A stretch of 62,062 nucleotides of DNA from Candidatus Sysuiplasma acidicola (GTDB taxonomy: Archaea; Thermoplasmatota; Thermoplasmata; Sysuiplasmatales; Sysuiplasmataceae): assembly GCA_019721035.1 (NCBI GenBank), contig JAHEAA010000013.1, forward strand, positions 1 to 62,062. The letters run 5' to 3'. Numbering within the stretch: the first letter of the stretch is position 1; the number at the start of each line of letters is the position of its first letter. Shown one piece after another: positions 1-62,062 of this stretch. The notes beneath the pieces were generated by a model, which ran no database searches, was not told where the DNA came from, and was given only the letters and a program-made list of their open reading frames with translations. Position numbers and translations under genes: made by a program.

Positions 1-1
1 G

Positions 2-643
2 GAGAGAATGCGCTTCATACTCCCGCTCAAGAGGGACAGCGCATTCATCGATTACTCACCTGCAAGGGGTGACATACGCACAGGATTCGACGGCTGTTTC
101 ATGTTCGATGACAGGGTAATATGGCACAGGATGAAGAAGACGGGAAAGAGGAGGGTCATCCTCTTCCTTGACGAGGACCTCAGGACAGAGGAGGGTAGGG
201 ACATGATTGCACGCATCAAGGATGGTAAGGGGAAGATGTCATCGTACCATGAACAGATGCAGAAGATGGGCACCATTGCAGTCATAACGAACACGACTGC
301 AAGGGCTCACAAGGTTTACGAGCTTCTGAAGAGGAGGATCGAGATTGAACAGACATTCGACACGTTCAAGAACACGCTGCATGCCGACCGCTCCTACATG
401 AGGAGCGATGTCAGCATGCAGGGTTGGATGTTCATAAACTTCGTCGCACTCCTGCTCTATTACAGGGTTTACGACCTGCTGTTCAGGAAGAAGATGCTCA
501 AGAAATATTCGCCAAAGGATGTACTGCTCCACCTGTCGCTCATATCTAAGATGAAGATAGGTGACAGGTGGGTGCTGTCGGAGATACCGAAGCAGTCCAG
601 GATATTGATGGAAAAGCTTGGAATCGAGACACCAATTCCCTAA
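2..643 (+). CDS. IS transposase, C-terminal part (IS4/IS1634-like), cut by window edge
   Basis: DDE transposase fragment that is open to the left edge of the window, so the N-terminus and first catalytic aspartates are missing from view. Counting from the first in-view Met (base 8), R110, E114 and K121 give the R-x3-E-x6-K spacing of the IS4-superfamily C-terminal signature, with a Tyr a few residues upstream. A hydrophobic helical segment and a basic tail follow, as in IS1634/IS4 enzymes. The reading frame stops cleanly at 641-643 and no frameshift is visible in the part seen. Family placement comes from the motif only. Whether the element is intact cannot be judged without the left flank. 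Confidence 0.8.
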   Translation, partial: ERMRFILPLKRDSAFIDYSPARGDIRTGFDGCFMFDDRVIWHRMKKTGKRRVILFLDEDLRTEEGRDMIARIKDGKGKMSSYHEQMQKMGTIAVITNTTARAHKVYELLKRRIEIEQTFDTFKNTLHADRSYMRSDVSMQGWMFINFVALLLYYRVYDLLFRKKMLKKYSPKDVLLHLSLISKMKIGDRWVLSEIPKQSRILMEKLGIETPIP

Positions 644-931
644 AACAGCGGGAGTCTGGGATTAATAGCGCCGAATACAGAGCATGCTGGTTCACACAAC
701 CTGCCTTGCCAGCCTTTTTCCCACACTTGGCAAGTGTTAAGGCATCAGGTATCCCGCGAGATAGGAAGGAAGCCTCATGTCCTGTCTGCAGCCAGTATCA
801 TTGCTGCCGACATTTGCGAGATGATCATACACTAGGACGCGGCATCGGTGCTCACTACCATATCAACTGTACTTTCTGGCGCAGCTTTTCAAAACCCTTT
901 TTAACCGGCGCACACGTTGTACTATGCCGTA
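644..931. other. gene-free stretch between transposase and radical SAM gene
   Basis: No convincing gene is seen on either strand. It should contain the right end of the insertion sequence, but the left end is outside the window so terminal repeats cannot be matched. Small inverted repeats are present: CTTGCCA (705-711) with TGGCAAG (728-734), and CACTTG-G-CAAGTG at 724-736. The 3' part holds the promoter of the next gene. Confidence 0.6.
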
Positions 932-932
932 A
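891..932 (+). promoter_or_regulatory. archaeal BRE/TATA promoter, leaderless, of radical SAM gene
   Basis: A purine-rich BRE-like AAAACCC is followed by the TATA-like TTTTTAA at 898-904, about 28-34 nt before the ATG at 932. This spacing fits transcription starting at or next to the start codon. It argues for ATG 932 rather than the in-frame TTG at 917. Confidence 0.6.
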
Positions 933-1987
933 TGAAGGAAGCCTTATTGTATGAGCAGGTGGGAGCGGGCAAGGTCAGATGCACTGCCTGCGCTAGATAT
1001 TGCCGTCTGGCCGACGGCCAGACAGGCCTGTGCGGCATCAGGCAGAATGCAGGCGGCAAGCTGTATCTGGCGGCCTACGGCAGAGTGATATCAGGTCACA
1101 TCGACCCGATTGAGAAGAAGCCAGTCGTGCATTTCAATCCGGGAACCGGCATTTTTTCGATCGCCACAACCGGTTGCAACTGGCTATGCCATTACTGCCA
1201 GAATTTCGATATCAGTCAGAGGAGAAAGACAGAGGGACGCGAGATGACACCCGAGCAGGTCGTGGAAACCGCGATGAGACATGGATGCGAGGGCATCGCT
1301 TACACCTACAACGAACCGTCGATTTATATGGAATTCGCCGCTGACATAGGAAAAATTGCCCATGAGAGAGGGCTATTCAACATCTTTGTTTCCAACGGCT
1401 ACGGGACACCCGAGGGAGCGCATATGCTCGGCACATTCCTCGACGCCATAACTGTCGACTTCAAGGGCAATGCAGAGAGGAACTTTGTGAGACGCTACAT
1501 AGGCATACCGGATGCCGAACCCATATTCAGGTATCTCCTGGAAATAAGAAAGACAGACATTCATGTAGAGTTCACAGATCTTGTGGTTCCACAGGCAGGT
1601 GATGACCTGAATGAGGCGAGGAGTCTGGCGAAGTGGATATTCGACAATTTCGGACCTGATGCACCACTTCATTTCCTCCGGTTCCATCCTGAGTACAGAA
1701 TGATGGATTTTCCAGACACTCCTGTCGAGACACTGGAAGCGCATTGTGCCGTCGCAAGGGAGGAGGGCCTGCGCTATGTCTATATAGGCAACGTTCCGGG
1801 TCATCCGCTTGAGAACACATACTGCCCGGAATGCGGCGCGGTCGCAGTGGGCAGGCACGGATTCAACATAACATCTTGGAATCTCGACGACCGAAACAGA
1901 TGCCGCAACTGCTCCTGTCAGTTGCCGATATACGGCAGGCTCGGAAAGAACTACAGATCGAGCAGATTCCTACCAGTCATAAACTGA
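932..1987 (+). CDS. amrS: AmmeMemoRadiSam system radical SAM enzyme
   Basis: Radical SAM protein of the PflA-like COG1180 group (351 aa). C82, C86 and C89 form the Cx3Cx2C motif that binds the 4Fe-4S cluster used to cleave S-adenosylmethionine. The N-terminus has a conserved cysteine-rich stretch (C17, C20, C24, C34, ending CGIRQN) typical of the AmmeMemoRadiSam family, and a zinc-ribbon-like CPEC...CRNC segment lies near residues 298-330. The family is named for co-occurrence with AMMECR1 and Memo proteins; neither partner is in this window. The substrate is not established from sequence. ATG 932 is chosen because of the TATA box upstream; TTG at 917 is an alternative. Confidence 0.88.
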   Translation: MKEALLYEQVGAGKVRCTACARYCRLADGQTGLCGIRQNAGGKLYLAAYGRVISGHIDPIEKKPVVHFNPGTGIFSIATTGCNWLCHYCQNFDISQRRKTEGREMTPEQVVETAMRHGCEGIAYTYNEPSIYMEFAADIGKIAHERGLFNIFVSNGYGTPEGAHMLGTFLDAITVDFKGNAERNFVRRYIGIPDAEPIFRYLLEIRKTDIHVEFTDLVVPQAGDDLNEARSLAKWIFDNFGPDAPLHFLRFHPEYRMMDFPDTPVETLEAHCAVAREEGLRYVYIGNVPGHPLENTYCPECGAVAVGRHGFNITSWNLDDRNRCRNCSCQLPIYGRLGKNYRSSRFLPVIN

Positions 1988-2022
1988 CCTTTTGCGTGCT
2001 TCTCTTACGCTGTGGTGACCAA

Positions 2023-2970
2023 TCAGAGGAATTTGTGGTCAGTCAGAAGCTGTACATCCTTCCGTACGCTTTCGGCACTCTGTTTCAGCGCTTCCGCCTC
2101 TTCAGCCGTTATGGACAGTTCTATAATTTTCTCGACACCTTTTCTTCCGAGTATGACGGGTACACCGGTGTAGATGTCCCTGATGCCGTACTCGCCATCT
2201 ATGTGTGCAGAGCATGGCAGTATCCGCTTTTCATCAAGCGCAATGGACTGCACCATTTCGTATATCGACGAAGCAGGGGCATAGAACGCACTGCCTGTTT
2301 TGAGGAAGTTGACAATTTCGTCGCCGCCCATCCTCGTCCTCTTGATTATCTCATCAATCTTTTCTCTTTCAAGTAATTGAACAAGAGGAACTCCTCCGAC
2401 GCTACTACTGCTGATGACCGGCACCATAGAAGGACCGTGTCCGCCAAGGACGAATGCGGACACTTGTGATGGATACGCGTTTGTTTCCATGGAAACAAAG
2501 GTGCGGAATCTTGAGGTATCCAGCACGCCGGCCATTCCCACTACCCTGCTGCCCGGAAAACCAGTCTTCCTGAAGAGTAGATACGTCATTATGTCCATCG
2601 GGTTAGTTACTACTACCACGATTGAATTGGGTGCGTGTTTCCTGATGCTCTCCGAAACAGAGGAGATGATTGTCGCATTCTTGTCAAGAAGGTCTGATCT
2701 GGTCATGCCAGGTTTCCTCGCTAGCCCGGCTGTCACGACAATTATGTCTGAGCCTGCAATGGCAGAATAGTCGTTGCTGCCGCTGATTTTTGTGTTGAAA
2801 CCTTCAACTGGTGCCGACTCCATCATGTCCAGCGCCCTTCCCTGCGGCAGACCTTCGACAACATCCACAAAGACGAGTTCGTCAGCAATGTCCCTCTCGG
2901 CGATTTTCTGGCCGGCAGTCGCTCCGACGTTTCCCGCCCCAATCATTGAAATTTTGTGTACTCCTGACAT
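2023..2970 (-). CDS. mdh: malate dehydrogenase (LDH-like family)
   Basis: NAD(P)-dependent malate/oxaloacetate oxidoreductase of the TCA cycle (315 aa). The Rossmann loop GAGNVG is at 11-16, and D36 at the end of the second strand predicts NAD(H) preference. The substrate loop ARKPGMTR supplies R85 and R91; N123 and D151/R154 follow, with catalytic H178. The motif after the catalytic His reads HGPSMVP instead of the usual HGDTMVP, so the Asp next to the His is replaced by Pro. The start is the ATG at 2970, with a GGAAGTG ribosome site just upstream. An upstream in-frame extension to 3093 lacks family similarity. A TATA-like CTATTTATT at about 3034-3043 fits a short leader. Confidence 0.93.
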   Translation of the reverse strand: MSGVHKISMIGAGNVGATAGQKIAERDIADELVFVDVVEGLPQGRALDMMESAPVEGFNTKISGSNDYSAIAGSDIIVVTAGLARKPGMTRSDLLDKNATIISSVSESIRKHAPNSIVVVVTNPMDIMTYLLFRKTGFPGSRVVGMAGVLDTSRFRTFVSMETNAYPSQVSAFVLGGHGPSMVPVISSSSVGGVPLVQLLEREKIDEIIKRTRMGGDEIVNFLKTGSAFYAPASSIYEMVQSIALDEKRILPCSAHIDGEYGIRDIYTGVPVILGRKGVEKIIELSITAEEAEALKQSAESVRKDVQLLTDHKFL

Positions 2971-3359
2971 ATTTTCACTTCCTGCAATATACATCCATTT
3001 TTCAATCTGCAGAGAGGACAGAATACAGAGTGAATAAATAGATATGGTCATAACGGCCATATCAAGAGCCGGATGAAGGACTTCTACGCCCACTAAAGAA
3101 GCAATGCATGATGCTGCGAAATCGAGTTGAGATAGACAGAAGAATAAACAGTTTGCGCACGGTCAATTCACGATAACCGTCATTTCGAATAGCCTAACGA
3201 TATTGTTTTCATACCGCTCGGACCGAGTGTATCATTGAGAAGTTGGAGCTTATTCCGCCGATGCGCGCTGATGTGTGTGTCAGTTTTCCGCAGCGTTGCA
3301 GTCGATCAATTGAAAGTTTTTAACATCCAAAGAGGTACGTGCCACTGGAGAGAAATGAA
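2971..3359. other. divergent intergenic region mdh / fixC-like
   Basis: 389 nt with no supported gene. It holds the leftward mdh promoter (TATA-like sequence at about 3034-3043) and the rightward promoter of the flavoprotein (AGTTTTTAAC at about 3314-3323). Only weak, short inverted repeats such as CTCGG-A-CCGAG near 3217-3227 were seen in the middle. Confidence 0.6.
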
Positions 3360-4649
3360 ATGGACAGTTTTGACTTGATCGTCGTTGGAGCCGGACCAGC
3401 TGGCAGCACAGCAGCGCTGGAGGCTGCCAGATCCGGTTTCAAGGTTCTGCTTCTCGAGAGGGCAAAGTCTGCAGGTGAAAAGAACGTGTTCGGCGGCAGG
3501 GTCTATGCCCATGTACTGAAAAAGCTCTTTCCGGACTATCCTGAAAGCATACCGTACGAGAGATTTGTCGTCAGCGAGTCTGTCGGGTTGATGGACGATG
3601 ACAGATGCACAACTGTGAATTTCGCCGATCACAGGATTCGGGCAAGGGATGCAGACAGTTTTGTCGCGAGACGGAGCAGACTGGACAAGTGGCTTTCTGA
3701 AAAGGCGGAGGAAGCTGGAGCGGTTATCGTCACATCCACCAAGGTCGACGACCTGTTAATCCAGGATGGCAGGGTTAGAGGCATTGTTTCCGGCGGAGAC
3801 AGGCTGGAAGCATCGTGTGTAATAGACGCAGAAGGTGTCACTGCCACACTGTCGAGAATTGGCGGTGTCAGAAATGACGTGACACCGCAGCAGATGAAGG
3901 TCGGAGTGAAAGAAACAGTCTATTTCGGAAAAGACGAAATAAACAGGAGATTTTCCCTGGATGATGAAGAGGGACTGGCACAGATCTTCGTCGGCTACCC
4001 CAGCAGTTACATGCCAGCAGGCGGAGCGTTCTTGTATACGAACAGCGAAAGCGTTTCAATCGGGATAGTAGTGGACCCGGTTGAATTGTCTTCCAGAAGA
4101 CTCGAGGTCCACGAATTGCTCGAATCATTCAGGCTTCACCCACATATGCAGAGAGTGCTCAGAGGAGGCAAGATCATAGAGTATTCGGCCCACATGATAC
4201 CGAACAGCGTGCCCAGGGAACCGTCAAACCTTGTGGGCGACGGCTTCATTGTTGCAGGCGATGCCGCAGGCTTTTTCATAAACAACGGTTACACATACAG
4301 GGGAGTGGACCTAGCCATGACGTCTGGCATGGCCGCGGCGCGGACATTTAAGGATGCTGCAGCAGCCGGCTCCTTCGACCGTAGTTCCCTGATGACATAT
4401 ACAAAACATTTGGAGGCTGATGGGCTGATGGCTGAGATGTCCGCCGCCGAGGATAATTACGACGCTCTCCATAACGAACGGATTTTCTCACTCTATCCGA
4501 AAGTCGTGTGTGATTTCATGTCAGCCGTATTTCGCGTGGAAGGATTCGGGAAAAGGAAGCTGTCGAAAACAGCAAAGGACACCATCTCCGGCAGAGTGTC
4601 CTTGCTCAGAATGATGAGGGATCTGTACAACGTCTACAGCCACATGTGA
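3360..4649 (+). CDS. fixC: FixC-like FAD-dependent oxidoreductase (ETF-quinone oxidoreductase family)
   Basis: Flavoprotein of the FixC/ETF-quinone oxidoreductase and geranylgeranyl-reductase superfamily (429 aa). The FAD dinucleotide fold GAGPAG is at 10-15. It is followed by ERAKSAGEKNVFGGRVYA, the FixC hallmark that differs from plain geranylgeranyl reductases. A second FAD segment, VAGDAAGFFINNGYTYRG, lies in the C-terminal third. FixC proteins pass electrons from electron-transfer flavoprotein to quinone. No fixA, fixB or fixX lies beside it, so the partner is unknown, and a role as an isoprenoid reductase for membrane lipids cannot be excluded. Start ATG 3360 has GGAG nine bases upstream. 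A GTG at 3339 is the alternative. Confidence 0.8.
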   Translation: MDSFDLIVVGAGPAGSTAALEAARSGFKVLLLERAKSAGEKNVFGGRVYAHVLKKLFPDYPESIPYERFVVSESVGLMDDDRCTTVNFADHRIRARDADSFVARRSRLDKWLSEKAEEAGAVIVTSTKVDDLLIQDGRVRGIVSGGDRLEASCVIDAEGVTATLSRIGGVRNDVTPQQMKVGVKETVYFGKDEINRRFSLDDEEGLAQIFVGYPSSYMPAGGAFLYTNSESVSIGIVVDPVELSSRRLEVHELLESFRLHPHMQRVLRGGKIIEYSAHMIPNSVPREPSNLVGDGFIVAGDAAGFFINNGYTYRGVDLAMTSGMAAARTFKDAAAAGSFDRSSLMTYTKHLEADGLMAEMSAAEDNYDALHNERIFSLYPKVVCDFMSAVFRVEGFGKRKLSKTAKDTISGRVSLLRMMRDLYNVYSHM

Positions 4650-4671
4650 TATTTTGGTCAAACGCTGCAGG

Positions 4672-5859
4672 TCACGGTCGCTCATCAGTTTGTTGCCTGT
4701 CTTCCGTCATCTTTCCCGTCACTATGCATCGAGCCACACTGAGTGCCCGACGTGTTTCAAGGACATCGTGCACCCTCAACAGCTTAACTCCTTTTGCATA
4801 TGCCAGAACGGCAGCGGCCAGGCTCCCTTCCAGTCTGTTCTGCTTCCCTCCCCCAGTGATGCTACCTATAAACGATTTGCGCGAAGCACCTAACAGAACC
4901 GGGTGACCAAGCGTCAATAATTCATCTAGCCTGTTAAGCAGCGTTATATTGTGCTGGAAGCTCTTTCCGAATCCTATGCCCGGATCCACAATTCCCTTTG
5001 TCACGTCTATGCCATCTTCTTCAGAAATGCGCAGGCTCTCCGCCAGAAAACGCATGACTTCGTAGACGACGTCTTCGTACTGTGGACTCTTCTGCATGCT
5101 CGCCGGCATGCCAAGCATGTGCATAGTGACGAACGGGCAGTCCGCGTCGCGTATGACATTCCTCATCTCTCCGGTTCGTAGCCCAGTCACATCGTTTACT
5201 ATATCCGCTCCGGCCCTCAGCGCCTCCTTGGCAACATCGGGGTGATATGTATCCACTGATATCGGCACAGCAGTTCGGGAGCGTATCTCACGAATGACAG
5301 GCAGAATCCGTCTGAGTTCCTCCTCGCTGCTGACCGGCGACGAACCCGGCCTGGTCGACTCCCCGCCAACGTCGACAATATATGCTCCATCTTCGATCAT
5401 CTGCAGCGCCCTGTCGACTGCACTCTGCTTATCACAATACATGCCACCGTCCGAAAAGGAGTCGGGTGTTACGTTAAGTACGCCCATGATTCTCGGTTCT
5501 GAAAAATCAAGCGTCATTTTGTCGCATCGGATGGATTTTACGCCTCCTGTGATGGCGTTTATCATTGCTGCATTCAATGAGGCAGGAAACTCCCGCGCAG
5601 CAGAATCCTGCAGCCCTGATACAGCTTCGCTAATGCCGTTCTCTTCCCCCTCAATAACCAGTACACTGTCTCCTGCAATATGCATGCGCAGCGGTTCCCT
5701 TCCAGAAGCAGAGATAAGCGCTCTTAGTTGCCCCTCGGGCGCTGTTTCAAGCTCAACACCGCTTATCACAACCGACACGCGTCCGGATCCGTGCTCATGC
5801 GTTTTTTCTGGCAACGACCAGCCTGTAGTGCCGAACGGGCGTCGGATTACTGCAATCAC
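4672..5859 (-). CDS. folP: dihydropteroate synthase with N-terminal extension
   Basis: Condenses a pterin pyrophosphate with p-aminobenzoate or a related amine in folate/pterin synthesis. Signatures NVTPDSFSDGG (129-139) and VDVGGESTRPG (162-172) and later conserved D/N/K/R positions of the TIM barrel are present. Length is about 395 aa against roughly 270 for bacterial FolP; the extra 120 or so N-terminal residues form a separate domain I cannot name. GTG 5859 is chosen because AAGGTG precedes it and the conserved-looking sequence begins there. A TTG at 5940 would overlap the upstream gene. It is the last gene of a leftward cluster with two UbiA-family genes and a methyltransferase. Confidence 0.85.
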   Translation of the reverse strand: MIAVIRRPFGTTGWSLPEKTHEHGSGRVSVVISGVELETAPEGQLRALISASGREPLRMHIAGDSVLVIEGEENGISEAVSGLQDSAAREFPASLNAAMINAITGGVKSIRCDKMTLDFSEPRIMGVLNVTPDSFSDGGMYCDKQSAVDRALQMIEDGAYIVDVGGESTRPGSSPVSSEEELRRILPVIREIRSRTAVPISVDTYHPDVAKEALRAGADIVNDVTGLRTGEMRNVIRDADCPFVTMHMLGMPASMQKSPQYEDVVYEVMRFLAESLRISEEDGIDVTKGIVDPGIGFGKSFQHNITLLNRLDELLTLGHPVLLGASRKSFIGSITGGGKQNRLEGSLAAAVLAYAKGVKLLRVHDVLETRRALSVARCIVTGKMTEDRQQTDERP

Positions 5860-5917
5860 GATTGCACCTTTTATGATTATTTCCGATTCAACCTTTAAGC
5901 TTGTTCGTACGATCGCA

Positions 5918-6817
5918 TCATAAATGGACAAGAAGGGCAAGGGCGATTAGCAGGGTACCGATAAACTGGAGAGCAACAAAATGCCTTGTGAGACGCGAAA
6001 TACAGATCGGGTTTAATGCGCATTCACGCAGCAGTCTCACGATATTGAGGCTGAGGAGAATCGACATAGAGAGCGGCAGAAAGACGCCGATACCTGTGAA
6101 CGGATAGAGAATAGACGTAGATACAATTGCCAATCCCATGAGCAGCGTAAGAACAGGCACGGCGTGTGCAAGCCTTGCACCGTATACTTTTCTGTATCGT
6201 TTGGCCCTCCTGTGTCCTTCGTCAGGAAGATGATGGGCATACCTCACGGCAGTGATCCAGAATGCCGTCGGAAGTGAGAAGAGGAGCGGTAGGGGAGTCA
6301 GCGCGCCGCCGGTGGAAAGGTAGAATAGTGCGACGACAGGTAATGGTCCGAAGGCGAGAAACGGCACTGGTTCACCTACACCTCTGAATCCAAGCTCGGC
6401 CGGCGGAAACGCATAGACATAGGTCATTATCATTCCCGCTACGCCGAGTGACAGGATTACAGCGAAGCCTGTCACTGATGCCAAATAGAGACCCATGATG
6501 CCTGACAGGGCGAAACACGCAGCTCCGTACATAAGAAGTTTCTTTGGTGGCAATCCGCTTTTCTCCATAAGGTACGGTCCGGTGGGAATCCATGTCTCCG
6601 ACTGTGTCACTGTCACACCTTCCATGCCGTCCGATACCTCCGCTAAGAGGTTCACGCCTATCTCAAACACAAACAGGGCCAATGAGCCTGTTGCCCAGAA
6701 CTGTGGATGTGTGAAATCATGCATATATATGGCAAGTGCGGCGCTTATGACTATTGGGCCACCCGATGCCCAGTACAGCGGGAAACGCAGACCGCTGACG
6801 ATCGTTCTGACATTCAT
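5918..6817 (-). CDS. UbiA-family membrane prenyltransferase with degenerate Asp motifs
   Basis: Polytopic membrane protein (299 aa, about eight hydrophobic helices) with the size and layout of UbiA aromatic prenyltransferases. The first motif, normally NxxxDxxxD, reads NLLAEVSDGMEG; the second reads HHLPDEGHRRAKRYRK where active enzymes usually have DxxxD. The metal-binding Asp pattern is thus altered, so it may have a different substrate or a non-catalytic role. It lies 51 nt downstream of a canonical MenA/UbiA gene on the same strand, suggesting a duplicated, diverged pair in quinone or lipid biosynthesis. Assignment to the family rests on topology, motif remnants and context. Confidence 0.72.
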   Translation of the reverse strand: MNVRTIVSGLRFPLYWASGGPIVISAALAIYMHDFTHPQFWATGSLALFVFEIGVNLLAEVSDGMEGVTVTQSETWIPTGPYLMEKSGLPPKKLLMYGAACFALSGIMGLYLASVTGFAVILSLGVAGMIMTYVYAFPPAELGFRGVGEPVPFLAFGPLPVVALFYLSTGGALTPLPLLFSLPTAFWITAVRYAHHLPDEGHRRAKRYRKVYGARLAHAVPVLTLLMGLAIVSTSILYPFTGIGVFLPLSMSILLSLNIVRLLRECALNPICISRLTRHFVALQFIGTLLIALALLVHL

Positions 6818-6868
6818 ACAATCAGCGTCCAGTGTACATCGTCTTCATGTTTATGCATAGTCGTGAGG

Positions 6869-7756
6869 TCATATCGCATACGCTATAACAAGCATCACTA
6901 TGAATACATACATACCGAGTATATTGTTCCTAAGTGCCTTGACCAGGTGATCCATGCTGGCGAGTCCTGGTTTAGCATAAATATAGGCGCTGTATATAAG
7001 CGGGGCGGACATGAGCGATATCGCGGCGAGCGGTATCACCAGCCCTGATGCGATACCTATGAGTATGATCGCATAAATGGACGTGGCGATGAGGAAGTAC
7101 GCGCGTATTGCATTCTCCCGGCCAAGCGTAGTCGTAACATTCTTTCTCCCGGTTTTCGCGTCAGCTTCGGCGTCCGGCACCTCATTCATTATGACCAGGT
7201 TGGCGATGAGCAGGCCGCACGGAATAGAAAGATAAACGGAGGAGGCAGAGTAATAATGTGCCTGCACAAAGTAGCCGCCCATAACAATCAGCCCTATGAC
7301 ACACAGCATTAATTCGCCAAGTCCTTTTCTCTGCCAGATTGTCGAATAGAATGTTCCGGCCAACCCACCGAGGAAAAACAGCGGTATTAGTTCCCATCCA
7401 CTTCTAAGGGATAGGTATATGCCTACGAAGAAGGAGAAAACAAGAGCTACAGATGCCACCCTGAAGGCATCGGACGGATTCAGGCCTCCATTAAAGATAA
7501 TCCTGCCACCCCCACTGTAAGCCGTCTTTGTAGTCAGCAGGTCTGTGCCAAATCTGTGGTCGAAATATTCGTCAAATGTGTTTGCCGCGATCTGTGAACC
7601 GACTGCTCCTATGACGGTTAGCGCGAACAGGGGAGCTGAATAGAAGCCTTGCTTGAATGCCATGAGACCGCCGAGCACCGCATAAAGAAGACTTATCAGC
7701 AGGTGCGGCTCTATAATTATCCTGAAAATGATGATTCTTACCTTGCTGCCAATCAT
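6869..7756 (-). CDS. UbiA/MenA-type polyprenyltransferase
   Basis: Integral membrane prenyltransferase (295 aa) that would attach a polyprenyl chain to an aromatic acceptor, most likely the naphthoquinone head group of a menaquinone or thermoplasmaquinone. Both catalytic motifs are intact: NTFDEYFDHRFGTD near residue 60 and NEVPDAEADAKTGRKN in the second half, which bind Mg-diphosphate. The UbiE-like methyltransferase upstream supports quinone synthesis. A TATA-like AAATTTTTATCG at about 7783-7795 suggests its own promoter. Other UbiA branches (digeranylgeranylglyceryl phosphate synthase, heme A synthase) are possible, but the motif style and neighbours favour MenA. Confidence 0.85.
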   Translation of the reverse strand: MIGSKVRIIIFRIIIEPHLLISLLYAVLGGLMAFKQGFYSAPLFALTVIGAVGSQIAANTFDEYFDHRFGTDLLTTKTAYSGGGRIIFNGGLNPSDAFRVASVALVFSFFVGIYLSLRSGWELIPLFFLGGLAGTFYSTIWQRKGLGELMLCVIGLIVMGGYFVQAHYYSASSVYLSIPCGLLIANLVIMNEVPDAEADAKTGRKNVTTTLGRENAIRAYFLIATSIYAIILIGIASGLVIPLAAISLMSAPLIYSAYIYAKPGLASMDHLVKALRNNILGMYVFIVMLVIAYAI

Positions 7757-7829
7757 GTCCTGCCTGCGATATTGATGCCCGATAAAAATTTATTGATTAA
7801 GAAATTAACCGCATTGCTGGGTGAGTGCA

Positions 7830-8567
7830 TTATTTATCTCCGCAAATTATTGCAACACCGTGTGTCATCAGGTACCTGAATCGTGAATTCACGTAACCCA
7901 GTTTCGCCATCTCCTCCGACAGTTCCCTCGGATCACCCAGCGACATGTAAGACAAACTGAGATGCTTCCAAGGATTGTGCCCCCATTCCTTCTTGACCTT
8001 TTTAGGCACGGTGAGAAATGCAATGCGGTATAGTATGTGCTTCATATAGAAATTCATGAAAGAACGCCTGAATCTAGTATCCGGCAGCGCAATATCTATG
8101 ATGACGGCCCTGCCACCCTTGCGCAGAACTCTCTTCATTTCAAGCAGTGAACTGTTCCTGTCGAGCAGGTTCTTGAAAGAGAAACCGGACATGACTCTGT
8201 CGAATGCATCTTCGATGAACGGCATGTGTTCCGCCACGCCAATCACAGGCACATATCGTTCTGCGACTAGTCTGTCTCGGACTGAACGCCTGAGCATATT
8301 CTCGTTTGGCTCAAGCAGCACGACTTCCTTTCCCCTCAGGTAACGGGAAAATGAGCCAGGACCGCTTCCTACCTCAATAACGCGCATGTCATCACCTGTC
8401 TCAAGGGCTGCCTTCTTCCTCCATCTATCCATTAAGCCGAATGAGATTGCGGAACCGGCACTGTCATAATAATCCTGTATAGATTCTATATCGGATTCTA
8501 CACTTCTCCAAGCCATTCCATCGAAACCCTCCCCGTTTGCTACGTCATGAGAACTGGATTCCGCCAT
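7830..8567 (-). CDS. UbiE-like class I SAM-dependent methyltransferase
   Basis: Cytosolic methyltransferase (245 aa) with motif I VIEVGSGPGSF at about residues 63-73, an acidic VLLEP strand end for the ribose, and the UbiE-like FSFKNLLDR and ALPDTRFRR segments. Located directly upstream of a MenA-type prenyltransferase, it most likely methylates the prenylated quinone ring. The start is set at ATG 8567 because GGTGAG precedes it and a TATA-like AATATAT at 8611-8617 would place the transcript start near 8588. An upstream ATG at 8612 lies inside that TATA box and is therefore unlikely to be used. Confidence 0.8.
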   Translation of the reverse strand: MAESSSHDVANGEGFDGMAWRSVESDIESIQDYYDSAGSAISFGLMDRWRKKAALETGDDMRVIEVGSGPGSFSRYLRGKEVVLLEPNENMLRRSVRDRLVAERYVPVIGVAEHMPFIEDAFDRVMSGFSFKNLLDRNSSLLEMKRVLRKGGRAVIIDIALPDTRFRRSFMNFYMKHILYRIAFLTVPKKVKKEWGHNPWKHLSLSYMSLGDPRELSEEMAKLGYVNSRFRYLMTHGVAIICGDK

Positions 8568-8861
8568 TGTCTCACCGCTGTTGTGGCATACAAATTCGAC
8601 AACGTACCGCATATATTACTATTGCTGACATGGCACTCTTGACGCGGTTCCATATGCTGCTATTGCGACAATTTACTTTTTATCAGGCTATGCCTCTCAT
8701 GACGAGCTCAATTCAATCGGATTTCAGGATGCCGGACGTTTTACAATGTGACTTGAACGGACAGACTGATGAAATGCCGCAAATCTTAGGATAGCTCTTA
8801 ATTGGAAGTTTGCCATACGGAACGAAAATGATAAGACCGACCCAGACGTTGAGGGAGTATC

Positions 8862-9905
8862 ATGAAGGCATGGACTCTTGACAAGCTAGGTAGTTACGAC
8901 CATCTGCACTTGTGCGATGAAACTGGCAATAAGCCTGGGAAGGGCGAGGTGAGCATCAGAGTCTCAAAGGCCTGCGTGAACCCGATTGACCGGTCGGTGA
9001 TAACTGGCCGTTTTCAGTGGTTGCAGACCCCTCACGTGCCGGGTGCTGAGTTCATCGGTGAAGTTGAGGAAACAGGAGCAGGTGTTTCCAACCTTCAGGC
9101 AGGAATGGAAGTCGCCGTCAATCCAAAACTATTCTGTGGTAAGTGTCATTACTGCCTCAGGGGAAAGGAGAGTGCCTGCCTCGGTAACGAGCACATTGAC
9201 ACAGCTCCTTACGTGATAGGCCTCCAGAGGCACGGGGGTTGGAGTGAACTTGTCAATGTTCCAGCATCTAACGTGATACCTGTGCCGGACGGATTGGAGC
9301 CGGATCAGGCGGTTATGGCGCCTGTGGACGGTGCTACAGCGTGGCACCTCGTCAGGAGACTGCGCCCGGAGATCGGCGAAGTTGCGGTAGTAATGGGCTC
9401 GACGGGCGGCGTTGGTCTGTTTGCACTGCAGCTCCTAAGTATGTACGGCTGTGAGGTCATCGCAATCACAGGGAGACAGGAGCAGGAAGGCATGGTCAAG
9501 AGTCTCGGAGCAGACCATGTCGTCACTAGAAACGTCGACCTTGCCTCTGAGGTGAGGAAAATGACAGATGGAAGAGGCGCTGATTTGGTCGTCGACCCGC
9601 TGGGAGCATCGACTTGGCAGTCAAGCGTTTCATTGCTTGCACCCATGGGCAGATACGCGACATGCGGAACACTCACTGGAATCAAAGCAGAAATAAATCT
9701 TCTGCACTTATATTCTATACAGGCAGAATACATAGGTTCAACAAGCGCAGACAGGGGAGACCTTGGCACTGTTCTCAGACTCATGAGTGAGGGTAAACTG
9801 AAGGGTATTGCAGATTCCACATTTTCATTTGACAAGCTGCCGGAGGCGCTGAAAAGACTCGACGAGCACGGCAGAAAAGGCAAAGTTCTCTTGAATGTAG
9901 CCTGA
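8862..9905 (+). CDS. zinc-type alcohol dehydrogenase (MDR superfamily)
   Basis: Medium-chain dehydrogenase/reductase (347 aa). Structural-zinc cysteines C92, C95, C98 and C106 are present, followed by a Rossmann loop GSTGGVG near residue 160. At the catalytic site C38 is kept, but the usual GHE is replaced by PHVPGAE, so catalytic zinc binding is uncertain and a quinone-reductase-like or enoyl-reductase-like activity is possible. The substrate cannot be predicted. Start ATG 8862 has GAGGGAG five bases upstream. It is monocistronic and convergent with the PFK/aldolase operon. Confidence 0.82.
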   Translation: MKAWTLDKLGSYDHLHLCDETGNKPGKGEVSIRVSKACVNPIDRSVITGRFQWLQTPHVPGAEFIGEVEETGAGVSNLQAGMEVAVNPKLFCGKCHYCLRGKESACLGNEHIDTAPYVIGLQRHGGWSELVNVPASNVIPVPDGLEPDQAVMAPVDGATAWHLVRRLRPEIGEVAVVMGSTGGVGLFALQLLSMYGCEVIAITGRQEQEGMVKSLGADHVVTRNVDLASEVRKMTDGRGADLVVDPLGASTWQSSVSLLAPMGRYATCGTLTGIKAEINLLHLYSIQAEYIGSTSADRGDLGTVLRLMSEGKLKGIADSTFSFDKLPEALKRLDEHGRKGKVLLNVA

Positions 9906-9951
9906 AAGAATCAGCAGATTTCGCGCACAGGTTTGAGGCCATACAGACAGT

Positions 9952-10986
9952 TCAGACAAAGAACTTTGACAAAATATTCCATGTTTCGCTGTCTAGGTAT
10001 TTCTTCTTCGAACCCTCAGAAAGAGGCACTTCCACTATTCCGGAACCTCTGATTGCGACCATTATACCGAACCGCCCCTCGTTCGCAGCAGTCACGGCCT
10101 TGAATCCGAGCATAGTTGTCATCACTCGGTCATAGGCATTGGGGCTCGTTCCCCTTATCACGTGACCAAGCACGGTTGCCCTTGTCTCAATTCCCGTCTT
10201 CCCTTCAATATACTTCGCTATGGCGGAAGCGTTACTCAAGCCCTCAGTCTTTGCAATAAGTTCATGGCCAAACTCATCCCTTTCAGTGCCTTCCCTGGAT
10301 ACCAGCCTGACACCTTCTGCAACAACAATGACTGTGCCTCGCTTCCCTTCATTGTGCCTCTTCTTCACCGCATCTACAACCTTGTCCAGCGGCGTTTCGA
10401 ATTCCGGTACCATTATCAGGTTGGCACCCGCAGCAGTTCCAGCGTACGCAGATATCCAGCCCGCGTCGCGGCCCATGACTTCTACGACCATCACGCGGCC
10501 GTGCGACACGCCTGTGGTGCGCAGGCTTTCGATGAGGTGCATTGCTTCGTCTACCGCAGTGAAAAAACCGAAGGAGTAGTCGGTGCCTGCCAGATCGTTA
10601 TCAATAGTCTTTGGCACACCAATGACGTTGAGTCCGAGCTTTGAAAGTTCCGCGGCCACGCCGAGCGTATCGTCTCCGCCGACGGCAATCAGACAATGAA
10701 GTTCCATTTTCTTGATATTCGACGAGATTGTCAGGAGCCCGTCTTTTCGCTTCATTGGATTCGTCCTTGAAGTGAGCAACGCGGTTCCTCCTGCCCCGAC
10801 AAGCTCTTCAAAATCAGAATAGCGGATGCGTTCCGCCTCCCCGTCCAGAAGCCCGGCCCAGCCTCTCTTGATTGCCATAACTTCAAGACCATACTCTTCC
10901 GCCCCCCTGAGAACACCACGGGTTACTGCATTCAGCCCCGCGCAGTCGCCGCCTCCGTTGAGTATTCCGATCCTCAAAGCTATCAC
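9952..10986 (-). CDS. phosphofructokinase, PfkA family, with PPi-type active-site residues
   Basis: Phosphorylates fructose 6-phosphate (344 aa). GGGDCAGLNA (11-20) and PKTIDNDLAGTDYSFGF (from 125) identify the PfkA superfamily. The phosphoryl-donor determinants are D106 in GGDDT and K126 in PKTIDND. In the ATP-dependent bacterial enzymes both positions are Gly (G104 and G124 in E. coli numbering), while pyrophosphate-dependent enzymes carry Asp and Lys. I therefore infer a PPi-dependent, potentially reversible PFK. The gene overlaps the upstream aldolase by 4 nt (ATGA-type junction), so the two form one glycolytic/gluconeogenic operon. Confidence 0.9.
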   Translation of the reverse strand: MIALRIGILNGGGDCAGLNAVTRGVLRGAEEYGLEVMAIKRGWAGLLDGEAERIRYSDFEELVGAGGTALLTSRTNPMKRKDGLLTISSNIKKMELHCLIAVGGDDTLGVAAELSKLGLNVIGVPKTIDNDLAGTDYSFGFFTAVDEAMHLIESLRTTGVSHGRVMVVEVMGRDAGWISAYAGTAAGANLIMVPEFETPLDKVVDAVKKRHNEGKRGTVIVVAEGVRLVSREGTERDEFGHELIAKTEGLSNASAIAKYIEGKTGIETRATVLGHVIRGTSPNAYDRVMTTMLGFKAVTAANEGRFGIMVAIRGSGIVEVPLSEGSKKKYLDSETWNILSKFFV

Positions 10987-11756
10987 GCTTTCTTCGACGG
11001 TGCGGCTTTGGATCCGTCAATAACAACACTGTTCAGCCGTTTAGAAAATGCGATGGGATCGTCGCTCTGCCAGACGTTCCTGCCAACGGCGAGGCCCGTC
11101 GCACCGGCAGCCACACATTCTGCCGCCTGATGCAAGAATTCATCTTCATTCTTCGTCTTCTTTCCACCTGCCATGTACACGGGTATACGGCCAGCCGATT
11201 TTACGGCCCATGCAAAGCTCTCCCTGTCACCGGTGTATTTAATCTTGGCTGCATCCGCTCCGAGTTCGAGAGCTGCACGCGCAGAGTATGCGACCATCTC
11301 TCTGGCCGTATCGTTCTTGACGTATTCGCCGCGTGGGTATATCCAAAGCACAACTGCGAGACCGGCATCGTGAGCCTCCTCCTCAATCTTACCGAACTCG
11401 GCCGCCATTTCAGGCTCAAACTGACTCCCGAGATATATCGTGTATCCGACTGCGGCAGCACCGAGTCGTTCGGCCCTGATAACCGAGCAGTTCTGCCTGG
11501 CGAGCGGTTCTTTTCCATAGATTTGCGTCTTGCCATTGAGCTTCAGAAGCAACGGTATGTCTAGCAAATCGTGGTAATTCTCCGCAATGCCCTTCTGGCA
11601 TACGAATGCATCAAAGCCCCCATGGTTTGCTATATCAATCACGTATGCAGGATCGACGTTCCTCTCGTTGAAATCAGTCGGGCCATGTTCCAATCCCTGG
11701 TCATAAGCGAGTATCAGAGACCTGCCATTTCTCATGAATCTGTTCATTCTTCCCAT
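10983..11756 (-). CDS. class I fructose-bisphosphate aldolase, archaeal DhnA type
   Basis: Schiff-base aldolase of the archaeal class IA/DhnA family (257 aa), cleaving or forming fructose 1,6-bisphosphate. The N-terminal DQGLEHGP (19-26) and the lysine-bearing KIKYTGD (171-177) are family signatures, and GGKKTKNEDEF and AGATGLAVGRNVWQ form the phosphate-binding end of the barrel. The related enzyme ADH synthase (aromatic amino-acid pathway) shares the fold, but coupling to the PFK gene by a 4-nt overlap favours sugar metabolism. Start ATG 11756 is preceded by AAGGTG at a 6-nt spacing; a GTG at 11765 overlaps that ribosome site. The TATA-like TTATATTA is near 11808-11817. Confidence 0.9.
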   Translation of the reverse strand: MGRMNRFMRNGRSLILAYDQGLEHGPTDFNERNVDPAYVIDIANHGGFDAFVCQKGIAENYHDLLDIPLLLKLNGKTQIYGKEPLARQNCSVIRAERLGAAAVGYTIYLGSQFEPEMAAEFGKIEEEAHDAGLAVVLWIYPRGEYVKNDTAREMVAYSARAALELGADAAKIKYTGDRESFAWAVKSAGRIPVYMAGGKKTKNEDEFLHQAAECVAAGATGLAVGRNVWQSDDPIAFSKRLNSVVIDGSKAAPSKKA

Positions 11757-11831
11757 ATGCGACACCTTCCTTCACTAGCACCAACATTCATTCAGTGCAT
11801 TACGACTAATATAACTTCCCCTCTTGTGCGG

Positions 11832-12299
11832 TTAATTACCACCATGATCGATTTTGAGTGTGGGGAGTCCCGTTCGCTCATTGAGTTCTCTTCTGAAGCT
11901 GCCTGAGAAAAACTTCAGAATGGCAATTTCGTTCACATTGTTGACTATCGCACCGACGAGATGGCCGCCGAAGGAGTTGTGATCCTTCCCGCTTAGGCTC
12001 ACGTGTATATGCACCGATGGTCTGCCGCCGTCAGTTGCTATCGACCCGTGCATAGAAAGCAGTTCCGACGGATTCCCGTATCTGTCCACATTGTACTTCT
12101 TGCCGTCCCAGTATCCTATTTCTGCATCCCGCACCATGCCTATGCCGGATACAATCATACCGGCGGTGATACTCGCATGCTCGCATGCCCGAATCAGGGA
12201 CTCAACAACACCCTCTCCATCCTCGAGCGTGATTGCAATCATGTCCCCTTCTCTCACTATATTCAATGTTCCACCAGCGCCTGTTATGTGGGTGCTCAA
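11832..12299 (-). CDS. PPC-domain (DUF296) protein, putative DNA-binding
   Basis: Single-domain PPC/DUF296 protein (155 aa). It has the HIHVSLSGKDHNSFGGHL core with two conserved histidines and the GHLVGAIVNNVNEIAI strand. In plants and some prokaryotes this domain occurs beside AT-hook DNA-binding motifs. Here it stands alone, without an AT hook, as is common in archaea, and its role is unknown. It is transcribed leftward in the same direction as the aldolase operon, with about 75 nt in between that contain the aldolase promoter. Confidence 0.8.
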   Translation of the reverse strand: MSTHITGAGGTLNIVREGDMIAITLEDGEGVVESLIRACEHASITAGMIVSGIGMVRDAEIGYWDGKKYNVDRYGNPSELLSMHGSIATDGGRPSVHIHVSLSGKDHNSFGGHLVGAIVNNVNEIAILKFFSGSFRRELNERTGLPTLKIDHGGN

Positions 12300-12420
12300 T
12301 GTTAATTTTATCTGATCGTAGAGAGAATTTCAAGCACAGTCTTTACACCGCTACTTGAGGTGGCATTCCACAGCGAGCAAACCGGCAAGTTTTATTAAGC
12401 ACCGTCCAGTTTGGCTTCCG

Positions 12421-12636
12421 ATGAGTTCCGCCGAATTGGCACGTAAACTGAAGGTAGTGGGCTCGGTGATCATGATGATCATCGGACTTTCGTTCTATTA
12501 CGCATACGGAGTTGCTTACGGAGACTGGAACATGCTGCAACGCGGCAATGAAGGCGTATATGCAATATTCCTGTTCTTTTTCGGTCTTGGATTGCTCGGT
12601 TTCATAATGTTCAGGAAGAAAACATCAGTTCAGTAA
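12421..12636 (+). CDS. small two-helix membrane protein, unknown
   Basis: 71-residue protein with a basic N-terminus (ARKLK) and two hydrophobic helices (about residues 12-32 and 42-64), ending in a positively charged tail. I do not recognise a family. ATG 12421 is favoured over an in-frame start at 12355 because TATA-like GTTTTATTA at 12389-12397 sits the usual 26-30 nt upstream, giving a leaderless transcript. It is convergent with proS, with about 26 nt between stop codons. Confidence 0.65.
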   Translation: MSSAELARKLKVVGSVIMMIIGLSFYYAYGVAYGDWNMLQRGNEGVYAIFLFFFGLGLLGFIMFRKKTSVQ

Positions 12637-12662
12637 GCATGCCTGCTCCAGACGCCGGCAGT

Positions 12663-14060
12663 TCACATTGTTTTTGCGACATATACGACGTACTCCGTGG
12701 CAGCTCCACAGATGATGCATTTGCCCCCCGAGCGCTTTTCCCCCGGAATGGTTCCCAGAAGACTCGCGCCGCTCAGTTCTTCGATTTTTCTGCCACATAG
12801 CTCCAATCCGCACCACTGCATTCTGTTGTATCCGTCCTTTATGGCAGACGGATCGTGCACATCGAACTCTTTGCTCTTCACTTCTTCCTCCGCCTTCTTC
12901 AGCATAGAGGATGCCATCTCTTTAAGAAGAACACCTAGCTCGCGTATGATATCTGAAGCGCTGATGCGCGTCTTTTTACCGCTGTCGCGCCTGACTGCAG
13001 TGACAAAACCCTCGTCGATCTCTCTCTTCCCCAGTTCCAGCCTTATCGGAACGCCCTTTCTCTCCCAGTAATAGAACTTGTTTCCGGGCCTTATATCGCG
13101 TTCATCTGCATGAGCTCTCAGGCCGTGATTGTTTATGTGCTTCGCCAGCTTACGCGCTTCCGCATAGATGGATTCGGCATTGCCCTTTGCGGGAATGGGC
13201 ACCACCAGTATTTGAATTGGGGCAACAGCCGGGGGCATGACGAGTCCTTTGTCATCGCCATGTATTGCGACTACAGCGCCAAGCATTCTCTCACTCATGC
13301 CATAGGTTGTCTGATGCACTGGTTTCCTGCTTCCGTCAGTTTCTTCGAAGAATATTTCATATGGCAGGGAGAAGTTCGTCCTGTACTGATGTATTGAAGC
13401 TATCTGCAGGGCCCTGCCGTCGGGAAGCATGGTGTCTACGCCAAGCGTATAATAAGCCCCTGGGAATTTATCCCACTCAATTCTGCGAATGACCCTGTAC
13501 GGTATGCACAGATCGGCAGCCACGCTGCGCATTATATCCAGGTCCTCTTCAATTTGCGCTTCTGCCTCCTCGAATGTCGCATGACAGGTATGACCTTCTA
13601 TGAACTGTATCTCCCTGACCCTGATGAACGCCCTAGTCTGCTTAGTCTCATATCTGAAAGTGTTCACAATCTGATACACGCGAAGAGGCAGGTCGGCATG
13701 AGATCTTATCCAGAGCGAGAACACAGGATACATTGCAGTCTCGCTCGTTGGTCTGAGCAGCAGATCCACATCAAGGTCATTGCTCCCGGCCTTCGTGACC
13801 CAGAAAACCTGGGCATCAAACCCCTTGATGTGTTCCTTTTCCTTCTGAAACTGGTCTTCCGGGATGAGCAGCGGAAAATACACTTCGTCGTGACCGCGCG
13901 AATCGAATTCCCGCCTGATTGCTGCGTTTATAAGGAGCATGGTCTTCCAGCCATAGGCGGGCCAGACATTCATACCCTTGATTGGATAGCGCTTGTCAGT
14001 CAGGCCGGTTTCTTCCACAATCTCATTATACCATTCGCTGAAATCCTCTTCCTTCTTCAC
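12663..14060 (-). CDS. proS: prolyl-tRNA synthetase, archaeal/eukaryotic type
   Basis: Class IIa synthetase (465 aa) charging tRNA-Pro. Motif 2 (FRYETKQTRAFIRVREIQF), the TxE loop LLRPTSETAMYP and motif 3 with GMSERMLGA are intact. The C-terminal zinc-binding domain (WCGLELCG...CIICG) is of the archaeal/eukaryotic kind and lacks the bacterial editing insertion. Most type-3 ProRS end in tyrosine; here the tail is AKTM. The start is GTG 14060. It follows prs in the same direction, with a candidate 26-codon ORF filling the gap. Confidence 0.95.
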   Translation of the reverse strand: MKKEEDFSEWYNEIVEETGLTDKRYPIKGMNVWPAYGWKTMLLINAAIRREFDSRGHDEVYFPLLIPEDQFQKEKEHIKGFDAQVFWVTKAGSNDLDVDLLLRPTSETAMYPVFSLWIRSHADLPLRVYQIVNTFRYETKQTRAFIRVREIQFIEGHTCHATFEEAEAQIEEDLDIMRSVAADLCIPYRVIRRIEWDKFPGAYYTLGVDTMLPDGRALQIASIHQYRTNFSLPYEIFFEETDGSRKPVHQTTYGMSERMLGAVVAIHGDDKGLVMPPAVAPIQILVVPIPAKGNAESIYAEARKLAKHINNHGLRAHADERDIRPGNKFYYWERKGVPIRLELGKREIDEGFVTAVRRDSGKKTRISASDIIRELGVLLKEMASSMLKKAEEEVKSKEFDVHDPSAIKDGYNRMQWCGLELCGRKIEELSGASLLGTIPGEKRSGGKCIICGAATEYVVYVAKTM

Positions 14061-14065
14061 CTAAA

Positions 14066-14146
14066 TCACACCGGAGTGCCAGTTCCGACGCCGGAATCGA
14101 GTACTATCATGCCATCTTCGCAGACCATTGGATCGCCGCTGTTCAT
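14066..14146 (-). CDS. candidate 26-residue ORF between prs and proS
   Basis: An ATG overlaps the prs stop codon (ATGA), and the frame runs 26 codons to a TGA six bases before the proS GTG start. The peptide is acidic and glycine-rich, containing MVCEDGMIVLD and GVGTGTPV. Position and overlap are typical of translational coupling in a compact archaeal operon, so it may be a short gene or a leader peptide for proS. It could also be a chance frame. I know of no family that matches. Confidence 0.35.
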   Translation of the reverse strand: MNSGDPMVCEDGMIVLDSGVGTGTPV

Positions 14147-15012
14147 CTTTTCAGCTGGAACAGGTGTTCGGACACGATTGCCGCGACAGACACTTTTGAC
14201 GCCTCGCTCTCGATTGTGTCGGTCGATATAATCTCTTTGGCATGCTCTCTGAGCCTCGCAAGAGCGCCGTTAGTGAACTGACCATGCGTGCAGCCGGCAT
14301 ATATGGCCGATGCACCGAGTTCAGAAAGTCTCTTCATCGCAGCAAGCATGGAGCCACCTGTGGCTATTATGTCGTCCACAATGAGCACAGACTTCTTCGA
14401 AACGTCAACCTTCTTGGGATAAAGTTTAACGTTATTCGCATCTATCCTTTCCTTCAGGAAATAGTCATATTCACAGCCAAGCTGATGGGCGGCCAGTTTT
14501 GCATACTCAACAGCCCGGATTCCACCATCGGGTGAAATCACGATATCTATGCCTGCCTTGTTGTAATACCTAGCTATCAGCGGCGATGCGATGAAATTCC
14601 TTATCTTTGTCTTCCTGAAATAATTGGAAACACCTTCCGCGTGCAGGTCGATTGTTATGATTTCGTCAAATTTACCATCAAGGATGCTGGCAACAACTTC
14701 AGCACCTATCGATTCACCTTCCTTGAACAGTTTATCCTGCCTCTGATAGCCATAATAAGGTATCAGGAGCCTGACTGAATTCGGCCGTCCTCGCCTCACT
14801 GCGTCAAAAAGGAAGAGTGTTTCGATGATGCTAGAATCCGGATATGTTGCCGAAACAATAATTACGTCCTGTTTCACAACAGGAGTCAGCACCCTGACAT
14901 ACTTCTCTCCGTCCGGAAAGCACCTGATCTCTGTCGACGCCACGGTGCTTCCCGTTTCGGTTGCCAGATGAGCAGTGAGACCCCTGCTACTCGAGCCTCC
15001 GACTATAATCAC
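14143..15012 (-). CDS. prs: ribose-phosphate pyrophosphokinase
   Basis: Makes PRPP from ribose 5-phosphate and ATP for nucleotide, His and Trp synthesis (289 aa). The type-1 PRTase PRPP-binding motif VDDIIATGG is at 212-220, the catalytic flexible-loop region YYGYQRQDK near 86-94, and the metal/ATP site TIDLHAE near 120-126. Length is typical for short archaeal Prs enzymes, which lack part of the bacterial allosteric region. It is first of a leftward operon with proS. Confidence 0.95.
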   Translation of the reverse strand: MIIVGGSSSRGLTAHLATETGSTVASTEIRCFPDGEKYVRVLTPVVKQDVIIVSATYPDSSIIETLFLFDAVRRGRPNSVRLLIPYYGYQRQDKLFKEGESIGAEVVASILDGKFDEIITIDLHAEGVSNYFRKTKIRNFIASPLIARYYNKAGIDIVISPDGGIRAVEYAKLAAHQLGCEYDYFLKERIDANNVKLYPKKVDVSKKSVLIVDDIIATGGSMLAAMKRLSELGASAIYAGCTHGQFTNGALARLREHAKEIISTDTIESEASKVSVAAIVSEHLFQLKR

Positions 15013-15114
15013 AGAGAAGTTGTAATTTATTGCCTTTCTTATTATTATCGGTCAACAGTCCGCTGCGAAGCAGTGAAGCATGGTCAATTCAGGTGCATCA
15101 GCCGCGCGCCACGT

Positions 15115-15609
15115 TCAGTTCAAGCCGGATTCCTTGCCCTCCACCGGTTTGAGTTTCTTATCCAGAGCATACCATTCCAGAACACGCTGAATAATCTTCC
15201 TTGTACCGTCCAGATCAAAGCTCTCGTATTCCATCTTCGAAACCCTGATTATTCTTATGTGGCCAAGTCCTCGGAGCTCTAGCTGTTTCTGCAATTCCGT
15301 CTCGTTGAACTTCTGGTCAAAGCCGAGCGCGATGATGTCGGGTTTGAGTTCTTCAACAGTTCTGAAAATATCATCTTCGTGTCCCAGAACTGCCTTATCC
15401 ACCGGCTTAAGTGAGTTGACGAGCTGGACGCGCATGTTTCCTGGCGTTATTGGTTCGTGTTTCATACGTCGCACTGTCTTGTCCGTCGCGACGACGACGA
15501 CGAGTTCGTCACCAAGTTTCCTGGCCTCCTCCAAGTAATGAACGTGACCCAAGTGGATTATGTCAAAAACACCCGATGCCATCACGCGAATCCTATTATT
15601 TTCAGACAC
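15115..15609 (-). CDS. ribL: FAD synthetase (archaeal RibL-type cytidylyltransferase)
   Basis: Nucleotidyltransferase of the glycerol-3-phosphate cytidylyltransferase fold (164 aa) with HLGH at 19-22, SGVFDIIHLGHVHYLEEA around it and the LGFDQKF segment. Archaeal members of this size adenylate FMN to FAD. The start is uncertain: GTG 15609 is preferred because the TATA-like CTATTTACC at about 15655-15663 lies upstream. TTG 15636 and ATG 15582 are alternatives. It lies about 100 nt upstream of the prs start and may be transcribed separately. Confidence 0.85.
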   Translation of the reverse strand: MSENNRIRVMASGVFDIIHLGHVHYLEEARKLGDELVVVVATDKTVRRMKHEPITPGNMRVQLVNSLKPVDKAVLGHEDDIFRTVEELKPDIIALGFDQKFNETELQKQLELRGLGHIRIIRVSKMEYESFDLDGTRKIIQRVLEWYALDKKLKPVEGKESGLN

Positions 15610-15760
15610 ACCAACACTCAACCTGCGACGCAGCAAACGGTGAGTTGCGGGTATAGGGTAAATAGATTTCGTCTTATTCGCCTATCAGAAAGAGATGAGT
15701 TCGTTCACAGCACGATATCGCCAGTTCGGGTAAAATAGTTGATATGCAGTCTACCAACCG

Positions 15761-16828
15761 ATGGACGCAGGAATGCTTGACAGAGCGGAAACGTACGACA
15801 GAATTGACAGGGAGGATATGTTCAAGTCGATCGTCTCTCTGCCTTTTCAGCTGGAGAAAGGTTGGGAACTCGCGTCGAACCTTACGCAAGACAAGGTGAG
15901 GCATATAACATCCTCGTTCCTGATTTCCGGAATGGGCGGTTCGGCTATCGGGGGAGATCTGTTCAAAGACATCATAGACAGGTACACGTCGTTCGGGGTG
16001 AACGTGAACAGGAATTATGCCCTCCCCAAGTTGATCGGTGAAGACACGCTGCACATCGCTGTCAGTTATTCGGGAAACACGGAAGAGAGTGTGTCGAGTC
16101 TGAGAGATGCGGTGCGGAGGAGCATCCCTTCAATCGCAATTTCATCCGGGGGCGAAATGGAAAGCATCTCTAGGCAGCATGGATTGCCTTACATAAGAAT
16201 GCCGGCAGGACTTCAGCCCAGGGCTGCAGTCGGCTATATGCTAGGTACTATAATCGGCATCGCAACCAGACTGTCAATTTATGATTTTTCGAAAACCATC
16301 ATGGACGGAATTCAGGCAGCAAGAAGCACGATAGCTTCGCTTTCCAGAGATGTGCCTGAGGAAAAGAATGATGCGAAGATGATGGCTGAGTGGATAGGAG
16401 ACAGAACTCCCCTCATAGTGACGACACCCGGTCTGTATTCGCTTGGCGAGAGGATGAAGACTCAATTCAACGAGAATTCGAAGATTTTTGCGTGGCTCAG
16501 TGTGCTGCCTGAACTGAACCACAATGAATGGATACCCATGATGGAGAGCGATATTTCGCGCTACAGGATAGTACTGCTTGAAGACTGCACTGAGCATCCA
16601 CTGATGGTAAGGAGAGTGGAGGTAGTAAAGAAACTGATTTCGGCCAGGACCGAAATCAAGGTAGTGAAACTGCGTGAAGGGAATCCGCTGAGTTCGTTCA
16701 TACAGATGATGGCTCTTGGTGACATAACAAGCTACTATCTCGCGATACTGCACAATACTGACCCAACTCCGGTGGCCCCGATAGAAAGGCTGAAAAAGGA
16801 AATTTCATCATTCAGGACAATAGTGTGA
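15761..16828 (+). CDS. bifunctional phosphoglucose/phosphomannose isomerase
   Basis: SIS-fold isomerase (355 aa) interconverting fructose 6-P with glucose 6-P and mannose 6-P. GMGGSAIGGD at 57-66 and SYSGNTEES near 105 bind the sugar phosphate. ELNHNEW carries the glutamate/histidine of the Pgi/Pmi family known from Pyrobaculum, Aeropyrum and Thermoplasma. With the aldolase and PFK at 10-11.8 kb it supplies an upper glycolytic/gluconeogenic path. TATA-like TAAAATAG at 15731-15738 is 26-30 nt before ATG 15761, so the transcript is probably leaderless. Confidence 0.92.
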   Translation: MDAGMLDRAETYDRIDREDMFKSIVSLPFQLEKGWELASNLTQDKVRHITSSFLISGMGGSAIGGDLFKDIIDRYTSFGVNVNRNYALPKLIGEDTLHIAVSYSGNTEESVSSLRDAVRRSIPSIAISSGGEMESISRQHGLPYIRMPAGLQPRAAVGYMLGTIIGIATRLSIYDFSKTIMDGIQAARSTIASLSRDVPEEKNDAKMMAEWIGDRTPLIVTTPGLYSLGERMKTQFNENSKIFAWLSVLPELNHNEWIPMMESDISRYRIVLLEDCTEHPLMVRRVEVVKKLISARTEIKVVKLREGNPLSSFIQMMALGDITSYYLAILHNTDPTPVAPIERLKKEISSFRTIV

Positions 16829-16920
16829 GTCTTCGGCGGCAATAATGCACATAGAAAGCGGCGGACAAACATACCGCTGATGAATTTCGATTGTCGCAGG
16901 CGAGTCACAATAAGATTGAA

Positions 16921-16957
16921 ATACCATTATAATCAATTGTCCAATCCCGTGATGCAA
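16921..16957 (+). promoter_or_regulatory. TATA promoter of pyrG
   Basis: CATTATAATC at 16925-16934 is followed by the ATG 23-32 nt later, the spacing expected for a leaderless archaeal transcript. Confidence 0.55.
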
Positions 16958-18576
16958 TGAAATATATTTTTGTCACGGGTGGTGTGATTTCCGGACTAGG
17001 AAAAGGGACCACTGCGGCATCTCTTGGACGATTGCTGGTATCGCGAGGTTACCGCGTAACTGCGATTAAAATAGACCCATATCTCAACACCGATGCTGGA
17101 ACGATGAACCCGTTCGAGCACGGTGAGGTATTTGTGCTGGACGACGGAGGGGAAGTAGATCTGGATCTTGGGACATATGAGAGATTCCTGGACACAAACC
17201 TTTCGAGCGATCATAACATAACGACAGGAAAGATATACCTCAGGGTCATCAGCAAGGAAAGAAAAGGCGCGTATCTTGGCAAGACCGTCCAGATTATACC
17301 GCACGTGACCAACGAGATAAAAAGAGAGATTGCAAGAGTTGCCGAGGCATCCGGAGCAGATATCGCGATTGTGGAACTTGGCGGGACCGTGGGTGATATT
17401 GAATCCATGCCGTTTCTTGAAGCTGTGAGGCAGATGAGAATGGACCTTAGTCCCGCAGAACAAGGTCATGCATGCATCTTCATTCATACTACACTCATAC
17501 CGGAGGTCGGTGCGGTCGGAGAACAGAAGACAAAGCCGACGCAACATTCAGTTAAAGAGTTGAGAGCCATAGGCATCGACCCGGACATCATAGTTGCGAG
17601 GGCCGAAAGGGATATAGAATCAGATATAAAGGAAAAAATTTCACTCTTCTGTAACGTACCGGTCGAAGCGGTGATAAGCGCACCCAACATAGAATCAATC
17701 TACGGTATTCCAATGATGCTTGACGAGCAGAGGGTTGCAGATTACGTCCTGAACAAGGTTTCACTTGAACCAGGGAAACAGGATCTCAGGGAATGGAAAG
17801 ACTTCTACCAGCGACTCATGCATCCAAAATACAGTGTGGACGTCGCAATAGTCGGCAAGTATACAGAACTCGCAGATGCTTACATAAGCCACATCGAGGC
17901 GTTCAGACATTCGACAGCCGAGACCGGGTGTAAGGTGAACGCAAAATTCATCGAGGCGGAAGAGATTGAGAAACACGGGGCCGAGAGCATACTTGCAGGG
18001 ACAGATGCGATACTCGTTCCCGGAGGCTTCGGTCACAGGGGAATAGAGGGAAAGATAACTGCCGCAGGATTCGCTCGGGAGAGCAACAAACCGTATCTGG
18101 GTGTGTGCCTCGGCTTTCAGTGTGCTGTCATTGATTTTGCGAGAAATGTTCTCAGCCTCAATAATGCTAACAGCTCCGAATTCGATCCTAACACACCTTA
18201 CCCTGTCATTGACTTGCTGCCGGAGCAGCGAGCAGTCTCTGAAAAAGGCGGAACAATGCGTCTCGGAGCACACAAAATAATAATCGAGAAGGGGAGCGTC
18301 GCCCACAGACTCTACGGCACGGACGAGATATTCGAAAGACACAGACATCGCTATGAAGTGAATCCGGAGATGAAATCTGACTTCGTTTCGAAAGGGCTGA
18401 TTTTCACGGGCAAATCTGAAGACGGACGAAGGATGGAGATTGCCGAACTGAAGGGCGCTGACTATTTCATCGGTTCGCAGTTTCATCCGGAGCTCAAGTC
18501 GCGGCCGACGAGGCCTTCTCCGCTTCACCTCGGACTTGTGAGAGCGGCAATGAAACAAAAATACAGAATAGCATGA
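16957..18576 (+). CDS. pyrG: CTP synthase
   Basis: Glutamine-dependent conversion of UTP to CTP (539 aa, the usual length). The N-terminal synthetase domain begins with [19 protein letters not shown] (P-loop) and contains the LDLGTYERF and [12 protein letters not shown] motifs. The C-terminal class I glutamine amidotransferase domain has the nucleophile motif GVCLGFQ, and its His/Glu pair is in FHPE. All catalytic residues appear intact. Confidence 0.97.
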
Positions 18577-18650
18577 CTGCGGCTGAGGCGGATTCCATCC
18601 ACGATCGCTTTATATGGAAGCTAAGCTAACCAAATGACGGTAAGATTATA

Positions 18651-19280
18651 ATGTCCGGAACCACAGAGGCACTGAATTACAAGGACCTTCTGAAGAGGGC
18701 CAAATCCGAAATACCCGCAACCGCTTCCAGCGGTGAACGGTTTCAGATACCAGAACCAGATCTCATTGCGGAGGGAAAGAGTTCCGTACTCAGGAACTTT
18801 CTAGACATAAGCGAGCGTCTGAGAAGAGATCCGCAGCACCTGCTACAGTATCTGTTGCGTGAGTTGGGAACACCCGGCACAATCGAGGGACGTAGAGTGG
18901 TGTTCAAGTCGAAACTTAACCCGATGCAGATGACAGAAAGATTGAAAGAGTACTCGGACACGTATGTCATCTGCTCCGAGTGCGGCAGACCCGACACTAG
19001 AATGACCAAGGAGGGTAGGATACTGGTACTTGAGTGCGAGGCATGCGGAGCAAAGCGACCGGTCCACGTGAAGAAGACCGTGAAGCCTGAGGAGGTTACT
19101 GGGCTGAAAGAGGGTGTTGTACTCGAAGTAACCATACAGGACATGGGATCGCGAGGCGACGGTGTCGCCAGAATCGACAGATACATCATTTATGTTCCTG
19201 GCGCACAGAAAGGTGCCACAGTCAAGGTAAGAATAGGAAAGATGAGCGGGACGATAGCTTTTGCAAACATAGTTCCATGA
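18651..19280 (+). CDS. translation initiation factor aIF2 beta fused to TRAM domain
   Basis: Beta subunit of the heterotrimeric aIF2 that brings initiator tRNA to the ribosome (209 aa). The alpha/beta core occupies residues 40-100 and the C4 zinc finger uses C108, C111, C129 and C132. Residues 150-209 form an appended TRAM domain, a small RNA-binding beta barrel (GSRGDGVARIDRYIIYVPGA). aIF2-beta is normally about 140 aa; the TRAM fusion is known in some euryarchaea, including Thermoplasmata, and supports the taxonomic call. TATA-like TTTATATG near 18610 lies upstream. Confidence 0.93.
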   Translation: MSGTTEALNYKDLLKRAKSEIPATASSGERFQIPEPDLIAEGKSSVLRNFLDISERLRRDPQHLLQYLLRELGTPGTIEGRRVVFKSKLNPMQMTERLKEYSDTYVICSECGRPDTRMTKEGRILVLECEACGAKRPVHVKKTVKPEEVTGLKEGVVLEVTIQDMGSRGDGVARIDRYIIYVPGAQKGATVKVRIGKMSGTIAFANIVP

Positions 19281-19296
19281 ACGGAGGCACATCACA

Positions 19297-20256
19297 TTGC
19301 AGGGTGAAGGAAAAAAATTTTCGTTCTATATTCCCGCTTCTGCGACAGCCCTGCTGTTTCTGGGCGTGCAGTTAGTCGCGCTTGCACTGGTGCCGCAGTA
19401 CAAAGTCTTCGGATATCAGGCATTCGGAAAACAGGGACAGACGAATCCGCTGATTCCGCTCATCTATGTGGGCGTGCTTATAGTATTCACTGGCCTCATG
19501 CTTTACATTTTCAAAATGAAGAAGGGAAACTGGCTCAGAGTGATTTTCATTTCGGTTGTTTCGCTCTCCGCAGTATATGTCCTCCTTCCTATATTCTTCC
19601 TGCTGATGCCGACGCAGCCTGAACTGGATCTATATCTGTCGCTGGCAGTGATGATTGGCATTGGCGTCGCACTGTGGCGTTACCCGGAGTGGTATGTCGT
19701 CGACACGTGGGGCTTCATCATGGCCAGCGGCATCACTGCAATATTCGGCATCTCACTTGGCATACTGCCTGCATTCGTCCTCCTTGCGGCGATGGCTGCA
19801 TACGATTTCATAGCAGTATATAGAACCAAACACATGCTTGACGTTGCCGAGGGGGCGCTGGACCTTAACCTTCCGATCGTACTGATGGTACCTAGGAAGA
19901 GCGGTTTCAGCAATTTCAGGAAGGCAGGCAGTGCAGACATACATTCCGAGGGACCTGTTGAACGCGACGCCCTGTATGTGGGTCTCGGCGACATGATCAT
20001 TCCGGGAGTGCTTACTATAAGCGCATTTTCCAATCTGCCGACATCACTGTTCCATGGCATACCCGGAAACATGGCAGTGGCGGCAGGGTGCATAACAGGG
20101 GCAATGATTGGCTTCATCATCCTTATGAGACTGACCTCAAAGGGAAAAGCCCAGGCAGGACTCCCGCTGCTCAATTCTGGCACAATCATTGGATTCCTGC
20201 TCACTTACATGCTTGTCTTCCACAATCTCGGATTTGGTTTCGCATTCTCGCTGTGA
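19297..20256 (+). CDS. presenilin-like intramembrane aspartyl protease (A22 family)
   Basis: Polytopic membrane protein (319 aa, about nine helices). Catalytic aspartates are D170 in the AAYDF motif and D232 in the GLGD motif. The third signature, PAL in eukaryotes, reads GLP at 288-290 (QAGLPLLNSG), the variant common in archaeal homologues. It would cleave substrate helices within the membrane. The start is the TTG at 19297 with GGAGG about 10 nt upstream. It lies between aIF2-beta and S8e, a housekeeping setting. Confidence 0.88.
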   Translation: MQGEGKKFSFYIPASATALLFLGVQLVALALVPQYKVFGYQAFGKQGQTNPLIPLIYVGVLIVFTGLMLYIFKMKKGNWLRVIFISVVSLSAVYVLLPIFFLLMPTQPELDLYLSLAVMIGIGVALWRYPEWYVVDTWGFIMASGITAIFGISLGILPAFVLLAAMAAYDFIAVYRTKHMLDVAEGALDLNLPIVLMVPRKSGFSNFRKAGSADIHSEGPVERDALYVGLGDMIIPGVLTISAFSNLPTSLFHGIPGNMAVAAGCITGAMIGFIILMRLTSKGKAQAGLPLLNSGTIIGFLLTYMLVFHNLGFGFAFSL

Positions 20257-20295
20257 TTGAACACGTCGAATGCTCTCATGAACGGATGTCGGCAA

Positions 20296-20331
20296 AGTTT
20301 TTATACGACGTTACATAAACCCACAGATGCA
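20296..20331 (+). promoter_or_regulatory. TATA promoter of rps8e
   Basis: AGTTTTTATAC with core TTTTATAC at 20298-20305 stands 26-33 nt before ATG 20331, so a leaderless mRNA is likely. Confidence 0.6.
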
Positions 20332-20723
20332 TGGCAGTCTGGAACGGCAGGGCAAGAAGAAAGTCGACGGGCGGTCGATATGTCCAGAGCAGAAAGAAGA
20401 GAAGATTTGAAGTCGGCAGGGAAAAACAGTTCACATTCCTCGGTCAGCACAGCGTAAAGCTATATAGGACGAAGGGCGGAAATTCCAAGTCCAGAGTCCT
20501 TTCAGACGATGTTGCGAACGTAACCGATGCCGCCACAGGCACTACCAAGAGATCCAAGATTATCACGGTGAAACAGAATTCTGCCAACCCCAACTTTACG
20601 CAGAGAAACATAATCAACAAGGGCGCGGTTATTCAGACAGAGCTGGGCTTGGCGACTGTAACATCGAGACCTGGACAGGACGGAGTAATCAACGCCATAC
20701 TGATGCCACCTGAGCAGAAATAA
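20331..20723 (+). CDS. rps8e: ribosomal protein S8e
   Basis: Small-subunit protein shared by archaea and eukaryotes (130 aa). The basic N-terminus with GRARRKSTGGRY and the KLYRTKGGNSKSRVLSDD core are characteristic, as is the C-terminal NKGAVIQTELGLATVTSRPGQ. Length is typical of archaeal S8e. It is convergent with the TldE/TldD pair. Confidence 0.97.
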   Translation: MAVWNGRARRKSTGGRYVQSRKKRRFEVGREKQFTFLGQHSVKLYRTKGGNSKSRVLSDDVANVTDAATGTTKRSKIITVKQNSANPNFTQRNIINKGAVIQTELGLATVTSRPGQDGVINAILMPPEQK

Positions 20724-20747
20724 ATCCTCTGCGCTGATGTGCATACA

Positions 20748-22085
20748 TCAAAGATCGGATGATCTTGTTACATTGAGTTTCTTCACAGTTATGTAAGGCA
20801 CTGTGCTCGGAGTGAAAGACTCACCCCACCAGCTCAGATGTTCCCGCTCCCTGGAAGCAGCGCTCACTCTCTTCATGAGACCAATCAAATTTTCCGTTAT
20901 GCGTATTCCCTTCACCGAGCCGACGATTTCTCCGTTCTTTACACGAAGTATTGCGTCCCTAGGTATCGTCGAGAAATCGCCTCTCGCATAACTTTTGTAT
21001 CGTGTGTACCAGACATTGTTGATATACAACCCGTCTTTCAGTTCACGAATCATCTCTTCCCGTGTCCTGTCTCCGCCGTCAAAAGAAAGCATGAATGCTT
21101 CTGGTTCAATGAGCCCTGCGTTTGCCGTGTTCCTTACTCCGAACTTCTTTGAAGTGGAAGTATTGTGCAGATACGACTTCAATACTCCCCGGGAAATGAT
21201 CTTCGTCTTTCTTGTTTCAACACCCTCATCATCAAAGCGCCTGAAGCCGTAGAGCTTTCTTTCCGCATCGTCTTCAATGGTAACTGACTCCGAAGCGATG
21301 TGTCTTCCAATTTTTCCCCCAAGACAGGAAAAGCCGGAGACTACCTGATACGCCGATGCCATCATGCCAACATGGGATGTGAGCGTGGCCACGACCATCG
21401 GATCCAGAATGGTGTCGTACTTCCCCTCCTCGCAACTGCCTGGTTTGCCCGCGCTCGATGCAATCATGGCGGCTTTCTCCGCCGCCCTCTCAGGATGGAA
21501 ACCGCGGCTTCTCAGTGACGAAATCACTGAATGGCCGCTCGCCTCTTCTCCCGCGAAACACCTTATCGAGAGATAGTAGGAACCGGCGCGCTCTTTCCTG
21601 TTTATTCCCGAGGAAGACGCGACGCATCTCGTATAAAAACTGCCATAAAGCGAGCCGGAGCAGCTGCTGGAGCCGTCCCTGACGGCCGCATTGATCGCAT
21701 CATGTGCAAAGCCGGAAAGCGTCGCATCGGACACCGGTGACTCCGACGATGCGTAATTTCGTGCCTTCGTCGATTTCGCTATGCCGAAATAATCGCTGCT
21801 CGGCTCAGAGTTGCCCGCAGTTTCAATTGCCCGTCTCACTGCCTCCCTGTAATCGTCATTTCCCTTTATCGTCGTGGCAACGACCCTTTTCTGCCTGGCC
21901 AGGAACAGATGAAAGGAGGTGTCATTCCAGTTGTTGAAAATGTCAATTCTGTTCTCGCTGAATCTGATTTGTCTTGTATCGGAGTTGATGCCGCTCACTA
22001 TGGCATCGTCTGCCCCTGCCCTGACAGCCTCTGAAACTATTCTCTCTGAAATGTCTGCGAGATTGTCTGCATTCAAACTCATCAC
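20748..22085 (-). CDS. TldE/PmbA-like metalloprotease partner subunit
   Basis: PmbA/TldE-family protein (445 aa), the partner of the adjacent TldD. In the bacterial TldD/TldE heterodimer, TldE lacks the zinc-binding HExxxH and supports substrate binding; no HExxxH is seen here either. The family fold is visible in RFSENRIDIFNNWNDTSF and the C-terminal GDFSTIPRDAILRVKNGEIVGSVKGIRI. The start lies immediately after the tldD stop, so the pair is translationally coupled. The substrate in archaea is unknown. Confidence 0.88.
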   Translation of the reverse strand: MMSLNADNLADISERIVSEAVRAGADDAIVSGINSDTRQIRFSENRIDIFNNWNDTSFHLFLARQKRVVATTIKGNDDYREAVRRAIETAGNSEPSSDYFGIAKSTKARNYASSESPVSDATLSGFAHDAINAAVRDGSSSCSGSLYGSFYTRCVASSSGINRKERAGSYYLSIRCFAGEEASGHSVISSLRSRGFHPERAAEKAAMIASSAGKPGSCEEGKYDTILDPMVVATLTSHVGMMASAYQVVSGFSCLGGKIGRHIASESVTIEDDAERKLYGFRRFDDEGVETRKTKIISRGVLKSYLHNTSTSKKFGVRNTANAGLIEPEAFMLSFDGGDRTREEMIRELKDGLYINNVWYTRYKSYARGDFSTIPRDAILRVKNGEIVGSVKGIRITENLIGLMKRVSAASREREHLSWWGESFTPSTVPYITVKKLNVTRSSDL

Positions 22086-22086
22086 C

Positions 22087-23505
22087 TCACTTTATTACAA
22101 TGTCTCTGGCCCTGATCGTCGGTCCGCCCATGTCCACAGCCATACCCTGCATCGGATCCCCCTTTCCGCACGATCCGCCGAAGAATTTGACGTTTTTGCC
22201 GACTGCATCCACAGAACCCCACAATCCCTTTGTCGTGATTTCCAGCACAGGAGCCCTGATCGGTATTGTTATTTCGCCGTTCTCGATCATGTATGCTTCC
22301 CTGCCCACATACTTCTGGTTGAATCGCCTGTCGTCGATATTCCATTCTGTGAAACTCTTGAGGAAGATGCCGCGCTTCACGTCTGCAATCATCTCATCCT
22401 CTTCCCAGTCACCCGGAAGGAGGTAGGTATTGGCCATTCTCACAAGTGGTTCCATTTCGAATGAAGAGGATCTGCCTGCACCGTTGCTTCCCTTGCCTGT
22501 CTTGCCGCCGCTCTCTCTGTTCTGAAGGAATTCGTTGATCCTTCCCTTGGAATAAAGGGTCCTCCTCCTTGCTTCGATGCCTTCGTCATCAAATGCATAA
22601 TAGCCGTAGCTGTTTGGAATCGTCGGATCGTCGACGATGGTCACAAGCTCTGATCCTATCTTCTCCCCGATGGAATCCAGTGAAACGAAGGATTTTCCGG
22701 CCTGCGATGCCTCTCTGCCCATGATTCTGTCAGCCTCCATCGGATGTCCGCAGCTCTCATGACATGCTATGCCGGTGACCTCCTGCCCGCAAATCACGTC
22801 CAGTTTTTCCCTCTTTGCTGTCTTTCCCCGCTCGAGCAGCCGCTGAATCCCTTTCACGTCATCCGTGGATGATGCGTTGATGTCCCAGTGCTCGAGTGCC
22901 TCATATCCACCCGTATATCCGTAATCCCTGTGCACCTGTTCAGAATCGCCGCCATTCACGAGTGTCAGTAAATAAGTGAGCACTATCTTTGGATCCACAC
23001 CCACGACCTTCGTACCCTCGGAGTCGACGTAGAATTTTGTTTCCATCCTTTCTGACAGATAAATCTGCCTGAATGACTTCAGTGTCGTTGAGGAAGCGAT
23101 GCTTTTGTCAAGTTCGACAATCCTGCCCACCTTCTGTTTATCATCAAGACTGTCAAAAGGTATCTTCTGCGCCACGCTCCATGCAGCGGTCCTGCTGCTT
23201 CCGCTCTTCAAATCAGGCGCCCTGCTCCTGCAGGCTCGCGCCATTGACCTCGCTCTTCCAACCGCGGCCCTGACTCCTGCGACCGAGAGTTTGTTGGTGG
23301 CGGAAAAACCTATCCCTCCGGGCATTGCTATTCTGACAGCTATACCGTAGTCTGTGTCAGGCGAGATTACAGAAAGAGAGCCGTTTCTGAAGAGCATTGT
23401 AAAAGTTCTGCTGTTTCTGTATGTTACCGAAGCATATTCTGTGCCGTTCTGCAGCGCAATGTCGAGGCATTTTTCAGCAAGTTCAAATCCGGCCTGATCC
23501 TCCAT
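22087..23505 (-). CDS. tldD: TldD-like metalloprotease
   Basis: Catalytic subunit of the TldD/TldE protease (472 aa). H249, E250 and H254 form the HExxxH zinc site (CHESCGHPMEADR), and the C-terminal beta-barrel part ends with EITIPIRAPVLEITTKG. The bacterial complex degrades unfolded peptides and trims microcin/CcdA-type substrates; the archaeal role is unproven. TATA-like ATTATATG at about 23550-23560 lies upstream. It is first gene of the pair. Confidence 0.92.
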   Translation of the reverse strand: MEDQAGFELAEKCLDIALQNGTEYASVTYRNSRTFTMLFRNGSLSVISPDTDYGIAVRIAMPGGIGFSATNKLSVAGVRAAVGRARSMARACRSRAPDLKSGSSRTAAWSVAQKIPFDSLDDKQKVGRIVELDKSIASSTTLKSFRQIYLSERMETKFYVDSEGTKVVGVDPKIVLTYLLTLVNGGDSEQVHRDYGYTGGYEALEHWDINASSTDDVKGIQRLLERGKTAKREKLDVICGQEVTGIACHESCGHPMEADRIMGREASQAGKSFVSLDSIGEKIGSELVTIVDDPTIPNSYGYYAFDDEGIEARRRTLYSKGRINEFLQNRESGGKTGKGSNGAGRSSSFEMEPLVRMANTYLLPGDWEEDEMIADVKRGIFLKSFTEWNIDDRRFNQKYVGREAYMIENGEITIPIRAPVLEITTKGLWGSVDAVGKNVKFFGGSCGKGDPMQGMAVDMGGPTIRARDIVIK

Positions 23506-23603
23506 CAGCTACAACTCCGAAATATTATGAGAGGCAAATACGACAGTGGCTCATATAATCTTTGAAAAATACGTCCTGAGCACCAATATCGGCGGCATTT
23601 CCG

Positions 23604-24104
23604 TTATTGTGCATGACTGCGCCTGTACTTTGAGGCAGCGGAAATTGCCAGTTCCACTGCATCCTTGGCCGATTCGGCCACTATGAACTTCCCGTCTCCG
23701 TCCTTTAATGTCGCGAGCCTGAAACTGTCCAGAGATATCACCGATTTTCCTTCAGTCAGGGCGAAAGAGGCTTCCGAGATTGTGCCGCTTGAGCCGTCGA
23801 TGGCAATGACGGCCTCGGATGCCCTCACAATGAGAAAGTTCCGTGCGTAACCTATGCCGGTTGGAAGCCGGACGGTAAGAAAAGGGTTAGCCTCGACCAG
23901 ATTCCCGCCGGGAAGGATGCCGACAGATATTCCTCCACGGCTTTTCACGCCTTTCGCCGCACTCTCCATGACACCGGTCAAACCGCCGCATATAATGATA
24001 GCGCTCCTTGCAGCGAGAAGCTTGCCGACAGTGTAAGCCAGCTTAAGATGTCTTTTGTCGGCCTGGCTGCCGCCGATTATTGCTATATTATACGGAACCT
24101 TCAT
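23604..24104 (-). CDS. LOG/TIGR00725-like nucleotide-binding protein
   Basis: Rossmann-like protein (166 aa) of the LOG / molybdenum-carrier-like superfamily. GGLTGVMESAAKG and the GT(I)SE of DGSSGTISEAS correspond to the PGGxGTxxE motif of LOG proteins, with the GG replaced by SS. LOG enzymes remove ribose phosphate from nucleotides such as cytokinin precursors, but the altered motif makes that activity uncertain. A perfect 19-bp inverted repeat directly abuts the start codon (see 24105-24123). Confidence 0.78.
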   Translation of the reverse strand: MKVPYNIAIIGGSQADKRHLKLAYTVGKLLAARSAIIICGGLTGVMESAAKGVKSRGGISVGILPGGNLVEANPFLTVRLPTGIGYARNFLIVRASEAVIAIDGSSGTISEASFALTEGKSVISLDSFRLATLKDGDGKFIVAESAKDAVELAISAASKYRRSHAQ

Positions 24105-24123
24105 ATCGTATCTCGGATACGAT
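24105..24123. repeat. perfect inverted repeat abutting a start codon
   Basis: ATCGTATC-TCG-GATACGAT: two 8-nt arms and a 3-nt centre. The last base touches the ATG of the leftward LOG-like gene. It is either an operator covering the transcript start or, if transcribed, a hairpin next to the start codon that could limit ribosome access. Confidence 0.7.
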
Positions 24124-24244
24124 TGTATGCATTACATCTATTACTTCGTTGCTCCTTCCATTGGATTTTGCAGATTAGAATGTGCACACAACCACATATT
24201 AACATGACAAGAATTATTTAATCGGGCTCAATCTATTGAGTGCA

Positions 24245-24520
24245 ATGACCAAAAATAAACGCTGGGTTGTATGGCCATCATATTTCGATGCAGGATTGAA
24301 GAGGAAACAGGGAAGAAGGGTGAACAGAAAGGACGCGGTCGAAACTCCAACCGTGCAGATGATCTCGGATGCACTAAAAGCGATAGGTGTCGAGCATGAA
24401 ATAGACGGCGACGCATGCTTTCCATCCCAGTGGTTCAGGAAGGAGGGAAGGGTTTTTGTCGACGACAAGATGAGTAAGAGAGAACTGCTGAAGGCAATCT
24501 GCAATAAAATGAAGAAGTGA
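24245..24520 (+). CDS. srp19: signal recognition particle subunit SRP19
   Basis: RNA-binding SRP protein (91 aa) that helps fold 7S RNA for SRP54 binding. The WPSYFDAGLKRKQGRRV signature and the RVFVDDKMSKRELLKAI end are typical. ATG 24245 is preferred over an in-frame TTG at 24236 because AATTATTTA at 24212-24220 lies 26-33 nt upstream, fitting a leaderless mRNA. Confidence 0.95.
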   Translation: MTKNKRWVVWPSYFDAGLKRKQGRRVNRKDAVETPTVQMISDALKAIGVEHEIDGDACFPSQWFRKEGRVFVDDKMSKRELLKAICNKMKK

Positions 24521-24560
24521 GCAACAAATGCCGGACAAATCCGCGGAGTGTGCATTTTGA

Positions 24561-26003
24561 GTGCTGGAAATGATTGATTCCAGGATATCTGACCGCAACG
24601 CGGAGGCCGCAGGAGTTCCCCTTTCCACACTCATGGAGAACGCAGGAAAGCGTATCGTGAGCACCATAGACGCCGAGTTCGGAACAATGAAGCACGTAGT
24701 GTTTGTGTGCGGACCCGGAAACAACGGCGGTGACGGATTCGTCGCCGCATTCATACTATCTCGCAGACGCGACGTGTCTGTGATATTGGTCGGTGGACCC
24801 GGCATACAGCGCAAACCGGACCTTGAGGAGAAACTCGACAGGGTTTCCGGTCTCGTGAGGGACGCATCCATCCTCGAATCACCGGAGATGAAGAAGACGC
24901 TCATTGTCGACTGCCTTCTGGGATCTGGCATAAACAGACCGCCTTCGGGTGAGTTCCTGAAAATCGTGCAGATGATCAATGAAGCAAGACGAAACGGATC
25001 TGCTGTACTCTCTGTCGATGTTCCATCGGGATTTCCCTACGACGAACGCGTATCGCCGGACGTTACAGTCACTTTCATGGACACGAAATCAGGCATGAAC
25101 GAGTCAAACAGCGGCCGCATCATCACTGTGGACATAGGCATTCCGGAAAGAGCCATGAAATATACCGGGCCGGGAGAGATGGAACTCTATCCGGTACCGA
25201 AACGTGCTTCGCATAAGGGTAACAACGGTGTTATCACCGTGGTAGGGGGAGGAGCCTTCTGCGGAGCGATTGTTTTTGCATCGATTGCAGCGTACAGAAC
25301 GGGTGCCGATCTGGTCTACACGTTCGTTCCCGGCAACTTTGTGCAGACAGTTGCTTCATTCTCACCGTCAATCATGGCCTTTCCAGCAGGAAATAGATCA
25401 CTTTCTCCGGACAGTATAGACGACATCATGAGCTGGATCGGAAAGAGCAGTGCTGTGCTTGTCGGTCCCGGAACCGATGCGTCATCCGCGGAGTTTATCA
25501 GGAAACTCATAGCTCGCATTTCATCCCCCCTTGTCATAGATGCCGGCGGCATAGAGGTTGCGGGAAGGCACGACTCCATACTTTCCGGAAAGGACGTTGT
25601 GATAACACCCCATGCACGCGAATTCACAGCACTCACGGGCGTGCGTCTTGATGATGACCTGGATTCCAGGAAGGAGACGGTGATTAAATGGGCTGCAAAA
25701 CTAGGCGCAACGATACTACTGAAGGGCGCCGTCGACATAATAAGTGACGGCAAGCGCGTCAGATTGAATGACACCGGAAACCCAGGAATGACAGTGGGAG
25801 GAACTGGAGACGTCCTTGCAGGCGTCGTTACCGCTCTGATGTCTAAAGGACTGGATGGATACAATGCGGCAAGACTCGGAGCCTATATGAACGGCTGCGC
25901 AGGTGATCTGTGCTTTGGCAGGAAGTCATTCGGCATGATCGCAAGCGATGTCATTGAAGCCATACCTGAAGTTCTAGCTTCTCAACTGGAGAACAACAGA
26001 TGA
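24561..26003 (+). CDS. nnr: bifunctional NAD(P)HX epimerase / ADP-dependent NAD(P)HX dehydratase
   Basis: Repairs hydrated NADH and NADPH (480 aa). The N-terminal YjeF_N epimerase domain (about residues 1-215) contains GPGNNGGDGFVAA. The C-terminal ribokinase-like dehydratase domain contains GNNGVITVVGGG, VVITPHAREF and the active-site motif NPGMTVGGTGDVLAG. The start is GTG 24561 or ATG 24570. The 3' end overlaps the following phosphoesterase by 4 nt (ATGA), so the two are co-translated. Confidence 0.93.
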   Translation: MLEMIDSRISDRNAEAAGVPLSTLMENAGKRIVSTIDAEFGTMKHVVFVCGPGNNGGDGFVAAFILSRRRDVSVILVGGPGIQRKPDLEEKLDRVSGLVRDASILESPEMKKTLIVDCLLGSGINRPPSGEFLKIVQMINEARRNGSAVLSVDVPSGFPYDERVSPDVTVTFMDTKSGMNESNSGRIITVDIGIPERAMKYTGPGEMELYPVPKRASHKGNNGVITVVGGGAFCGAIVFASIAAYRTGADLVYTFVPGNFVQTVASFSPSIMAFPAGNRSLSPDSIDDIMSWIGKSSAVLVGPGTDASSAEFIRKLIARISSPLVIDAGGIEVAGRHDSILSGKDVVITPHAREFTALTGVRLDDDLDSRKETVIKWAAKLGATILLKGAVDIISDGKRVRLNDTGNPGMTVGGTGDVLAGVVTALMSKGLDGYNAARLGAYMNGCAGDLCFGRKSFGMIASDVIEAIPEVLASQLENNR

Positions 26004-26662
26004 AAAAGTACGGTGTAATTTCGGATATACATTCCAATTACCCTGCACTCAGGGAAGTCATGCGCCGTCTGGATGCAGAGGGAGTAGACGACATCCTCTG
26101 CGCTGGCGACATTGTTGGCTACAATTCTATGCCGAATGAGGTGATAAAATTGCTCAGAGACAGGGGAACCACTTGCATTCTCGGAAATCATGACCGCAGC
26201 GCCGCCAGGGAAGATTACACCAGCATGAATGCACTCGCAGCTACAGCGTTAAGGTGGACTGTTTCTCAGCTCAAGCCAGAAAATATTGACTTCCTGAAGA
26301 GTCTTCATGAAAGTGCGGAACTCGGGGAAATAGCGATATTCCACGGTTCGCCATTCTGGCCGGACGATTATACATACGAAGATCTGGTCGACGAACGTCT
26401 CGCCGCATACTCCCGCAAACCCTTCACGGTGCTTGGACATACACACATACCATTCGTAAAACGAATGTCATCGGCCACTGTCCTGAATCCAGGCTCAGTC
26501 GGACAACCCAGGGACGGCGATGCGAGGGCTTCGTGCGTTGTCCTTTCGGAATCGAAGCAGAGCATAATTAGAGTGCCGTACGATGTCGAAGAGATTATTT
26601 CCAATAATATGAAGCACGGTCTGCCGGCGCCGCTGTCAGAACGGCTGAGGTGGGGTGTCTGA
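26000..26662 (+). CDS. calcineurin-like metallophosphoesterase
   Basis: Binuclear metal phosphoesterase of the YfcE/MJ0936-like family (220 aa). Metal ligands are in SDIHSN (D9, H11), GDIVGY (D37), GNHD (N63, H64) and the late GHTHIPF. Homologues hydrolyse phosphodiesters in vitro, with substrates undefined in vivo. It starts inside the nnr stop codon and its own end overlaps the next phosphoesterase start, so three genes form one coupled unit. Confidence 0.88.
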   Translation: MKKYGVISDIHSNYPALREVMRRLDAEGVDDILCAGDIVGYNSMPNEVIKLLRDRGTTCILGNHDRSAAREDYTSMNALAATALRWTVSQLKPENIDFLKSLHESAELGEIAIFHGSPFWPDDYTYEDLVDERLAAYSRKPFTVLGHTHIPFVKRMSSATVLNPGSVGQPRDGDARASCVVLSESKQSIIRVPYDVEEIISNNMKHGLPAPLSERLRWGV

Positions 26663-27432
26663 AAGAGGGCCGAGGAACCTCTGAGCCCGTGGCAGGATAC
26701 CCTGCGCTTATAGCGAGATCTGATGAAGACATGCTCATCATTGCCGATCTGCACATAGGCCTGGGTAACGAGCTTGAAAAGAAAGGGATACTTATTGCAG
26801 CTCAAACCGAAAAGATGATTGAAGACCTCTCAAAGCTTTCTTCGCATTCCGACCACCTCATAATAGTCGGTGACCTGAGACACGAAATTATTGCACAAAA
26901 CGTTGTGTCCGAGATACCGGCATTCATGTCATCCCTGCTGGATATCTACCATCGCATAGACATAATCCCGGGAAATCACGACGGCATGATTGTCAGAATG
27001 ATGCCGCAGAGAATAAGAGTGCACCCGCCAGCAGGCTTCTCGCTGGCCGGTTTCTCATTTTTCCATGGACACACATGGCCCCTACGTTCGATGATGAACG
27101 AGGGTACGCTGATCATGGGCCACATTCATCCAGCTGTAGAATTCATTGATTCACTGGACAACCGCTATGTGGAAAAGTGCTGGTTCCGTGCGCCGATGAG
27201 CAGGAAGGATCCGACGAATCGGTACGACAAGCTGCCTGAAGAGGTCATCATACTGCCTGCATTCAATCCGCTGCTCACCGGAACACCCATCAACAAACCT
27301 GGAAGCAAGGTACTTGGACCACTGTTCAGCAATGGACTGGTGAGAACCGGCAAAGGGAAGTTGTATCTTCTTGATGGCACATTTCTTGGAACGCTCAGTG
27401 AAAATCTTAAAAAGACGCGGACTGCTGCTTGA
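26650..27432 (+). CDS. ICC-like phosphoesterase (COG1407)
   Basis: Second calcineurin-like phosphoesterase (260 aa), of the group often linked to DNA-repair helicases in other archaea. Motifs: IADLHIG (D33, H35), VGDLRHE (D75), GNHDG (N109, H110), FFHGHTWP and MGHIHP. The C-terminal part (KLPEEVIILPAFNPLLTGTPIN) is characteristic of COG1407. The start is taken as GTG 26650, overlapping the previous gene by 13 nt; GTG 26689 is possible. No Lhr-type helicase lies next to it here. Confidence 0.87.
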   Translation: MGCLKEGRGTSEPVAGYPALIARSDEDMLIIADLHIGLGNELEKKGILIAAQTEKMIEDLSKLSSHSDHLIIVGDLRHEIIAQNVVSEIPAFMSSLLDIYHRIDIIPGNHDGMIVRMMPQRIRVHPPAGFSLAGFSFFHGHTWPLRSMMNEGTLIMGHIHPAVEFIDSLDNRYVEKCWFRAPMSRKDPTNRYDKLPEEVIILPAFNPLLTGTPINKPGSKVLGPLFSNGLVRTGKGKLYLLDGTFLGTLSENLKKTRTAA

Positions 27433-27535
27433 ATTTTCACTGTTCCACAAGATGGTGTTTGAAAACAACATTGTGCGAAACATTTCTATCAGACATGAAC
27501 CATAAGGGTCCGGAATAGGGAGTTGAGCAAAACAC

Positions 27536-28207
27536 ATGAAAAATGTTGGTTTATTCGCACGGCCAGCGGTGGTTTCACAGTTCGTTGCTACCGCCAGGAA
27601 GCTCGTGGTTGCGACGAGACTGCGACTCCTCGGACCCAAGATTGTCGGACCGTCGCCCAAGACGTGTTACACCTGTCTTGGCCTCATGAGTTCGTGTCAG
27701 GATCCGTTCTTCTGCGAATGCGGAGCTTCCTACCACAGGGGGTGTTACGTTGCAGGCGAGACCTGTCTCAGGTGCGGAAAAGCAGGCGATGCGAAACACG
27801 TGATTACTGCGGCGGCCTGGGTGCCCAAGTTTGCAGAATTTGCACAGATTCAGGGAAGTCCCGTGGCGACGGATTTCCGGTGCATGAACTGTGAACACTC
27901 ACTGCCCCCTGAAGACACATTCTGCACATCATGCGGGTACCATCTCGAAAGCCTTCATGGCTATCTCTGCCCAGTCTGCGGCACGGCAGTCGCCGAAGAG
28001 GATCGTTTCTGCAGGTGTTGTGCTGCAGTGTTCGGTGAACAGAACACTGCACTGATACGGTGTGATGCCTGCGGTAACTTCGAACGGGCCGGTATGCTGG
28101 CCTGCAGATGCGGCATGCCTCTGGCGCCGTCCTGCCCTGAGTGCGGTTCCGAAATAGACGAAAAGATGTACTGCGGCTTCTGCAGGATGTATTTAGACAC
28201 CGCTTGA
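27536..28207 (+). CDS. multi-zinc-ribbon protein, unknown function
   Basis: 223-residue protein with an unusual density of zinc knuckles: about ten CxxC or CxC pairs between residue 44 and the C-terminus (CYTC, CLRC, CMNC, CTSC, CPVC, CRCC, CDAC, CPEC, CGFC and others). The first 40 residues are basic and hydrophobic without a clear signal peptide. Arrays like this usually bind nucleic acid or scaffold protein contacts. The first Cys/His cluster (CECGASYHRGCY) resembles RING/PHD-like cross-brace spacing, but the assignment is only by eye. It sits just upstream of the sugar regulator, with no shared function evident. Confidence 0.7.
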   Translation: MKNVGLFARPAVVSQFVATARKLVVATRLRLLGPKIVGPSPKTCYTCLGLMSSCQDPFFCECGASYHRGCYVAGETCLRCGKAGDAKHVITAAAWVPKFAEFAQIQGSPVATDFRCMNCEHSLPPEDTFCTSCGYHLESLHGYLCPVCGTAVAEEDRFCRCCAAVFGEQNTALIRCDACGNFERAGMLACRCGMPLAPSCPECGSEIDEKMYCGFCRMYLDTA

Positions 28208-28261
28208 CGAAGTTTACAATTTACAAAAGTAAAATAAAGTTTGCGGCATTAATCCAGCAGG

Positions 28262-29314
28262 GTGAAGGGCCTGAAAGATGAAAATGGTTCGATGCTTAAA
28301 CTGCTGAGAAGCATAGGTCTTTCAGAGAATGAGTCGATTGTCTATAAGTTCCTGGTCGAGCAGGGGGGAGCCACGACCAAGGATCTTCTGCGGAAACTGA
28401 ATCTCAGGCAGCCTCAGCTGTACGACATAACATCGGGTCTCGAGCGCAAGAATTTCATAAACATACAGGACAGCAGACCAAAACTGTACCTGCCGATAGA
28501 CGCAGAACTGATACTGGAGAACATCTCCAGAGAACTCGAGGAAAACAGGGATGAACTGCTGAACTGGGCGCATTCCGGAAGAAAATCAAGAGACAATGTA
28601 CCATCGATGTGGTTCAGCAGGCAGTGGAGGGGTTTCGTCATAAACTCACGCTCTGTGATAGCCAAGGCAAACGACACCGTATGCATAGAGTCCATGCCGA
28701 ATTTGCTTCCCGAATTCTACGGCACGCTGTCGAGGAGGGTCAAAGAGGGATTGAAGGCAGTTCTACTCGTTTTTGGAGTCGAGAGGAAGAGATACGAAGA
28801 TGAGTTCCTGCAGAGGGATGCTGCCCTGTTCAGTGAAATAAGGTATGCAGAACTGGGCCAGTTCTTCTCGATAATCGGCGATGTGAGCGGGACCACATTC
28901 ATGCCGAGAAAGATAGCACTGCTTCCTACTGAAAGACGTTACGGTTATGTTTTCAACGATGTGGACATGTCGTGGTTCCTGATGCACACCTTCTTCAACG
29001 CATGGTACGCTTCCAGCACGCTGTTCCAGAGGGATTTGAGCATACCTGCCACGTACTCGTCGCAGAGACTGGCGGTCAACGACTTGCTGAAGCTGTTTTC
29101 CAGCGAAAAGAAGGTCACGGTATCCGTCAGGGGACGCCGCCGCATTGATGACAGCCTCATATCAATAAAAGGCATTGTTACGGATGTGAAGGCGAGTCCG
29201 GACGTCGTCAATTTTACAGTTGAATCGGAAGGACAGAAATTTGTCGTGGGGGGCTACAACTCGATGGTCGAAGACATAGAGGCAGAGATTATAGTGCTGG
29301 AATCTGCGAAATAA
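28262..29314 (+). CDS. TrmB-like sugar-responsive transcriptional regulator
   Basis: TrmB-family protein (350 aa). The N-terminal winged helix (about residues 12-80: LLRSIGLSENESIVYKFL, then QPQLYDITSGLERKNF) is followed by a coiled linker and a C-terminal sugar-sensing domain. In Thermococcales, TrmB represses maltose/trehalose ABC operons and is released by the sugar. Here it lies convergent with two glycosidases and a sugar ABC importer whose promoter overlaps a perfect inverted repeat, so control of that operon is likely. The start could be GTG 28262 or ATG 28292. Confidence 0.85.
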   Translation: MKGLKDENGSMLKLLRSIGLSENESIVYKFLVEQGGATTKDLLRKLNLRQPQLYDITSGLERKNFINIQDSRPKLYLPIDAELILENISRELEENRDELLNWAHSGRKSRDNVPSMWFSRQWRGFVINSRSVIAKANDTVCIESMPNLLPEFYGTLSRRVKEGLKAVLLVFGVERKRYEDEFLQRDAALFSEIRYAELGQFFSIIGDVSGTTFMPRKIALLPTERRYGYVFNDVDMSWFLMHTFFNAWYASSTLFQRDLSIPATYSSQRLAVNDLLKLFSSEKKVTVSVRGRRRIDDSLISIKGIVTDVKASPDVVNFTVESEGQKFVVGGYNSMVEDIEAEIIVLESAK

Positions 29315-29324
29315 TGTCGTCGCG

Positions 29325-31157
29325 TCAGCGACGGGAGGCAGCGCGCTGCCGCACCGGCGGACGGCACACCACCACACCCTGCACAACCTCGAAATTGTAT
29401 TTCCTGCCTCTGAACGGCAATCCGCTTATCCTCAATCCGTCCAGCGTGCTGCCTGCCCTCTTTCCGCCCCGCAGTCTTCCGCCGTCTGGTATTATGCCGA
29501 GAATTCCGCCGACAAGCGGATGAATAATTGCTGCCGATGACCATGCCTGCATGTAGCATCCTGCAGGATCGTTGAATATCTCCGGTACAACGCCGGGCAT
29601 GAACTCGCCTGCATGCCGCACATTGTGCATATAAAAGAGAAGGGCATTTTCAATATCCGCATACCTTGATGCCGCGAGCGACATCAACCCGTTCTGTATT
29701 GCCATTGTCTTCAGTATTCCGGAACCGATCAGGAGGCCGTCTCTTCCAGTCATACTCTTCAAACCGTTTTCAGATTCGGAGAAGCGGCGATATCGCTCCG
29801 GTGATGCGACGCCCGTAAGGAAAGGAACGATCGATGTCCAGAAACCCAGTTGTTCCGGCACGCCGTCCGTCATACGGTTTGCATAGGTGGAGAGTTCATT
29901 GCTCCACATCACCGCGTTTACAATCCTCGACGCCTCTTTCGACGCTCTTTTGAGTTCTGCCATTTCTGAGGAAAAGGCCGAAGACCTTCTGTCGAAGGCC
30001 ATGTTCCTGAGAGCCTGAAGCGATTCCACACCCTCTATGAAGTAGCACAGCGTGTCTATCTCCACGGAACTTCCGCGCGCCGCGTCCTCCATTATTCCCG
30101 GGCCCTTGAATTGCATCGAATTCACAAAATCCAGTGATGCGAGACAGTCCCTGAAATGGGCTCTTGCAAAATGTGCGTCGCCGACCCATGAGACGTACCT
30201 CAGAACTGCCGTGCTGAGCATGGCGCTCTCTTCGAGATCACCTGGATTGTATATCACGCCGTTTGTAACAAGCTCATGAGGGACTCTTCCCCCCTGGCGC
30301 CTCGCGTAACGGATGAACAGCCTGAGTGTGTCTCTGGCAACAGAGCACATGCCCGTCTCAAGCAGCGCATCGATTGAATAGAAGAAATCTATCGAAAAAT
30401 ACCATGGGAAGTCACAGTAGCCTGCGGTAAGTCCCCTGCCTATTCCCTCCTGTCTGTGCGTGAGCGTCCTTAGACTGTGTTTTGCCCAGAGAAACGCTTC
30501 CGAGATTTGTCCGTCGACGTTCTCCAGAACTGTATCACAGGCATGCCTCTGATGCCTAGCCGCGGTTTGTTTTAGAGCAGCCCTGGCACCAATGTGGTTG
30601 CTTCCAGTGACGCGATACAGAGCCAAACTGAAATTCCTGTTGTCTCCGACACGCACATTTCCGCCGCAGGCTGAAAGATCACGCGCGTCCGTCTCCAGCA
30701 CATATGTTCGCCCCATCGACGGTATGTTGAGTGACATTTTTCCCTTTCGCGTCTCCGTCGTGCAGCGGGTGTCGAAATCGCTGAGCCATATCGGGTGGAG
30801 ATTCATGTCGAAACCGATCTCAACATCGAGGCCACGCGCATTTTTTACTTCTATAAACATGAGCACATGTTCCGGCATGCTGATGTCGACGCCGAAGCTG
30901 CCGTAATCCAATTCCACCCATGACGCCTTGACGAGCAGACCGGATGGCATCATCCTTCTGCCCTGCGACATGACGTCTATACCACTGAACAGCCGCAACG
31001 GCGGGTCCCAGAGACCGCCCATTTCACCCGGCAGGTGAAAACCCATGGGCCTGGCTGAAAAATCTGCGAAACCACAGAAATAAGCATACTCATTTGCGAG
31101 CGCGATACGCTCACTGCCTGTGAGCGCGACTCTTAGACTTCCTGTTTGCGGCTTCAT
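29325..31157 (-). CDS. (alpha/alpha)6 glycoside hydrolase, amylo-1,6-glucosidase-like
   Basis: 610-residue protein resembling the C-terminal catalytic half of glycogen-debranching enzymes and GH15-type glucosidases. The N-terminal 200 residues are beta-rich, followed by a helical barrel with GYCDFPWYFSIDFFYSIDALLETG, RVPHELVTNGVIYNPGDLEES and a late EFMPGVVPEIFNDPAGCYMQAWS segment. Acidic residues in NPGDLEE and VPE are candidate catalytic carboxylates. No signal peptide is seen, so it acts in the cytosol on imported oligosaccharides. The C-terminal tail is arginine-rich. It overlaps the paralogous upstream gene by 47 nt. Confidence 0.75.
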   Translation of the reverse strand: MKPQTGSLRVALTGSERIALANEYAYFCGFADFSARPMGFHLPGEMGGLWDPPLRLFSGIDVMSQGRRMMPSGLLVKASWVELDYGSFGVDISMPEHVLMFIEVKNARGLDVEIGFDMNLHPIWLSDFDTRCTTETRKGKMSLNIPSMGRTYVLETDARDLSACGGNVRVGDNRNFSLALYRVTGSNHIGARAALKQTAARHQRHACDTVLENVDGQISEAFLWAKHSLRTLTHRQEGIGRGLTAGYCDFPWYFSIDFFYSIDALLETGMCSVARDTLRLFIRYARRQGGRVPHELVTNGVIYNPGDLEESAMLSTAVLRYVSWVGDAHFARAHFRDCLASLDFVNSMQFKGPGIMEDAARGSSVEIDTLCYFIEGVESLQALRNMAFDRRSSAFSSEMAELKRASKEASRIVNAVMWSNELSTYANRMTDGVPEQLGFWTSIVPFLTGVASPERYRRFSESENGLKSMTGRDGLLIGSGILKTMAIQNGLMSLAASRYADIENALLFYMHNVRHAGEFMPGVVPEIFNDPAGCYMQAWSSAAIIHPLVGGILGIIPDGGRLRGGKRAGSTLDGLRISGLPFRGRKYNFEVVQGVVVCRPPVRQRAASRR

Positions 31158-33141
31158 CTGTCATACCGGGCTCTGAGTCAATCACACTAAGACCTTTTCT
31201 AGTTACCGACACATCATAGAGCCTTCCCCTGTAGGAAACGCGCCTCAGTTTCATATATGACCATCCGTCAGGCAGATGTGCGTTCATGAAGTGCGTCAAA
31301 CCGGCAGCACCCTCGCTGCCGTCCGGATCTATATCGAACAGCCCTTCTATCACAGCCTGAACAAAGAGCGAAGAAGACCATCCCTGGGCGAACTGGCCCA
31401 TCGAATGTATATATTCAGGATGATAGGTTTCGCCGACCCTGCCCGGCTCCGGACTGGAAAATGCGAGCATGGGGAAAGACTCGAGGAGGCTGGAGCCCAA
31501 ATCGGCAAAGCCGTTTCTGAATGCAGCCATAGCAAACCATCCGGTCATCAGTGGCCAGACTTCGCCTGTGTGGTATCCCCGGTCATACATCGGATCGGAG
31601 GATGCCATGGAACGGACACCCCATGGTGTGATCATGTCCGCCCCGGACAGCGAGGCAACGAGAGATCGCATAAGGTCGCTCTTCCAGTATATCGCCGGTA
31701 CGATCTCCATCGGGCTCCTGATTTTTCTCTGTATCTTCCTGTCTACTGAGTCCAGAACAGTGAGATTTTCCCCGTCGAGCCGGAAGAACGTGGAGATGTA
31801 GTTATTCATACCCTTCCTGGCGAGTTTTTCATATTCGGGATGTGTTTCCGCGTACTCCTCCAGCGCCTTTAACCACCATGCATTGACGTCAATACACGCG
31901 CCGTCACGATAGGATGACCAGGATTCCGGCCAGCCTATGAGTCCTTCCTTGAATCTGTTTTCGATAAGCACGTCTCCGTCTCTGTCGCACGATATGCAGA
32001 AATCCACGGCTCTTTTCAGCATCTCCTCCTGTTCTCCGACTCTGTGCCATTTCTCCAGCTTCAACGTAGCCATGATCCAGAGAGGAGTGCTGTCCGCAGA
32101 CATGAATCTGGTGGGCAGCACATCCCCGCTCAGACCGTAATGCTGATTTTCATTGTGACCCGTAAGTGGTATTTCATGCGGAATACGCCCTCCTTCGGAA
32201 TTTTTTGCCAGCATATCCAGCTGTGCTCGTGCAAGTTCGTGCAACCCGCACTCGATCGCCGCCATGCTAATCCACTCCCCGTCTCGACCGAAAAACCATG
32301 AAAATTCCGGCATGCCAGCAAAAAATCCATTTCCCTGGCTGGATTCCGAAAACAATTCCAGAATGTCGTGTCTGGCCCAAAGAAAGTATTTATTCATTTC
32401 GAATGAAGGCGTTACAAGCACACAGTCCCTGAGAATTGAGGAATGGTAATCCATGTTCCTCGCGAAATCGGCGACATCCACACTGCTTCCACGCATCCCT
32501 ATGGAAATGAGGCAGAAAGCTCTGCCGCGTATTGTGACTCTCAGCATGTTTCCATCGAGCGATGCGTCAGATTTCGCACCGCCGACCGCAATGCTCGTCT
32601 CAGACAGAGGGCTTTTCACACCATATCTGCCGGGTGACGGGCACGAAAGAACATACTCGCTCTCCATTCTGTTCTCCGGCCACATCATCATGTGGTTCAC
32701 TGTCATTTCAATAACAGCGGTACCGGGTTCCCGGAACAGGAGTGCTAATGCGATGGCGTTCTTGTCGAATGGAGCGAAGTCGATACGTTCGAAACCCTCA
32801 TACTCTCTGTAAGTGTATGCAGGTGTCCTGACCTGTTTTCTGAACGCGGCAGCGCAACTTTTTCCGGAAACATGCATGTTGAACGATGAAATATGCCCTT
32901 CGCCACCGAACCAGATGCCGGTCCTGAATCTGCCTGAGGGTGCCGTGTTGATGCTGCCATTCTGCAGCACTATAAAATGTGACTTCCTTCCCTTGACGAA
33001 TGAAAGATAATCGCCGCGCCGCAGCTCAGGACGGTTTTCGACCACCCACGCGTCCATCACCCGTGAATTGTCTCTGTCACTCATTTTCCTGCAGCGCGCG
33101 AACTCTCTTCGAAACACTGACTCTACACTGTTCTGATCCAT
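31111..33141 (-). CDS. glycogen-debranching-type glycoside hydrolase
   Basis: 676-residue protein of the glycogen debranching enzyme/amylo-alpha-1,6-glucosidase clan. Residues 1-240 form a beta-sandwich N-domain. Residues 250-640 form the (alpha/alpha)6 barrel beginning with FFGRDGEW (283-290), the GRD motif typical of this family, followed by GGRIPHE, LIGWPESW and YHTGEVWPLMTGW. No signal peptide is visible. It is distantly similar in layout to the following gene, suggesting an old duplication. The overlap with that gene, and the position after the ABC importer genes, mark the tail of one leftward sugar-use operon. Confidence 0.8.
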   Translation of the reverse strand: MDQNSVESVFRREFARCRKMSDRDNSRVMDAWVVENRPELRRGDYLSFVKGRKSHFIVLQNGSINTAPSGRFRTGIWFGGEGHISSFNMHVSGKSCAAAFRKQVRTPAYTYREYEGFERIDFAPFDKNAIALALLFREPGTAVIEMTVNHMMMWPENRMESEYVLSCPSPGRYGVKSPLSETSIAVGGAKSDASLDGNMLRVTIRGRAFCLISIGMRGSSVDVADFARNMDYHSSILRDCVLVTPSFEMNKYFLWARHDILELFSESSQGNGFFAGMPEFSWFFGRDGEWISMAAIECGLHELARAQLDMLAKNSEGGRIPHEIPLTGHNENQHYGLSGDVLPTRFMSADSTPLWIMATLKLEKWHRVGEQEEMLKRAVDFCISCDRDGDVLIENRFKEGLIGWPESWSSYRDGACIDVNAWWLKALEEYAETHPEYEKLARKGMNNYISTFFRLDGENLTVLDSVDRKIQRKIRSPMEIVPAIYWKSDLMRSLVASLSGADMITPWGVRSMASSDPMYDRGYHTGEVWPLMTGWFAMAAFRNGFADLGSSLLESFPMLAFSSPEPGRVGETYHPEYIHSMGQFAQGWSSSLFVQAVIEGLFDIDPDGSEGAAGLTHFMNAHLPDGWSYMKLRRVSYRGRLYDVSVTRKGLSVIDSEPGMTDEAANRKSKSRAHRQ

Positions 33142-33178
33142 CGAACGTCATGCTCCTTCGTAACCTAATGTGCGCACC

Positions 33179-34288
33179 TCACGCATCTGTGGAACTGAAT
33201 GTTGCATTATATCGCTGGCCGCTGGTTGCATCGAATATGAAAATCCTGTTTCCCCTGACGCCGAATGACACCGCGCTGCCGTTCTTCATCTGAAAGAGCT
33301 TCTCCGTAATTTCGTCACGGAGCAGCCTCGCAATGAATCGTCCCTCACCGATGCTGAAATGGGCGTTCATCTCTGTTCCGAGAAGTTCCACATATTCGAG
33401 AGATGCGGTGAAGGGGCCGTCGTCCGAGATTACCACGTCTGTGGGGCGAAAGCCTATTGACATCTCAGCAGCCGGCCCCACATTATCGGTTGATTTCAGT
33501 GACATCCTGTTTGTGCCGAACTGCAATTCGTATTTGCCTGCACCTGCAGATCTGATTGTACATTGCAAAATGTTCATCGGCGGATTTCCCAGGAAACCTG
33601 CTACAAAGAGGTGTTTGGGCGCGTCAAAGAGTTTGCGTGGCTCATCGATCTGCACAGCCTTCCCGTGATTGAGTACGAGTATTCTGTCACCGAGAGTCAT
33701 GGCCTCAATCTGGTCATGTGTAACATATATGATGGATTTTCCGGTAATCTTCTGAAAGCGTTTCATTTCATCCCTCATTTCGTTTCGAAGCTTTGCGTCG
33801 AGATTGGACAGAGGCTCATCCATGAGGAAGACGACCGGATCGCGAACCATTGCCCTGGCAAGTCCGACTCTCTGGGCCTGACCTCCCGAGAGCTGTCTTG
33901 GCTTCTTTTGAAGGAGCTCCTGTATCTGAAGCTTGGACGCAACGTCCATGACGCGTCTCTCAATTTCCTGTTTGGGTATCTTCTTCATCTTCATATTCAG
34001 CGCTATATTGTCGTGCACTGTCATGTGAGGATACAGCGCATAATTCTGAAAGACCATGGCGATGTTTCTCTCTGAAGGATAGACGCCATTAACGACTCTG
34101 CCGTCGATAATGATTTCGCCGGAAGTAGGCTCGACGAGCCCCGCAATACAGCGCAGAATCGTGGTTTTCCCGCAGCCGGATGGCCCAAGAATGACCAGGA
34201 ACTCGCCTTCCCGGACTTCAAAACTCACATTGTCAACGGCTCTTGTTTCGCCGTACTGCACTACCAGATTGTTGACGTTGACACCCAT
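33179..34288 (-). CDS. sugar ABC transporter ATPase (MalK/MsmK/UgpC type)
   Basis: ATP-hydrolysing subunit (369 aa) of a carbohydrate importer. Walker A GPSGCGKT (35-42), Q-loop QNYALYP, signature LSGGQ (133-137), Walker B VVFLMDEP with D157 and E158, and the switch histidine in THDQIEAMTLG are intact. The C-terminal MalK-type regulatory/OB domain (about 245-369) is present, so it may be shared by several importers. It lies 4 nt after the permease gene upstream. Confidence 0.93.
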   Translation of the reverse strand: MGVNVNNLVVQYGETRAVDNVSFEVREGEFLVILGPSGCGKTTILRCIAGLVEPTSGEIIIDGRVVNGVYPSERNIAMVFQNYALYPHMTVHDNIALNMKMKKIPKQEIERRVMDVASKLQIQELLQKKPRQLSGGQAQRVGLARAMVRDPVVFLMDEPLSNLDAKLRNEMRDEMKRFQKITGKSIIYVTHDQIEAMTLGDRILVLNHGKAVQIDEPRKLFDAPKHLFVAGFLGNPPMNILQCTIRSAGAGKYELQFGTNRMSLKSTDNVGPAAEMSIGFRPTDVVISDDGPFTASLEYVELLGTEMNAHFSIGEGRFIARLLRDEITEKLFQMKNGSAVSFGVRGNRIFIFDATSGQRYNATFSSTDA

Positions 34289-34292
34289 ATTT

Positions 34293-35225
34293 TCAACCTT
34301 TTGTTCCGGTCAGGGAAATGCCCTGAATGAAGTAGCGTTCGAATATCATATAAATTATGAATGTGGGAATCAGTGCGAGTATGTCTGCAGTCATCATCTG
34401 ATTCCAGTATATCTGAGTGCCATTCGCACCCTTGAAGAAATTGAGCGCGAGAGGAATGGTCCAGTAGTTGACAGTCTGTGCCTCCAGCAGGGGCCAAAGA
34501 AAATTATTCCACGAACCGATGAATGTGTAAATCGCACTTGCCGCAAATGCCGGTTTCGCAAGAGGTGCGGAAATGCGGTAAAATATCTGCCATGGTCTGA
34601 GGCCGTCTATTTTGGCAGCGTCCTCAATTTCAGATGGAATGGTGAGAAAGTACTGACGCATGAGGAAGACGTTGACTGCGGATGCAATCTGAGGCAGAAT
34701 CAGTCCTTGATAAGTGTTTATCCACCCTATGTCCACCATGAATACGTAGGATGCTATGAGTATGACCGGGAAAGGAATCATCAACGTGCCCAGAACAACA
34801 TAAAAGAGTACGTCCCTGCCCCTGAATTTCAATCTGGCGAATGCGTAACCAGCCATTGCGCCGACCATCACACTCGACGTGACCACTATCGATGAAACAA
34901 GTATGCTGTTGAAATACCACGTAGGGAAGCTGCCGAATCCCCAGACCTGATGGATGTTGCTTATGAAATTATTGACACTGGTCCTGGAGAAAGGGTTAAG
35001 ATCTGGAGGGAAATTAGCGAGAATACTGTTCCTTGAAGCTTTGAGGACCATCCAGTAAAACGGAATAACATACACTATTGCGACAGTTATCATGGCCGCC
35101 ATGAGAACAAGACGCTTGAACGGGCCCAGTTTGTTGATGGCCAAATCTTTACTCCCATCATCACTCATTACGCTCCGTCTGATCCTTTCCAGAACAGGAC
35201 GCAATCTCTGCCACAGCGTCACCAT
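34293..35225 (-). CDS. sugar ABC transporter permease (MalG type)
   Basis: Inner permease subunit (310 aa) with about six transmembrane helices and the cytoplasmic EAA loop EIEDAAKIDGLRPWQIFYRI, which docks to the ATPase. A charged 30-residue N-terminal tail precedes the first helix. It forms a heterodimer with the upstream permease, whose gene it overlaps by 7 nt. Confidence 0.92.
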   Translation of the reverse strand: MVTLWQRLRPVLERIRRSVMSDDGSKDLAINKLGPFKRLVLMAAMITVAIVYVIPFYWMVLKASRNSILANFPPDLNPFSRTSVNNFISNIHQVWGFGSFPTWYFNSILVSSIVVTSSVMVGAMAGYAFARLKFRGRDVLFYVVLGTLMIPFPVILIASYVFMVDIGWINTYQGLILPQIASAVNVFLMRQYFLTIPSEIEDAAKIDGLRPWQIFYRISAPLAKPAFAASAIYTFIGSWNNFLWPLLEAQTVNYWTIPLALNFFKGANGTQIYWNQMMTADILALIPTFIIYMIFERYFIQGISLTGTKG

Positions 35226-36148
35226 TTCATCTCCTTCAGGAAGTTGCGCTGGGCAACAGTTATTGTCATTATGATGATGAAAAGCATGAATGAAGCCGCA
35301 GCGCTGACACCGATCATACCGGGATAAAGATAAGCCCGATTAAATATGAAAATCATCGGCACATAGGTTGCATAGGCAGGTCCACCATCAGTCATGACAA
35401 AGACCTGGTCAAACAGCTGTATGCAGCCTATTATGCCCAGTATGACAACAAATAGAGTCGTGAATGTGAGCATTGGGAAATAGAAGTATCTGAACTTTGA
35501 CCATGGAGAGACAACACCATCAATGGCCGCCGCCTCCATTATTGGAGAGGGAATCGACTGGAGTCCCGCCAGGTACATGATCATGAAATAAGGAGAAGTT
35601 GAGAAGATGTTGAGCATCATGATGGAGGGAAAGGCATATGTTGTGCTGAAGAGCCAGTTTTCAGGTGCTACTCCAAGCGGCGCGAGGATATAATTCAACA
35701 GACCCTGTTTGGAGAAAAACCATATGAAAATTATCGACATTGCAACAGATGACGTGATTGCCGGAAGGAAGACAAAGGCACGTGAAACTTTGGAAACGAG
35801 AAACCTTCTGTTAAACAGGAGAGCCAGGCTGAATGCGAGGAATGTCTGAATCGTGACAACAACGGCAGCATAAATCAGGACGTTAATAACTGCGATTCGA
35901 AAGAGAGGACTGTTAAAAACACTCAGATAGTTGCTGTATCCCACGTAATAGATATTGTGATTGAAAGGGTCATAATGGAAAAGGCTCACGTAAAAAGAAA
36001 ATATTGCAGGGAAAAAAACAAAAGAACCCAGAAGAATAAAAAGAGGGGCTATCAGGAGATATGCCGTTCTGCTTTCCAGCTTGCTGCCAGCATCACGAAC
36101 TCTGACCACTGCCCAGAATCTCCGCCGCATCGCTGCGTCCGCAGCCAC
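35219..36148 (-). CDS. sugar ABC transporter permease (MalF/UgpA type)
   Basis: Second permease subunit (309 aa), about six to seven helices, with EAA loop IMEAAAIDGVVSPWSKFRYF. The first helix AYLLIAPLFILLGSFVFFPAIF is the standard UgpA-like start. GTG 36148 (preceded by GGGATG) is used; ATG 36130 is an alternative. It lies 27 nt downstream of the binding-protein gene. Confidence 0.92.
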   Translation of the reverse strand: MAADAAMRRRFWAVVRVRDAGSKLESRTAYLLIAPLFILLGSFVFFPAIFSFYVSLFHYDPFNHNIYYVGYSNYLSVFNSPLFRIAVINVLIYAAVVVTIQTFLAFSLALLFNRRFLVSKVSRAFVFLPAITSSVAMSIIFIWFFSKQGLLNYILAPLGVAPENWLFSTTYAFPSIMMLNIFSTSPYFMIMYLAGLQSIPSPIMEAAAIDGVVSPWSKFRYFYFPMLTFTTLFVVILGIIGCIQLFDQVFVMTDGGPAYATYVPMIFIFNRAYLYPGMIGVSAAASFMLFIIIMTITVAQRNFLKEMKW

Positions 36149-36175
36149 ATATCATCCCGTCCCCGTCAACTGGCG

Positions 36176-37498
36176 TCAAAGTGACGAAGAACCGGCCAAG
36201 CTCGAATTTGTTTCGGCAAGTATCTGCTGGTACGCCTGCGTTGGATTTAGCTTTCCTGCGAACAGTGAAACGATTATCGTGTGGGCTCCCGACTCGGCAG
36301 CGCTGAAGTTGGTCGTGTTGTAGTTCCACCCATAGGCATACGGGAATTCAGTGCTGCCGGCGTAGGCAAGGATCGGCTGTTCCGCCGCGTAGGTCGAACT
36401 CTGCAGAATCGCAGTTCTTGAAGGAAGAGCCAGGCCCAAGCTCACCCACTGCTGCTCTCCGGCAGGTCCGGTGAAGTATTCCACAAACTGCTCAGCCGCC
36501 CACTTTTTTGTTCCGGTGAGATGACTGTTGACTGCGAGTCCAACACTGAACATCATGGTGCCGTTCTGAACACCGGATGGCGTGTGGTAGTAACCCAGAT
36601 CCTGCGGATTGGACTTGAAGAAAGAACCATTTCCGGTTGCAACTGGAACGGTCCATCCGCCGCTCATGACCATTCCCACTTTGCCGGTCGCGAAATCTCC
36701 ACCGTTCCAGCCTGCGGAAAGATTGCTATTAAGGCCCGCAAGGCCTTTCGCATACAATCCGTACCAGAAATTGATAGCAGACAGGAGTCCTGCACTCTTG
36801 CTTGAAGCACCGGTGCCCGCCTGGTTTATCCATTGGCCTCCCGCCTGATGCATGAACGCCAATATCCTTGCAAACTGCGGACCAATGACCATCGGATAGT
36901 AGCCACTGCCTCCACCAGGAAGCGATGATATATTTTTCTTGAGAGCTGTGAGCGTGCTTACCATTGTTGTCCAGTTCCATGCGGTAAGATTTGAGGGATA
37001 AGGCACGTGCTCTTGGTTGAATATTGCCTTATTGTAATAGATGAAAAGAGGATTCCAGTCCTTCGGGGCAGCATACAGTCCGCCTTTGTAATGGAATGTG
37101 TTGACTATGTTTGGAACAAATCCCTGGAGATCATACGAAGTGTTTGCGGAGAGGACCGGCGTGAGATTCAGCAGGTAGCCTGCCTTAGCGTAGGCAGGCA
37201 GGACATTGTTTTCCATATAGAACACAGAAGGCGCTGTGTTTGTTGAAAACTTCGTTGAAAGCGATGCGTAATAATTGGAGGTGATTGGCTCAAAGACCAC
37301 AGAGATATTACTGTGCTGTGAATTGAAAGTAGATACCATCTTTTGATCGAATGTATACTCCGCTCCGCTTGAAACCCAGCCTGAAAACACAATCGATGTC
37401 TTTGTCGGTGTCTTCTTCGTGAGCACAAAGCCCGCGGTGATACCAGCCACTACAATAACTACCGCCACAATTACCACAGCTAAGGTTAACTTGTTCAT
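36176..37498 (-). CDS. extracellular sugar-binding protein of ABC importer
   Basis: Solute-binding protein (440 aa, SBP_bac_1 type) that captures the sugar outside the membrane. The N-terminus is one hydrophobic anchor helix (VVIVAVVIVVAGITAGFV) without a lipobox cysteine, so it is tethered by a transmembrane segment. The linker and body are rich in N-x-S/T sites, as in glycosylated archaeal binding proteins. SBP motifs GLYAAPKDWNPLFIYYNKAIF and FATGKVGMVMSGGW are clear. ATG 37498 has AGGGG four bases upstream; an in-frame ATG at 37510 precedes it. It is first gene of the operon and the probable target of the TrmB-like regulator. Confidence 0.92.
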   Translation of the reverse strand: MNKLTLAVVIVAVVIVVAGITAGFVLTKKTPTKTSIVFSGWVSSGAEYTFDQKMVSTFNSQHSNISVVFEPITSNYYASLSTKFSTNTAPSVFYMENNVLPAYAKAGYLLNLTPVLSANTSYDLQGFVPNIVNTFHYKGGLYAAPKDWNPLFIYYNKAIFNQEHVPYPSNLTAWNWTTMVSTLTALKKNISSLPGGGSGYYPMVIGPQFARILAFMHQAGGQWINQAGTGASSKSAGLLSAINFWYGLYAKGLAGLNSNLSAGWNGGDFATGKVGMVMSGGWTVPVATGNGSFFKSNPQDLGYYHTPSGVQNGTMMFSVGLAVNSHLTGTKKWAAEQFVEYFTGPAGEQQWVSLGLALPSRTAILQSSTYAAEQPILAYAGSTEFPYAYGWNYNTTNFSAAESGAHTIIVSLFAGKLNPTQAYQQILAETNSSLAGSSSL

Positions 37499-37520
37499 TT
37501 TTCCCCTCATGCAGATTCAA

Positions 37521-37570
37521 TATACTAATGTTAGTTAGTATAGTCAGCAATTGAATTTTTACTATATAAA
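37521..37570 (-). promoter_or_regulatory. promoter with palindromic operator of sugar ABC operon
   Basis: On the minus strand TTTATATAGT (37570-37561) is a strong TATA box. A perfect inverted repeat, TATACTAA (37521-37528) and TTAGTATA (37535-37542) with a 6-nt spacer, covers the predicted transcript start about 25 nt downstream. A repressor bound there would block initiation. The linked TrmB-like regulator is the obvious candidate. Confidence 0.65.
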
Positions 37571-37958
37571 TTTTGAGAATCTGTTTTTCGAATGCAACAA
37601 TCCAACGACGTATGGAACAGTCGGGGTCACGTTGTTGGATTCGCAGACTGACTAAGGGGAGTGGCAATAATCACAATACACTCGAGCGAGGTTGCTTTCG
37701 TCTGGACGATTCGTGTTCCGGGGAGTGAGTGAATAAATGATGAAAAAAGGAGTCCTATCATGATCCAGTGAGGAAATGCAACGATGAACCAACAGAATAC
37801 GCAACGCAATGAATGCGACTGCTTGCGACTCCTTTGAAAACATGCGATAAATCGCATTTTGTGCGTGAAAGCGCATGACGATTGTCAGACAATCGCCTTA
37901 TGTTTTAAATACATCCGAAGCATTACTCATAAACTACCTTTCTCGGGATGGGATTTGA
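37571..37958. other. regulatory intergenic region upstream of ftsZ
   Basis: No gene supported in about 390 nt. It contains a 13-nt inverted repeat with one mismatch (37599-37611 with 37629-37641, AATCCAACGACGT and ACGTTGTTGGATT) and two perfect palindromes, ATGCGAT-AA-ATCGCAT (37843-37858) and CGATTGTC-A-GACAATCG (37879-37895). The latter ends about 7 nt before a TATA-like GTTTTAAATAC at 37902-37912 that should drive ftsZ. Confidence 0.6.
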
Positions 37959-39047
37959 ATGGAATCGATAGTCGAGGATGCCTTAAGGGTCAATCAGGAC
38001 AGGACAGATGGAACGTTTTCAGACGCTACTGACGAAGAGCTGATGCGCTTAGTTGAATCACTGAAAGTGAGGATAAGCATATTCGGCTGCGGCGGGGGTG
38101 GATCAAATACAATAAGGAGGCTGCATCAGTCGGGAATATTCGGTGCTTCTCTAGTGGCTGCCAACACAGACGCGAGACATCTGCTGCTACTTAATGCACC
38201 TCATAAAGTTCTGCTCGGCAGAAGACTGACAAGGGGACTGGGAGCTGGTGCCATACCAGAAGTGGGAAACCAGGCCGCAGAAGAGGCAAGGGAAGACATC
38301 AGGAAGTATGTTGAACACGACGACATCGTTTTCATCACAGCAGGGATGGGCGGAGGAACCGGAACTGGATCTATACCCGTCGTCGCGCAGATAGCAAAGG
38401 AGAACAGGGCATTGGTCATGGCCGTAGTCACGCTTCCTTTCAAGGCGGAAGGGGCAATGAGGATGCAGAATGCACTGCGCGGACTCGAGCGACTGCGAAA
38501 CTTCGCTGACACAACGGTTGTCATTCCAAATGACAAACTTCTGGAGATTGTGCCGCGGTTGCCACTGGATGCAGCATTCAGGGTCGCGGATGAAGTGCTT
38601 TCACAGTGCATCAAAGGCATTACTGAAATAGTCACAAAGCCCGGTCTCGTCAACATAGACTTTGCCGACATAAAAACAATCATGGGCTCCGGAGGTGTTG
38701 CCATGATAGGCATCGGGGAGTCCTCGGGTCCGAAAGATGAACGGGTCGAGGATGCGCTCAGACAGGCACTGTCGTCCCCGCTTCTTGGGGACGTCGACAT
38801 ACGGGAAGCGAGAGGTGCACTGATACGAGTGGTCGGTGGCGAGGATATGACACTGAAAGAGGCGGAAAGAGTTGCAGAAGCAGCCTCGTCTGCCATGGGA
38901 TCCAAGGCGAGGATCATCTGGGGCTGCAGTGTCGAACCGGAATCATCTGGCAAAATCAAGGTGCTTGTCGTGATAACAGGCGTCAGATCGCCTTTCATGC
39001 TATCTCAGGGAAACGTGCAAGAGAAAGGCGTCGACTTTGTTAAATAG
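37959..39047 (+). CDS. ftsZ: cell division GTPase FtsZ
   Basis: Tubulin-family GTPase that forms the division ring (362 aa). GCGGGGSNT (43-51) and the tubulin signature GGGTGTG (131-137) bind GTP, and the T7 loop NIDFADIKTIM supplies the catalytic aspartates for the neighbouring subunit. A 35-residue acidic N-terminal tail precedes the GTPase domain. The C-terminal tail is short. GGGATGGG lies just upstream of ATG 37959. It heads a rightward cluster of RNA- and protein-processing genes. Confidence 0.94.
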   Translation: MESIVEDALRVNQDRTDGTFSDATDEELMRLVESLKVRISIFGCGGGGSNTIRRLHQSGIFGASLVAANTDARHLLLLNAPHKVLLGRRLTRGLGAGAIPEVGNQAAEEAREDIRKYVEHDDIVFITAGMGGGTGTGSIPVVAQIAKENRALVMAVVTLPFKAEGAMRMQNALRGLERLRNFADTTVVIPNDKLLEIVPRLPLDAAFRVADEVLSQCIKGITEIVTKPGLVNIDFADIKTIMGSGGVAMIGIGESSGPKDERVEDALRQALSSPLLGDVDIREARGALIRVVGGEDMTLKEAERVAEAASSAMGSKARIIWGCSVEPESSGKIKVLVVITGVRSPFMLSQGNVQEKGVDFVK

Positions 39048-39069
39048 GCGGTAAGAGACTGCGTTTCAG

Positions 39070-39360
39070 TTGACTGTCAGAGACAAGAGCGGCCGGAAGA
39101 GGTACGTCGCAGTGAAGCTGGAACCTCTTCCAAGGAACAGAGGCGAAGCATCGAGAGTGATAGAATTTTGCATGGACAGGACGATCTATGCGAGTGCCCA
39201 GGTCAAACTGATCTATGTAGAGAACGATGTAGCGGTGATCAGATGCAGCCACGACAGACTTGGAACCGTTGTCAGAGCACTCAACTGCAACCATGGACCG
39301 TATTCGTTGAGGACGCTCTGTGCCTCCGGAACACTCAAGGGACTCAAATCCAAGCTCTGA
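39070..39360 (+). CDS. rnp2: ribonuclease P protein component 2 (Pop5 family)
   Basis: Small RNase P subunit (96 aa) of the Pop5/Rpp14 family that supports tRNA 5'-end maturation. Family features are the N-terminal RYVAVKLEPLP strand, the ASAQVKLIYVENDVAVIRCSHD core and the LCASGTLKGLK C-terminus. The start is TTG 39070, 22 nt after the ftsZ stop. In other archaea this gene lies next to psmA, as here. Confidence 0.88.
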   Translation: MTVRDKSGRKRYVAVKLEPLPRNRGEASRVIEFCMDRTIYASAQVKLIYVENDVAVIRCSHDRLGTVVRALNCNHGPYSLRTLCASGTLKGLKSKL

Positions 39361-39483
39361 GCGCCCTTAGTTCGACGAACAAGGCGGTGGTCTTTTCCCG
39401 AACTCGGCAGGGAAGAAGAGTTTTTATGCCTAAATACATTAAGCAGCTCCGGAACACATGTCATATTCGGAGTTGGTTAAATA

Positions 39484-40200
39484 ATGCAGCCGGGACAGAT
39501 GGCTTACGATAGGGCAATCACGGTCTTTTCACCGGATGGCCGGTTATTTCAGGTGGAGTATGCAAGAGAGGCAGTAAGACGCGGCACGACAACCGTCGGG
39601 GTGAAGTTCAAGGACGGTGTTGCCCTCATAGTCGACAAACGCATAGCGAGCAAACTCATGGAACCTTCGTCCATGGAAAAGATTTACCTGATAGATGACC
39701 ACATAGGCTGTGCGACATCGGGTCTGGTAGCAGATGCCAGAGTGCTTGTTGATAACGCACGTGTGATGTCTCAGGTGAACAAGATAACGTATGGTGACAG
39801 GATCGGCATCGAGGCACTCGTCAAAAGGATATGCGACTACAAACAGCAATATACACAGTACGGCGGAGTGAGACCGTTTGGGACATCTCTGCTTGTTGCC
39901 GGCGTCGACGATAGTGGTGCCCATCTTTTCGAGACTGATCCGAGCGGGGGCCTCGCCTCGTACAAGGCGAGTTCTATCGGAGCTGGCAGGAATGTTGTGA
40001 TGGATTTCTTCGAGGAAAACTACAAGGACGAACTGTCGGTAGAAGAAGCGCTGGTGCTCGCACTCAAAGGCCTGAAAAAGGCAACCGAAGAGGATCTTAA
40101 TCCGAAGGCGATAGAGATAGGTCTGGTGACAGTCGGGAAGGATTTCCGTAAACTCGAACCTGCAGAGGTTGAAAAATACGTTAAGATGGTGGGCGCCTGA
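39484..40200 (+). CDS. psmA: proteasome subunit alpha
   Basis: Alpha-ring subunit of the 20S proteasome (238 aa). The N-terminal YDRAITVFSPDGRLFQVEYA is the alpha-type signature gating substrate entry, and GVRPFGTSLLVAGVD is conserved. There is no catalytic N-terminal threonine, as expected for alpha. The beta subunit is not in the window. Confidence 0.97.
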   Translation: MQPGQMAYDRAITVFSPDGRLFQVEYAREAVRRGTTTVGVKFKDGVALIVDKRIASKLMEPSSMEKIYLIDDHIGCATSGLVADARVLVDNARVMSQVNKITYGDRIGIEALVKRICDYKQQYTQYGGVRPFGTSLLVAGVDDSGAHLFETDPSGGLASYKASSIGAGRNVVMDFFEENYKDELSVEEALVLALKGLKKATEEDLNPKAIEIGLVTVGKDFRKLEPAEVEKYVKMVGA

Positions 40201-40233
40201 TAAGGCTACCTGCGGCTCAGTCGGTGCGCGTCT

Positions 40234-40929
40234 ATGGTAGATCTAGATGATGCCATCGTGGGCAGATATGAATATAAAGGCGAGACATTCGAAATACTGA
40301 TTGATCCAAAGATTGTCAAATACCTCAAAGAAGGAAAGGAGGTAGACGTTGCCAAACACATGGCAGTTGAAGAGATCTTCAAGGACGCCAAGAAGGGTTC
40401 CAAACAATCCGAAGAGAAGTTGAAGGAATTCTTCGGTACTGATGATGTGGGAACGATTTCCCGCATCATACTTGAAAAGGGACAGGTGCAGCTCACCACA
40501 GAACAGCGCCACATCATGGCTGAGACCAAGAGAAAGCAGGTAGCCGCAACGATTGCCAGAAATGCCATTAATCCTCAGACACATACACCACATCCACTGG
40601 CAAGAATCGAAGCTGCGATGGAGGAGGCACGGGTCAGAATAGATCCATTCAGGTCAGCAGACTCACAGGTCCAGGAAGTGCTCGACGCCTTGCGACCGCT
40701 CATTCCGATAAGGTTTGAAAATTCCAGGATTGCCGTGAAGCTCAGTGGTGATGATTATGGCCGATGTTACGAAGATCTGGTGTCGCTGGGCAGGATAACA
40801 AAGGAAGAGTGGCTGAACGATGGCCACTGGGTTTGCGTCCTCGAAATTCCAGCCGGCATGCAAACCGACCTCTTCGAGAAGATGGGGCAGAAGACGAAAG
40901 GAAGGGCGGAAACCAAAATATTAAAATAG
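40234..40929 (+). CDS. ribosome maturation protein SBDS/SDO1
   Basis: Archaeal SBDS homologue (231 aa), which in eukaryotes helps release eIF6 from the 60S subunit. Three domains are visible: N-terminal FYSH (VGRYEYKGETFEILIDPK), a central helical domain, and a C-terminal ferredoxin-like domain with IPIRFENSRIAVKL. Placement between psmA and the exosome genes is conserved across archaea. Confidence 0.95.
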   Translation: MVDLDDAIVGRYEYKGETFEILIDPKIVKYLKEGKEVDVAKHMAVEEIFKDAKKGSKQSEEKLKEFFGTDDVGTISRIILEKGQVQLTTEQRHIMAETKRKQVAATIARNAINPQTHTPHPLARIEAAMEEARVRIDPFRSADSQVQEVLDALRPLIPIRFENSRIAVKLSGDDYGRCYEDLVSLGRITKEEWLNDGHWVCVLEIPAGMQTDLFEKMGQKTKGRAETKILK

Positions 40930-40978
40930 GGTACCCGATTAGAACATGTTTTAATAAAAAACGGAGAATGAGATTTTT

Positions 40979-41665
40979 ATGCCCCAGTCCACTGCCGGTG
41001 TCAGAGAAATCGTAGTGCCGGGTGAATCGGTAAACTGCGAAAACAAGAAACCCGGCTTCGGCATATACAAAAAGGGAGGTCAGTATTATGCCTCAAGACT
41101 CGGACTCAGAACGGCAAAAACGAGTTTCGTCGACGTGATTCCACTTGCTGGAAAGTATGTACCGCTTTCAGGAGACGAGATAATCGGCACCGTTTCTGGC
41201 ATAAACACATCTAGCTGGCTACTTGACATTTCCTCACCGTATCCCGCTCTGCTCCACGCTTCGGAGTCCCCATGGAAGGTTGAGTTCAACGCCACTGCAA
41301 AGTATCTTGATATCGGGGACAGCGTGACTGCTGCCATACTGTCCGTCGACGACTCCAAGCACGTGCAGGTGACCATGCGGGAGCAGAGCTTGAGGAAGCT
41401 GAGTGGCGGACACATCGTCGAAGTGCCTTTCGGGAAGGTTCCACGCGTGATCGGAAAGAAAGGATCTATGCTTGAAATGCTCAAATCGGAAACGGGATGC
41501 AAGATCGTCGTGGGCCGTAACGGCAAAATTTGGGTTGACGGCCCAATCGAAAAGGTACTACTTGTGGCCAAAGCGATAGATTTGATCGACAGGGAGGCCC
41601 AGACGTATGGCCTCACAGACAAGGTAAGGGAGTTCCTGAGGAATGGCGGTTCAGAAAGAGTGTAA
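40979..41665 (+). CDS. rrp4: exosome RNA-binding subunit Rrp4
   Basis: Cap protein of the archaeal exosome (228 aa). Residues 1-60 are the N-terminal domain starting VPGESV; the S1 domain follows (GDEIIGTVSGINTSSWLLDI). The KH domain has GKVPRVIGKKGSMLEML near 150. It recruits RNA to the Rrp41/Rrp42 ring encoded next. Confidence 0.95.
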   Translation: MPQSTAGVREIVVPGESVNCENKKPGFGIYKKGGQYYASRLGLRTAKTSFVDVIPLAGKYVPLSGDEIIGTVSGINTSSWLLDISSPYPALLHASESPWKVEFNATAKYLDIGDSVTAAILSVDDSKHVQVTMREQSLRKLSGGHIVEVPFGKVPRVIGKKGSMLEMLKSETGCKIVVGRNGKIWVDGPIEKVLLVAKAIDLIDREAQTYGLTDKVREFLRNGGSERV

Positions 41666-41689
41666 TTTTGTCACAGTAATGGTGAAGTT

Positions 41690-42454
41690 ATGAGTATGGA
41701 TTTGCCCGAAGGGCTTAAACTGATAGACGAAGAAGGAAAGAGGATCGATGGAAGGAAAGCGGACGAGCTGAGACCCATAAAGATCGAAGCCGGAGTGCTG
41801 AAAAGAGCCGACGGTTCAGCTTACGTGGAGATGGGAAAGAACAAGATACTGGCCGCCGTCTACGGGCCGAGGGAGTGTCATCCCAGACATCTTCAGGATC
41901 CGACGAAGGCGATCGTCCAGTGCAACTACAACATGCTCGCGTTTTCAGTGGATGACCGAAAGAGGCCTGGACCAGACAGAAGATCCGTCGAAATTTCCAA
42001 GATACTCGCAGAAGCATTGGAGCATGTCGTTTTTCTGGAGCAGTTCCCGAGAACTTCGATTGACGTCTACATAGTAGTACTCCAGGCGAATGCAGGCACG
42101 CGATGCGCCGGACTTACCGCGGCATCAGTGGCGCTTGCTGACGCAGGCATTCCGATGAGAGACCTTGTTCCCGCCTGCGCTGCAGGAAAAGTTGCTGGCA
42201 CAGTAGTCCTGGATTTGAACAAAGAGGAGGACAACTTCGGTGAAGCCGATCTCCCGCTGGCTTATCTTCCCAGGACGGGTGAAATATTGCTTCTGCAGAT
42301 GGATGGTCACATGACACAGGAGGAATTTGACAGAGCCGTCGACCTTGCAAAAGGGGGCTGTGCACATATTTACGGCCTTCAGCAGGAAGCGCTCAAGAGG
42401 AAGTACGGAGTTGCGGCTTCTGAGGACGAACCCAGCACAGAGGAGGCGAACTGA
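41690..42454 (+). CDS. rrp41: exosome catalytic subunit Rrp41
   Basis: RNase PH-fold phosphorolytic exoribonuclease (254 aa). [20 protein letters not shown], the RNA-binding arginine-containing DRRSVEIS and the catalytic Asp region [16 protein letters not shown] are typical of the active subunit. It acts with Rrp42 as a hexameric ring. GGTGA precedes ATG 41690. Confidence 0.96.
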
Positions 42455-42456
42455 TC

Positions 42457-43230
42457 ATGGCATCCAGGAGTCCGCTTTCAGACGTGAAGAGAGGGCACAT
42501 TTCTAACGTGCTTTCGAGGGGAATTAGAACCGATGGCCGCAGATTCGACGAATTCAGATCGATTACAATTGAAAACAGTGTTGTTGAGAGCGCCGAGGGA
42601 TCCGCAAGGTTGCGAATTGGCAATACAGATGTCGCTGTCGGTATAAAGATGGATGTTGGAGAACCATTCGCTGACACTCCGAACAAGGGCGTTCTGACTA
42701 CAAACGTTGAACTAATCCCCATGGCTTCGGAGAATTTTGAGACTGGCCCCCCTTCACCCTCGGCTATAGAACTCTCACGTGTTGTGGACAGGGGTATCCG
42801 GGAGAGCCAGATGATTGATATGGAAGCACTGTGCATCAAGCCAGGTGAGGAAGTCTGGGTACTCTACATTGACGTTTATCCGCTTGACTACGACGGCAAC
42901 CTGTTCGATGCGGCATCCATAGGCGCAGTTTCCGCTCTGAAACACACGATGGTGCCTGCAAAACGCCATGGGAAGGGAGAAGACTTTCCTCTGAAGCTTT
43001 CCTCTTTACCTGTGTCCTGCACCACAGTCAAGATTGGAGACAAACTGCTTTTAGACCCAACCCTAGAAGAAGACGAAGTGTCATCCGCAAGGCTTACTGT
43101 CGCAACGGATGAGAACGGAGACATCAGGGCCATGCAGAAAGGTGGTTCTGGACATTTCACTTATGAGGAAGTAAAAAAGGCCATAGCCATGTCTGTGGAT
43201 GCAGGAAAGGCTGTCAGGGAAAAAATGTGA
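42457..43230 (+). CDS. rrp42: exosome subunit Rrp42
   Basis: Non-catalytic RNase PH-fold ring subunit (257 aa), beginning within 3 nt of the rrp41 stop. RGIRTDGRRFDEFRSITIE and NVELIPMASENFETGPPS match archaeal Rrp42. The catalytic Asp pattern seen in Rrp41 is absent, as expected for this subunit. Confidence 0.95.
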   Translation: MASRSPLSDVKRGHISNVLSRGIRTDGRRFDEFRSITIENSVVESAEGSARLRIGNTDVAVGIKMDVGEPFADTPNKGVLTTNVELIPMASENFETGPPSPSAIELSRVVDRGIRESQMIDMEALCIKPGEEVWVLYIDVYPLDYDGNLFDAASIGAVSALKHTMVPAKRHGKGEDFPLKLSSLPVSCTTVKIGDKLLLDPTLEEDEVSSARLTVATDENGDIRAMQKGGSGHFTYEEVKKAIAMSVDAGKAVREKM

Positions 43231-43239
43231 GGTGCTAAC

Positions 43240-43518
43240 TTGTCTAATTCGGCAAAAAAATCAGGATCGGTCGCTAGATTTGGCCCAAGGTATGGCGTGC
43301 GTATCAGGGCCAGGATACTCGAAGTGGAACGTGAAGCTGCAAAGGGATCTGCATGCCCGAGATGCGGCATGGTCTCTGTCAAGAGACAGTCCACGGCAAT
43401 ATATCAGTGCCGGCATTGCAATTACAAGTATGCAGCAAGAGCCTATGTTGGACAGTTCAGGGACATAATAATGCCGCAGAAGGAAACCGAAGGCGAATCA
43501 GAGGAAGTGGAGAAATAA
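43240..43518 (+). CDS. rpl37ae: ribosomal protein L37Ae
   Basis: Zinc-binding large-subunit protein (92 aa). The four cysteines are in CPRCG and CRHCN, within the C2-C2 zinc ribbon after a basic RFGPRYGVRIRARI stretch. The start is TTG 43240, supported by GAGGTG six nt upstream. The acidic C-terminal tail is longer than in many archaeal versions. The stop overlaps the rpoP ATG by one base. Confidence 0.95.
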   Translation: MSNSAKKSGSVARFGPRYGVRIRARILEVEREAAKGSACPRCGMVSVKRQSTAIYQCRHCNYKYAARAYVGQFRDIIMPQKETEGESEEVEK

Positions 43519-43652
43519 TGTACAAATGCATAAAATGCGGTGAGCCGATAAGATCAGGTGTAAACACCGTAGGTCTTCAGTGCGACAAGTGCGGTTCGAA
43601 AATATTTGTGAAAGACAGGCCGAGCGTGAAGAAGCAGCTCATTGCGAAATGA
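43518..43652 (+). CDS. rpoP: DNA-directed RNA polymerase subunit P (Rpo12)
   Basis: 44-residue zinc-ribbon subunit of archaeal RNA polymerase (Rpb12 homologue). CIKCG near the N-terminus and CDKCGSKIF form the zinc site, followed by basic KDRPSVKKQLIAK. ATG 43518 shares its first base with the upstream stop codon, and the end overlaps pcc1 by 4 nt. Confidence 0.95.
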   Translation: MYKCIKCGEPIRSGVNTVGLQCDKCGSKIFVKDRPSVKKQLIAK

Positions 43653-43900
43653 AGGAAGTTAAGCACACGCTCTCATTCTGTCTTCCTAGAGAGCAGGGCG
43701 CATTTCTGAAGCGTGCACTTGGTCCCGAAACAGAAGATCTGCGAAAATGCAGAGTAAGATGGGAAGACAGAGAGGGCCAGACGTGCCTAGTCATAGAGGC
43801 TGAAGACCTGCACACACTCAGGGCATCGCTCAACTCATACATGCGTTGGGCAAATGTTGCACTCGGTGTATTGAAGATGTTACCGAACAGCAGCGCCTGA
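43649..43900 (+). CDS. pcc1: KEOPS complex subunit Pcc1
   Basis: Small dimerisation subunit (83 aa) of the KEOPS complex that makes the t6A modification of tRNA. Family features are the two-helix, three-strand fold and the C-terminal SLNSYMRWANVALGVLKML. ATG 43649 overlaps the rpoP stop (ATGA). The rpoP-pcc1-pfdB-DHH order is conserved in many archaea. Confidence 0.87.
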   Translation: MKEVKHTLSFCLPREQGAFLKRALGPETEDLRKCRVRWEDREGQTCLVIEAEDLHTLRASLNSYMRWANVALGVLKMLPNSSA

Positions 43901-44018
43901 TTTGCCCGCATTCATACGCAAAGCCGGGATTTGACTGATTCTGATGCTCAGGCAATTATTTAGAGGAGCTGCATCTTCTCCAATCGTTGAAAAACATGAA
44001 AAACTCCGAGGTGGCACT

Positions 44019-44381
44019 ATGAACGACATAAGCCCGAAATTGCAGAATCAGATAAATCAGTATCAGCAGCTGCAGCAGCAGATCCAGGTGCTTTCGAGCC
44101 AGAGATACCAGCTTGAGGCACAGCTTAAGGAAGTGACAAAGGCGGAGGAGGAGCTGAAGAACCTTCAGGCCGATGCCACCATCTACAAGAACATAGGTTC
44201 CATCATGGTCAGAGCGAAAGACAGGGAGAGCGTTGCAAAGGAACTTTCCGAGCAGAAAGAGACGCTGGATATCAGGGTCAAATCAATTGAAAGGCAGGAA
44301 AAGCACCTGCGTGAGAGATACCAGTCACTTCAGGAAGAGTTGAGCAGGGAGCTCGGACCGAAGAAGGATGAAGGAAATTAA
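44019..44381 (+). CDS. pfdB: prefoldin subunit beta
   Basis: Beta subunit of the jellyfish-shaped prefoldin chaperone (120 aa). Two long coiled coils flank a short beta hairpin (ATIYKNIGSIMVRAKDRESV). ATG 44019 is chosen because GAGGTGG sits five nt upstream; an in-frame ATG at 43944 adds an unrelated 25-residue stretch. The end overlaps the next gene by 14 nt. Confidence 0.94.
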   Translation: MNDISPKLQNQINQYQQLQQQIQVLSSQRYQLEAQLKEVTKAEEELKNLQADATIYKNIGSIMVRAKDRESVAKELSEQKETLDIRVKSIERQEKHLRERYQSLQEELSRELGPKKDEGN

Positions 44382-45390
44382 ATCCGGATCAGCCCACAGC
44401 GCCTCTTCGATGGCCCGACTGCTTGCGGATGGCACACCTTCAGTCATCGCGCTGCACCCTGGTGCAGACGTTGACTGTCTCGCATCTGCCTACGCCCTGT
44501 CCTCGTCGTTCCATATAGATTACCTGTGGGCACCGTACGGGCTCGACAGGATTGCATCAGCCGAGGCTGAACTGCATGGCATACGTACGAACGAAGGACT
44601 CCTGCCGTCGTCCGCCCGCAGGGTCATATTTGTGGACACCAGCGAGTCGAGGATTTCGGAGTATCCTGGCATAGAAAACATGGAAATTGTGATAATCGAT
44701 CATCATCAGATGTCGGGAAACTCTGCGGCACACGCCTTCCTCATAAACCAGGAGTCTCCGTCCTGTTCTGAAATCATTATTGAAGTACTGGAAGCGGCGG
44801 GCTTCGCACCTGCGAAGGAGGCCGCGGAACTGCTCGTGCTCGGCATGGTGTTCGACACCGGACGCTTCAGGAGGGGCGGGGCATCAACCCTCAGAAAATG
44901 TGCCGCAATGCTCGAAATAGCCCAAACCCGGCTTGATGATTTGGTGTCACGCACTGAGAGTGCGAGGGAACGTTCAGAGCAGACAGCAATATTGAAGGGC
45001 CTGCAGAGAATGGTTTTCAGAACTGCAGGAGGCTACACGGTGTGTTGCAGCCACACCTCATCATACGAGTCGAGCGTCGCTTCCGCGCTTCTTGGGGCCG
45101 GCTGTGATGTGGCGTTTGTGGGTTCGTCATCCGACGGCGCTGTGAGGGTAACAGGACGTACAGGACCACGGATGGCCGGAGCATCGATAAACCTTGTCGC
45201 ACTTTTCAGGCAAATAGCCGCAGGGTTCGGCGGGACGTGCGGAGGACATGCAGGAGCAGCAGTGCTCAACACCGAAGGCGAACTGGAGGCCATCCTGAAT
45301 TCGTGCGCTGCCGAATGTCTTGAACAGATCGGCATGCCCGCAAACTGCGAGTCAGCAGACACCCATAGGCGCAGGGTCAGGCGGCAGTGA
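44368..45390 (+). CDS. DHH-family phosphoesterase
   Basis: RecJ/NrnA-like phosphoesterase (340 aa). The DHH domain has HPGADVDCLAS (D34, D36), VIFVDTS (D90) and IDHHQ (D111-H113). The C-terminal DHHA1 domain has the substrate-binding GGTCGGHAGAA. Such proteins degrade short oligonucleotides or cyclic dinucleotides, or act as RecJ-like nucleases; which applies is not clear from sequence. Confidence 0.9.
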   Translation: MKEIKSGSAHSASSMARLLADGTPSVIALHPGADVDCLASAYALSSSFHIDYLWAPYGLDRIASAEAELHGIRTNEGLLPSSARRVIFVDTSESRISEYPGIENMEIVIIDHHQMSGNSAAHAFLINQESPSCSEIIIEVLEAAGFAPAKEAAELLVLGMVFDTGRFRRGGASTLRKCAAMLEIAQTRLDDLVSRTESARERSEQTAILKGLQRMVFRTAGGYTVCCSHTSSYESSVASALLGAGCDVAFVGSSSDGAVRVTGRTGPRMAGASINLVALFRQIAAGFGGTCGGHAGAAVLNTEGELEAILNSCAAECLEQIGMPANCESADTHRRRVRRQ

Positions 45391-45405
45391 GCTTTCTCTG
45401 TCGAT

Positions 45406-46779
45406 TCACAGTTTCTTGAGCGACTGGACGAGTCTGCCTACTGTCTCCTGCGCATCTCCGTACAGCAGCTTGGCGTTATCTGCATAGAAGAGTTCATTCT
45501 CAATGCCCGAGAAACCCTTTCCCTGCCCCCTCTTCAGTATAATCACGTTCTTTGCCTTGTCGACATCGAGTATAGGCATACCGAACAGCGGGCTGCCCTG
45601 TCTCCTTGCAGCTGGATTGACAACGTCGTTTGCACCAATCACGAGCACGACATCGGTATTGGGAAATTCCTGATTAATCTCATCCCTGTCGAACAGACGG
45701 TCATACGGGACGCCGGCCTCTGCGAGAAGGACATTCATGTGACCAGGCATTCTTCCGGCGACAGGGTGTATGGCAAACTTGACTGTAACTCCCCTTGATT
45801 CCAGCTGGTCCGTGAGTTCCTTGACCTTCTGCTGTGCCTGCGCGACTGCCATACCATATCCCGGTGCAATAATCACGCTGTTCGCGTATGCTAGCATCAC
45901 AGCGACATCGTCGGCCTCAATGGGCTTGAGTGAGCCCGCTATGTTCACACCCTCTTCCTCCTTTGCGCCGAACGCTCCGAAGAGTATGTTTGAAACAGAT
46001 CTGTTCATCGCCTTCGCCATAATCAGCGTGAGCATTGAGCCTGCCGCGCCTACGAGTGTGCCGGCGATGACCATCGCGAAATTCTCTAGCGCGAAACCGT
46101 CTAGGGCGACTGCAAGACCAGTGAGAGCGTTAAAGAGCGATATCACCACGGGCATGTCTGCTCCGCCGATCGGCAGGGTCATAAGGAAACCGTATCCGAT
46201 TGCGAGAATGAAGAACGGCAGAAGCGGCTGAAATGCGCCGTGAACAACTGCAGGATCAATGACGAGAGCCCCCATTACGAAGGCTACAATCAGCACGAGT
46301 ATGTTTGTCGGCTGCTGCAATGGATAGGTTATCGGCCTCTGTTTGATCCATCCCTGAAGTTTCAGGAATGCCACAACACTGCCTGCGATAGATATGCCTC
46401 CAATCAATGCGCCGGCCACGGAAAGAGCTGCGAAGGCAGGGTTTGTGGTGATTCTGAGCAGTTCCACTGCCGCTATGGCGCCAGCGGAACCTCCACCCAT
46501 GCCGTTGTAAATGGCGACCATCTGCGGCATATCGGTCATTGCAACCTTCTTGGCTGCAAACCAGCCAAGACCGCCGCCGATCAGCATAGCTATTACCATC
46601 AGCGGAAGATTGCGCATTCCCGGCATGAAAAATGTGACAAGTATCGCGACAAGCATTGCGCCGCCTGCCCAGACGATGCCGCTTCTTGCGGTGAGTGGAT
46701 GGCTCATTCTGTGCAGACCGACGATGAAGAAAAAGACGGCGATGATGTAAACCGGATCGAATATATCGAACATATTCAT
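45406..46779 (-). CDS. pntB: NAD(P) transhydrogenase subunit beta
   Basis: Membrane subunit (457 aa, about nine helices) of the proton-translocating transhydrogenase, with a C-terminal NADP(H)-binding domain III. The latter contains GYGMAVAQAQQKVKEL, HPVAGRMPGHMNVLLAEA and VIGANDVVNPAA. It couples hydride transfer between NADH and NADP to proton flow. It overlaps the upstream gene by 4 nt. Confidence 0.95.
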   Translation of the reverse strand: MNMFDIFDPVYIIAVFFFIVGLHRMSHPLTARSGIVWAGGAMLVAILVTFFMPGMRNLPLMVIAMLIGGGLGWFAAKKVAMTDMPQMVAIYNGMGGGSAGAIAAVELLRITTNPAFAALSVAGALIGGISIAGSVVAFLKLQGWIKQRPITYPLQQPTNILVLIVAFVMGALVIDPAVVHGAFQPLLPFFILAIGYGFLMTLPIGGADMPVVISLFNALTGLAVALDGFALENFAMVIAGTLVGAAGSMLTLIMAKAMNRSVSNILFGAFGAKEEEGVNIAGSLKPIEADDVAVMLAYANSVIIAPGYGMAVAQAQQKVKELTDQLESRGVTVKFAIHPVAGRMPGHMNVLLAEAGVPYDRLFDRDEINQEFPNTDVVLVIGANDVVNPAARRQGSPLFGMPILDVDKAKNVIILKRGQGKGFSGIENELFYADNAKLLYGDAQETVGRLVQSLKKL

Positions 46780-47078
46780 GCACCCTTCTTCTTTGATTTG
46801 TTCTTCTCGAACATCTGCAGTATGCGTTCTGTTACAACATATCCGCCTGTGACGTTGAGCGCACCCATGACGACTGCGATGAATCCTATTGCCTGCTCAA
46901 CAGGCGTAGTCGCATATCCGAGCGCAATCATTGCGCCGACGAGCACAACGCCATGGATAAAATTGGAACCTGACATCAGCGGCGTGTGCAGTATGACAGG
47001 AACGCGTGATATTACTTCATAACCGGCGAGAGAGGCCACCACAACTATATAGAGAGCAATCCAGAATTCCGATATCAC
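46776..47078 (-). CDS. pntA2: NAD(P) transhydrogenase subunit alpha, membrane part
   Basis: 100-residue membrane segment with three to four helices corresponding to the C-terminal domain of PntA, encoded separately as in Rhodospirillum-type three-gene systems. HTPLMSGSNFIHGVVLVGA carries the conserved histidine and serine region. It overlaps both neighbouring pnt genes by 4 nt. Confidence 0.92.
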   Translation of the reverse strand: MISEFWIALYIVVVASLAGYEVISRVPVILHTPLMSGSNFIHGVVLVGAMIALGYATTPVEQAIGFIAVVMGALNVTGGYVVTERILQMFEKNKSKKKGA

Positions 47079-48214
47079 TTCTTTCCCTCCACCATTTCTC
47101 TTGAAGAACTGTTCCTGATTTCTCCCTTGTGAACCAGAAGGCTGGCCGCGAGTATCTCATCGCTGAAATCCTCCACCAGTTTTCCGTCCTTATCAACAAG
47201 CAGGCCAAGGAATGCCTGAAGATTTTTCGAATACATCTGACTGGCATGATACGGAATCTGCCCGGGGAGATTTGAGGGACCTATGATTGAGACACCGTTT
47301 TCAACCACGGTCTCGTCCGGCTTCGTCAGTTCACAATTTCCTCCAGACTCTGCCGCTAGATCGATGATGACGGAACCGGGTCTCATGCTGAGCACCATCT
47401 CCTTCGTAACGAGCCTGGGAGCTTTTCTTCCGGGCACATTAGCCGTCGTTATAACTGCATCTGCCTGAGCAACGGCTTCTTTAACCATCGCCTCTTCCTG
47501 CTTCTTCTCCTCGGCCGTCAGCTCCCTGGCATAACCGCCGGAGCCTTCTGCATTAATCTGAAGTTCGAGAAATTTTGCACCAAGGCTGCGGACCTGTTCG
47601 CCGGCCGCACGCCTCACATCATATGCCTCAACCATTGCTCCGAGCCGCTTGGCCGTTGCAATAGCCATGAGCCCTGCGACACCGGCACCCAGAACAAGCA
47701 CCTTTGCGGGCCGTATAGTTCCGGCAGCGGTAGTGAGCATGGGGAAAAACTTGGGTGTGCTGCCAGCTGAAATCAGAGCAGCCTTGTAACCACCGACCGT
47801 TGCCTGGGATGAGAGGGCATCCATGCCCTGGGCACGCGTTATCCTCGGCACGAGTTCGAGGGAGAATGCGGTGATTCCCCTGTCTCTCATCGCCTTTATG
47901 CCTTCAACATTCTTGAAGGGGGCCATGAAACCCACTATTACTGCCCCCGGAGACATCATGGCAACGTCCGCTGCTGCTGGAGGCTGCACGACGGTCACAA
48001 TACTGGCTGCAGAAAGCAGATCTTTCCTTTTCTTGACAATCGTCGCTCCCGCCTTAACGTAATCCGCATCTTCGTAATAAGCAAGGGAGCCCGCTCCGGA
48101 TTCCACCGTAATCGAAAAACCAGATTTGGAAAGTCTGGCAGCGACGTCGGGAACAATTGAAACTCTCCTCTCACCCGGCGTCATCTCCTTCGGAACAGCA
48201 AGCATTACAGTCAT
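47075..48214 (-). CDS. pntA1: NAD(P) transhydrogenase subunit alpha, NAD-binding part
   Basis: Cytosolic domain I (379 aa) binding NAD(H), of the alanine dehydrogenase/PNT family. KEMTPGERRVSIVPD begins the N-domain; VLVLGAGVAGLMAIATAKRLGA is the Rossmann loop, and ADAVITTANVPGRKAPRLVT follows. It is first gene of the leftward pntA1-pntA2-pntB operon. Confidence 0.95.
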   Translation of the reverse strand: MTVMLAVPKEMTPGERRVSIVPDVAARLSKSGFSITVESGAGSLAYYEDADYVKAGATIVKKRKDLLSAASIVTVVQPPAAADVAMMSPGAVIVGFMAPFKNVEGIKAMRDRGITAFSLELVPRITRAQGMDALSSQATVGGYKAALISAGSTPKFFPMLTTAAGTIRPAKVLVLGAGVAGLMAIATAKRLGAMVEAYDVRRAAGEQVRSLGAKFLELQINAEGSGGYARELTAEEKKQEEAMVKEAVAQADAVITTANVPGRKAPRLVTKEMVLSMRPGSVIIDLAAESGGNCELTKPDETVVENGVSIIGPSNLPGQIPYHASQMYSKNLQAFLGLLVDKDGKLVEDFSDEILAASLLVHKGEIRNSSSREMVEGKK

Positions 48215-48521
48215 CTGTCTTACACCAGCCTAACGTCAAGTCACGAAAGTCTTGCTGTTTATATATCTTCGTGACCCTGTCAACTTTTGCTTGAAAAAGT
48301 TGACTTAAAGGCTTCCGTCAGCATCTTTGATAGAGTAGAGGTCTGACGTTACCGAGAACTCTACTCTATGGAATATCAACGAAAATTTGACAAGGTCTCT
48401 TCGTCAAAGGCCCTGTCACATTTTCATTGAAGTGCGTTGAAATATTCCGCCCCTCCAGATATTGGAGGATATGCCGGAGTGCATGGTGAACGTGTGTTTC
48501 GTGCGCCGTTTATCGTAGTGG
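48215..48521. other. pnt promoter region with stacked inverted repeats
   Basis: About 307 nt without a supported gene. The leftward TATA box GATATATAAA (48267-48258) lies between TCACGAA (48241-48247) and its complement TTCGTGA (48268-48274). Upstream are GTCAACTTTT (48279-48288) with AAAAGTTGAC (48295-48304), and TAGAGTAGAG (48331-48340) with CTCTACTCTA (48359-48368), all perfect. They may be operators for the transhydrogenase operon, or hairpins ending the tyrS transcript. Confidence 0.6.
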
Positions 48522-48719
48522 TCATCTGCGATGCTGCATCAGTATCTCCAAGCCGTCTTTGCCCATTGTTCGCAGCATTTTTACGGAAACACGGCGAAAA
48601 TATTGCAGAAACATGTATGTCCTGTCAGCATGTGCATCTGACACAGGTTCGTCGAACATGTTGAAACATTTCCTCAGAATTGGCAGATTCACGTGTGAAA
48701 CTACGAAATCGCGTGTCAC
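48522..48719 (-). CDS. small ORF coupled to tyrS, unknown
   Basis: 65-codon frame whose GTG start overlaps the tyrS stop codon by 4 nt (GTGA). The predicted product is basic and mostly helical, with two stretches of mixed hydrophobic and charged residues (LPILRKCFNMFDEP and RTYMFLQYFRRVSVKMLRTM). Tight coupling supports a real gene. No family is recognised and chance cannot be excluded. Confidence 0.45.
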   Translation of the reverse strand: MTRDFVVSHVNLPILRKCFNMFDEPVSDAHADRTYMFLQYFRRVSVKMLRTMGKDGLEILMQHRR

Positions 48720-49762
48720 CTTGTAATTTCAGAAATGTTCACCAGTTTCAGCAGCGAGGGATTGTCTGAGTAATGGGCGTGCAGCGGTTCCAGAACTTTC
48801 CAGAGCGCTTGAGCCGTGGAGGATTTCATATCCTTCGGGTGCAGCCTGCCGGAAACGTAATCTTCTTTGAGATGAGTGTAACTGTCGTAGTCGACGTCTC
48901 CGCCATACTTGCTCTCTCTTTTAACTTCGAGTTTTCCAACGTAAGGAAAGATGATGTATCTGCATATGTCGAGCACAGGATTGGCCACATCTTCGCGCGG
49001 GCAGAAAGCACCTGCAATTTTCCTTGCAACGTCTTCGCGACTATCGTGTATGAATATCGCGCTGTCCGGATCGCTCTTGGACATCTTGGAAACCGAATCC
49101 ATCCTGGAGGCACCTTTGAGACTGGAGAGAATCGGTGTGTGAAGAGCAATCGGTTTCTTCAGACCACGCGCCTCAGCCACTTCCCTCGCTAGCATATGAG
49201 CACGGCGCTGATCCATGCCGGCATAAGCCAGGTCAACGCGAAGCCTGAAGATGTCCGTCACCTGCATCAACGGATAAATTAGTTTGGAAGAATCCATCTC
49301 GGCCTCATCCTCGCTCCTACCCATGATGGTCATGGCCCTTTTCAATCTGGACAAGGTGAGCGATTTTGCATTGCGTATGAGATCTGCCCAGTACTCATTA
49401 TCACCGATGAGTTCTGATGCATAGACAAAGGAAAGACCCCCTCTGTTGTCAGCTCCGAACGAGAAGGCATCCTGCATGTATTTTCCGCAATCCCTTATTC
49501 TTTCCAGTTTACCGCCGAGTTTGTCATTGATGTATGCGTGCCAGTCCGCAAGCAGAATCGTGACTTCGAAGCCTGCATCGAGCAGGAGGTTTATCATCCT
49601 TGAAGTAATGAAGAAACTTCCAACATGAAGATATCCAGAAGGTTCAAAACCAATATATGCCCTTGGCCGCTCTTTGCTTTCAAGCAGTTCCTTGAGCTCC
49701 GCCTCTGCAACAATCTCTTGGGCATAATCCAGTATGTTGGTTATGCTCTCTTCCCTGCTCAT
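48716..49762 (-). CDS. tyrS: tyrosyl-tRNA synthetase
   Basis: Class Ic synthetase (348 aa), archaeal type without the bacterial S4 domain. GYLHVGS is the HIGH-type motif near residue 43, and VSKMSKSDPDSAIF carries KMSKS. The tyrosine-recognition segment LMQVTDIFRLRVDLAYAGMDQRR is intact. Confidence 0.96.
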   Translation of the reverse strand: MSREESITNILDYAQEIVAEAELKELLESKERPRAYIGFEPSGYLHVGSFFITSRMINLLLDAGFEVTILLADWHAYINDKLGGKLERIRDCGKYMQDAFSFGADNRGGLSFVYASELIGDNEYWADLIRNAKSLTLSRLKRAMTIMGRSEDEAEMDSSKLIYPLMQVTDIFRLRVDLAYAGMDQRRAHMLAREVAEARGLKKPIALHTPILSSLKGASRMDSVSKMSKSDPDSAIFIHDSREDVARKIAGAFCPREDVANPVLDICRYIIFPYVGKLEVKRESKYGGDVDYDSYTHLKEDYVSGRLHPKDMKSSTAQALWKVLEPLHAHYSDNPSLLKLVNISEITR

Positions 49763-49883
49763 CTGCTGCCGCTATCGTTTGACTGTGTAAATAATTTTGC
49801 AGGCATTCAACTGAAAAATTCTTTGTTGTCTTGACGCCATGAGTGTTGCGCATGCAGGCCAGAGTCCCACAGGTTCATGGGCA

Positions 49884-49919
49884 AATTTTATTACTGCAGC
49901 CTTGTTAGTCGTTGATGTA
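49884..49919 (+). promoter_or_regulatory. TATA promoter of RaSEA gene
   Basis: AATTTTATTA at 49884-49893 lies 26-35 nt before ATG 49919, consistent with leaderless transcription. Confidence 0.55.
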
Positions 49920-51028
49920 TGGCATCATTGCAGCAGGCTGGATATGGCACTGCACTTTCGCAGCCCTTGCTGCGCCGCTTGAGAGAAGCTGGAACGCGCG
50001 AACGTTCCAGAGCAAAGAGAGATCTCGATCCTTACAGCTATGTTTCATGCTGGACAGAGGAGGAGTCCATAAACGGCGAGGACTGTAAGGCACTCGTTGT
50101 GATATTAGCCACCCGAGGATGCTCGTGGGCGATAAGATCGGGCTGCAGCATGTGCGGCTATACTAATGAGTCCGCCTCCACAGCCACTGAAGAGAGCATC
50201 TGGCAACAGTACTTGAGTGCCCTCAAGAACCTCAGTGACCAAAAAGTGCTGAAGATATACACGTCCGGCAGCTTCCTGGATACATTTGAAATTTCGACGG
50301 CTTTGAGGAAAAGGATACTGGAAGACGCCTCCTCCAGGGTTGAACGTATCGTCATTGAAACCAGACATGAATACATCACATCGACGACGCTCGGCCACAT
50401 TGCAGACTTCAGTGACAGAATCATGCTGGCTGTAGGACTCGAAAGTGCAAACGACATGGTCCTCAACTATTCGGTCAACAAACCATCCAATTTTTCTCAT
50501 TTCGTGAGGACCTCGGGACTCGCGAACTCGATGGGTTTCAAGATCAAGAGTTATCTGATGCTCAAACCACCCTTTGTCTCCGAGGCAGATGCCATAGATG
50601 ATGCCGTGAGGACGATACAACTGGTTTCGCCTTATTCACACACTGTTTCCGTCAACCCCACGAACATACAGAAAGATACTGTAGTAGAACTTCTCTGGAA
50701 GAGGGGGGCATACAGACCTCCATGGCTCTGGAGCGTCGTCGAAGTGCTGCGCCGATCGGCAGACGCCGGAATCCGTGTTATGAGCAAACCAACAGGTGCA
50801 GGCACTGTAAGAGGATCTCACAATTGCGGGAGATGCGACAAACGCGTGCTTGATGCAATCGCCGATTTTTCAAGACATCAGGACGCATCCGCGCTTGGGA
50901 AACTCGATTGCCGATGCAGAAACGTGTGGCATGAAGAACTGAAACTCTCGAATCTGGGATCGTTCTACACAGAACAGGACTACAGGCTAGATGCCGGTCA
51001 GAGCGGTGATGAATGTGCAGGAATATGA
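49919..51028 (+). CDS. archaeosine biosynthesis radical SAM protein RaSEA
   Basis: Radical SAM protein (369 aa) of the COG1244 family that acts with ArcS to convert preQ0-lysine to archaeosine at position 15 of archaeal tRNA. The cluster motif is C68-x7-C76-x2-C79 (RGCSWAIRSGCSMCGY), the unusual spacing of this family. RIVIETRHEY and LAVGLESAND follow as the barrel core. A C-terminal cysteine group (CGRCDKRV, CRC) is also typical. The 3' end overlaps the next gene by 20 nt. Confidence 0.9.
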   Translation: MASLQQAGYGTALSQPLLRRLREAGTRERSRAKRDLDPYSYVSCWTEEESINGEDCKALVVILATRGCSWAIRSGCSMCGYTNESASTATEESIWQQYLSALKNLSDQKVLKIYTSGSFLDTFEISTALRKRILEDASSRVERIVIETRHEYITSTTLGHIADFSDRIMLAVGLESANDMVLNYSVNKPSNFSHFVRTSGLANSMGFKIKSYLMLKPPFVSEADAIDDAVRTIQLVSPYSHTVSVNPTNIQKDTVVELLWKRGAYRPPWLWSVVEVLRRSADAGIRVMSKPTGAGTVRGSHNCGRCDKRVLDAIADFSRHQDASALGKLDCRCRNVWHEELKLSNLGSFYTEQDYRLDAGQSGDECAGI

Positions 51029-51323
51029 AATAAAGAGAAAACTCAAGTCTGGAACAACACTGAAGACAATAGCCGAGGCAATGCAGAAAGAATTCGGAAG
51101 ATCCGAGGAGAAGGATGGACACGTACTGACATCATTTGGAGCGTTGAAGAGGCTCGAGTGCTGGCTTGGTGAGAAGGGACGCCTTTGTCTGGAAACTGAA
51201 AGCAATACCGATGTAAGCAATGATATAGCATCAGACACAATTGCAAGATATAACAGATTCCTGGAAAATACGACGGGCTACACTTCAAAGGAAAGAAGGA
51301 AGAAAGCGATGAAGAGCAAGTGA
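51009..51323 (+). CDS. conserved hypothetical, coupled to RaSEA
   Basis: 104-residue basic protein with no membrane segment. YEIKRKLKSGTTLKTIAEAMQKEFG looks like an alpha/beta or helix-turn region, and GALKRLECWLGEKGRLCLETES like a strand pair; the tail is lysine-rich. It may belong to a small Thermoplasmata family (DUF5611-like) but I cannot confirm this. ATG 51009 has AGCGGTG immediately upstream; ATG 50991 is in frame. The overlap with the RaSEA gene implies co-translation. Confidence 0.7.
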   Translation: MNVQEYEIKRKLKSGTTLKTIAEAMQKEFGRSEEKDGHVLTSFGALKRLECWLGEKGRLCLETESNTDVSNDIASDTIARYNRFLENTTGYTSKERRKKAMKSK

Positions 51324-51382
51324 TGCAAATTACCTGTGTGAGTTGATGGTGATAAAAAGATGATCGAATGGAAGGTATCGCA

Positions 51383-52657
51383 ATGGTGAAACTGAGCTCA
51401 GTAAGGGCGTATCAGATACTCGACTCGAGAGGAAACCCCACTGTTCAGGCGACCGTTTCCGCAGGCAAGGAGGAGTTTATTGCCCAGGTTCCCTCAGGTG
51501 CCAGCACAGGAAAACACGAAGCGCTGGAACTCAGGGACGGCGACAAAGAATTCGGCGGAAAAGGTGTGCTGAAGGCAGTGTCAAACGTCAACGATGCCAT
51601 AGCGGGGACAATTTATGGAAAAGAATTTTCCGGCCTCAGGGAGATTGACAGTGCAATGATCGTGCTCGACGGGACGCCGAACAAATCGTCACTGGGTGCA
51701 AATGCCATACTCGGCGTTTCCATGGCTACTGCAAGACTCATCTCATCGATGAACAGTTCAGAGCTTTTCGAATACCTTTCCTCGTTCTCCGGCCGAAAGC
51801 CCATAATGCCCGTGCCCTTTTTGAATATCATCAACGGCGGTGTTCACGCGGGAGGAGAACTTGCAGTGCAGGAATTCTTCGTGGTGCCATCTGGTTTTGC
51901 CAGATTCTCCGACGCACTGAGATGCGCATCTGAAATATACCAGCAGCTGAAGACACATCTGAAGAAAAAGTTCGGTCCGTTCGCCGTGAACATCGGAGAT
52001 GAAGGAGGCTTTGTGCCTCCCGTTTCAAAAACTGCTGACGCACTTGATGCGATCATGGCCGCCGTGACTGAGGCGGGATATTCGCCCGGCAGGGAGGTCC
52101 ATCTCGCAATAGATGCCGCAGCCTCCGAATTCTACAGAAAAGGAAAATATCAAATAGATGGCATGGAGCTCGCTCCGTCCGAACTTTCAGATCATTATCT
52201 TTCACTGGCATCCGGATATCCGCTTATTTCTATCGAGGATCCATTCGATGAGGATGCTTTTGACGATTTTGCCAGCTTCCAGGCAGCGGCTGGCAACAAA
52301 CTTCAGATCGTTGGAGATGACCTGTATGTAACCAACGCAGCCAGGATCAGGATGGGCATCGAGAAAAAGTGCACCAATGCAGTTCTGATTAAACTGAATC
52401 AGATAGGGACCGTATCGGAGACGGTCGACAGCACGCTGCTGGCCATGGGCGCAGGCATGAATACTGTCGTCAGCCACAGATCCGGGGAGACCGCCGACGA
52501 TTTCATTGCAGACCTCGCGGTTGGACTTGGTACTGGCCAGATTAAGACAGGGGCACCCGCCAGGGGAGAGCGCATTATAAAATACAACAGATTGCTGGAA
52601 ATTGAGAGAAAATACCCGGAAATCGGCTTTGCCGGGCATTCCGTGTTCCGGCACTGA
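51383..52657 (+). CDS. eno: enolase
   Basis: Converts 2-phosphoglycerate to phosphoenolpyruvate (424 aa). ILDSRGNPT, SGASTGKHEALELRDGD, GDEGGFVPP, the metal ligands in SIEDPFDEDAF and GDDLYVTN, catalytic lysine in LIKLNQIGT and SHRSGETAD are all present. ATG 51383 is preceded by AAGGT at a good distance; ATG 51368 is an in-frame alternative. With Pgi/Pmi, PFK and aldolase in the window it supports an Embden-Meyerhof-type or gluconeogenic pathway. Confidence 0.96.
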   Translation: MVKLSSVRAYQILDSRGNPTVQATVSAGKEEFIAQVPSGASTGKHEALELRDGDKEFGGKGVLKAVSNVNDAIAGTIYGKEFSGLREIDSAMIVLDGTPNKSSLGANAILGVSMATARLISSMNSSELFEYLSSFSGRKPIMPVPFLNIINGGVHAGGELAVQEFFVVPSGFARFSDALRCASEIYQQLKTHLKKKFGPFAVNIGDEGGFVPPVSKTADALDAIMAAVTEAGYSPGREVHLAIDAAASEFYRKGKYQIDGMELAPSELSDHYLSLASGYPLISIEDPFDEDAFDDFASFQAAAGNKLQIVGDDLYVTNAARIRMGIEKKCTNAVLIKLNQIGTVSETVDSTLLAMGAGMNTVVSHRSGETADDFIADLAVGLGTGQIKTGAPARGERIIKYNRLLEIERKYPEIGFAGHSVFRH

Positions 52658-52796
52658 TGCTCCGCCATCGGAGAGAACCAACGCAGCTACACCTCAACAT
52701 ATTATCAACATCAATAATCGCATTGAACCTTGTTTATATAATCCAGCAGTTAGCCAGTACTGCACTCTAAGACAGAATACCAACAAGGTGATCGGG

Positions 52797-53321
52797 ATGG
52801 ATAGCGTTGCAGTGAGCGACGAGCAGAGCGAAATGGAGCAGCTGGCTTCCAAGCCTGGCGACATTTACGTCCTCAGATTCAGACACACAGAAGAGGCAAT
52901 CGGTTTCATCGAATCTTCCATCCCCTGCGACATGCCGTTTATTTCTATAAGCAGGACGTATCCGGAGAAAATACGATCCCTATCGACATTCATCAATTCA
53001 CAGTACTACTGGCTGACAAACATGGTTGGGGAAGGAAAGATGGCTCCTGCTTCACTCGGTCGCCTAGTTTCAATGGTGAAACATGCTGCCGACTCGGGAA
53101 GGAAATTTACGCTATTTCTTGACGGCATCGAATACCTGATTGCTGAAAATGATTTCAATCTCGTTCTCAGATGCGTAAACCAGATTGGCGACATAATACT
53201 GAGCTGCGGTTGCAGCATGTTCATAAATGTGGACCCGAATGCACTCACCACAAAGGAGCTTGCGATGCTAGAAAGGACGTGCGGAGCCAAGACAACAGAC
53301 CATTTGGACAGAGCGGTATGA
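52797..53321 (+). CDS. DUF835-like protein
   Basis: 174-residue soluble protein with a RecA/KaiC-like layout but no P-loop. FISISRTYPEKIRSL, YYWLTN and KFTLFLDGIEYLIAENDF followed by VDPNALTTKELAML match the pattern of archaeal DUF835 proteins, which often accompany signalling domains. Here it stands alone. ATG 52797 has AAGGTGATCGGG upstream, and a TATA-like TTTATATAA lies near 52733. Its function is unknown. Confidence 0.75.
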   Translation: MDSVAVSDEQSEMEQLASKPGDIYVLRFRHTEEAIGFIESSIPCDMPFISISRTYPEKIRSLSTFINSQYYWLTNMVGEGKMAPASLGRLVSMVKHAADSGRKFTLFLDGIEYLIAENDFNLVLRCVNQIGDIILSCGCSMFINVDPNALTTKELAMLERTCGAKTTDHLDRAV

Positions 53322-53353
53322 TGGTGCTGGCTCTCGCTTCTGCATCGAGTAGT

Positions 53354-54574
53354 TCAATGCTGGGGGTTCGCTGCTGCCTCGAAACCGAACAGACCAAAGG
53401 CAGCACACATGAGCCTGAAGTCTGCTCTGCCCTCCTTGCCTGAGAATGCACCCTTCCTGCGAGCCGCACTGGTGAGTATGCCCGCAGCGCGACCTGTATC
53501 CATATTGTTTTTCAGTGCATCCATGAAATCGTGCCACAGTGCAGTGGCGTCTGCCGCCTCCTCAGGCATCACGTCTCGTTCTCCAGACATCAGGTCTCCG
53601 GCCATACCGCACTTCCTGAGTCTGGATGCGGCATTTTCCCACTCACGGAGTGAGTCATAACTGAATTCGATGTTCTTCCTGAAATGGGATGAGAGCATGT
53701 AGAGTCTCAGTGCCTCGGGAGTGAATTCCGAGAGCAGCGTTCTTGTTGCAATGAAATTGCTGGCAGATTTAGACATCTTGTCCTGTTGAACCGTAACAAA
53801 GGCATTATGCACGTAGTGGGTAGCAAATTCCACACGACAATAGGCGTTGGAAAGAACCGAACCTACTTCATGATGCGGAAAGATCAGATCGTTTCCTCCG
53901 CCCTGGATATCCAGTTCGCATCCGAACACCTTGTGAACCATAGAAAAACACTCAAGATTCCATGAAGGGCGTCCGCCAGGGGCATACGGATTCAACGGGT
54001 CAAACTTGCCGAGCCAAATAGTGAAATCCTCCTTTTTCTCCTTCACAAAGGGGAATGTATCCGCCTCACTTCCGCATATGAGGTTGTCCAACCTGTTGTG
54101 TAAAAGAGCTCCGAATCCTCCTCCTTTTTCTGCCCTGAAATACACGTTTTCGCCAGCATTGTAAACAAGGCCTCGATCAAAGAAGCTGCATGTTATACGA
54201 TGCATCAGATCCTGTTCATCTGAAGCCCAGACATAAGTGTCAGGCTGAATAACATTCAAGCTCCCCATGTCCTGGATGAACTCGTGTGCATACCTTTTGG
54301 ATACCGAAGCCGGGCTTGTTCCCTCTTTCTTTGCTTTCCTGTCTATCTTCTCATCAACGTCAGAAAAATTCTGAAGATGCCGTACATTGTATCCATCTAG
54401 GAGCAGTGTTCTTTTGAGCGCGTCAAAGAAGATATAGCTCCGCGCATGGCCAATGTGGGGAGAATCATACACCGTTGGACCGCAGATGTACATATTGATA
54501 TTTCGGGGATTCAATCCCCTGCCTTTAACATCATCTTCCTTCCGCGTCAGTGAATTATATATCCTTACGGTCAA
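53354..54574 (-). CDS. cysS: cysteinyl-tRNA synthetase
   Basis: Class Ia synthetase (406 aa). PHIGHARSY (HIGH at 40-43), the zinc-site pieces MYICGPTVYD and SWNLECFSM, and KMSKSASNF are present. It is shorter than bacterial CysRS because the C-terminal anticodon region is reduced. TTG 54574 is preferred: GGGAAGT lies six nt upstream and TATA-like CTTTAATAT at 54610-54618 would start transcription near 54588. The more distal ATG at 54628 lies upstream of that box. The family N-terminus (VRIYNSLTRK) also begins at this point. Confidence 0.93.
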   Translation of the reverse strand: MTVRIYNSLTRKEDDVKGRGLNPRNINMYICGPTVYDSPHIGHARSYIFFDALKRTLLLDGYNVRHLQNFSDVDEKIDRKAKKEGTSPASVSKRYAHEFIQDMGSLNVIQPDTYVWASDEQDLMHRITCSFFDRGLVYNAGENVYFRAEKGGGFGALLHNRLDNLICGSEADTFPFVKEKKEDFTIWLGKFDPLNPYAPGGRPSWNLECFSMVHKVFGCELDIQGGGNDLIFPHHEVGSVLSNAYCRVEFATHYVHNAFVTVQQDKMSKSASNFIATRTLLSEFTPEALRLYMLSSHFRKNIEFSYDSLREWENAASRLRKCGMAGDLMSGERDVMPEEAADATALWHDFMDALKNNMDTGRAAGILTSAARRKGAFSGKEGRADFRLMCAAFGLFGFEAAANPQH

Positions 54575-54741
54575 ACCGTTACTTCCCTGTCTTCGACTAT
54601 CGTGACCGGATATTAAAGATTCGTCCATCCGCAGTCAAGAATGCAAACACCTGGCTACTGAGACCGGCAATATTGGAAACCGAAAGCCTGTTATAGACGG
54701 GTCAATCCATCACACTGGACTGATTTGGAAGAACGGATGAT

Positions 54742-55602
54742 TCATCCCGATTCGAGAAAACCTGCCGACAGTATTTCTGGGCCAAGGTACGGCAGGCAGC
54801 TGGAAGATCCTAAATAGCCCCTGTGGATGCGCCTGACACGCTGGAATGAAGCACCAATGTGTTCTATTGCATCAATATTCTGTTCCGGGACATAGAGGTG
54901 GATAATGCCAACGCCATCAGTGGCGGCACTTATCATGGCCGCCACGTCTGACCTCCTGCACACAAAAGGGGCAACTTCACTCCCGTATTCGGTATCCACA
55001 TAGGATGTGAAGAGATAACCGTCCACATTGCCGTCTTCGTCTCTGTGTGTGATAACATCCGAATGGTTCCTTTTGGACGAGCGTCTGAGAATATGCCCCC
55101 TAGAGCATGGAAAGTATCGCAAGTCAACCTGCTCAATAGCTGCGTCGTAGCCGTGCATAACCTCGGTGCTGTCACTGGCGTGCATTCCCCTAATCGCGAC
55201 TTCCCATAAAACGGCATCAAAATTGAAGCCCATTCGCTCATACAACGACTTGCTTCGGTCATATGCATAAAGAAGGAATGAGTTAATGCCTGACGCGCTC
55301 AGTTTCTGCATGTGTGCCTCGACGAGCATTCTACCCAGACCCTTGTTCCTTGACGAATGATCTATAATCACATTGCCTATCCATGCAGACCTATCGTAGA
55401 TGGCTGCCGTTGCCAGACCGACGGGAACACCATCCACCACAGCAATCAGGCCAGTTCCATGGTCCCCAGTTACATAAAGTTCAAGGTCATACGCAGTCAG
55501 ATACCACTTTTCCTTCTCAGTCAGAGCAATCGCGAAATCAAAGTCATTGCTTTCCAAACGCCTGAAAATGATTCCGATAATGAAAACCTCCCTGAACGAC
55601 AC
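54742..55602 (-). CDS. GNAT-family N-acetyltransferase
   Basis: About 286 aa. The acetyl-CoA motif A is in IGNVIIDHSSRNKGLGRMLVEAHMQ, and YDRSKSLYERMGF is the second GNAT motif. The following 140 residues look like a second, degenerate GNAT-like domain, as in two-domain acetyltransferases. The start is unclear: GTG 55602 is used. A strong AGGGAGG sits just inside, ahead of codons GTT-TTC-ATT-ATC without a standard start, so a rare ATT or a TTG start is possible. It lies after the four-cysteine gene on the same strand. Confidence 0.8.
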   Translation of the reverse strand: MSFREVFIIGIIFRRLESNDFDFAIALTEKEKWYLTAYDLELYVTGDHGTGLIAVVDGVPVGLATAAIYDRSAWIGNVIIDHSSRNKGLGRMLVEAHMQKLSASGINSFLLYAYDRSKSLYERMGFNFDAVLWEVAIRGMHASDSTEVMHGYDAAIEQVDLRYFPCSRGHILRRSSKRNHSDVITHRDEDGNVDGYLFTSYVDTEYGSEVAPFVCRRSDVAAMISAATDGVGIIHLYVPEQNIDAIEHIGASFQRVRRIHRGYLGSSSCLPYLGPEILSAGFLESG

Positions 55603-55624
55603 TACGAAATGCACACTGGTGAGG

Positions 55625-55798
55625 TTACAGACTGCCGGATCGCACAGGCTCCACGTCTTCTTCACTCGCGTAAATTTCGTCACATTTGTGCATCGCGAAC
55701 GTGATGTACCTGATGTCTCCCCTTGAGTTCTTTATACTGCATGGGCCGAAACCGTCGTCCTCGGCCCCGTACCATTTCCTGCAATCCTTGCATCTCAT
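55625..55798 (-). CDS. 57-residue four-cysteine small protein
   Basis: ATG 55798 to TAA 55625. C3, C6, C20 and C39 give a CxxC...C...C pattern that could bind zinc or a cluster. The body reads like a folded domain (KWYGAEDDGFGPCS, then DIRYITFAMHKCDEIYA), with an acidic tail. It is located 22 nt upstream of the GNAT gene and probably co-transcribed. The function is unknown; it may be a rubredoxin-like or zinc-ribbon protein. Confidence 0.65.
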   Translation of the reverse strand: MRCKDCRKWYGAEDDGFGPCSIKNSRGDIRYITFAMHKCDEIYASEEDVEPVRSGSL

Positions 55799-56224
55799 AG
55801 TATCTTATTGACCCATCCTGCATATTTCACATCTCCATATTTGAAGTTGATGACACTGTCACTTTTTCATTGGTGTTCCACCAGTTTCGTGACTTCTGCC
55901 AGTCGCTGCCAGCATCGGTTACATCTGTTGCCCGCACTTGCATAAAGTGTTCTTCGGGGTGGCCTGTGCTGTGCAGTTGTGCTCTTGTACCATTTTTCTG
56001 AGACACTTCCTCAATCGCGCTCGCCGTTTAATAAGCTACAGGACTGAATCGATGCCGGCAGGCTACTCGTAACCAGTACAAAGTCATGTTTTTCAGTGGA
56101 AAATTGAGAGCATTATATCAATCGCTGTCAGATGCTGCCGATCAGGGGAGTATATAATACATATGTTGTTAACATGTTACATGTAACAATCGTCTTAATA
56201 TGCTTGGTCGGAACTTTTCGCAGC
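55799..56224. other. gene-free spacer at left border of putative transport island
   Basis: 426 nt with no convincing coding frame, no tRNA and no recognisable attachment site. Near the right end lie the 12-bp palindrome GTTACATGTAAC (56176-56187) and a TATA-like CTTAATATG (56194-56202), which should drive the next gene. Confidence 0.6.
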
Positions 56225-56225
56225 A
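56176..56225 (+). promoter_or_regulatory. palindrome plus TATA promoter of RHH-like gene
   Basis: GTTACATGTAAC (56176-56187) is a perfect palindrome embedded in a longer near-palindrome starting TGTTAACATG. The TATA-like CTTAATATG begins 6 nt later and ATG 56225 follows about 25-30 nt downstream. The layout suits autoregulation by the small DNA-binding protein encoded next. Confidence 0.5.
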
Positions 56226-56575
56226 TGGACCAGGAATCTGTTTCAAAGGGTGATCTTAAAAATGGGGACACGGGTGCCGAATCCGGCACGATCGAAAAAT
56301 TCCGGCGGCTTGTCGATTTCGACGCATCAGCATGGAACGTTTTGATACGTCTAAAAGTTGAAATGGAAGACAGGCAAAACAAGATACGTGTGAGCATAAG
56401 CGATGTCGTCAATACAGTTTTGAAAGCATCGAAATCTGATAAATGCGATCCTCAGATTATCGAGAAAGTTAAAGCCGAATTGCTCAAACTCTGGGACAAT
56501 CCATCCGAGAATTTGAATGAGTTCCAGCGCGGTTTCGAGGCAGGACTCATCTATGTGCTGCAGAATATGAGGTGA
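56225..56575 (+). CDS. putative ribbon-helix-helix regulator
   Basis: 116-residue acidic protein. Residues around SAWNVLIRLKVEMEDRQNKIRVSISDVVNTVLKASK look like a strand followed by two helices, as in CopG/Arc-type ribbon-helix-helix proteins (the VSISDVVN part is typical). The C-terminal half is helical. ATG 56225 is chosen over a start at 56132, whose extra 31 residues would be hydrophobic and unrelated and would span the TATA box. As first gene before the transport operon it may be its regulator. Assignment is by eye. Confidence 0.55.
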   Translation: MDQESVSKGDLKNGDTGAESGTIEKFRRLVDFDASAWNVLIRLKVEMEDRQNKIRVSISDVVNTVLKASKSDKCDPQIIEKVKAELLKLWDNPSENLNEFQRGFEAGLIYVLQNMR

Positions 56576-56589
56576 TATCCTAAATGGTC

Positions 56590-56678
56590 TACTGAAACGC
56601 AAAATTTAATTATTATATATATTAAATATATTTCATAATATTTAAATAGTCAAATGTGACTCTGGTCACCTAGGTGAC
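56590..56678. promoter_or_regulatory. AT-rich region with palindrome before the pilin gene
   Basis: Positions 56600-56660 are almost pure A/T with alternating TA steps, followed by GTCACCTAGGTGAC (56665-56678), a perfect 14-bp palindrome. The AGGTGA within it also serves as the ribosome site for the GTG start at 56682. It may be an operator for the RHH-like protein; an origin or transfer-origin role is also possible. Confidence 0.5.
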
Positions 56679-56681
56679 ACA

Positions 56682-57029
56682 GTGTACAACACGAAACAAA
56701 AACACAAGACTGCCGTGTGGAGGAGAATACTGATTGTGTGCCTCATATTTGTACCGCTGATATCGCAAGCCGGAATCGCAGCCGCGGCCACATCGCCCCA
56801 ACAGGAGCTTGTCGGAACGCTTACGAATGTGAGAAATCTTCTTATCGCGTTGGGAACAGTTGTTGCAGCCATTGGTTATGTTATCACTGCTTATATGTGG
56901 ATGCTTAGCAACGGCAATCCCGAGCAACGATATAAGGCTAGAAAGTACTTCATGGATGTAACATTCGGCATATTCCTGCTGTTTGCCTCGACCTACCTTG
57001 TCCAACTTGCCCAATCACTGGTGGCATGA
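56682..57029 (+). CDS. VirB2/TrbC/CedA1-like pilin candidate
   Basis: 115-residue protein with a basic N-terminus, a signal-like hydrophobic stretch (ILIVCLIFVPLISQAGIAAAA) and two further helices (LLIALGTVVAAIGYVITAYMW and VTFGIFLLFASTYLVQLAQSL) joined by a short charged loop, SNGNPEQRYKARKY. This is the plan of VirB2/TrbC conjugative pilins and the archaeal CedA1-type proteins. Its position just ahead of VirB6- and VirB4-like genes supports the call. The GTG start has AGGTGA upstream. No sequence family was confirmed. Confidence 0.62.
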   Translation: MYNTKQKHKTAVWRRILIVCLIFVPLISQAGIAAAATSPQQELVGTLTNVRNLLIALGTVVAAIGYVITAYMWMLSNGNPEQRYKARKYFMDVTFGIFLLFASTYLVQLAQSLVA

Positions 57030-57032
57030 AGC

Positions 57033-57140
57033 ATGACTATGACAGTAATGTCGACCGTGCTGGATTCCTTCGTTGGGATTTTCCTGGCATTTTACACAGG
57101 CAGAGTGATCGGACTCATCAGGCAGCGACTGGTAAGGTAG
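57033..57140 (+). CDS. 35-codon membrane ORF, in frame with VirB6-like gene across one TAG
   Basis: ATG 57033 opens a frame for one hydrophobic helix (STVLDSFVGIFLAFYTGRVIG) with a basic end. It stops at TAG 57138-57140, and the next codon, in the same frame, is the GTG start of the VirB6-like gene. It may be a separate small subunit, the true N-terminus of the VirB6-like protein broken by a nonsense mutation, or a read-through site. Confidence 0.45.
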   Translation: MTMTVMSTVLDSFVGIFLAFYTGRVIGLIRQRLVR

Positions 57141-58283
57141 GTGGCCACACTGTCGATATCATCCATGTTCACTGCGCCGCTGACATCTATGTTGAGAAGC
57201 GCGCTGACGGCAGTCCTGAAAGCGATAGTGCCTGCACTCACCGTGAGTACTTCCCTGTTCAACGGTGGCGTATACGACACTTGGTGTGCGGTGCTTGTCG
57301 TCTCTTATGCAATATCGTCGCTGTTTCTTATCGCAATCGCCTACTCTTATCTCACCGGTCGGGCACTGGGGCACTTTCGAGGTACAACTGGTTCTCTTAC
57401 AAATTTGTCGATAACACTCGTCCTGATGCCCTTCACGCTCTTCATCTGTCAGCTGCTGCTCGATGTAAACGACGCCATGACATCTTTTGTGATACCATAT
57501 TCACACATATCCTCCTATTCATCCATGGTTACTCAAAGCTTGGGCGGATACAGTCTTTTTACGCTGCTCATTCTCTCGGTCGTTGTTGCGCTCCTGTACC
57601 TTATGCTAGTTGTGAGGGTGCTGCTGGTATTCTTCCTCGCGTCACTTATGCCCATACTTTGCCTCTGTTATTCGCTAGAATGGACAAGATCCTTCGCCGA
57701 AAAAATGATTTCACTTCTGATTGAGATGTCGTTCCTGCCTTTCTTTGTCTCCGTTGCCCTCAGAATAGGCATTTCAGCTTCATACTCGACGATACATTCT
57801 CTGCAAGTGGTACCGCTGATAATTGCTGGTACATACCTGCTGCCGCTCATGATACCGTTCATTATGTCGCCAGGAGGATCCAGAATCCTCCAGTATATGG
57901 GACTGCCGCCGGTTTCAGCTGTGATTACCGGAGCAATTGCGGTTGGCGTGGGCGCCGCCGCTAGCGTCACAGGCAGGATAGCACCGCCCTTCAAATCAGC
58001 CCTGAGCCGAAGCGGGCCAAATCGCTCAGCCGCAGGCGCCGGCAGCGCAGCAACAAAAGCCATTCCTAGAAAATCGATTACCACAGGAATCATGCATTCG
58101 TCTGGAATGGCGCAGATGTCTGCAGGAATTGATGCAAAGATATTGCCAGGGCAGAATAAAGCCCTGGAACTCAGAGTGCAAAAAGGATCGTCTTACGTGA
58201 AACGAGTACGCGCACGTGTCTCTGAAAATAAACGTGTCCGACCTCACAAAATTTATCCAGGGAAGGATGCTAAACATGATTGA
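57141..58283 (+). CDS. VirB6/TrbL/CedA-like polytopic membrane protein
   Basis: 380-residue protein with about seven hydrophobic helices in residues 1-280 and a basic, Ser/Ala/Gly-rich cytoplasmic tail of about 100 residues. The topology and central LMLVVRVLLVFFLASLMPILCL region resemble VirB6/TrbL components that form the inner-membrane channel of type IV secretion systems, and CedA of the archaeal DNA-import system. GTG 57141 follows directly on an in-frame TAG. A +1-frame alternative of similar length (57026-57724) is less membrane-like and is rejected. Confidence 0.68.
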   Translation: MATLSISSMFTAPLTSMLRSALTAVLKAIVPALTVSTSLFNGGVYDTWCAVLVVSYAISSLFLIAIAYSYLTGRALGHFRGTTGSLTNLSITLVLMPFTLFICQLLLDVNDAMTSFVIPYSHISSYSSMVTQSLGGYSLFTLLILSVVVALLYLMLVVRVLLVFFLASLMPILCLCYSLEWTRSFAEKMISLLIEMSFLPFFVSVALRIGISASYSTIHSLQVVPLIIAGTYLLPLMIPFIMSPGGSRILQYMGLPPVSAVITGAIAVGVGAAASVTGRIAPPFKSALSRSGPNRSAAGAGSAATKAIPRKSITTGIMHSSGMAQMSAGIDAKILPGQNKALELRVQKGSSYVKRVRARVSENKRVRPHKIYPGKDAKHD

Positions 58284-58926
58284 AAATGAATTCACTCCGC
58301 CGGATCTGTCTTATGAGCCGGGCGTAATAGGACCATTCCTGCCAGCAGACATACTCATTTTCTCGTTGGCGTGCGCGATTGGTTTTTCCGCAGCCCAATT
58401 CAACGTCGGAATGCGATATGCTGTCATGCTGCCGTTCGCAATATCAGGCTTCGTCCTCATCACGATCAAGAGACTCCGCCCCGATGCCATGAGGACGTTC
58501 ACAGACTTCCTTGCGTATGCAGTCGCCGATAGATTTCGGGTGAGATATTTAAACACGCACGGAACAGGGAGTAAGCAGCGTATCGCCTCCCCTTCATTCA
58601 TACTTGAGGAGATAAATTTCATTTCTGCAGGCCAGAGGGAAAGGGAACGTTTTGCTTCTGCATTCCTCGGTGTGTGCTGCGTGCCGGGATGCCCTATAAA
58701 CTTCATTTCCCTTCCCTCAGGAGCATATATCAGCAACCAGCCGGTAGAAGGTGAACAACCAGGGGAGTCGCGCAGCGGTGCGAACGACTGGACGGGCAGA
58801 AAATTTGTTGTGACTGTAACATCAGTTGAGCAGAGGTCGTACGTAACACTGCTTTCTGGGAAGTCGAAGCCAATGTACGTCAGGGAGAAAAACTCCATGA
58901 TAATGGCGACAAGGACGTGGAGGTGA
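58276..58926 (+). CDS. PrgI/VirB3-like membrane protein
   Basis: 216-residue protein with two adjacent hydrophobic helices (about 22-62: PADILIFSLACAIGFSA and YAVMLPFAISGFVLITI) followed by a soluble 140-residue domain. Two N-terminal helices ahead of a VirB4 gene are characteristic of PrgI/VirB3-like proteins that anchor the ATPase; the long C-terminal domain is larger than in VirB3. ATG 58276 has GGAAGG upstream and overlaps the previous gene by 8 nt. Confidence 0.6.
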   Translation: MIENEFTPPDLSYEPGVIGPFLPADILIFSLACAIGFSAAQFNVGMRYAVMLPFAISGFVLITIKRLRPDAMRTFTDFLAYAVADRFRVRYLNTHGTGSKQRIASPSFILEEINFISAGQRERERFASAFLGVCCVPGCPINFISLPSGAYISNQPVEGEQPGESRSGANDWTGRKFVVTVTSVEQRSYVTLLSGKSKPMYVREKNSMIMATRTWR

Positions 58927-58933
58927 TGTTGAT

Positions 58934-60664
58934 ATGATATTCCATACGAGAAGGTTTGGCGGACCGAGGTATATCGGGCCCTCATCTATAGTTGGTCCAC
59001 GCTGGTTGAGGAGAGGAGGGACATACGTGGCATACATCGCAGTCAGGAGCGTTCCTTACAACTTGCCTGAGAATTTTGTTCAATCAATCATGCAGAGATT
59101 TGAATATTCTGGAGCATCGGTTTCTGTCTACAGGGTTTCGAGGACAGATGCACTTTCACGCCTGGACAGAGCTGCGACCAGATACGGAGCAGAGCTGGCC
59201 TACAGGCTCGAATCAGGAAAACAGACCGCGTCGCTTGCCGACCTTCATTCTAGAATTACAGAATTGAGAGATGCTGTAGCCGCAGATTGCGCATATCTCA
59301 TCGATGCCGCAATTGTTTTCTCCGTTACAGGGATGAGCGTTGAGGAAACAGAGGTGAGAATTAAATCAATAGAATCAGAACTCAAAACCAACGGTATCGG
59401 TGTCCACTCTGGCCGATATATTCAGCGAAAACTGGCCAGAATGTTCGACACAGACGTGCCACCGGTTTTTCCCTTCATTGTGAGCCTCACGGAACGCTCT
59501 CTGCCCGCATTAATGCCATTCACACAGACACCGTTGATACAGCCTGGCGGCACTCTGCTTGGCACTGACACAGCCGACGGATCACCGGTGATCCTGAACA
59601 GATTCGCCGGGACAAACTTCAACACCATCATTATGGGAAAGAGCGGCAGCGGAAAGAGTTACTTTGCAAAACTTATGATACTCAGGGAAGCGGTGAAACA
59701 CAGATCCAGTTACTACATTTTGGATCCGCTTGGTGAGTTCATGCAGACAGCACTTTTCCTCGGCGGCGTGCATCGTTCGATTGGAAGCGAAGGACTGGGC
59801 GCCGGGAGTGTTATAGTTTCACATTCCGCCGCCATAGTATCCAACGCCGTCGAGCTTGTATGCAGGGCAGTGCAGCTGAATGCTCAGGAGAGTGCAACAG
59901 TCAGGAATCTCTTCTATGGCCAAGCGACAATGAAGCCCGGAGATACCGTCGCGCAGACCTTTTCAGCTGTTTACGCAAGCCTGGTTCAGAGCGGTGCAAC
60001 AGACATTTCCAGAAGGCTCAACAGGGCACTCTCCGGCGATCTATCTTTCATTCTCTCTGGCGAGGTACCGAAACCCAGCGTGGCACGTGTCACCGTCTAT
60101 GATTACTCACTCATCGATTCCGGATTGAAATCGGCAGTCGCTCAATTCCTGCTGGAAACAGTATTTGAATTGTGCAAGTACGCAGACGGCACGAAGACCT
60201 TGGTAATAGACGAGGCATGGAGATTCAGCGATGATGAAAGACTGAGAGCTGCACTTTCGCGCACGATGCGTCATTCGAGACACTACAACCTAGCCATAAT
60301 GCTTCTGACACAGAACATTTCGGATGTAACGAGCGGCGCGTTCACGAACGGCATATTGAACAATACGGATTCCTGCTTCATCTTCCGTCATGAGGACGGT
60401 GCAGCGACGTTGCCGGAAGATTATCAGATCGCGCCGGAGGAAAGGGATTTTGTGAACAGCTTCACGCCGCGCGAAGCCAGGAAGAGCAGGTGTATAATGG
60501 TCGCGGCAGGAAGAAAGGTGAAGTTGGAGATAGAATCCAGCATCGGCGAATTCAGCCTTTGCAATTCAGAAGCGCTGGGAGCATGCAGCGTCTTTCAATT
60601 CATTTGTTTGCTTGCAGGAGAGACTCTGGACAAAATCGATTGTATGCTTGCGGAGGCATTTTGA
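58934..60664 (+). CDS. VirB4/HerA-type secretion ATPase, short form
   Basis: AAA+ type ATPase (576 aa) powering DNA or protein transfer. Walker A GKSGSGKS is at 235-242, Walker B TLVIDEAW at 422-429, and the sensor glutamine in LLTQN at 460. The arginine-rich RTMRHSRHYN matches VirB4/TraC-like enzymes. The N-terminal domain (about 230 residues) is much shorter than in bacterial VirB4 (about 800 aa in total), closer to CedB-like and PrgJ-like forms. The stop overlaps the next start by one base. Confidence 0.85.
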   Translation: MIFHTRRFGGPRYIGPSSIVGPRWLRRGGTYVAYIAVRSVPYNLPENFVQSIMQRFEYSGASVSVYRVSRTDALSRLDRAATRYGAELAYRLESGKQTASLADLHSRITELRDAVAADCAYLIDAAIVFSVTGMSVEETEVRIKSIESELKTNGIGVHSGRYIQRKLARMFDTDVPPVFPFIVSLTERSLPALMPFTQTPLIQPGGTLLGTDTADGSPVILNRFAGTNFNTIIMGKSGSGKSYFAKLMILREAVKHRSSYYILDPLGEFMQTALFLGGVHRSIGSEGLGAGSVIVSHSAAIVSNAVELVCRAVQLNAQESATVRNLFYGQATMKPGDTVAQTFSAVYASLVQSGATDISRRLNRALSGDLSFILSGEVPKPSVARVTVYDYSLIDSGLKSAVAQFLLETVFELCKYADGTKTLVIDEAWRFSDDERLRAALSRTMRHSRHYNLAIMLLTQNISDVTSGAFTNGILNNTDSCFIFRHEDGAATLPEDYQIAPEERDFVNSFTPREARKSRCIMVAAGRKVKLEIESSIGEFSLCNSEALGACSVFQFICLLAGETLDKIDCMLAEAF

Positions 60665-61380
60665 TGGTAACGAGACACCACGCGGACGGCAGAACTGGAA
60701 CAATTGAGAATTTTTTAGCAATAATGCGACTCTGGCTTGCCGAAGTGAGAGGGGAACTGGCAGAAGCAGTCTCCATACTCTCGAGTGATGGACTCTGTGG
60801 CAACTGGTGGGCAGACCAGGTGAGGAAGAATTTGGAATGCAACGATGGGCCATCAGCAGAAATCGCAGATATATACGGAGCAGACGAACCGGCCACGTTG
60901 CTGGAGATAGCGTTCTGGTCCGGTTGGCTAAAAGGAGAGAAGGATACAATGGAGCGCATAACTAGGGTGGCAAACGAAATACAGGAAAGTCCTAAGAGGG
61001 CAGCATCAGGATCCACACTCGCTTCATTTGGCCTAAAAATGTCTGGAAACGGAAGACAGAATGAGGAAGCAGCAGTTGCTACAATGGCGTCTGAAATAGT
61101 TGCGGAAATTGAAAAGAGGAATTACAGACCTGAAACTGAAATGATTTCGATATCTCTCTCTGCAGCCATCGACTCGGGACGCTTTGAGGAGAACACACTC
61201 GCGTTGGAAACGATCTCATATCTCGATGATTTTGTTGCCAACGGTTCAAGCGCATCGCTAACCATGCTGTCATTCAACTGTGGTCTGCTTGCCGGAAAGA
61301 CCATTCAGGCAGCCAGAAACAGAGCAGGTTCCGGTTTCATCGTTGGTACGGGCGGCGAGGAGGGAGCGGGATGGCATTAA
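60664..61380 (+). CDS. helical protein of the transport island, unknown
   Basis: 238 residues, soluble, mainly helical, with no transmembrane segment. It contains two similar halves, each with a motif of the type E-x-A-FWSGWLKGE/FNCGLLAGKT near its end, suggesting an internal duplication. ATG 60664 overlaps the VirB4 stop and the end overlaps the next gene by 10 nt, so it belongs to the operon. No family recognised. It may be a cytoplasmic partner of the ATPase. Confidence 0.65.
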   Translation: MVTRHHADGRTGTIENFLAIMRLWLAEVRGELAEAVSILSSDGLCGNWWADQVRKNLECNDGPSAEIADIYGADEPATLLEIAFWSGWLKGEKDTMERITRVANEIQESPKRAASGSTLASFGLKMSGNGRQNEEAAVATMASEIVAEIEKRNYRPETEMISISLSAAIDSGRFEENTLALETISYLDDFVANGSSASLTMLSFNCGLLAGKTIQAARNRAGSGFIVGTGGEEGAGWH

Positions 61381-61886
61381 AAATGCAAATAACAGCGAGA
61401 CCGACTGTCCTGCCATACTTATCGATCAGTGTCCTGTTGTCTATCATTGCGGGTATTCAATTTAATATCACTTCTCCTCTACTGCAGATGTTCTTCCATA
61501 GCATGCCTCAAGCAGCGTATTATCTGGAAGTGATGGTCATCTTCCTGCTTTGCGCAATCCCGATGATCCTGTGGCGATTCACATTCTTCGTTCTAGATGC
61601 GGAATCTCTGCAGCTTTGCAGTTTCACCTTGCCATTCATGAAGAAGAGAGTCAATTTGAACACAATACACCACATAAGGGTTGAGAGGAGTGGTCCCCTT
61701 TCTGGGATCACCGGATCCAGGAGAGTTGAATTCATCGACGGCAGAGGAAAGACTGTGTTCGAATGGAACTCGGTCCGAATGAACGATGAACTGTTGAAAA
61801 GACTAAGAAGGACGTCACTCTTGCTTCTTTCAGAACACAGAGTCAACTCCAGTATTGAGACGAAAAGACCTACGGAAGAATTTTAA
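61371..61886 (+). CDS. membrane protein with PH-like domain
   Basis: 171 residues: two N-terminal helices (about 13-30 and 52-70) and a C-terminal beta-rich part (RFTFFVLDAESLQLCSFTLP, VNLNTIHHIRVERSG, RRVEFIDGRGKTVFEW) typical of bacterial PH-like (bPH2/YdbT) domains. It overlaps the upstream gene. It is probably the last clear gene of the operon in view, and its role is unknown. Confidence 0.6.
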   Translation: MALKMQITARPTVLPYLSISVLLSIIAGIQFNITSPLLQMFFHSMPQAAYYLEVMVIFLLCAIPMILWRFTFFVLDAESLQLCSFTLPFMKKRVNLNTIHHIRVERSGPLSGITGSRRVEFIDGRGKTVFEWNSVRMNDELLKRLRRTSLLLLSEHRVNSSIETKRPTEEF

Positions 61887-61909
61887 GCGAAGAATTTGGT
61901 CCCGGAGGA

Positions 61910-61999
61910 GTGCTCAAATTGACCACAGAAGACCTCCATCGCAAGTTATATTCCTGTTCACCACCGGATTTAGCAGGAATGCACATCAGACAATCTTGA
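61910..61999 (+). CDS. candidate 29-codon ORF after strong ribosome site
   Basis: GGAGGAG at 61904-61910 precedes GTG 61910 and a better-placed in-frame TTG at 61919. The frame ends at TGA 61999. The short product (TTEDLHRKLYSCSPPDLAGM core) has no known match. A TATA-like TTAAATAA near 62034 suggests another gene just beyond the window. Confidence 0.25.
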   Translation: MLKLTTEDLHRKLYSCSPPDLAGMHIRQS

Positions 62000-62062
62000 T
62001 ACAACCATACGCAAATTTACCGGTGCGATGGCTTAAATAATCCGCATAATTTACCTCACATC

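Follow-up and report, generated by a model that had tools for sequence, protein, structure and literature searches.

What is a conjugation-like gene cluster doing in the chromosome of Candidatus Sysuiplasma, an acid-mine archaeon of the Thermoplasmata? Recombination runs high in Ferroplasma populations of acid mine drainage (PMC2704941), and in the literature that we consulted no machine is named for DNA movement between Thermoplasmata cells. We analysed a window of 62,062 nucleotides, in which a preliminary description had recognised a compact VirB2-VirB6-VirB3-VirB4 operon. That reading was borne out, by Pfam for the pilin, VirB6 and VirB4 and by profile comparison for VirB3. The operon is a minimal type IV secretion system (T4SS), made up of a VirB2/TrbC pilin, a 35-aa gene, VirB6/TrbL, VirB3/PrgI with the front part of VirB4, VirB4, a helical protein (g6) and a YdbS-like PH-domain membrane protein (g7; Table 1).

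Table 1. Features of the operon and its flanks in the window
Feature	Position	Strand	Description
cysS	53354-54628	-	divergent flanking gene; marks the fixed locus, outside the system
GNAT gene	54742-55683	-	divergent flanking gene; marks the fixed locus, outside the system
operator GTTAACATGTTACATGTAACA	56168..56188	+	half-site plus 14-bp palindrome, 21 bp
gene 1	56225..56575	+	116 aa; small possible DNA-binding protein, RHH-like by eye
VirB2/TrbC-type pilin	56682..57029	+	115 aa; GTG start; PF04956 + PF18895
35-aa peptide gene	57033..57140	+	one hydrophobic helix, charged tail
VirB6/TrbL-type polytopic pore protein	57141..58283	+	380 aa; GTG start; PF04610
Fusion of two-TM VirB3/PrgI with a detached VirB4 N-terminal part	58276..58926	+	216 aa
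VirB4 ATPase	58934..60664	+	576 aa; intact Walker motifs
g6	60664..61380	+	238 aa; soluble, all-helical by low-confidence model
g7	61371..61886	+	171 aa; two-TM bPH_2 (YdbS-like) membrane protein

Operon layout and conservation

All seven open reading frames named earlier were confirmed on the + strand, with coordinates about as first reported. The junctions of 1–20 nt reported with them did not hold throughout: gene 1 is separated from the pilin gene by 106 nt, and the pilin gene from VirB6 by 111 nt. The latter gap contains a 35-codon open reading frame, an eighth gene that had been overlooked; it occupies the same slot in 8/8 family genomes, with a dN/dS of about 0.3 in two independent pairs. 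The dN/dS values of the seven named genes ranged from 0.03 to 0.21 (window versus G003), and since all products are under purifying selection, the operon is not a chance arrangement.

The operon is present in single copy at the same chromosomal site in all eight sampled genomes of the host family, which cover two genera; the synteny in relatives, named earlier as a check, holds. The complete gene set is readable in seven of them; in the eighth the contig stops inside virB4. The GNAT gene adjoins the operon in 8/8 genomes and cysS in the seven whose contig extends that far. As the contig of the window ends at 62062, sequence further right could be read in relatives only. No integrase, relaxase or effector-like gene was found beside the operon, and viral contigs searched with VirB6 gave no match. 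In the tree, the VirB4 proteins of the family make up a single clade, which mirrors the genera and is separate from the plasmid set. The cluster thus behaves as a chromosomal trait and not as a mobile element, in line with the earlier view of a domesticated system.

Pilin, pore and accessory proteins

The pilin has a signal-like N-terminus followed by two hydrophobic helices. It is matched by PF04956 (TrbC, 6.7e-9) and PF18895 (T4SS_pilin, 3.9e-7), both in 7/7 members, and is predicted on these Pfam matches to be VirB2-type; it is also under the strongest purifying selection in the operon (dN/dS 0.03, window versus G003). VirB6, a predicted VirB6/TrbL pore protein, is matched by PF04610 in 6/7 members (best 1.1e-6), has seven hydrophobic segments and retains 41–71% identity within the family; hhalign of VirB6 against two single bacterial TrbL-type sequences returned nothing. 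A later start codon is possible for this gene.

The two-TM PrgI-like protein of the preliminary description was correctly named as far as it went, an additional VirB4N domain having been missed. By hhalign it matched Bacillales PrgI at 88.7% with pooled sequences and 60.8% with the family alone, and the separate Bacillales gene between prgI and virB4 at 97.5% (pooled). Pfam alone gave 0.062 for VirB3/PrgI, and an AlphaFold2 model built from 6–7 homologs had a mean pLDDT of 48. Profile comparison, together with fusions and splits in relatives, identifies it as VirB3/PrgI next to VirB4; in most Thermoplasma-like genomes VirB3 is fused to VirB4.

Gene 1 was found in the genus of the window only (4/4 genomes, 39–64% identity). 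Its earlier designation as an RHH protein found no support in Pfam, where the best match was F-112 (E=0.098). Both trailing genes had been described as lacking known counterparts in Gram-positive T4SSs and Ced; g6 has no recognisable relatives, and g7 has PH relatives. g6 is family-specific, being kept in seven family genomes and in no other among 250 sampled; its AlphaFold2 model (6–7 homologs) was all-helical at low confidence (mean pLDDT 50). The PH domain proposed for g7 was upheld by a 95.1% hhalign match to a bPH_2 protein. We found no support for an internal repeat in g6, for a similarity between gene 1 and g6 suggested by their similar FxxGxxxGL motifs, or for g7 as a paralog of a downstream PH protein.

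The VirB4 ATPase

The best PDB match of the ATPase was 4ag5 (VirB4) at 3.3e-23, against 1e-4 for HerA, so the refuting outcome set out earlier, a place in the plain HerA/NurA clade, did not come about; no nurA-like Pfam match was seen among the operon products. With Bacillales VirB4 the hhalign probability was 100%. The comparison with CedB was made with NCBIfam models, the VirB4 tree having been built without CedB or TedB sequences: the mycoplasma-type VirB4 model scored 5e-27 and the CedB model 5e-7 (28.7 bits, cut-off 700). By these similarities the ATPase is closest to the VirB4 of Gram-positive and mycoplasma conjugation systems and not to CedB, and the close tie to Ced suggested at first is not supported.

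An operator shared with a distant coupling ATPase

A few nucleotides separate the operator from a TATA-like box on its downstream side, and 36 nt separate it from the gene 1 ATG. It is kept upstream of the operon in 8/8 family genomes, in seven with at most three mismatches and in G003 with four. The only other sites in these eight genomes are near-identical copies that precede the gene for a putative, VirD4/TrwB-like coupling ATPase located away from the operon, in G000, G003 and G004. The reversed operator, used as a control, gave no sites in the same genomes; nor did any DNA-repair gene in them share the operator, and no tie to DNA-repair regulation was seen. This operator joining operon and coupling ATPase is a new observation. 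A coupling ATPase thus probably exists and looks co-regulated; the earlier statement that no such ATPase is visible applies to the locus and probably not to the genome. Another palindrome, GTCACCTAGGTGAC, directly before the pilin start, was dropped, as it is absent as a conserved feature in relatives.

The coupling ATPase was detected via the operator; PF02534 gave mostly short P-loop matches. TrwB_AAD_bind scored above cut-off in the unlinked ATPase of 6/8 family genomes, with CedD and HerA models scoring similarly. The protein matched the ATPase of the conjugative plasmid pT33-3 at 1e-17 and CedD at 1e-8. It was not detected in G001 and G006, both MAGs, and copies without the operator exist. 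VirB4 and the coupling ATPase co-occurred 72 times against 28 expected (phylogeny not corrected for); several other VirB4-bearing Thermoplasmata gave no match to it. Its C-terminus carries a conserved PD...EVE...K region, PD-(D/E)XK-like by eye and without a Pfam match. PF03432, the sole relaxase family searched, was absent in six family genomes and three others.

Since G000 and G003 share 96% DNA around the operator and coupling ATPase with different flanks, we considered a mobile cassette of the two. Against this, G005 and G000 have neighbours in common at the coupling ATPase locus; the break may be due to a transposase-like gene that lies next to the operator in G000.

Similarity to known systems

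As first proposed, the operon resembles minimal Gram-positive T4SSs. It shares its VirB4 and PrgI families with the monoderm MPF_FATA systems (pCF10 prgH-I-J, Bacillales plasmids, mycoplasma ICE), the VirB6-VirB3-VirB4 order with pCF10 prgH-I-J, and the detached VirB4 N-part with the pilin-PrgI-middle gene-VirB4 clusters of Bacillales plasmids. Unlike them, it is archaeal, chromosomal and fixed, has VirB3 fused to VirB4N as well as the family-specific g6 and PH protein, and shows no VirB1/VirB8 or relaxase among its genes.

The DNA importers Ced (Sulfolobales) and Ted (Thermoproteales) are likewise domesticated chromosomal VirB2/VirB6/VirB4 sets with no relaxase reported, and the signal-like N-terminus of the Sysuiplasma pilin resembles TedC (PMC9905601). 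In contrast to both, the Sysuiplasma VirB4 is matched much better by FATA-type models than by the CedB model, and the system has VirB3/PrgI and an operator-linked coupling ATPase, with neither an Ups-like link nor damage control known.

The pilin-VirB6-VirB3/VirB4 core is also present in Thermoplasma-like genomes, some of cultivated organisms. Cuniculiplasma CSP5_1185-1189, a VirB4-containing cluster with a VirD4-family ATPase elsewhere (PMC5155288), is probably the Thermoplasma-like form of this core; it differs in a fused VirB3/VirB4 and the lack of g6, and its pilin, VirB6 and VirB3 are unnamed in that paper. The chromosomal T4SSs of Patescibacteria are also FATA-related and mostly relaxase-less, with VirB2 pilins and a coupling ATPase usually far from virB4 (PMC12102498). 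They differ in being bacterial and in often having pilin arrays.

Probable function

In our view the operon encodes a minimal T4SS that is resident in the chromosome and inherited with it, and whose most likely task is to move DNA between cells of these acidophilic archaea (probability roughly 0.58, judged from sequence). This is supported by the union of pilin, VirB6, VirB4 and VirB3/4N homologs in one fixed-locus operon, the restriction of the operator to operon and coupling ATPase, the TrwB domain and pT33-3 match of the latter and its co-occurrence with VirB4. The VirB4 clade following the genera, the selection on the pilin and the archaeal precedent of Ced and Ted point the same way. Weighing against it are the patchy detection of the coupling ATPase, inside the family and among other VirB4-bearing Thermoplasmata, the operator on it in three genomes only, and the absence of a PF03432 relaxase and of a link to DNA-repair regulation.

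In such a machine, a regulator binding GTTAACMTGTTACATGTAACA immediately ahead of the TATA box would turn on both loci together. The nearly invariant pilin would form a thin mating pilus, the VirB6 pore would have VirB4 and VirB3/4N at work beneath it, and the 35-aa peptide and PH protein may be accessory membrane subunits. The coupling ATPase would feed in or pull in single-stranded DNA, produced by a nuclease and not a classical relaxase, and the transferred DNA would serve recombination.

The alternative that survives best, possible though unlikely, is a resident T4SS for protein export, or one serving as a contact or adhesion pilus only, as considered for Patescibacteria. The missing PF03432 relaxase, the mostly relaxase-less patescibacterial precedent, and g6 and g7 without counterparts in DNA-transfer systems all fit it, but no effector-like genes adjoin the operon and the ATPase tied to it by the operator is similar to the coupling proteins of conjugation. 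That resemblance is not decisive, because such proteins also serve protein secretion. Within the DNA-exchange reading, a class-wide, relaxase-free chromosomal Thermoplasmata mating system, in which the putative C-terminal nuclease of the coupling ATPase prepares the DNA and the dedicated operator switches motor and pore, seems to us doubtful.

A conjugative plasmid or integrative element, or a recent remnant of one, would account for core parts that are all of conjugation type and for the related VirB4 loci seen in multiple copies in family f9; the single fixed site in both genera, the lack of integrase and relaxase beside the operon and the separate VirB4 clade make it improbable. Improbable too is a DNA importer only, analogous to Ced and controlled by DNA damage, in which the coupling ATPase has another role: the domesticated gene set and the match to CedD, which acts in import (PMC11868833), would agree with it, but the VirB4 is not CedB-like and the operator is on no DNA-repair gene. 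The reading of the ATPase as an ordinary repair enzyme of HerA/NurA type with unrelated membrane genes as neighbours, hinted at by a match to the HerA domain DUF87 (4e-7), is refuted as far as sequence allows by the far stronger VirB4 matches and the Pfam recognition of pilin and VirB6.

Implications

A paper of 2023 described domestication of the Ced/Ted type as unknown elsewhere (PMC9905601); DNA exchange by the Sysuiplasma system, if true, would add a further case of domesticated conjugation machinery to Ced and Ted. VirB3 homologs have been stated to be absent in archaea (PMC11868833), and VirB3 is listed in thaumarchaeal ICEs (PMC6563490); Sysuiplasma would place PrgI/VirB3 in a chromosomal archaeal T4SS. 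The operator would give a regulatory site linking pore and coupling motor. With a conserved chromosomal T4SS and a related core in cultivated Thermoplasma-like organisms, DNA movement between Thermoplasmata cells becomes testable. The fixed-site set of pilus, pore and motor, together with the distant coupling motor, suggests a built-in way for these cells to exchange DNA.

Gene content, synteny and selection

The window is identical with one entire contig, G000:C13 (62,062 bases), whose genome measures ∼2 Mb, and the family is represented in our genome set by eight genomes from two genera (G001 falls in the genus of the window). All the ORFs listed in the preliminary description were found, but one further gene had been missed. 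The gap between the pilin and VirB6 genes, about 110–120 nt in 8/8 family genomes, codes for a peptide of ∼33–36 aa that combines a single hydrophobic helix with a charged tail. This small gene is less constrained than the rest of the operon (dN/dS of 0.30 and 0.32 in two independent pairs, over 34–35 codons only).

We observed conserved synteny around the operon. It adjoins a divergent GNAT gene in all eight genomes, and also cysS wherever the contig extends there. On the 3′ side, where contigs permit, there are genes for a bPH_2 membrane protein and for a DNA topoisomerase I-like protein (the latter named by eye). The span from the pilin to g7, the last gene, was readable in seven genomes; the G007 contig stops within virB4. 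Constraint was strongest on the pilin (dN/dS 0.03), whose synonymous divergence is similar to that of the neighbouring genes. The high pilin identity is therefore due to selection and not to recent transfer.

The pilin is homologous to TrbC (6.7e-9) and T4SS_pilin (3.9e-7), both families being present in 7/7 members scanned, and VirB6 carries a TrbL domain in six of the seven (best 1.1e-6). In a scan of named genomes, matches to the pilin profile came from Candidatus Sysuiplasma superficiale and MAGs named 'Thermoplasmata archaeon'. Outside the genus of the window, gene 1 was not detected; g6, which follows VirB4, was detected only in this Sysuiplasma family. By its sequence, g7 is a two-TM bPH_2 protein, YdbS-like.

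Coordinates of features in and around the operon and related loci
Location	Feature	Remark
window 56661–56676	palindrome GTCACCTAGGTGAC	immediately 5′ of pilin start; not conserved in relatives
L018 237–1076 (equivalents L019–L023)	downstream bPH_2 membrane protein, 1.8e-5	in relatives, on the operon strand; past the end of the window's contig
G002:C6:74424–74696	partial second g6 copy, E=6e-30	away from operon
L148 (G000:C27) 9401–11298	broken second coupling ATPase gene	adjoins operator-bearing copy
L148 13881–15398 and L149 2466–3983	coupling ATPase region	G000/G003 DNA 96% identical
L025 (G019) 11826–16685	several genes with pilin-like C-termini	adjoins another Thermoplasmata VirB6/VirB4 cluster

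The VirB4 ATPase and g4

VirB4 matched AAA_10 (6e-10), and its best PDB sequence match was Thermoanaerobacter VirB4 (4ag5, 3.3e-23), compared to 1e-4 for HerA. Among the NCBIfam models, mycoplasma-ICE VirB4 (5e-27) and CD1110 VirB4 (3e-23) were the nearest, with CedB (5e-7) a long way behind. The family sequences form one clade (support 100/99), split along the genera, which joins the Thermoplasma-like family f17 with 89/96 support only. Another Thermoplasmata family, f9, has several related VirB4 genes per genome (L090–L095; ORFs of 860–1447 aa) in a separate clade, and these look like mobile elements.

The gene between VirB6 and VirB4, g4, had been described as PrgI-like. In profile comparisons, its first part matched the Bacillales PrgI set (60.8% with the family alone, 88.7% pooled). 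Bacillales plasmids have the order PrgI (or a small protein replacing it), a separate 230–330-aa gene and VirB4; the second part of g4 matched this middle gene (98.4% with outside homologs, 97.5% pooled), a link that depends on the outside homologs because the family profile alone gave 0.6%. The remaining g4 pairings were ≤1%. Other Thermoplasmata have proteins of ∼190–260 aa in the g4 slot, and the match between family and outside profiles was 95.5%. At 24 f17 loci, the VirB4 ORFs are mostly 630–706 aa with N-terminal hydrophobic segments, equivalent to g4 and VirB4 in one chain, and elsewhere the two are separate ORFs with the break in a constant place (about 230+460 or 245+530 aa). The most likely reading of g4, from these fusions and splits together with the profile matches, is VirB3/PrgI joined to an N-terminal segment of VirB4 that is detached from the rest of the ATPase; the earlier name fits the first part of g4 but not the whole.

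An operator shared with a putative coupling ATPase

A common operator, GTTAACMTGTTACATGTAACA (M = A or C), was present upstream of the operon in 8/8 genomes; the G003 site has 4 mismatches and the other seven have no more than 3. Searching the eight genomes at ≤3 mismatches returned the operon sites (one also on the opposite strand) and three extra sites, one per genome in G000, G003 and G004. A control search with the pattern reversed gave zero sites. All three extra sites precede the same gene type, a P-loop ATPase of ∼832–835 aa where complete. This putative coupling ATPase has TrwB_AAD_bind above cut-off, resembles CedD, HerA and VirD4 models, and matches (1e-17) an ATPase of plasmid pT33-3, which is reported to encode VirB4- and VirD4-like proteins required for its conjugation (PMC12857230). 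At both types of locus the operator lies a few nt 5′ of a TATA-like box (read by eye), a position that suggests an activator as the factor acting there. The operon and the coupling ATPase would then be co-regulated.

Copies of the ATPase gene without the operator occur at G003:C39, G003:C230 and G007:C67, the G002 and G005 copies are interrupted by contig ends, and the searches of G001 and G006 did not detect a copy. Class-wide, VirB4 and the coupling ATPase occur in the same genome 72 times versus 28 expected, uncorrected for phylogeny.

Two small winged-helix-like genes lie close to the broken copy at L148. The T4SS proteins of G000 and G003 are ∼30% different, unlike the coupling ATPase DNA, where the match stops ∼30 bp past the operator. 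This near-identity may reflect recent transfer or cross-binning of the MAGs.

Distribution and class assignment

The pilin profile matched 8/8 family genomes and 1/242 others, and the VirB4 profile matched 90/250 Thermoplasmata. In f17, pilin, VirB6 and VirB4 occur together at 22 of the 24 loci read; a VirB6 ORF was not found at the other two (L028 and L104). The Cuniculiplasma genome paper lists T4SS components, pilin, VirB6 and VirB3 not being named (PMC5155288). The pilin-like C-termini at L025 are attached to larger, apparently extracellular N-terminal domains, making a decorated pilin-like array.

A search covering PF03432 as the only relaxase family did not find it. Ced and Ted are functional analogues of the operon, but its ATPase is not CedB by the model tested, and we therefore filed the operon as a FATA-like T4SS variant and not as Ced/Ted. 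It may nevertheless work like these systems. The pilin would form a pilus, the cargo would be DNA, and the transferred DNA would be used for recombination.
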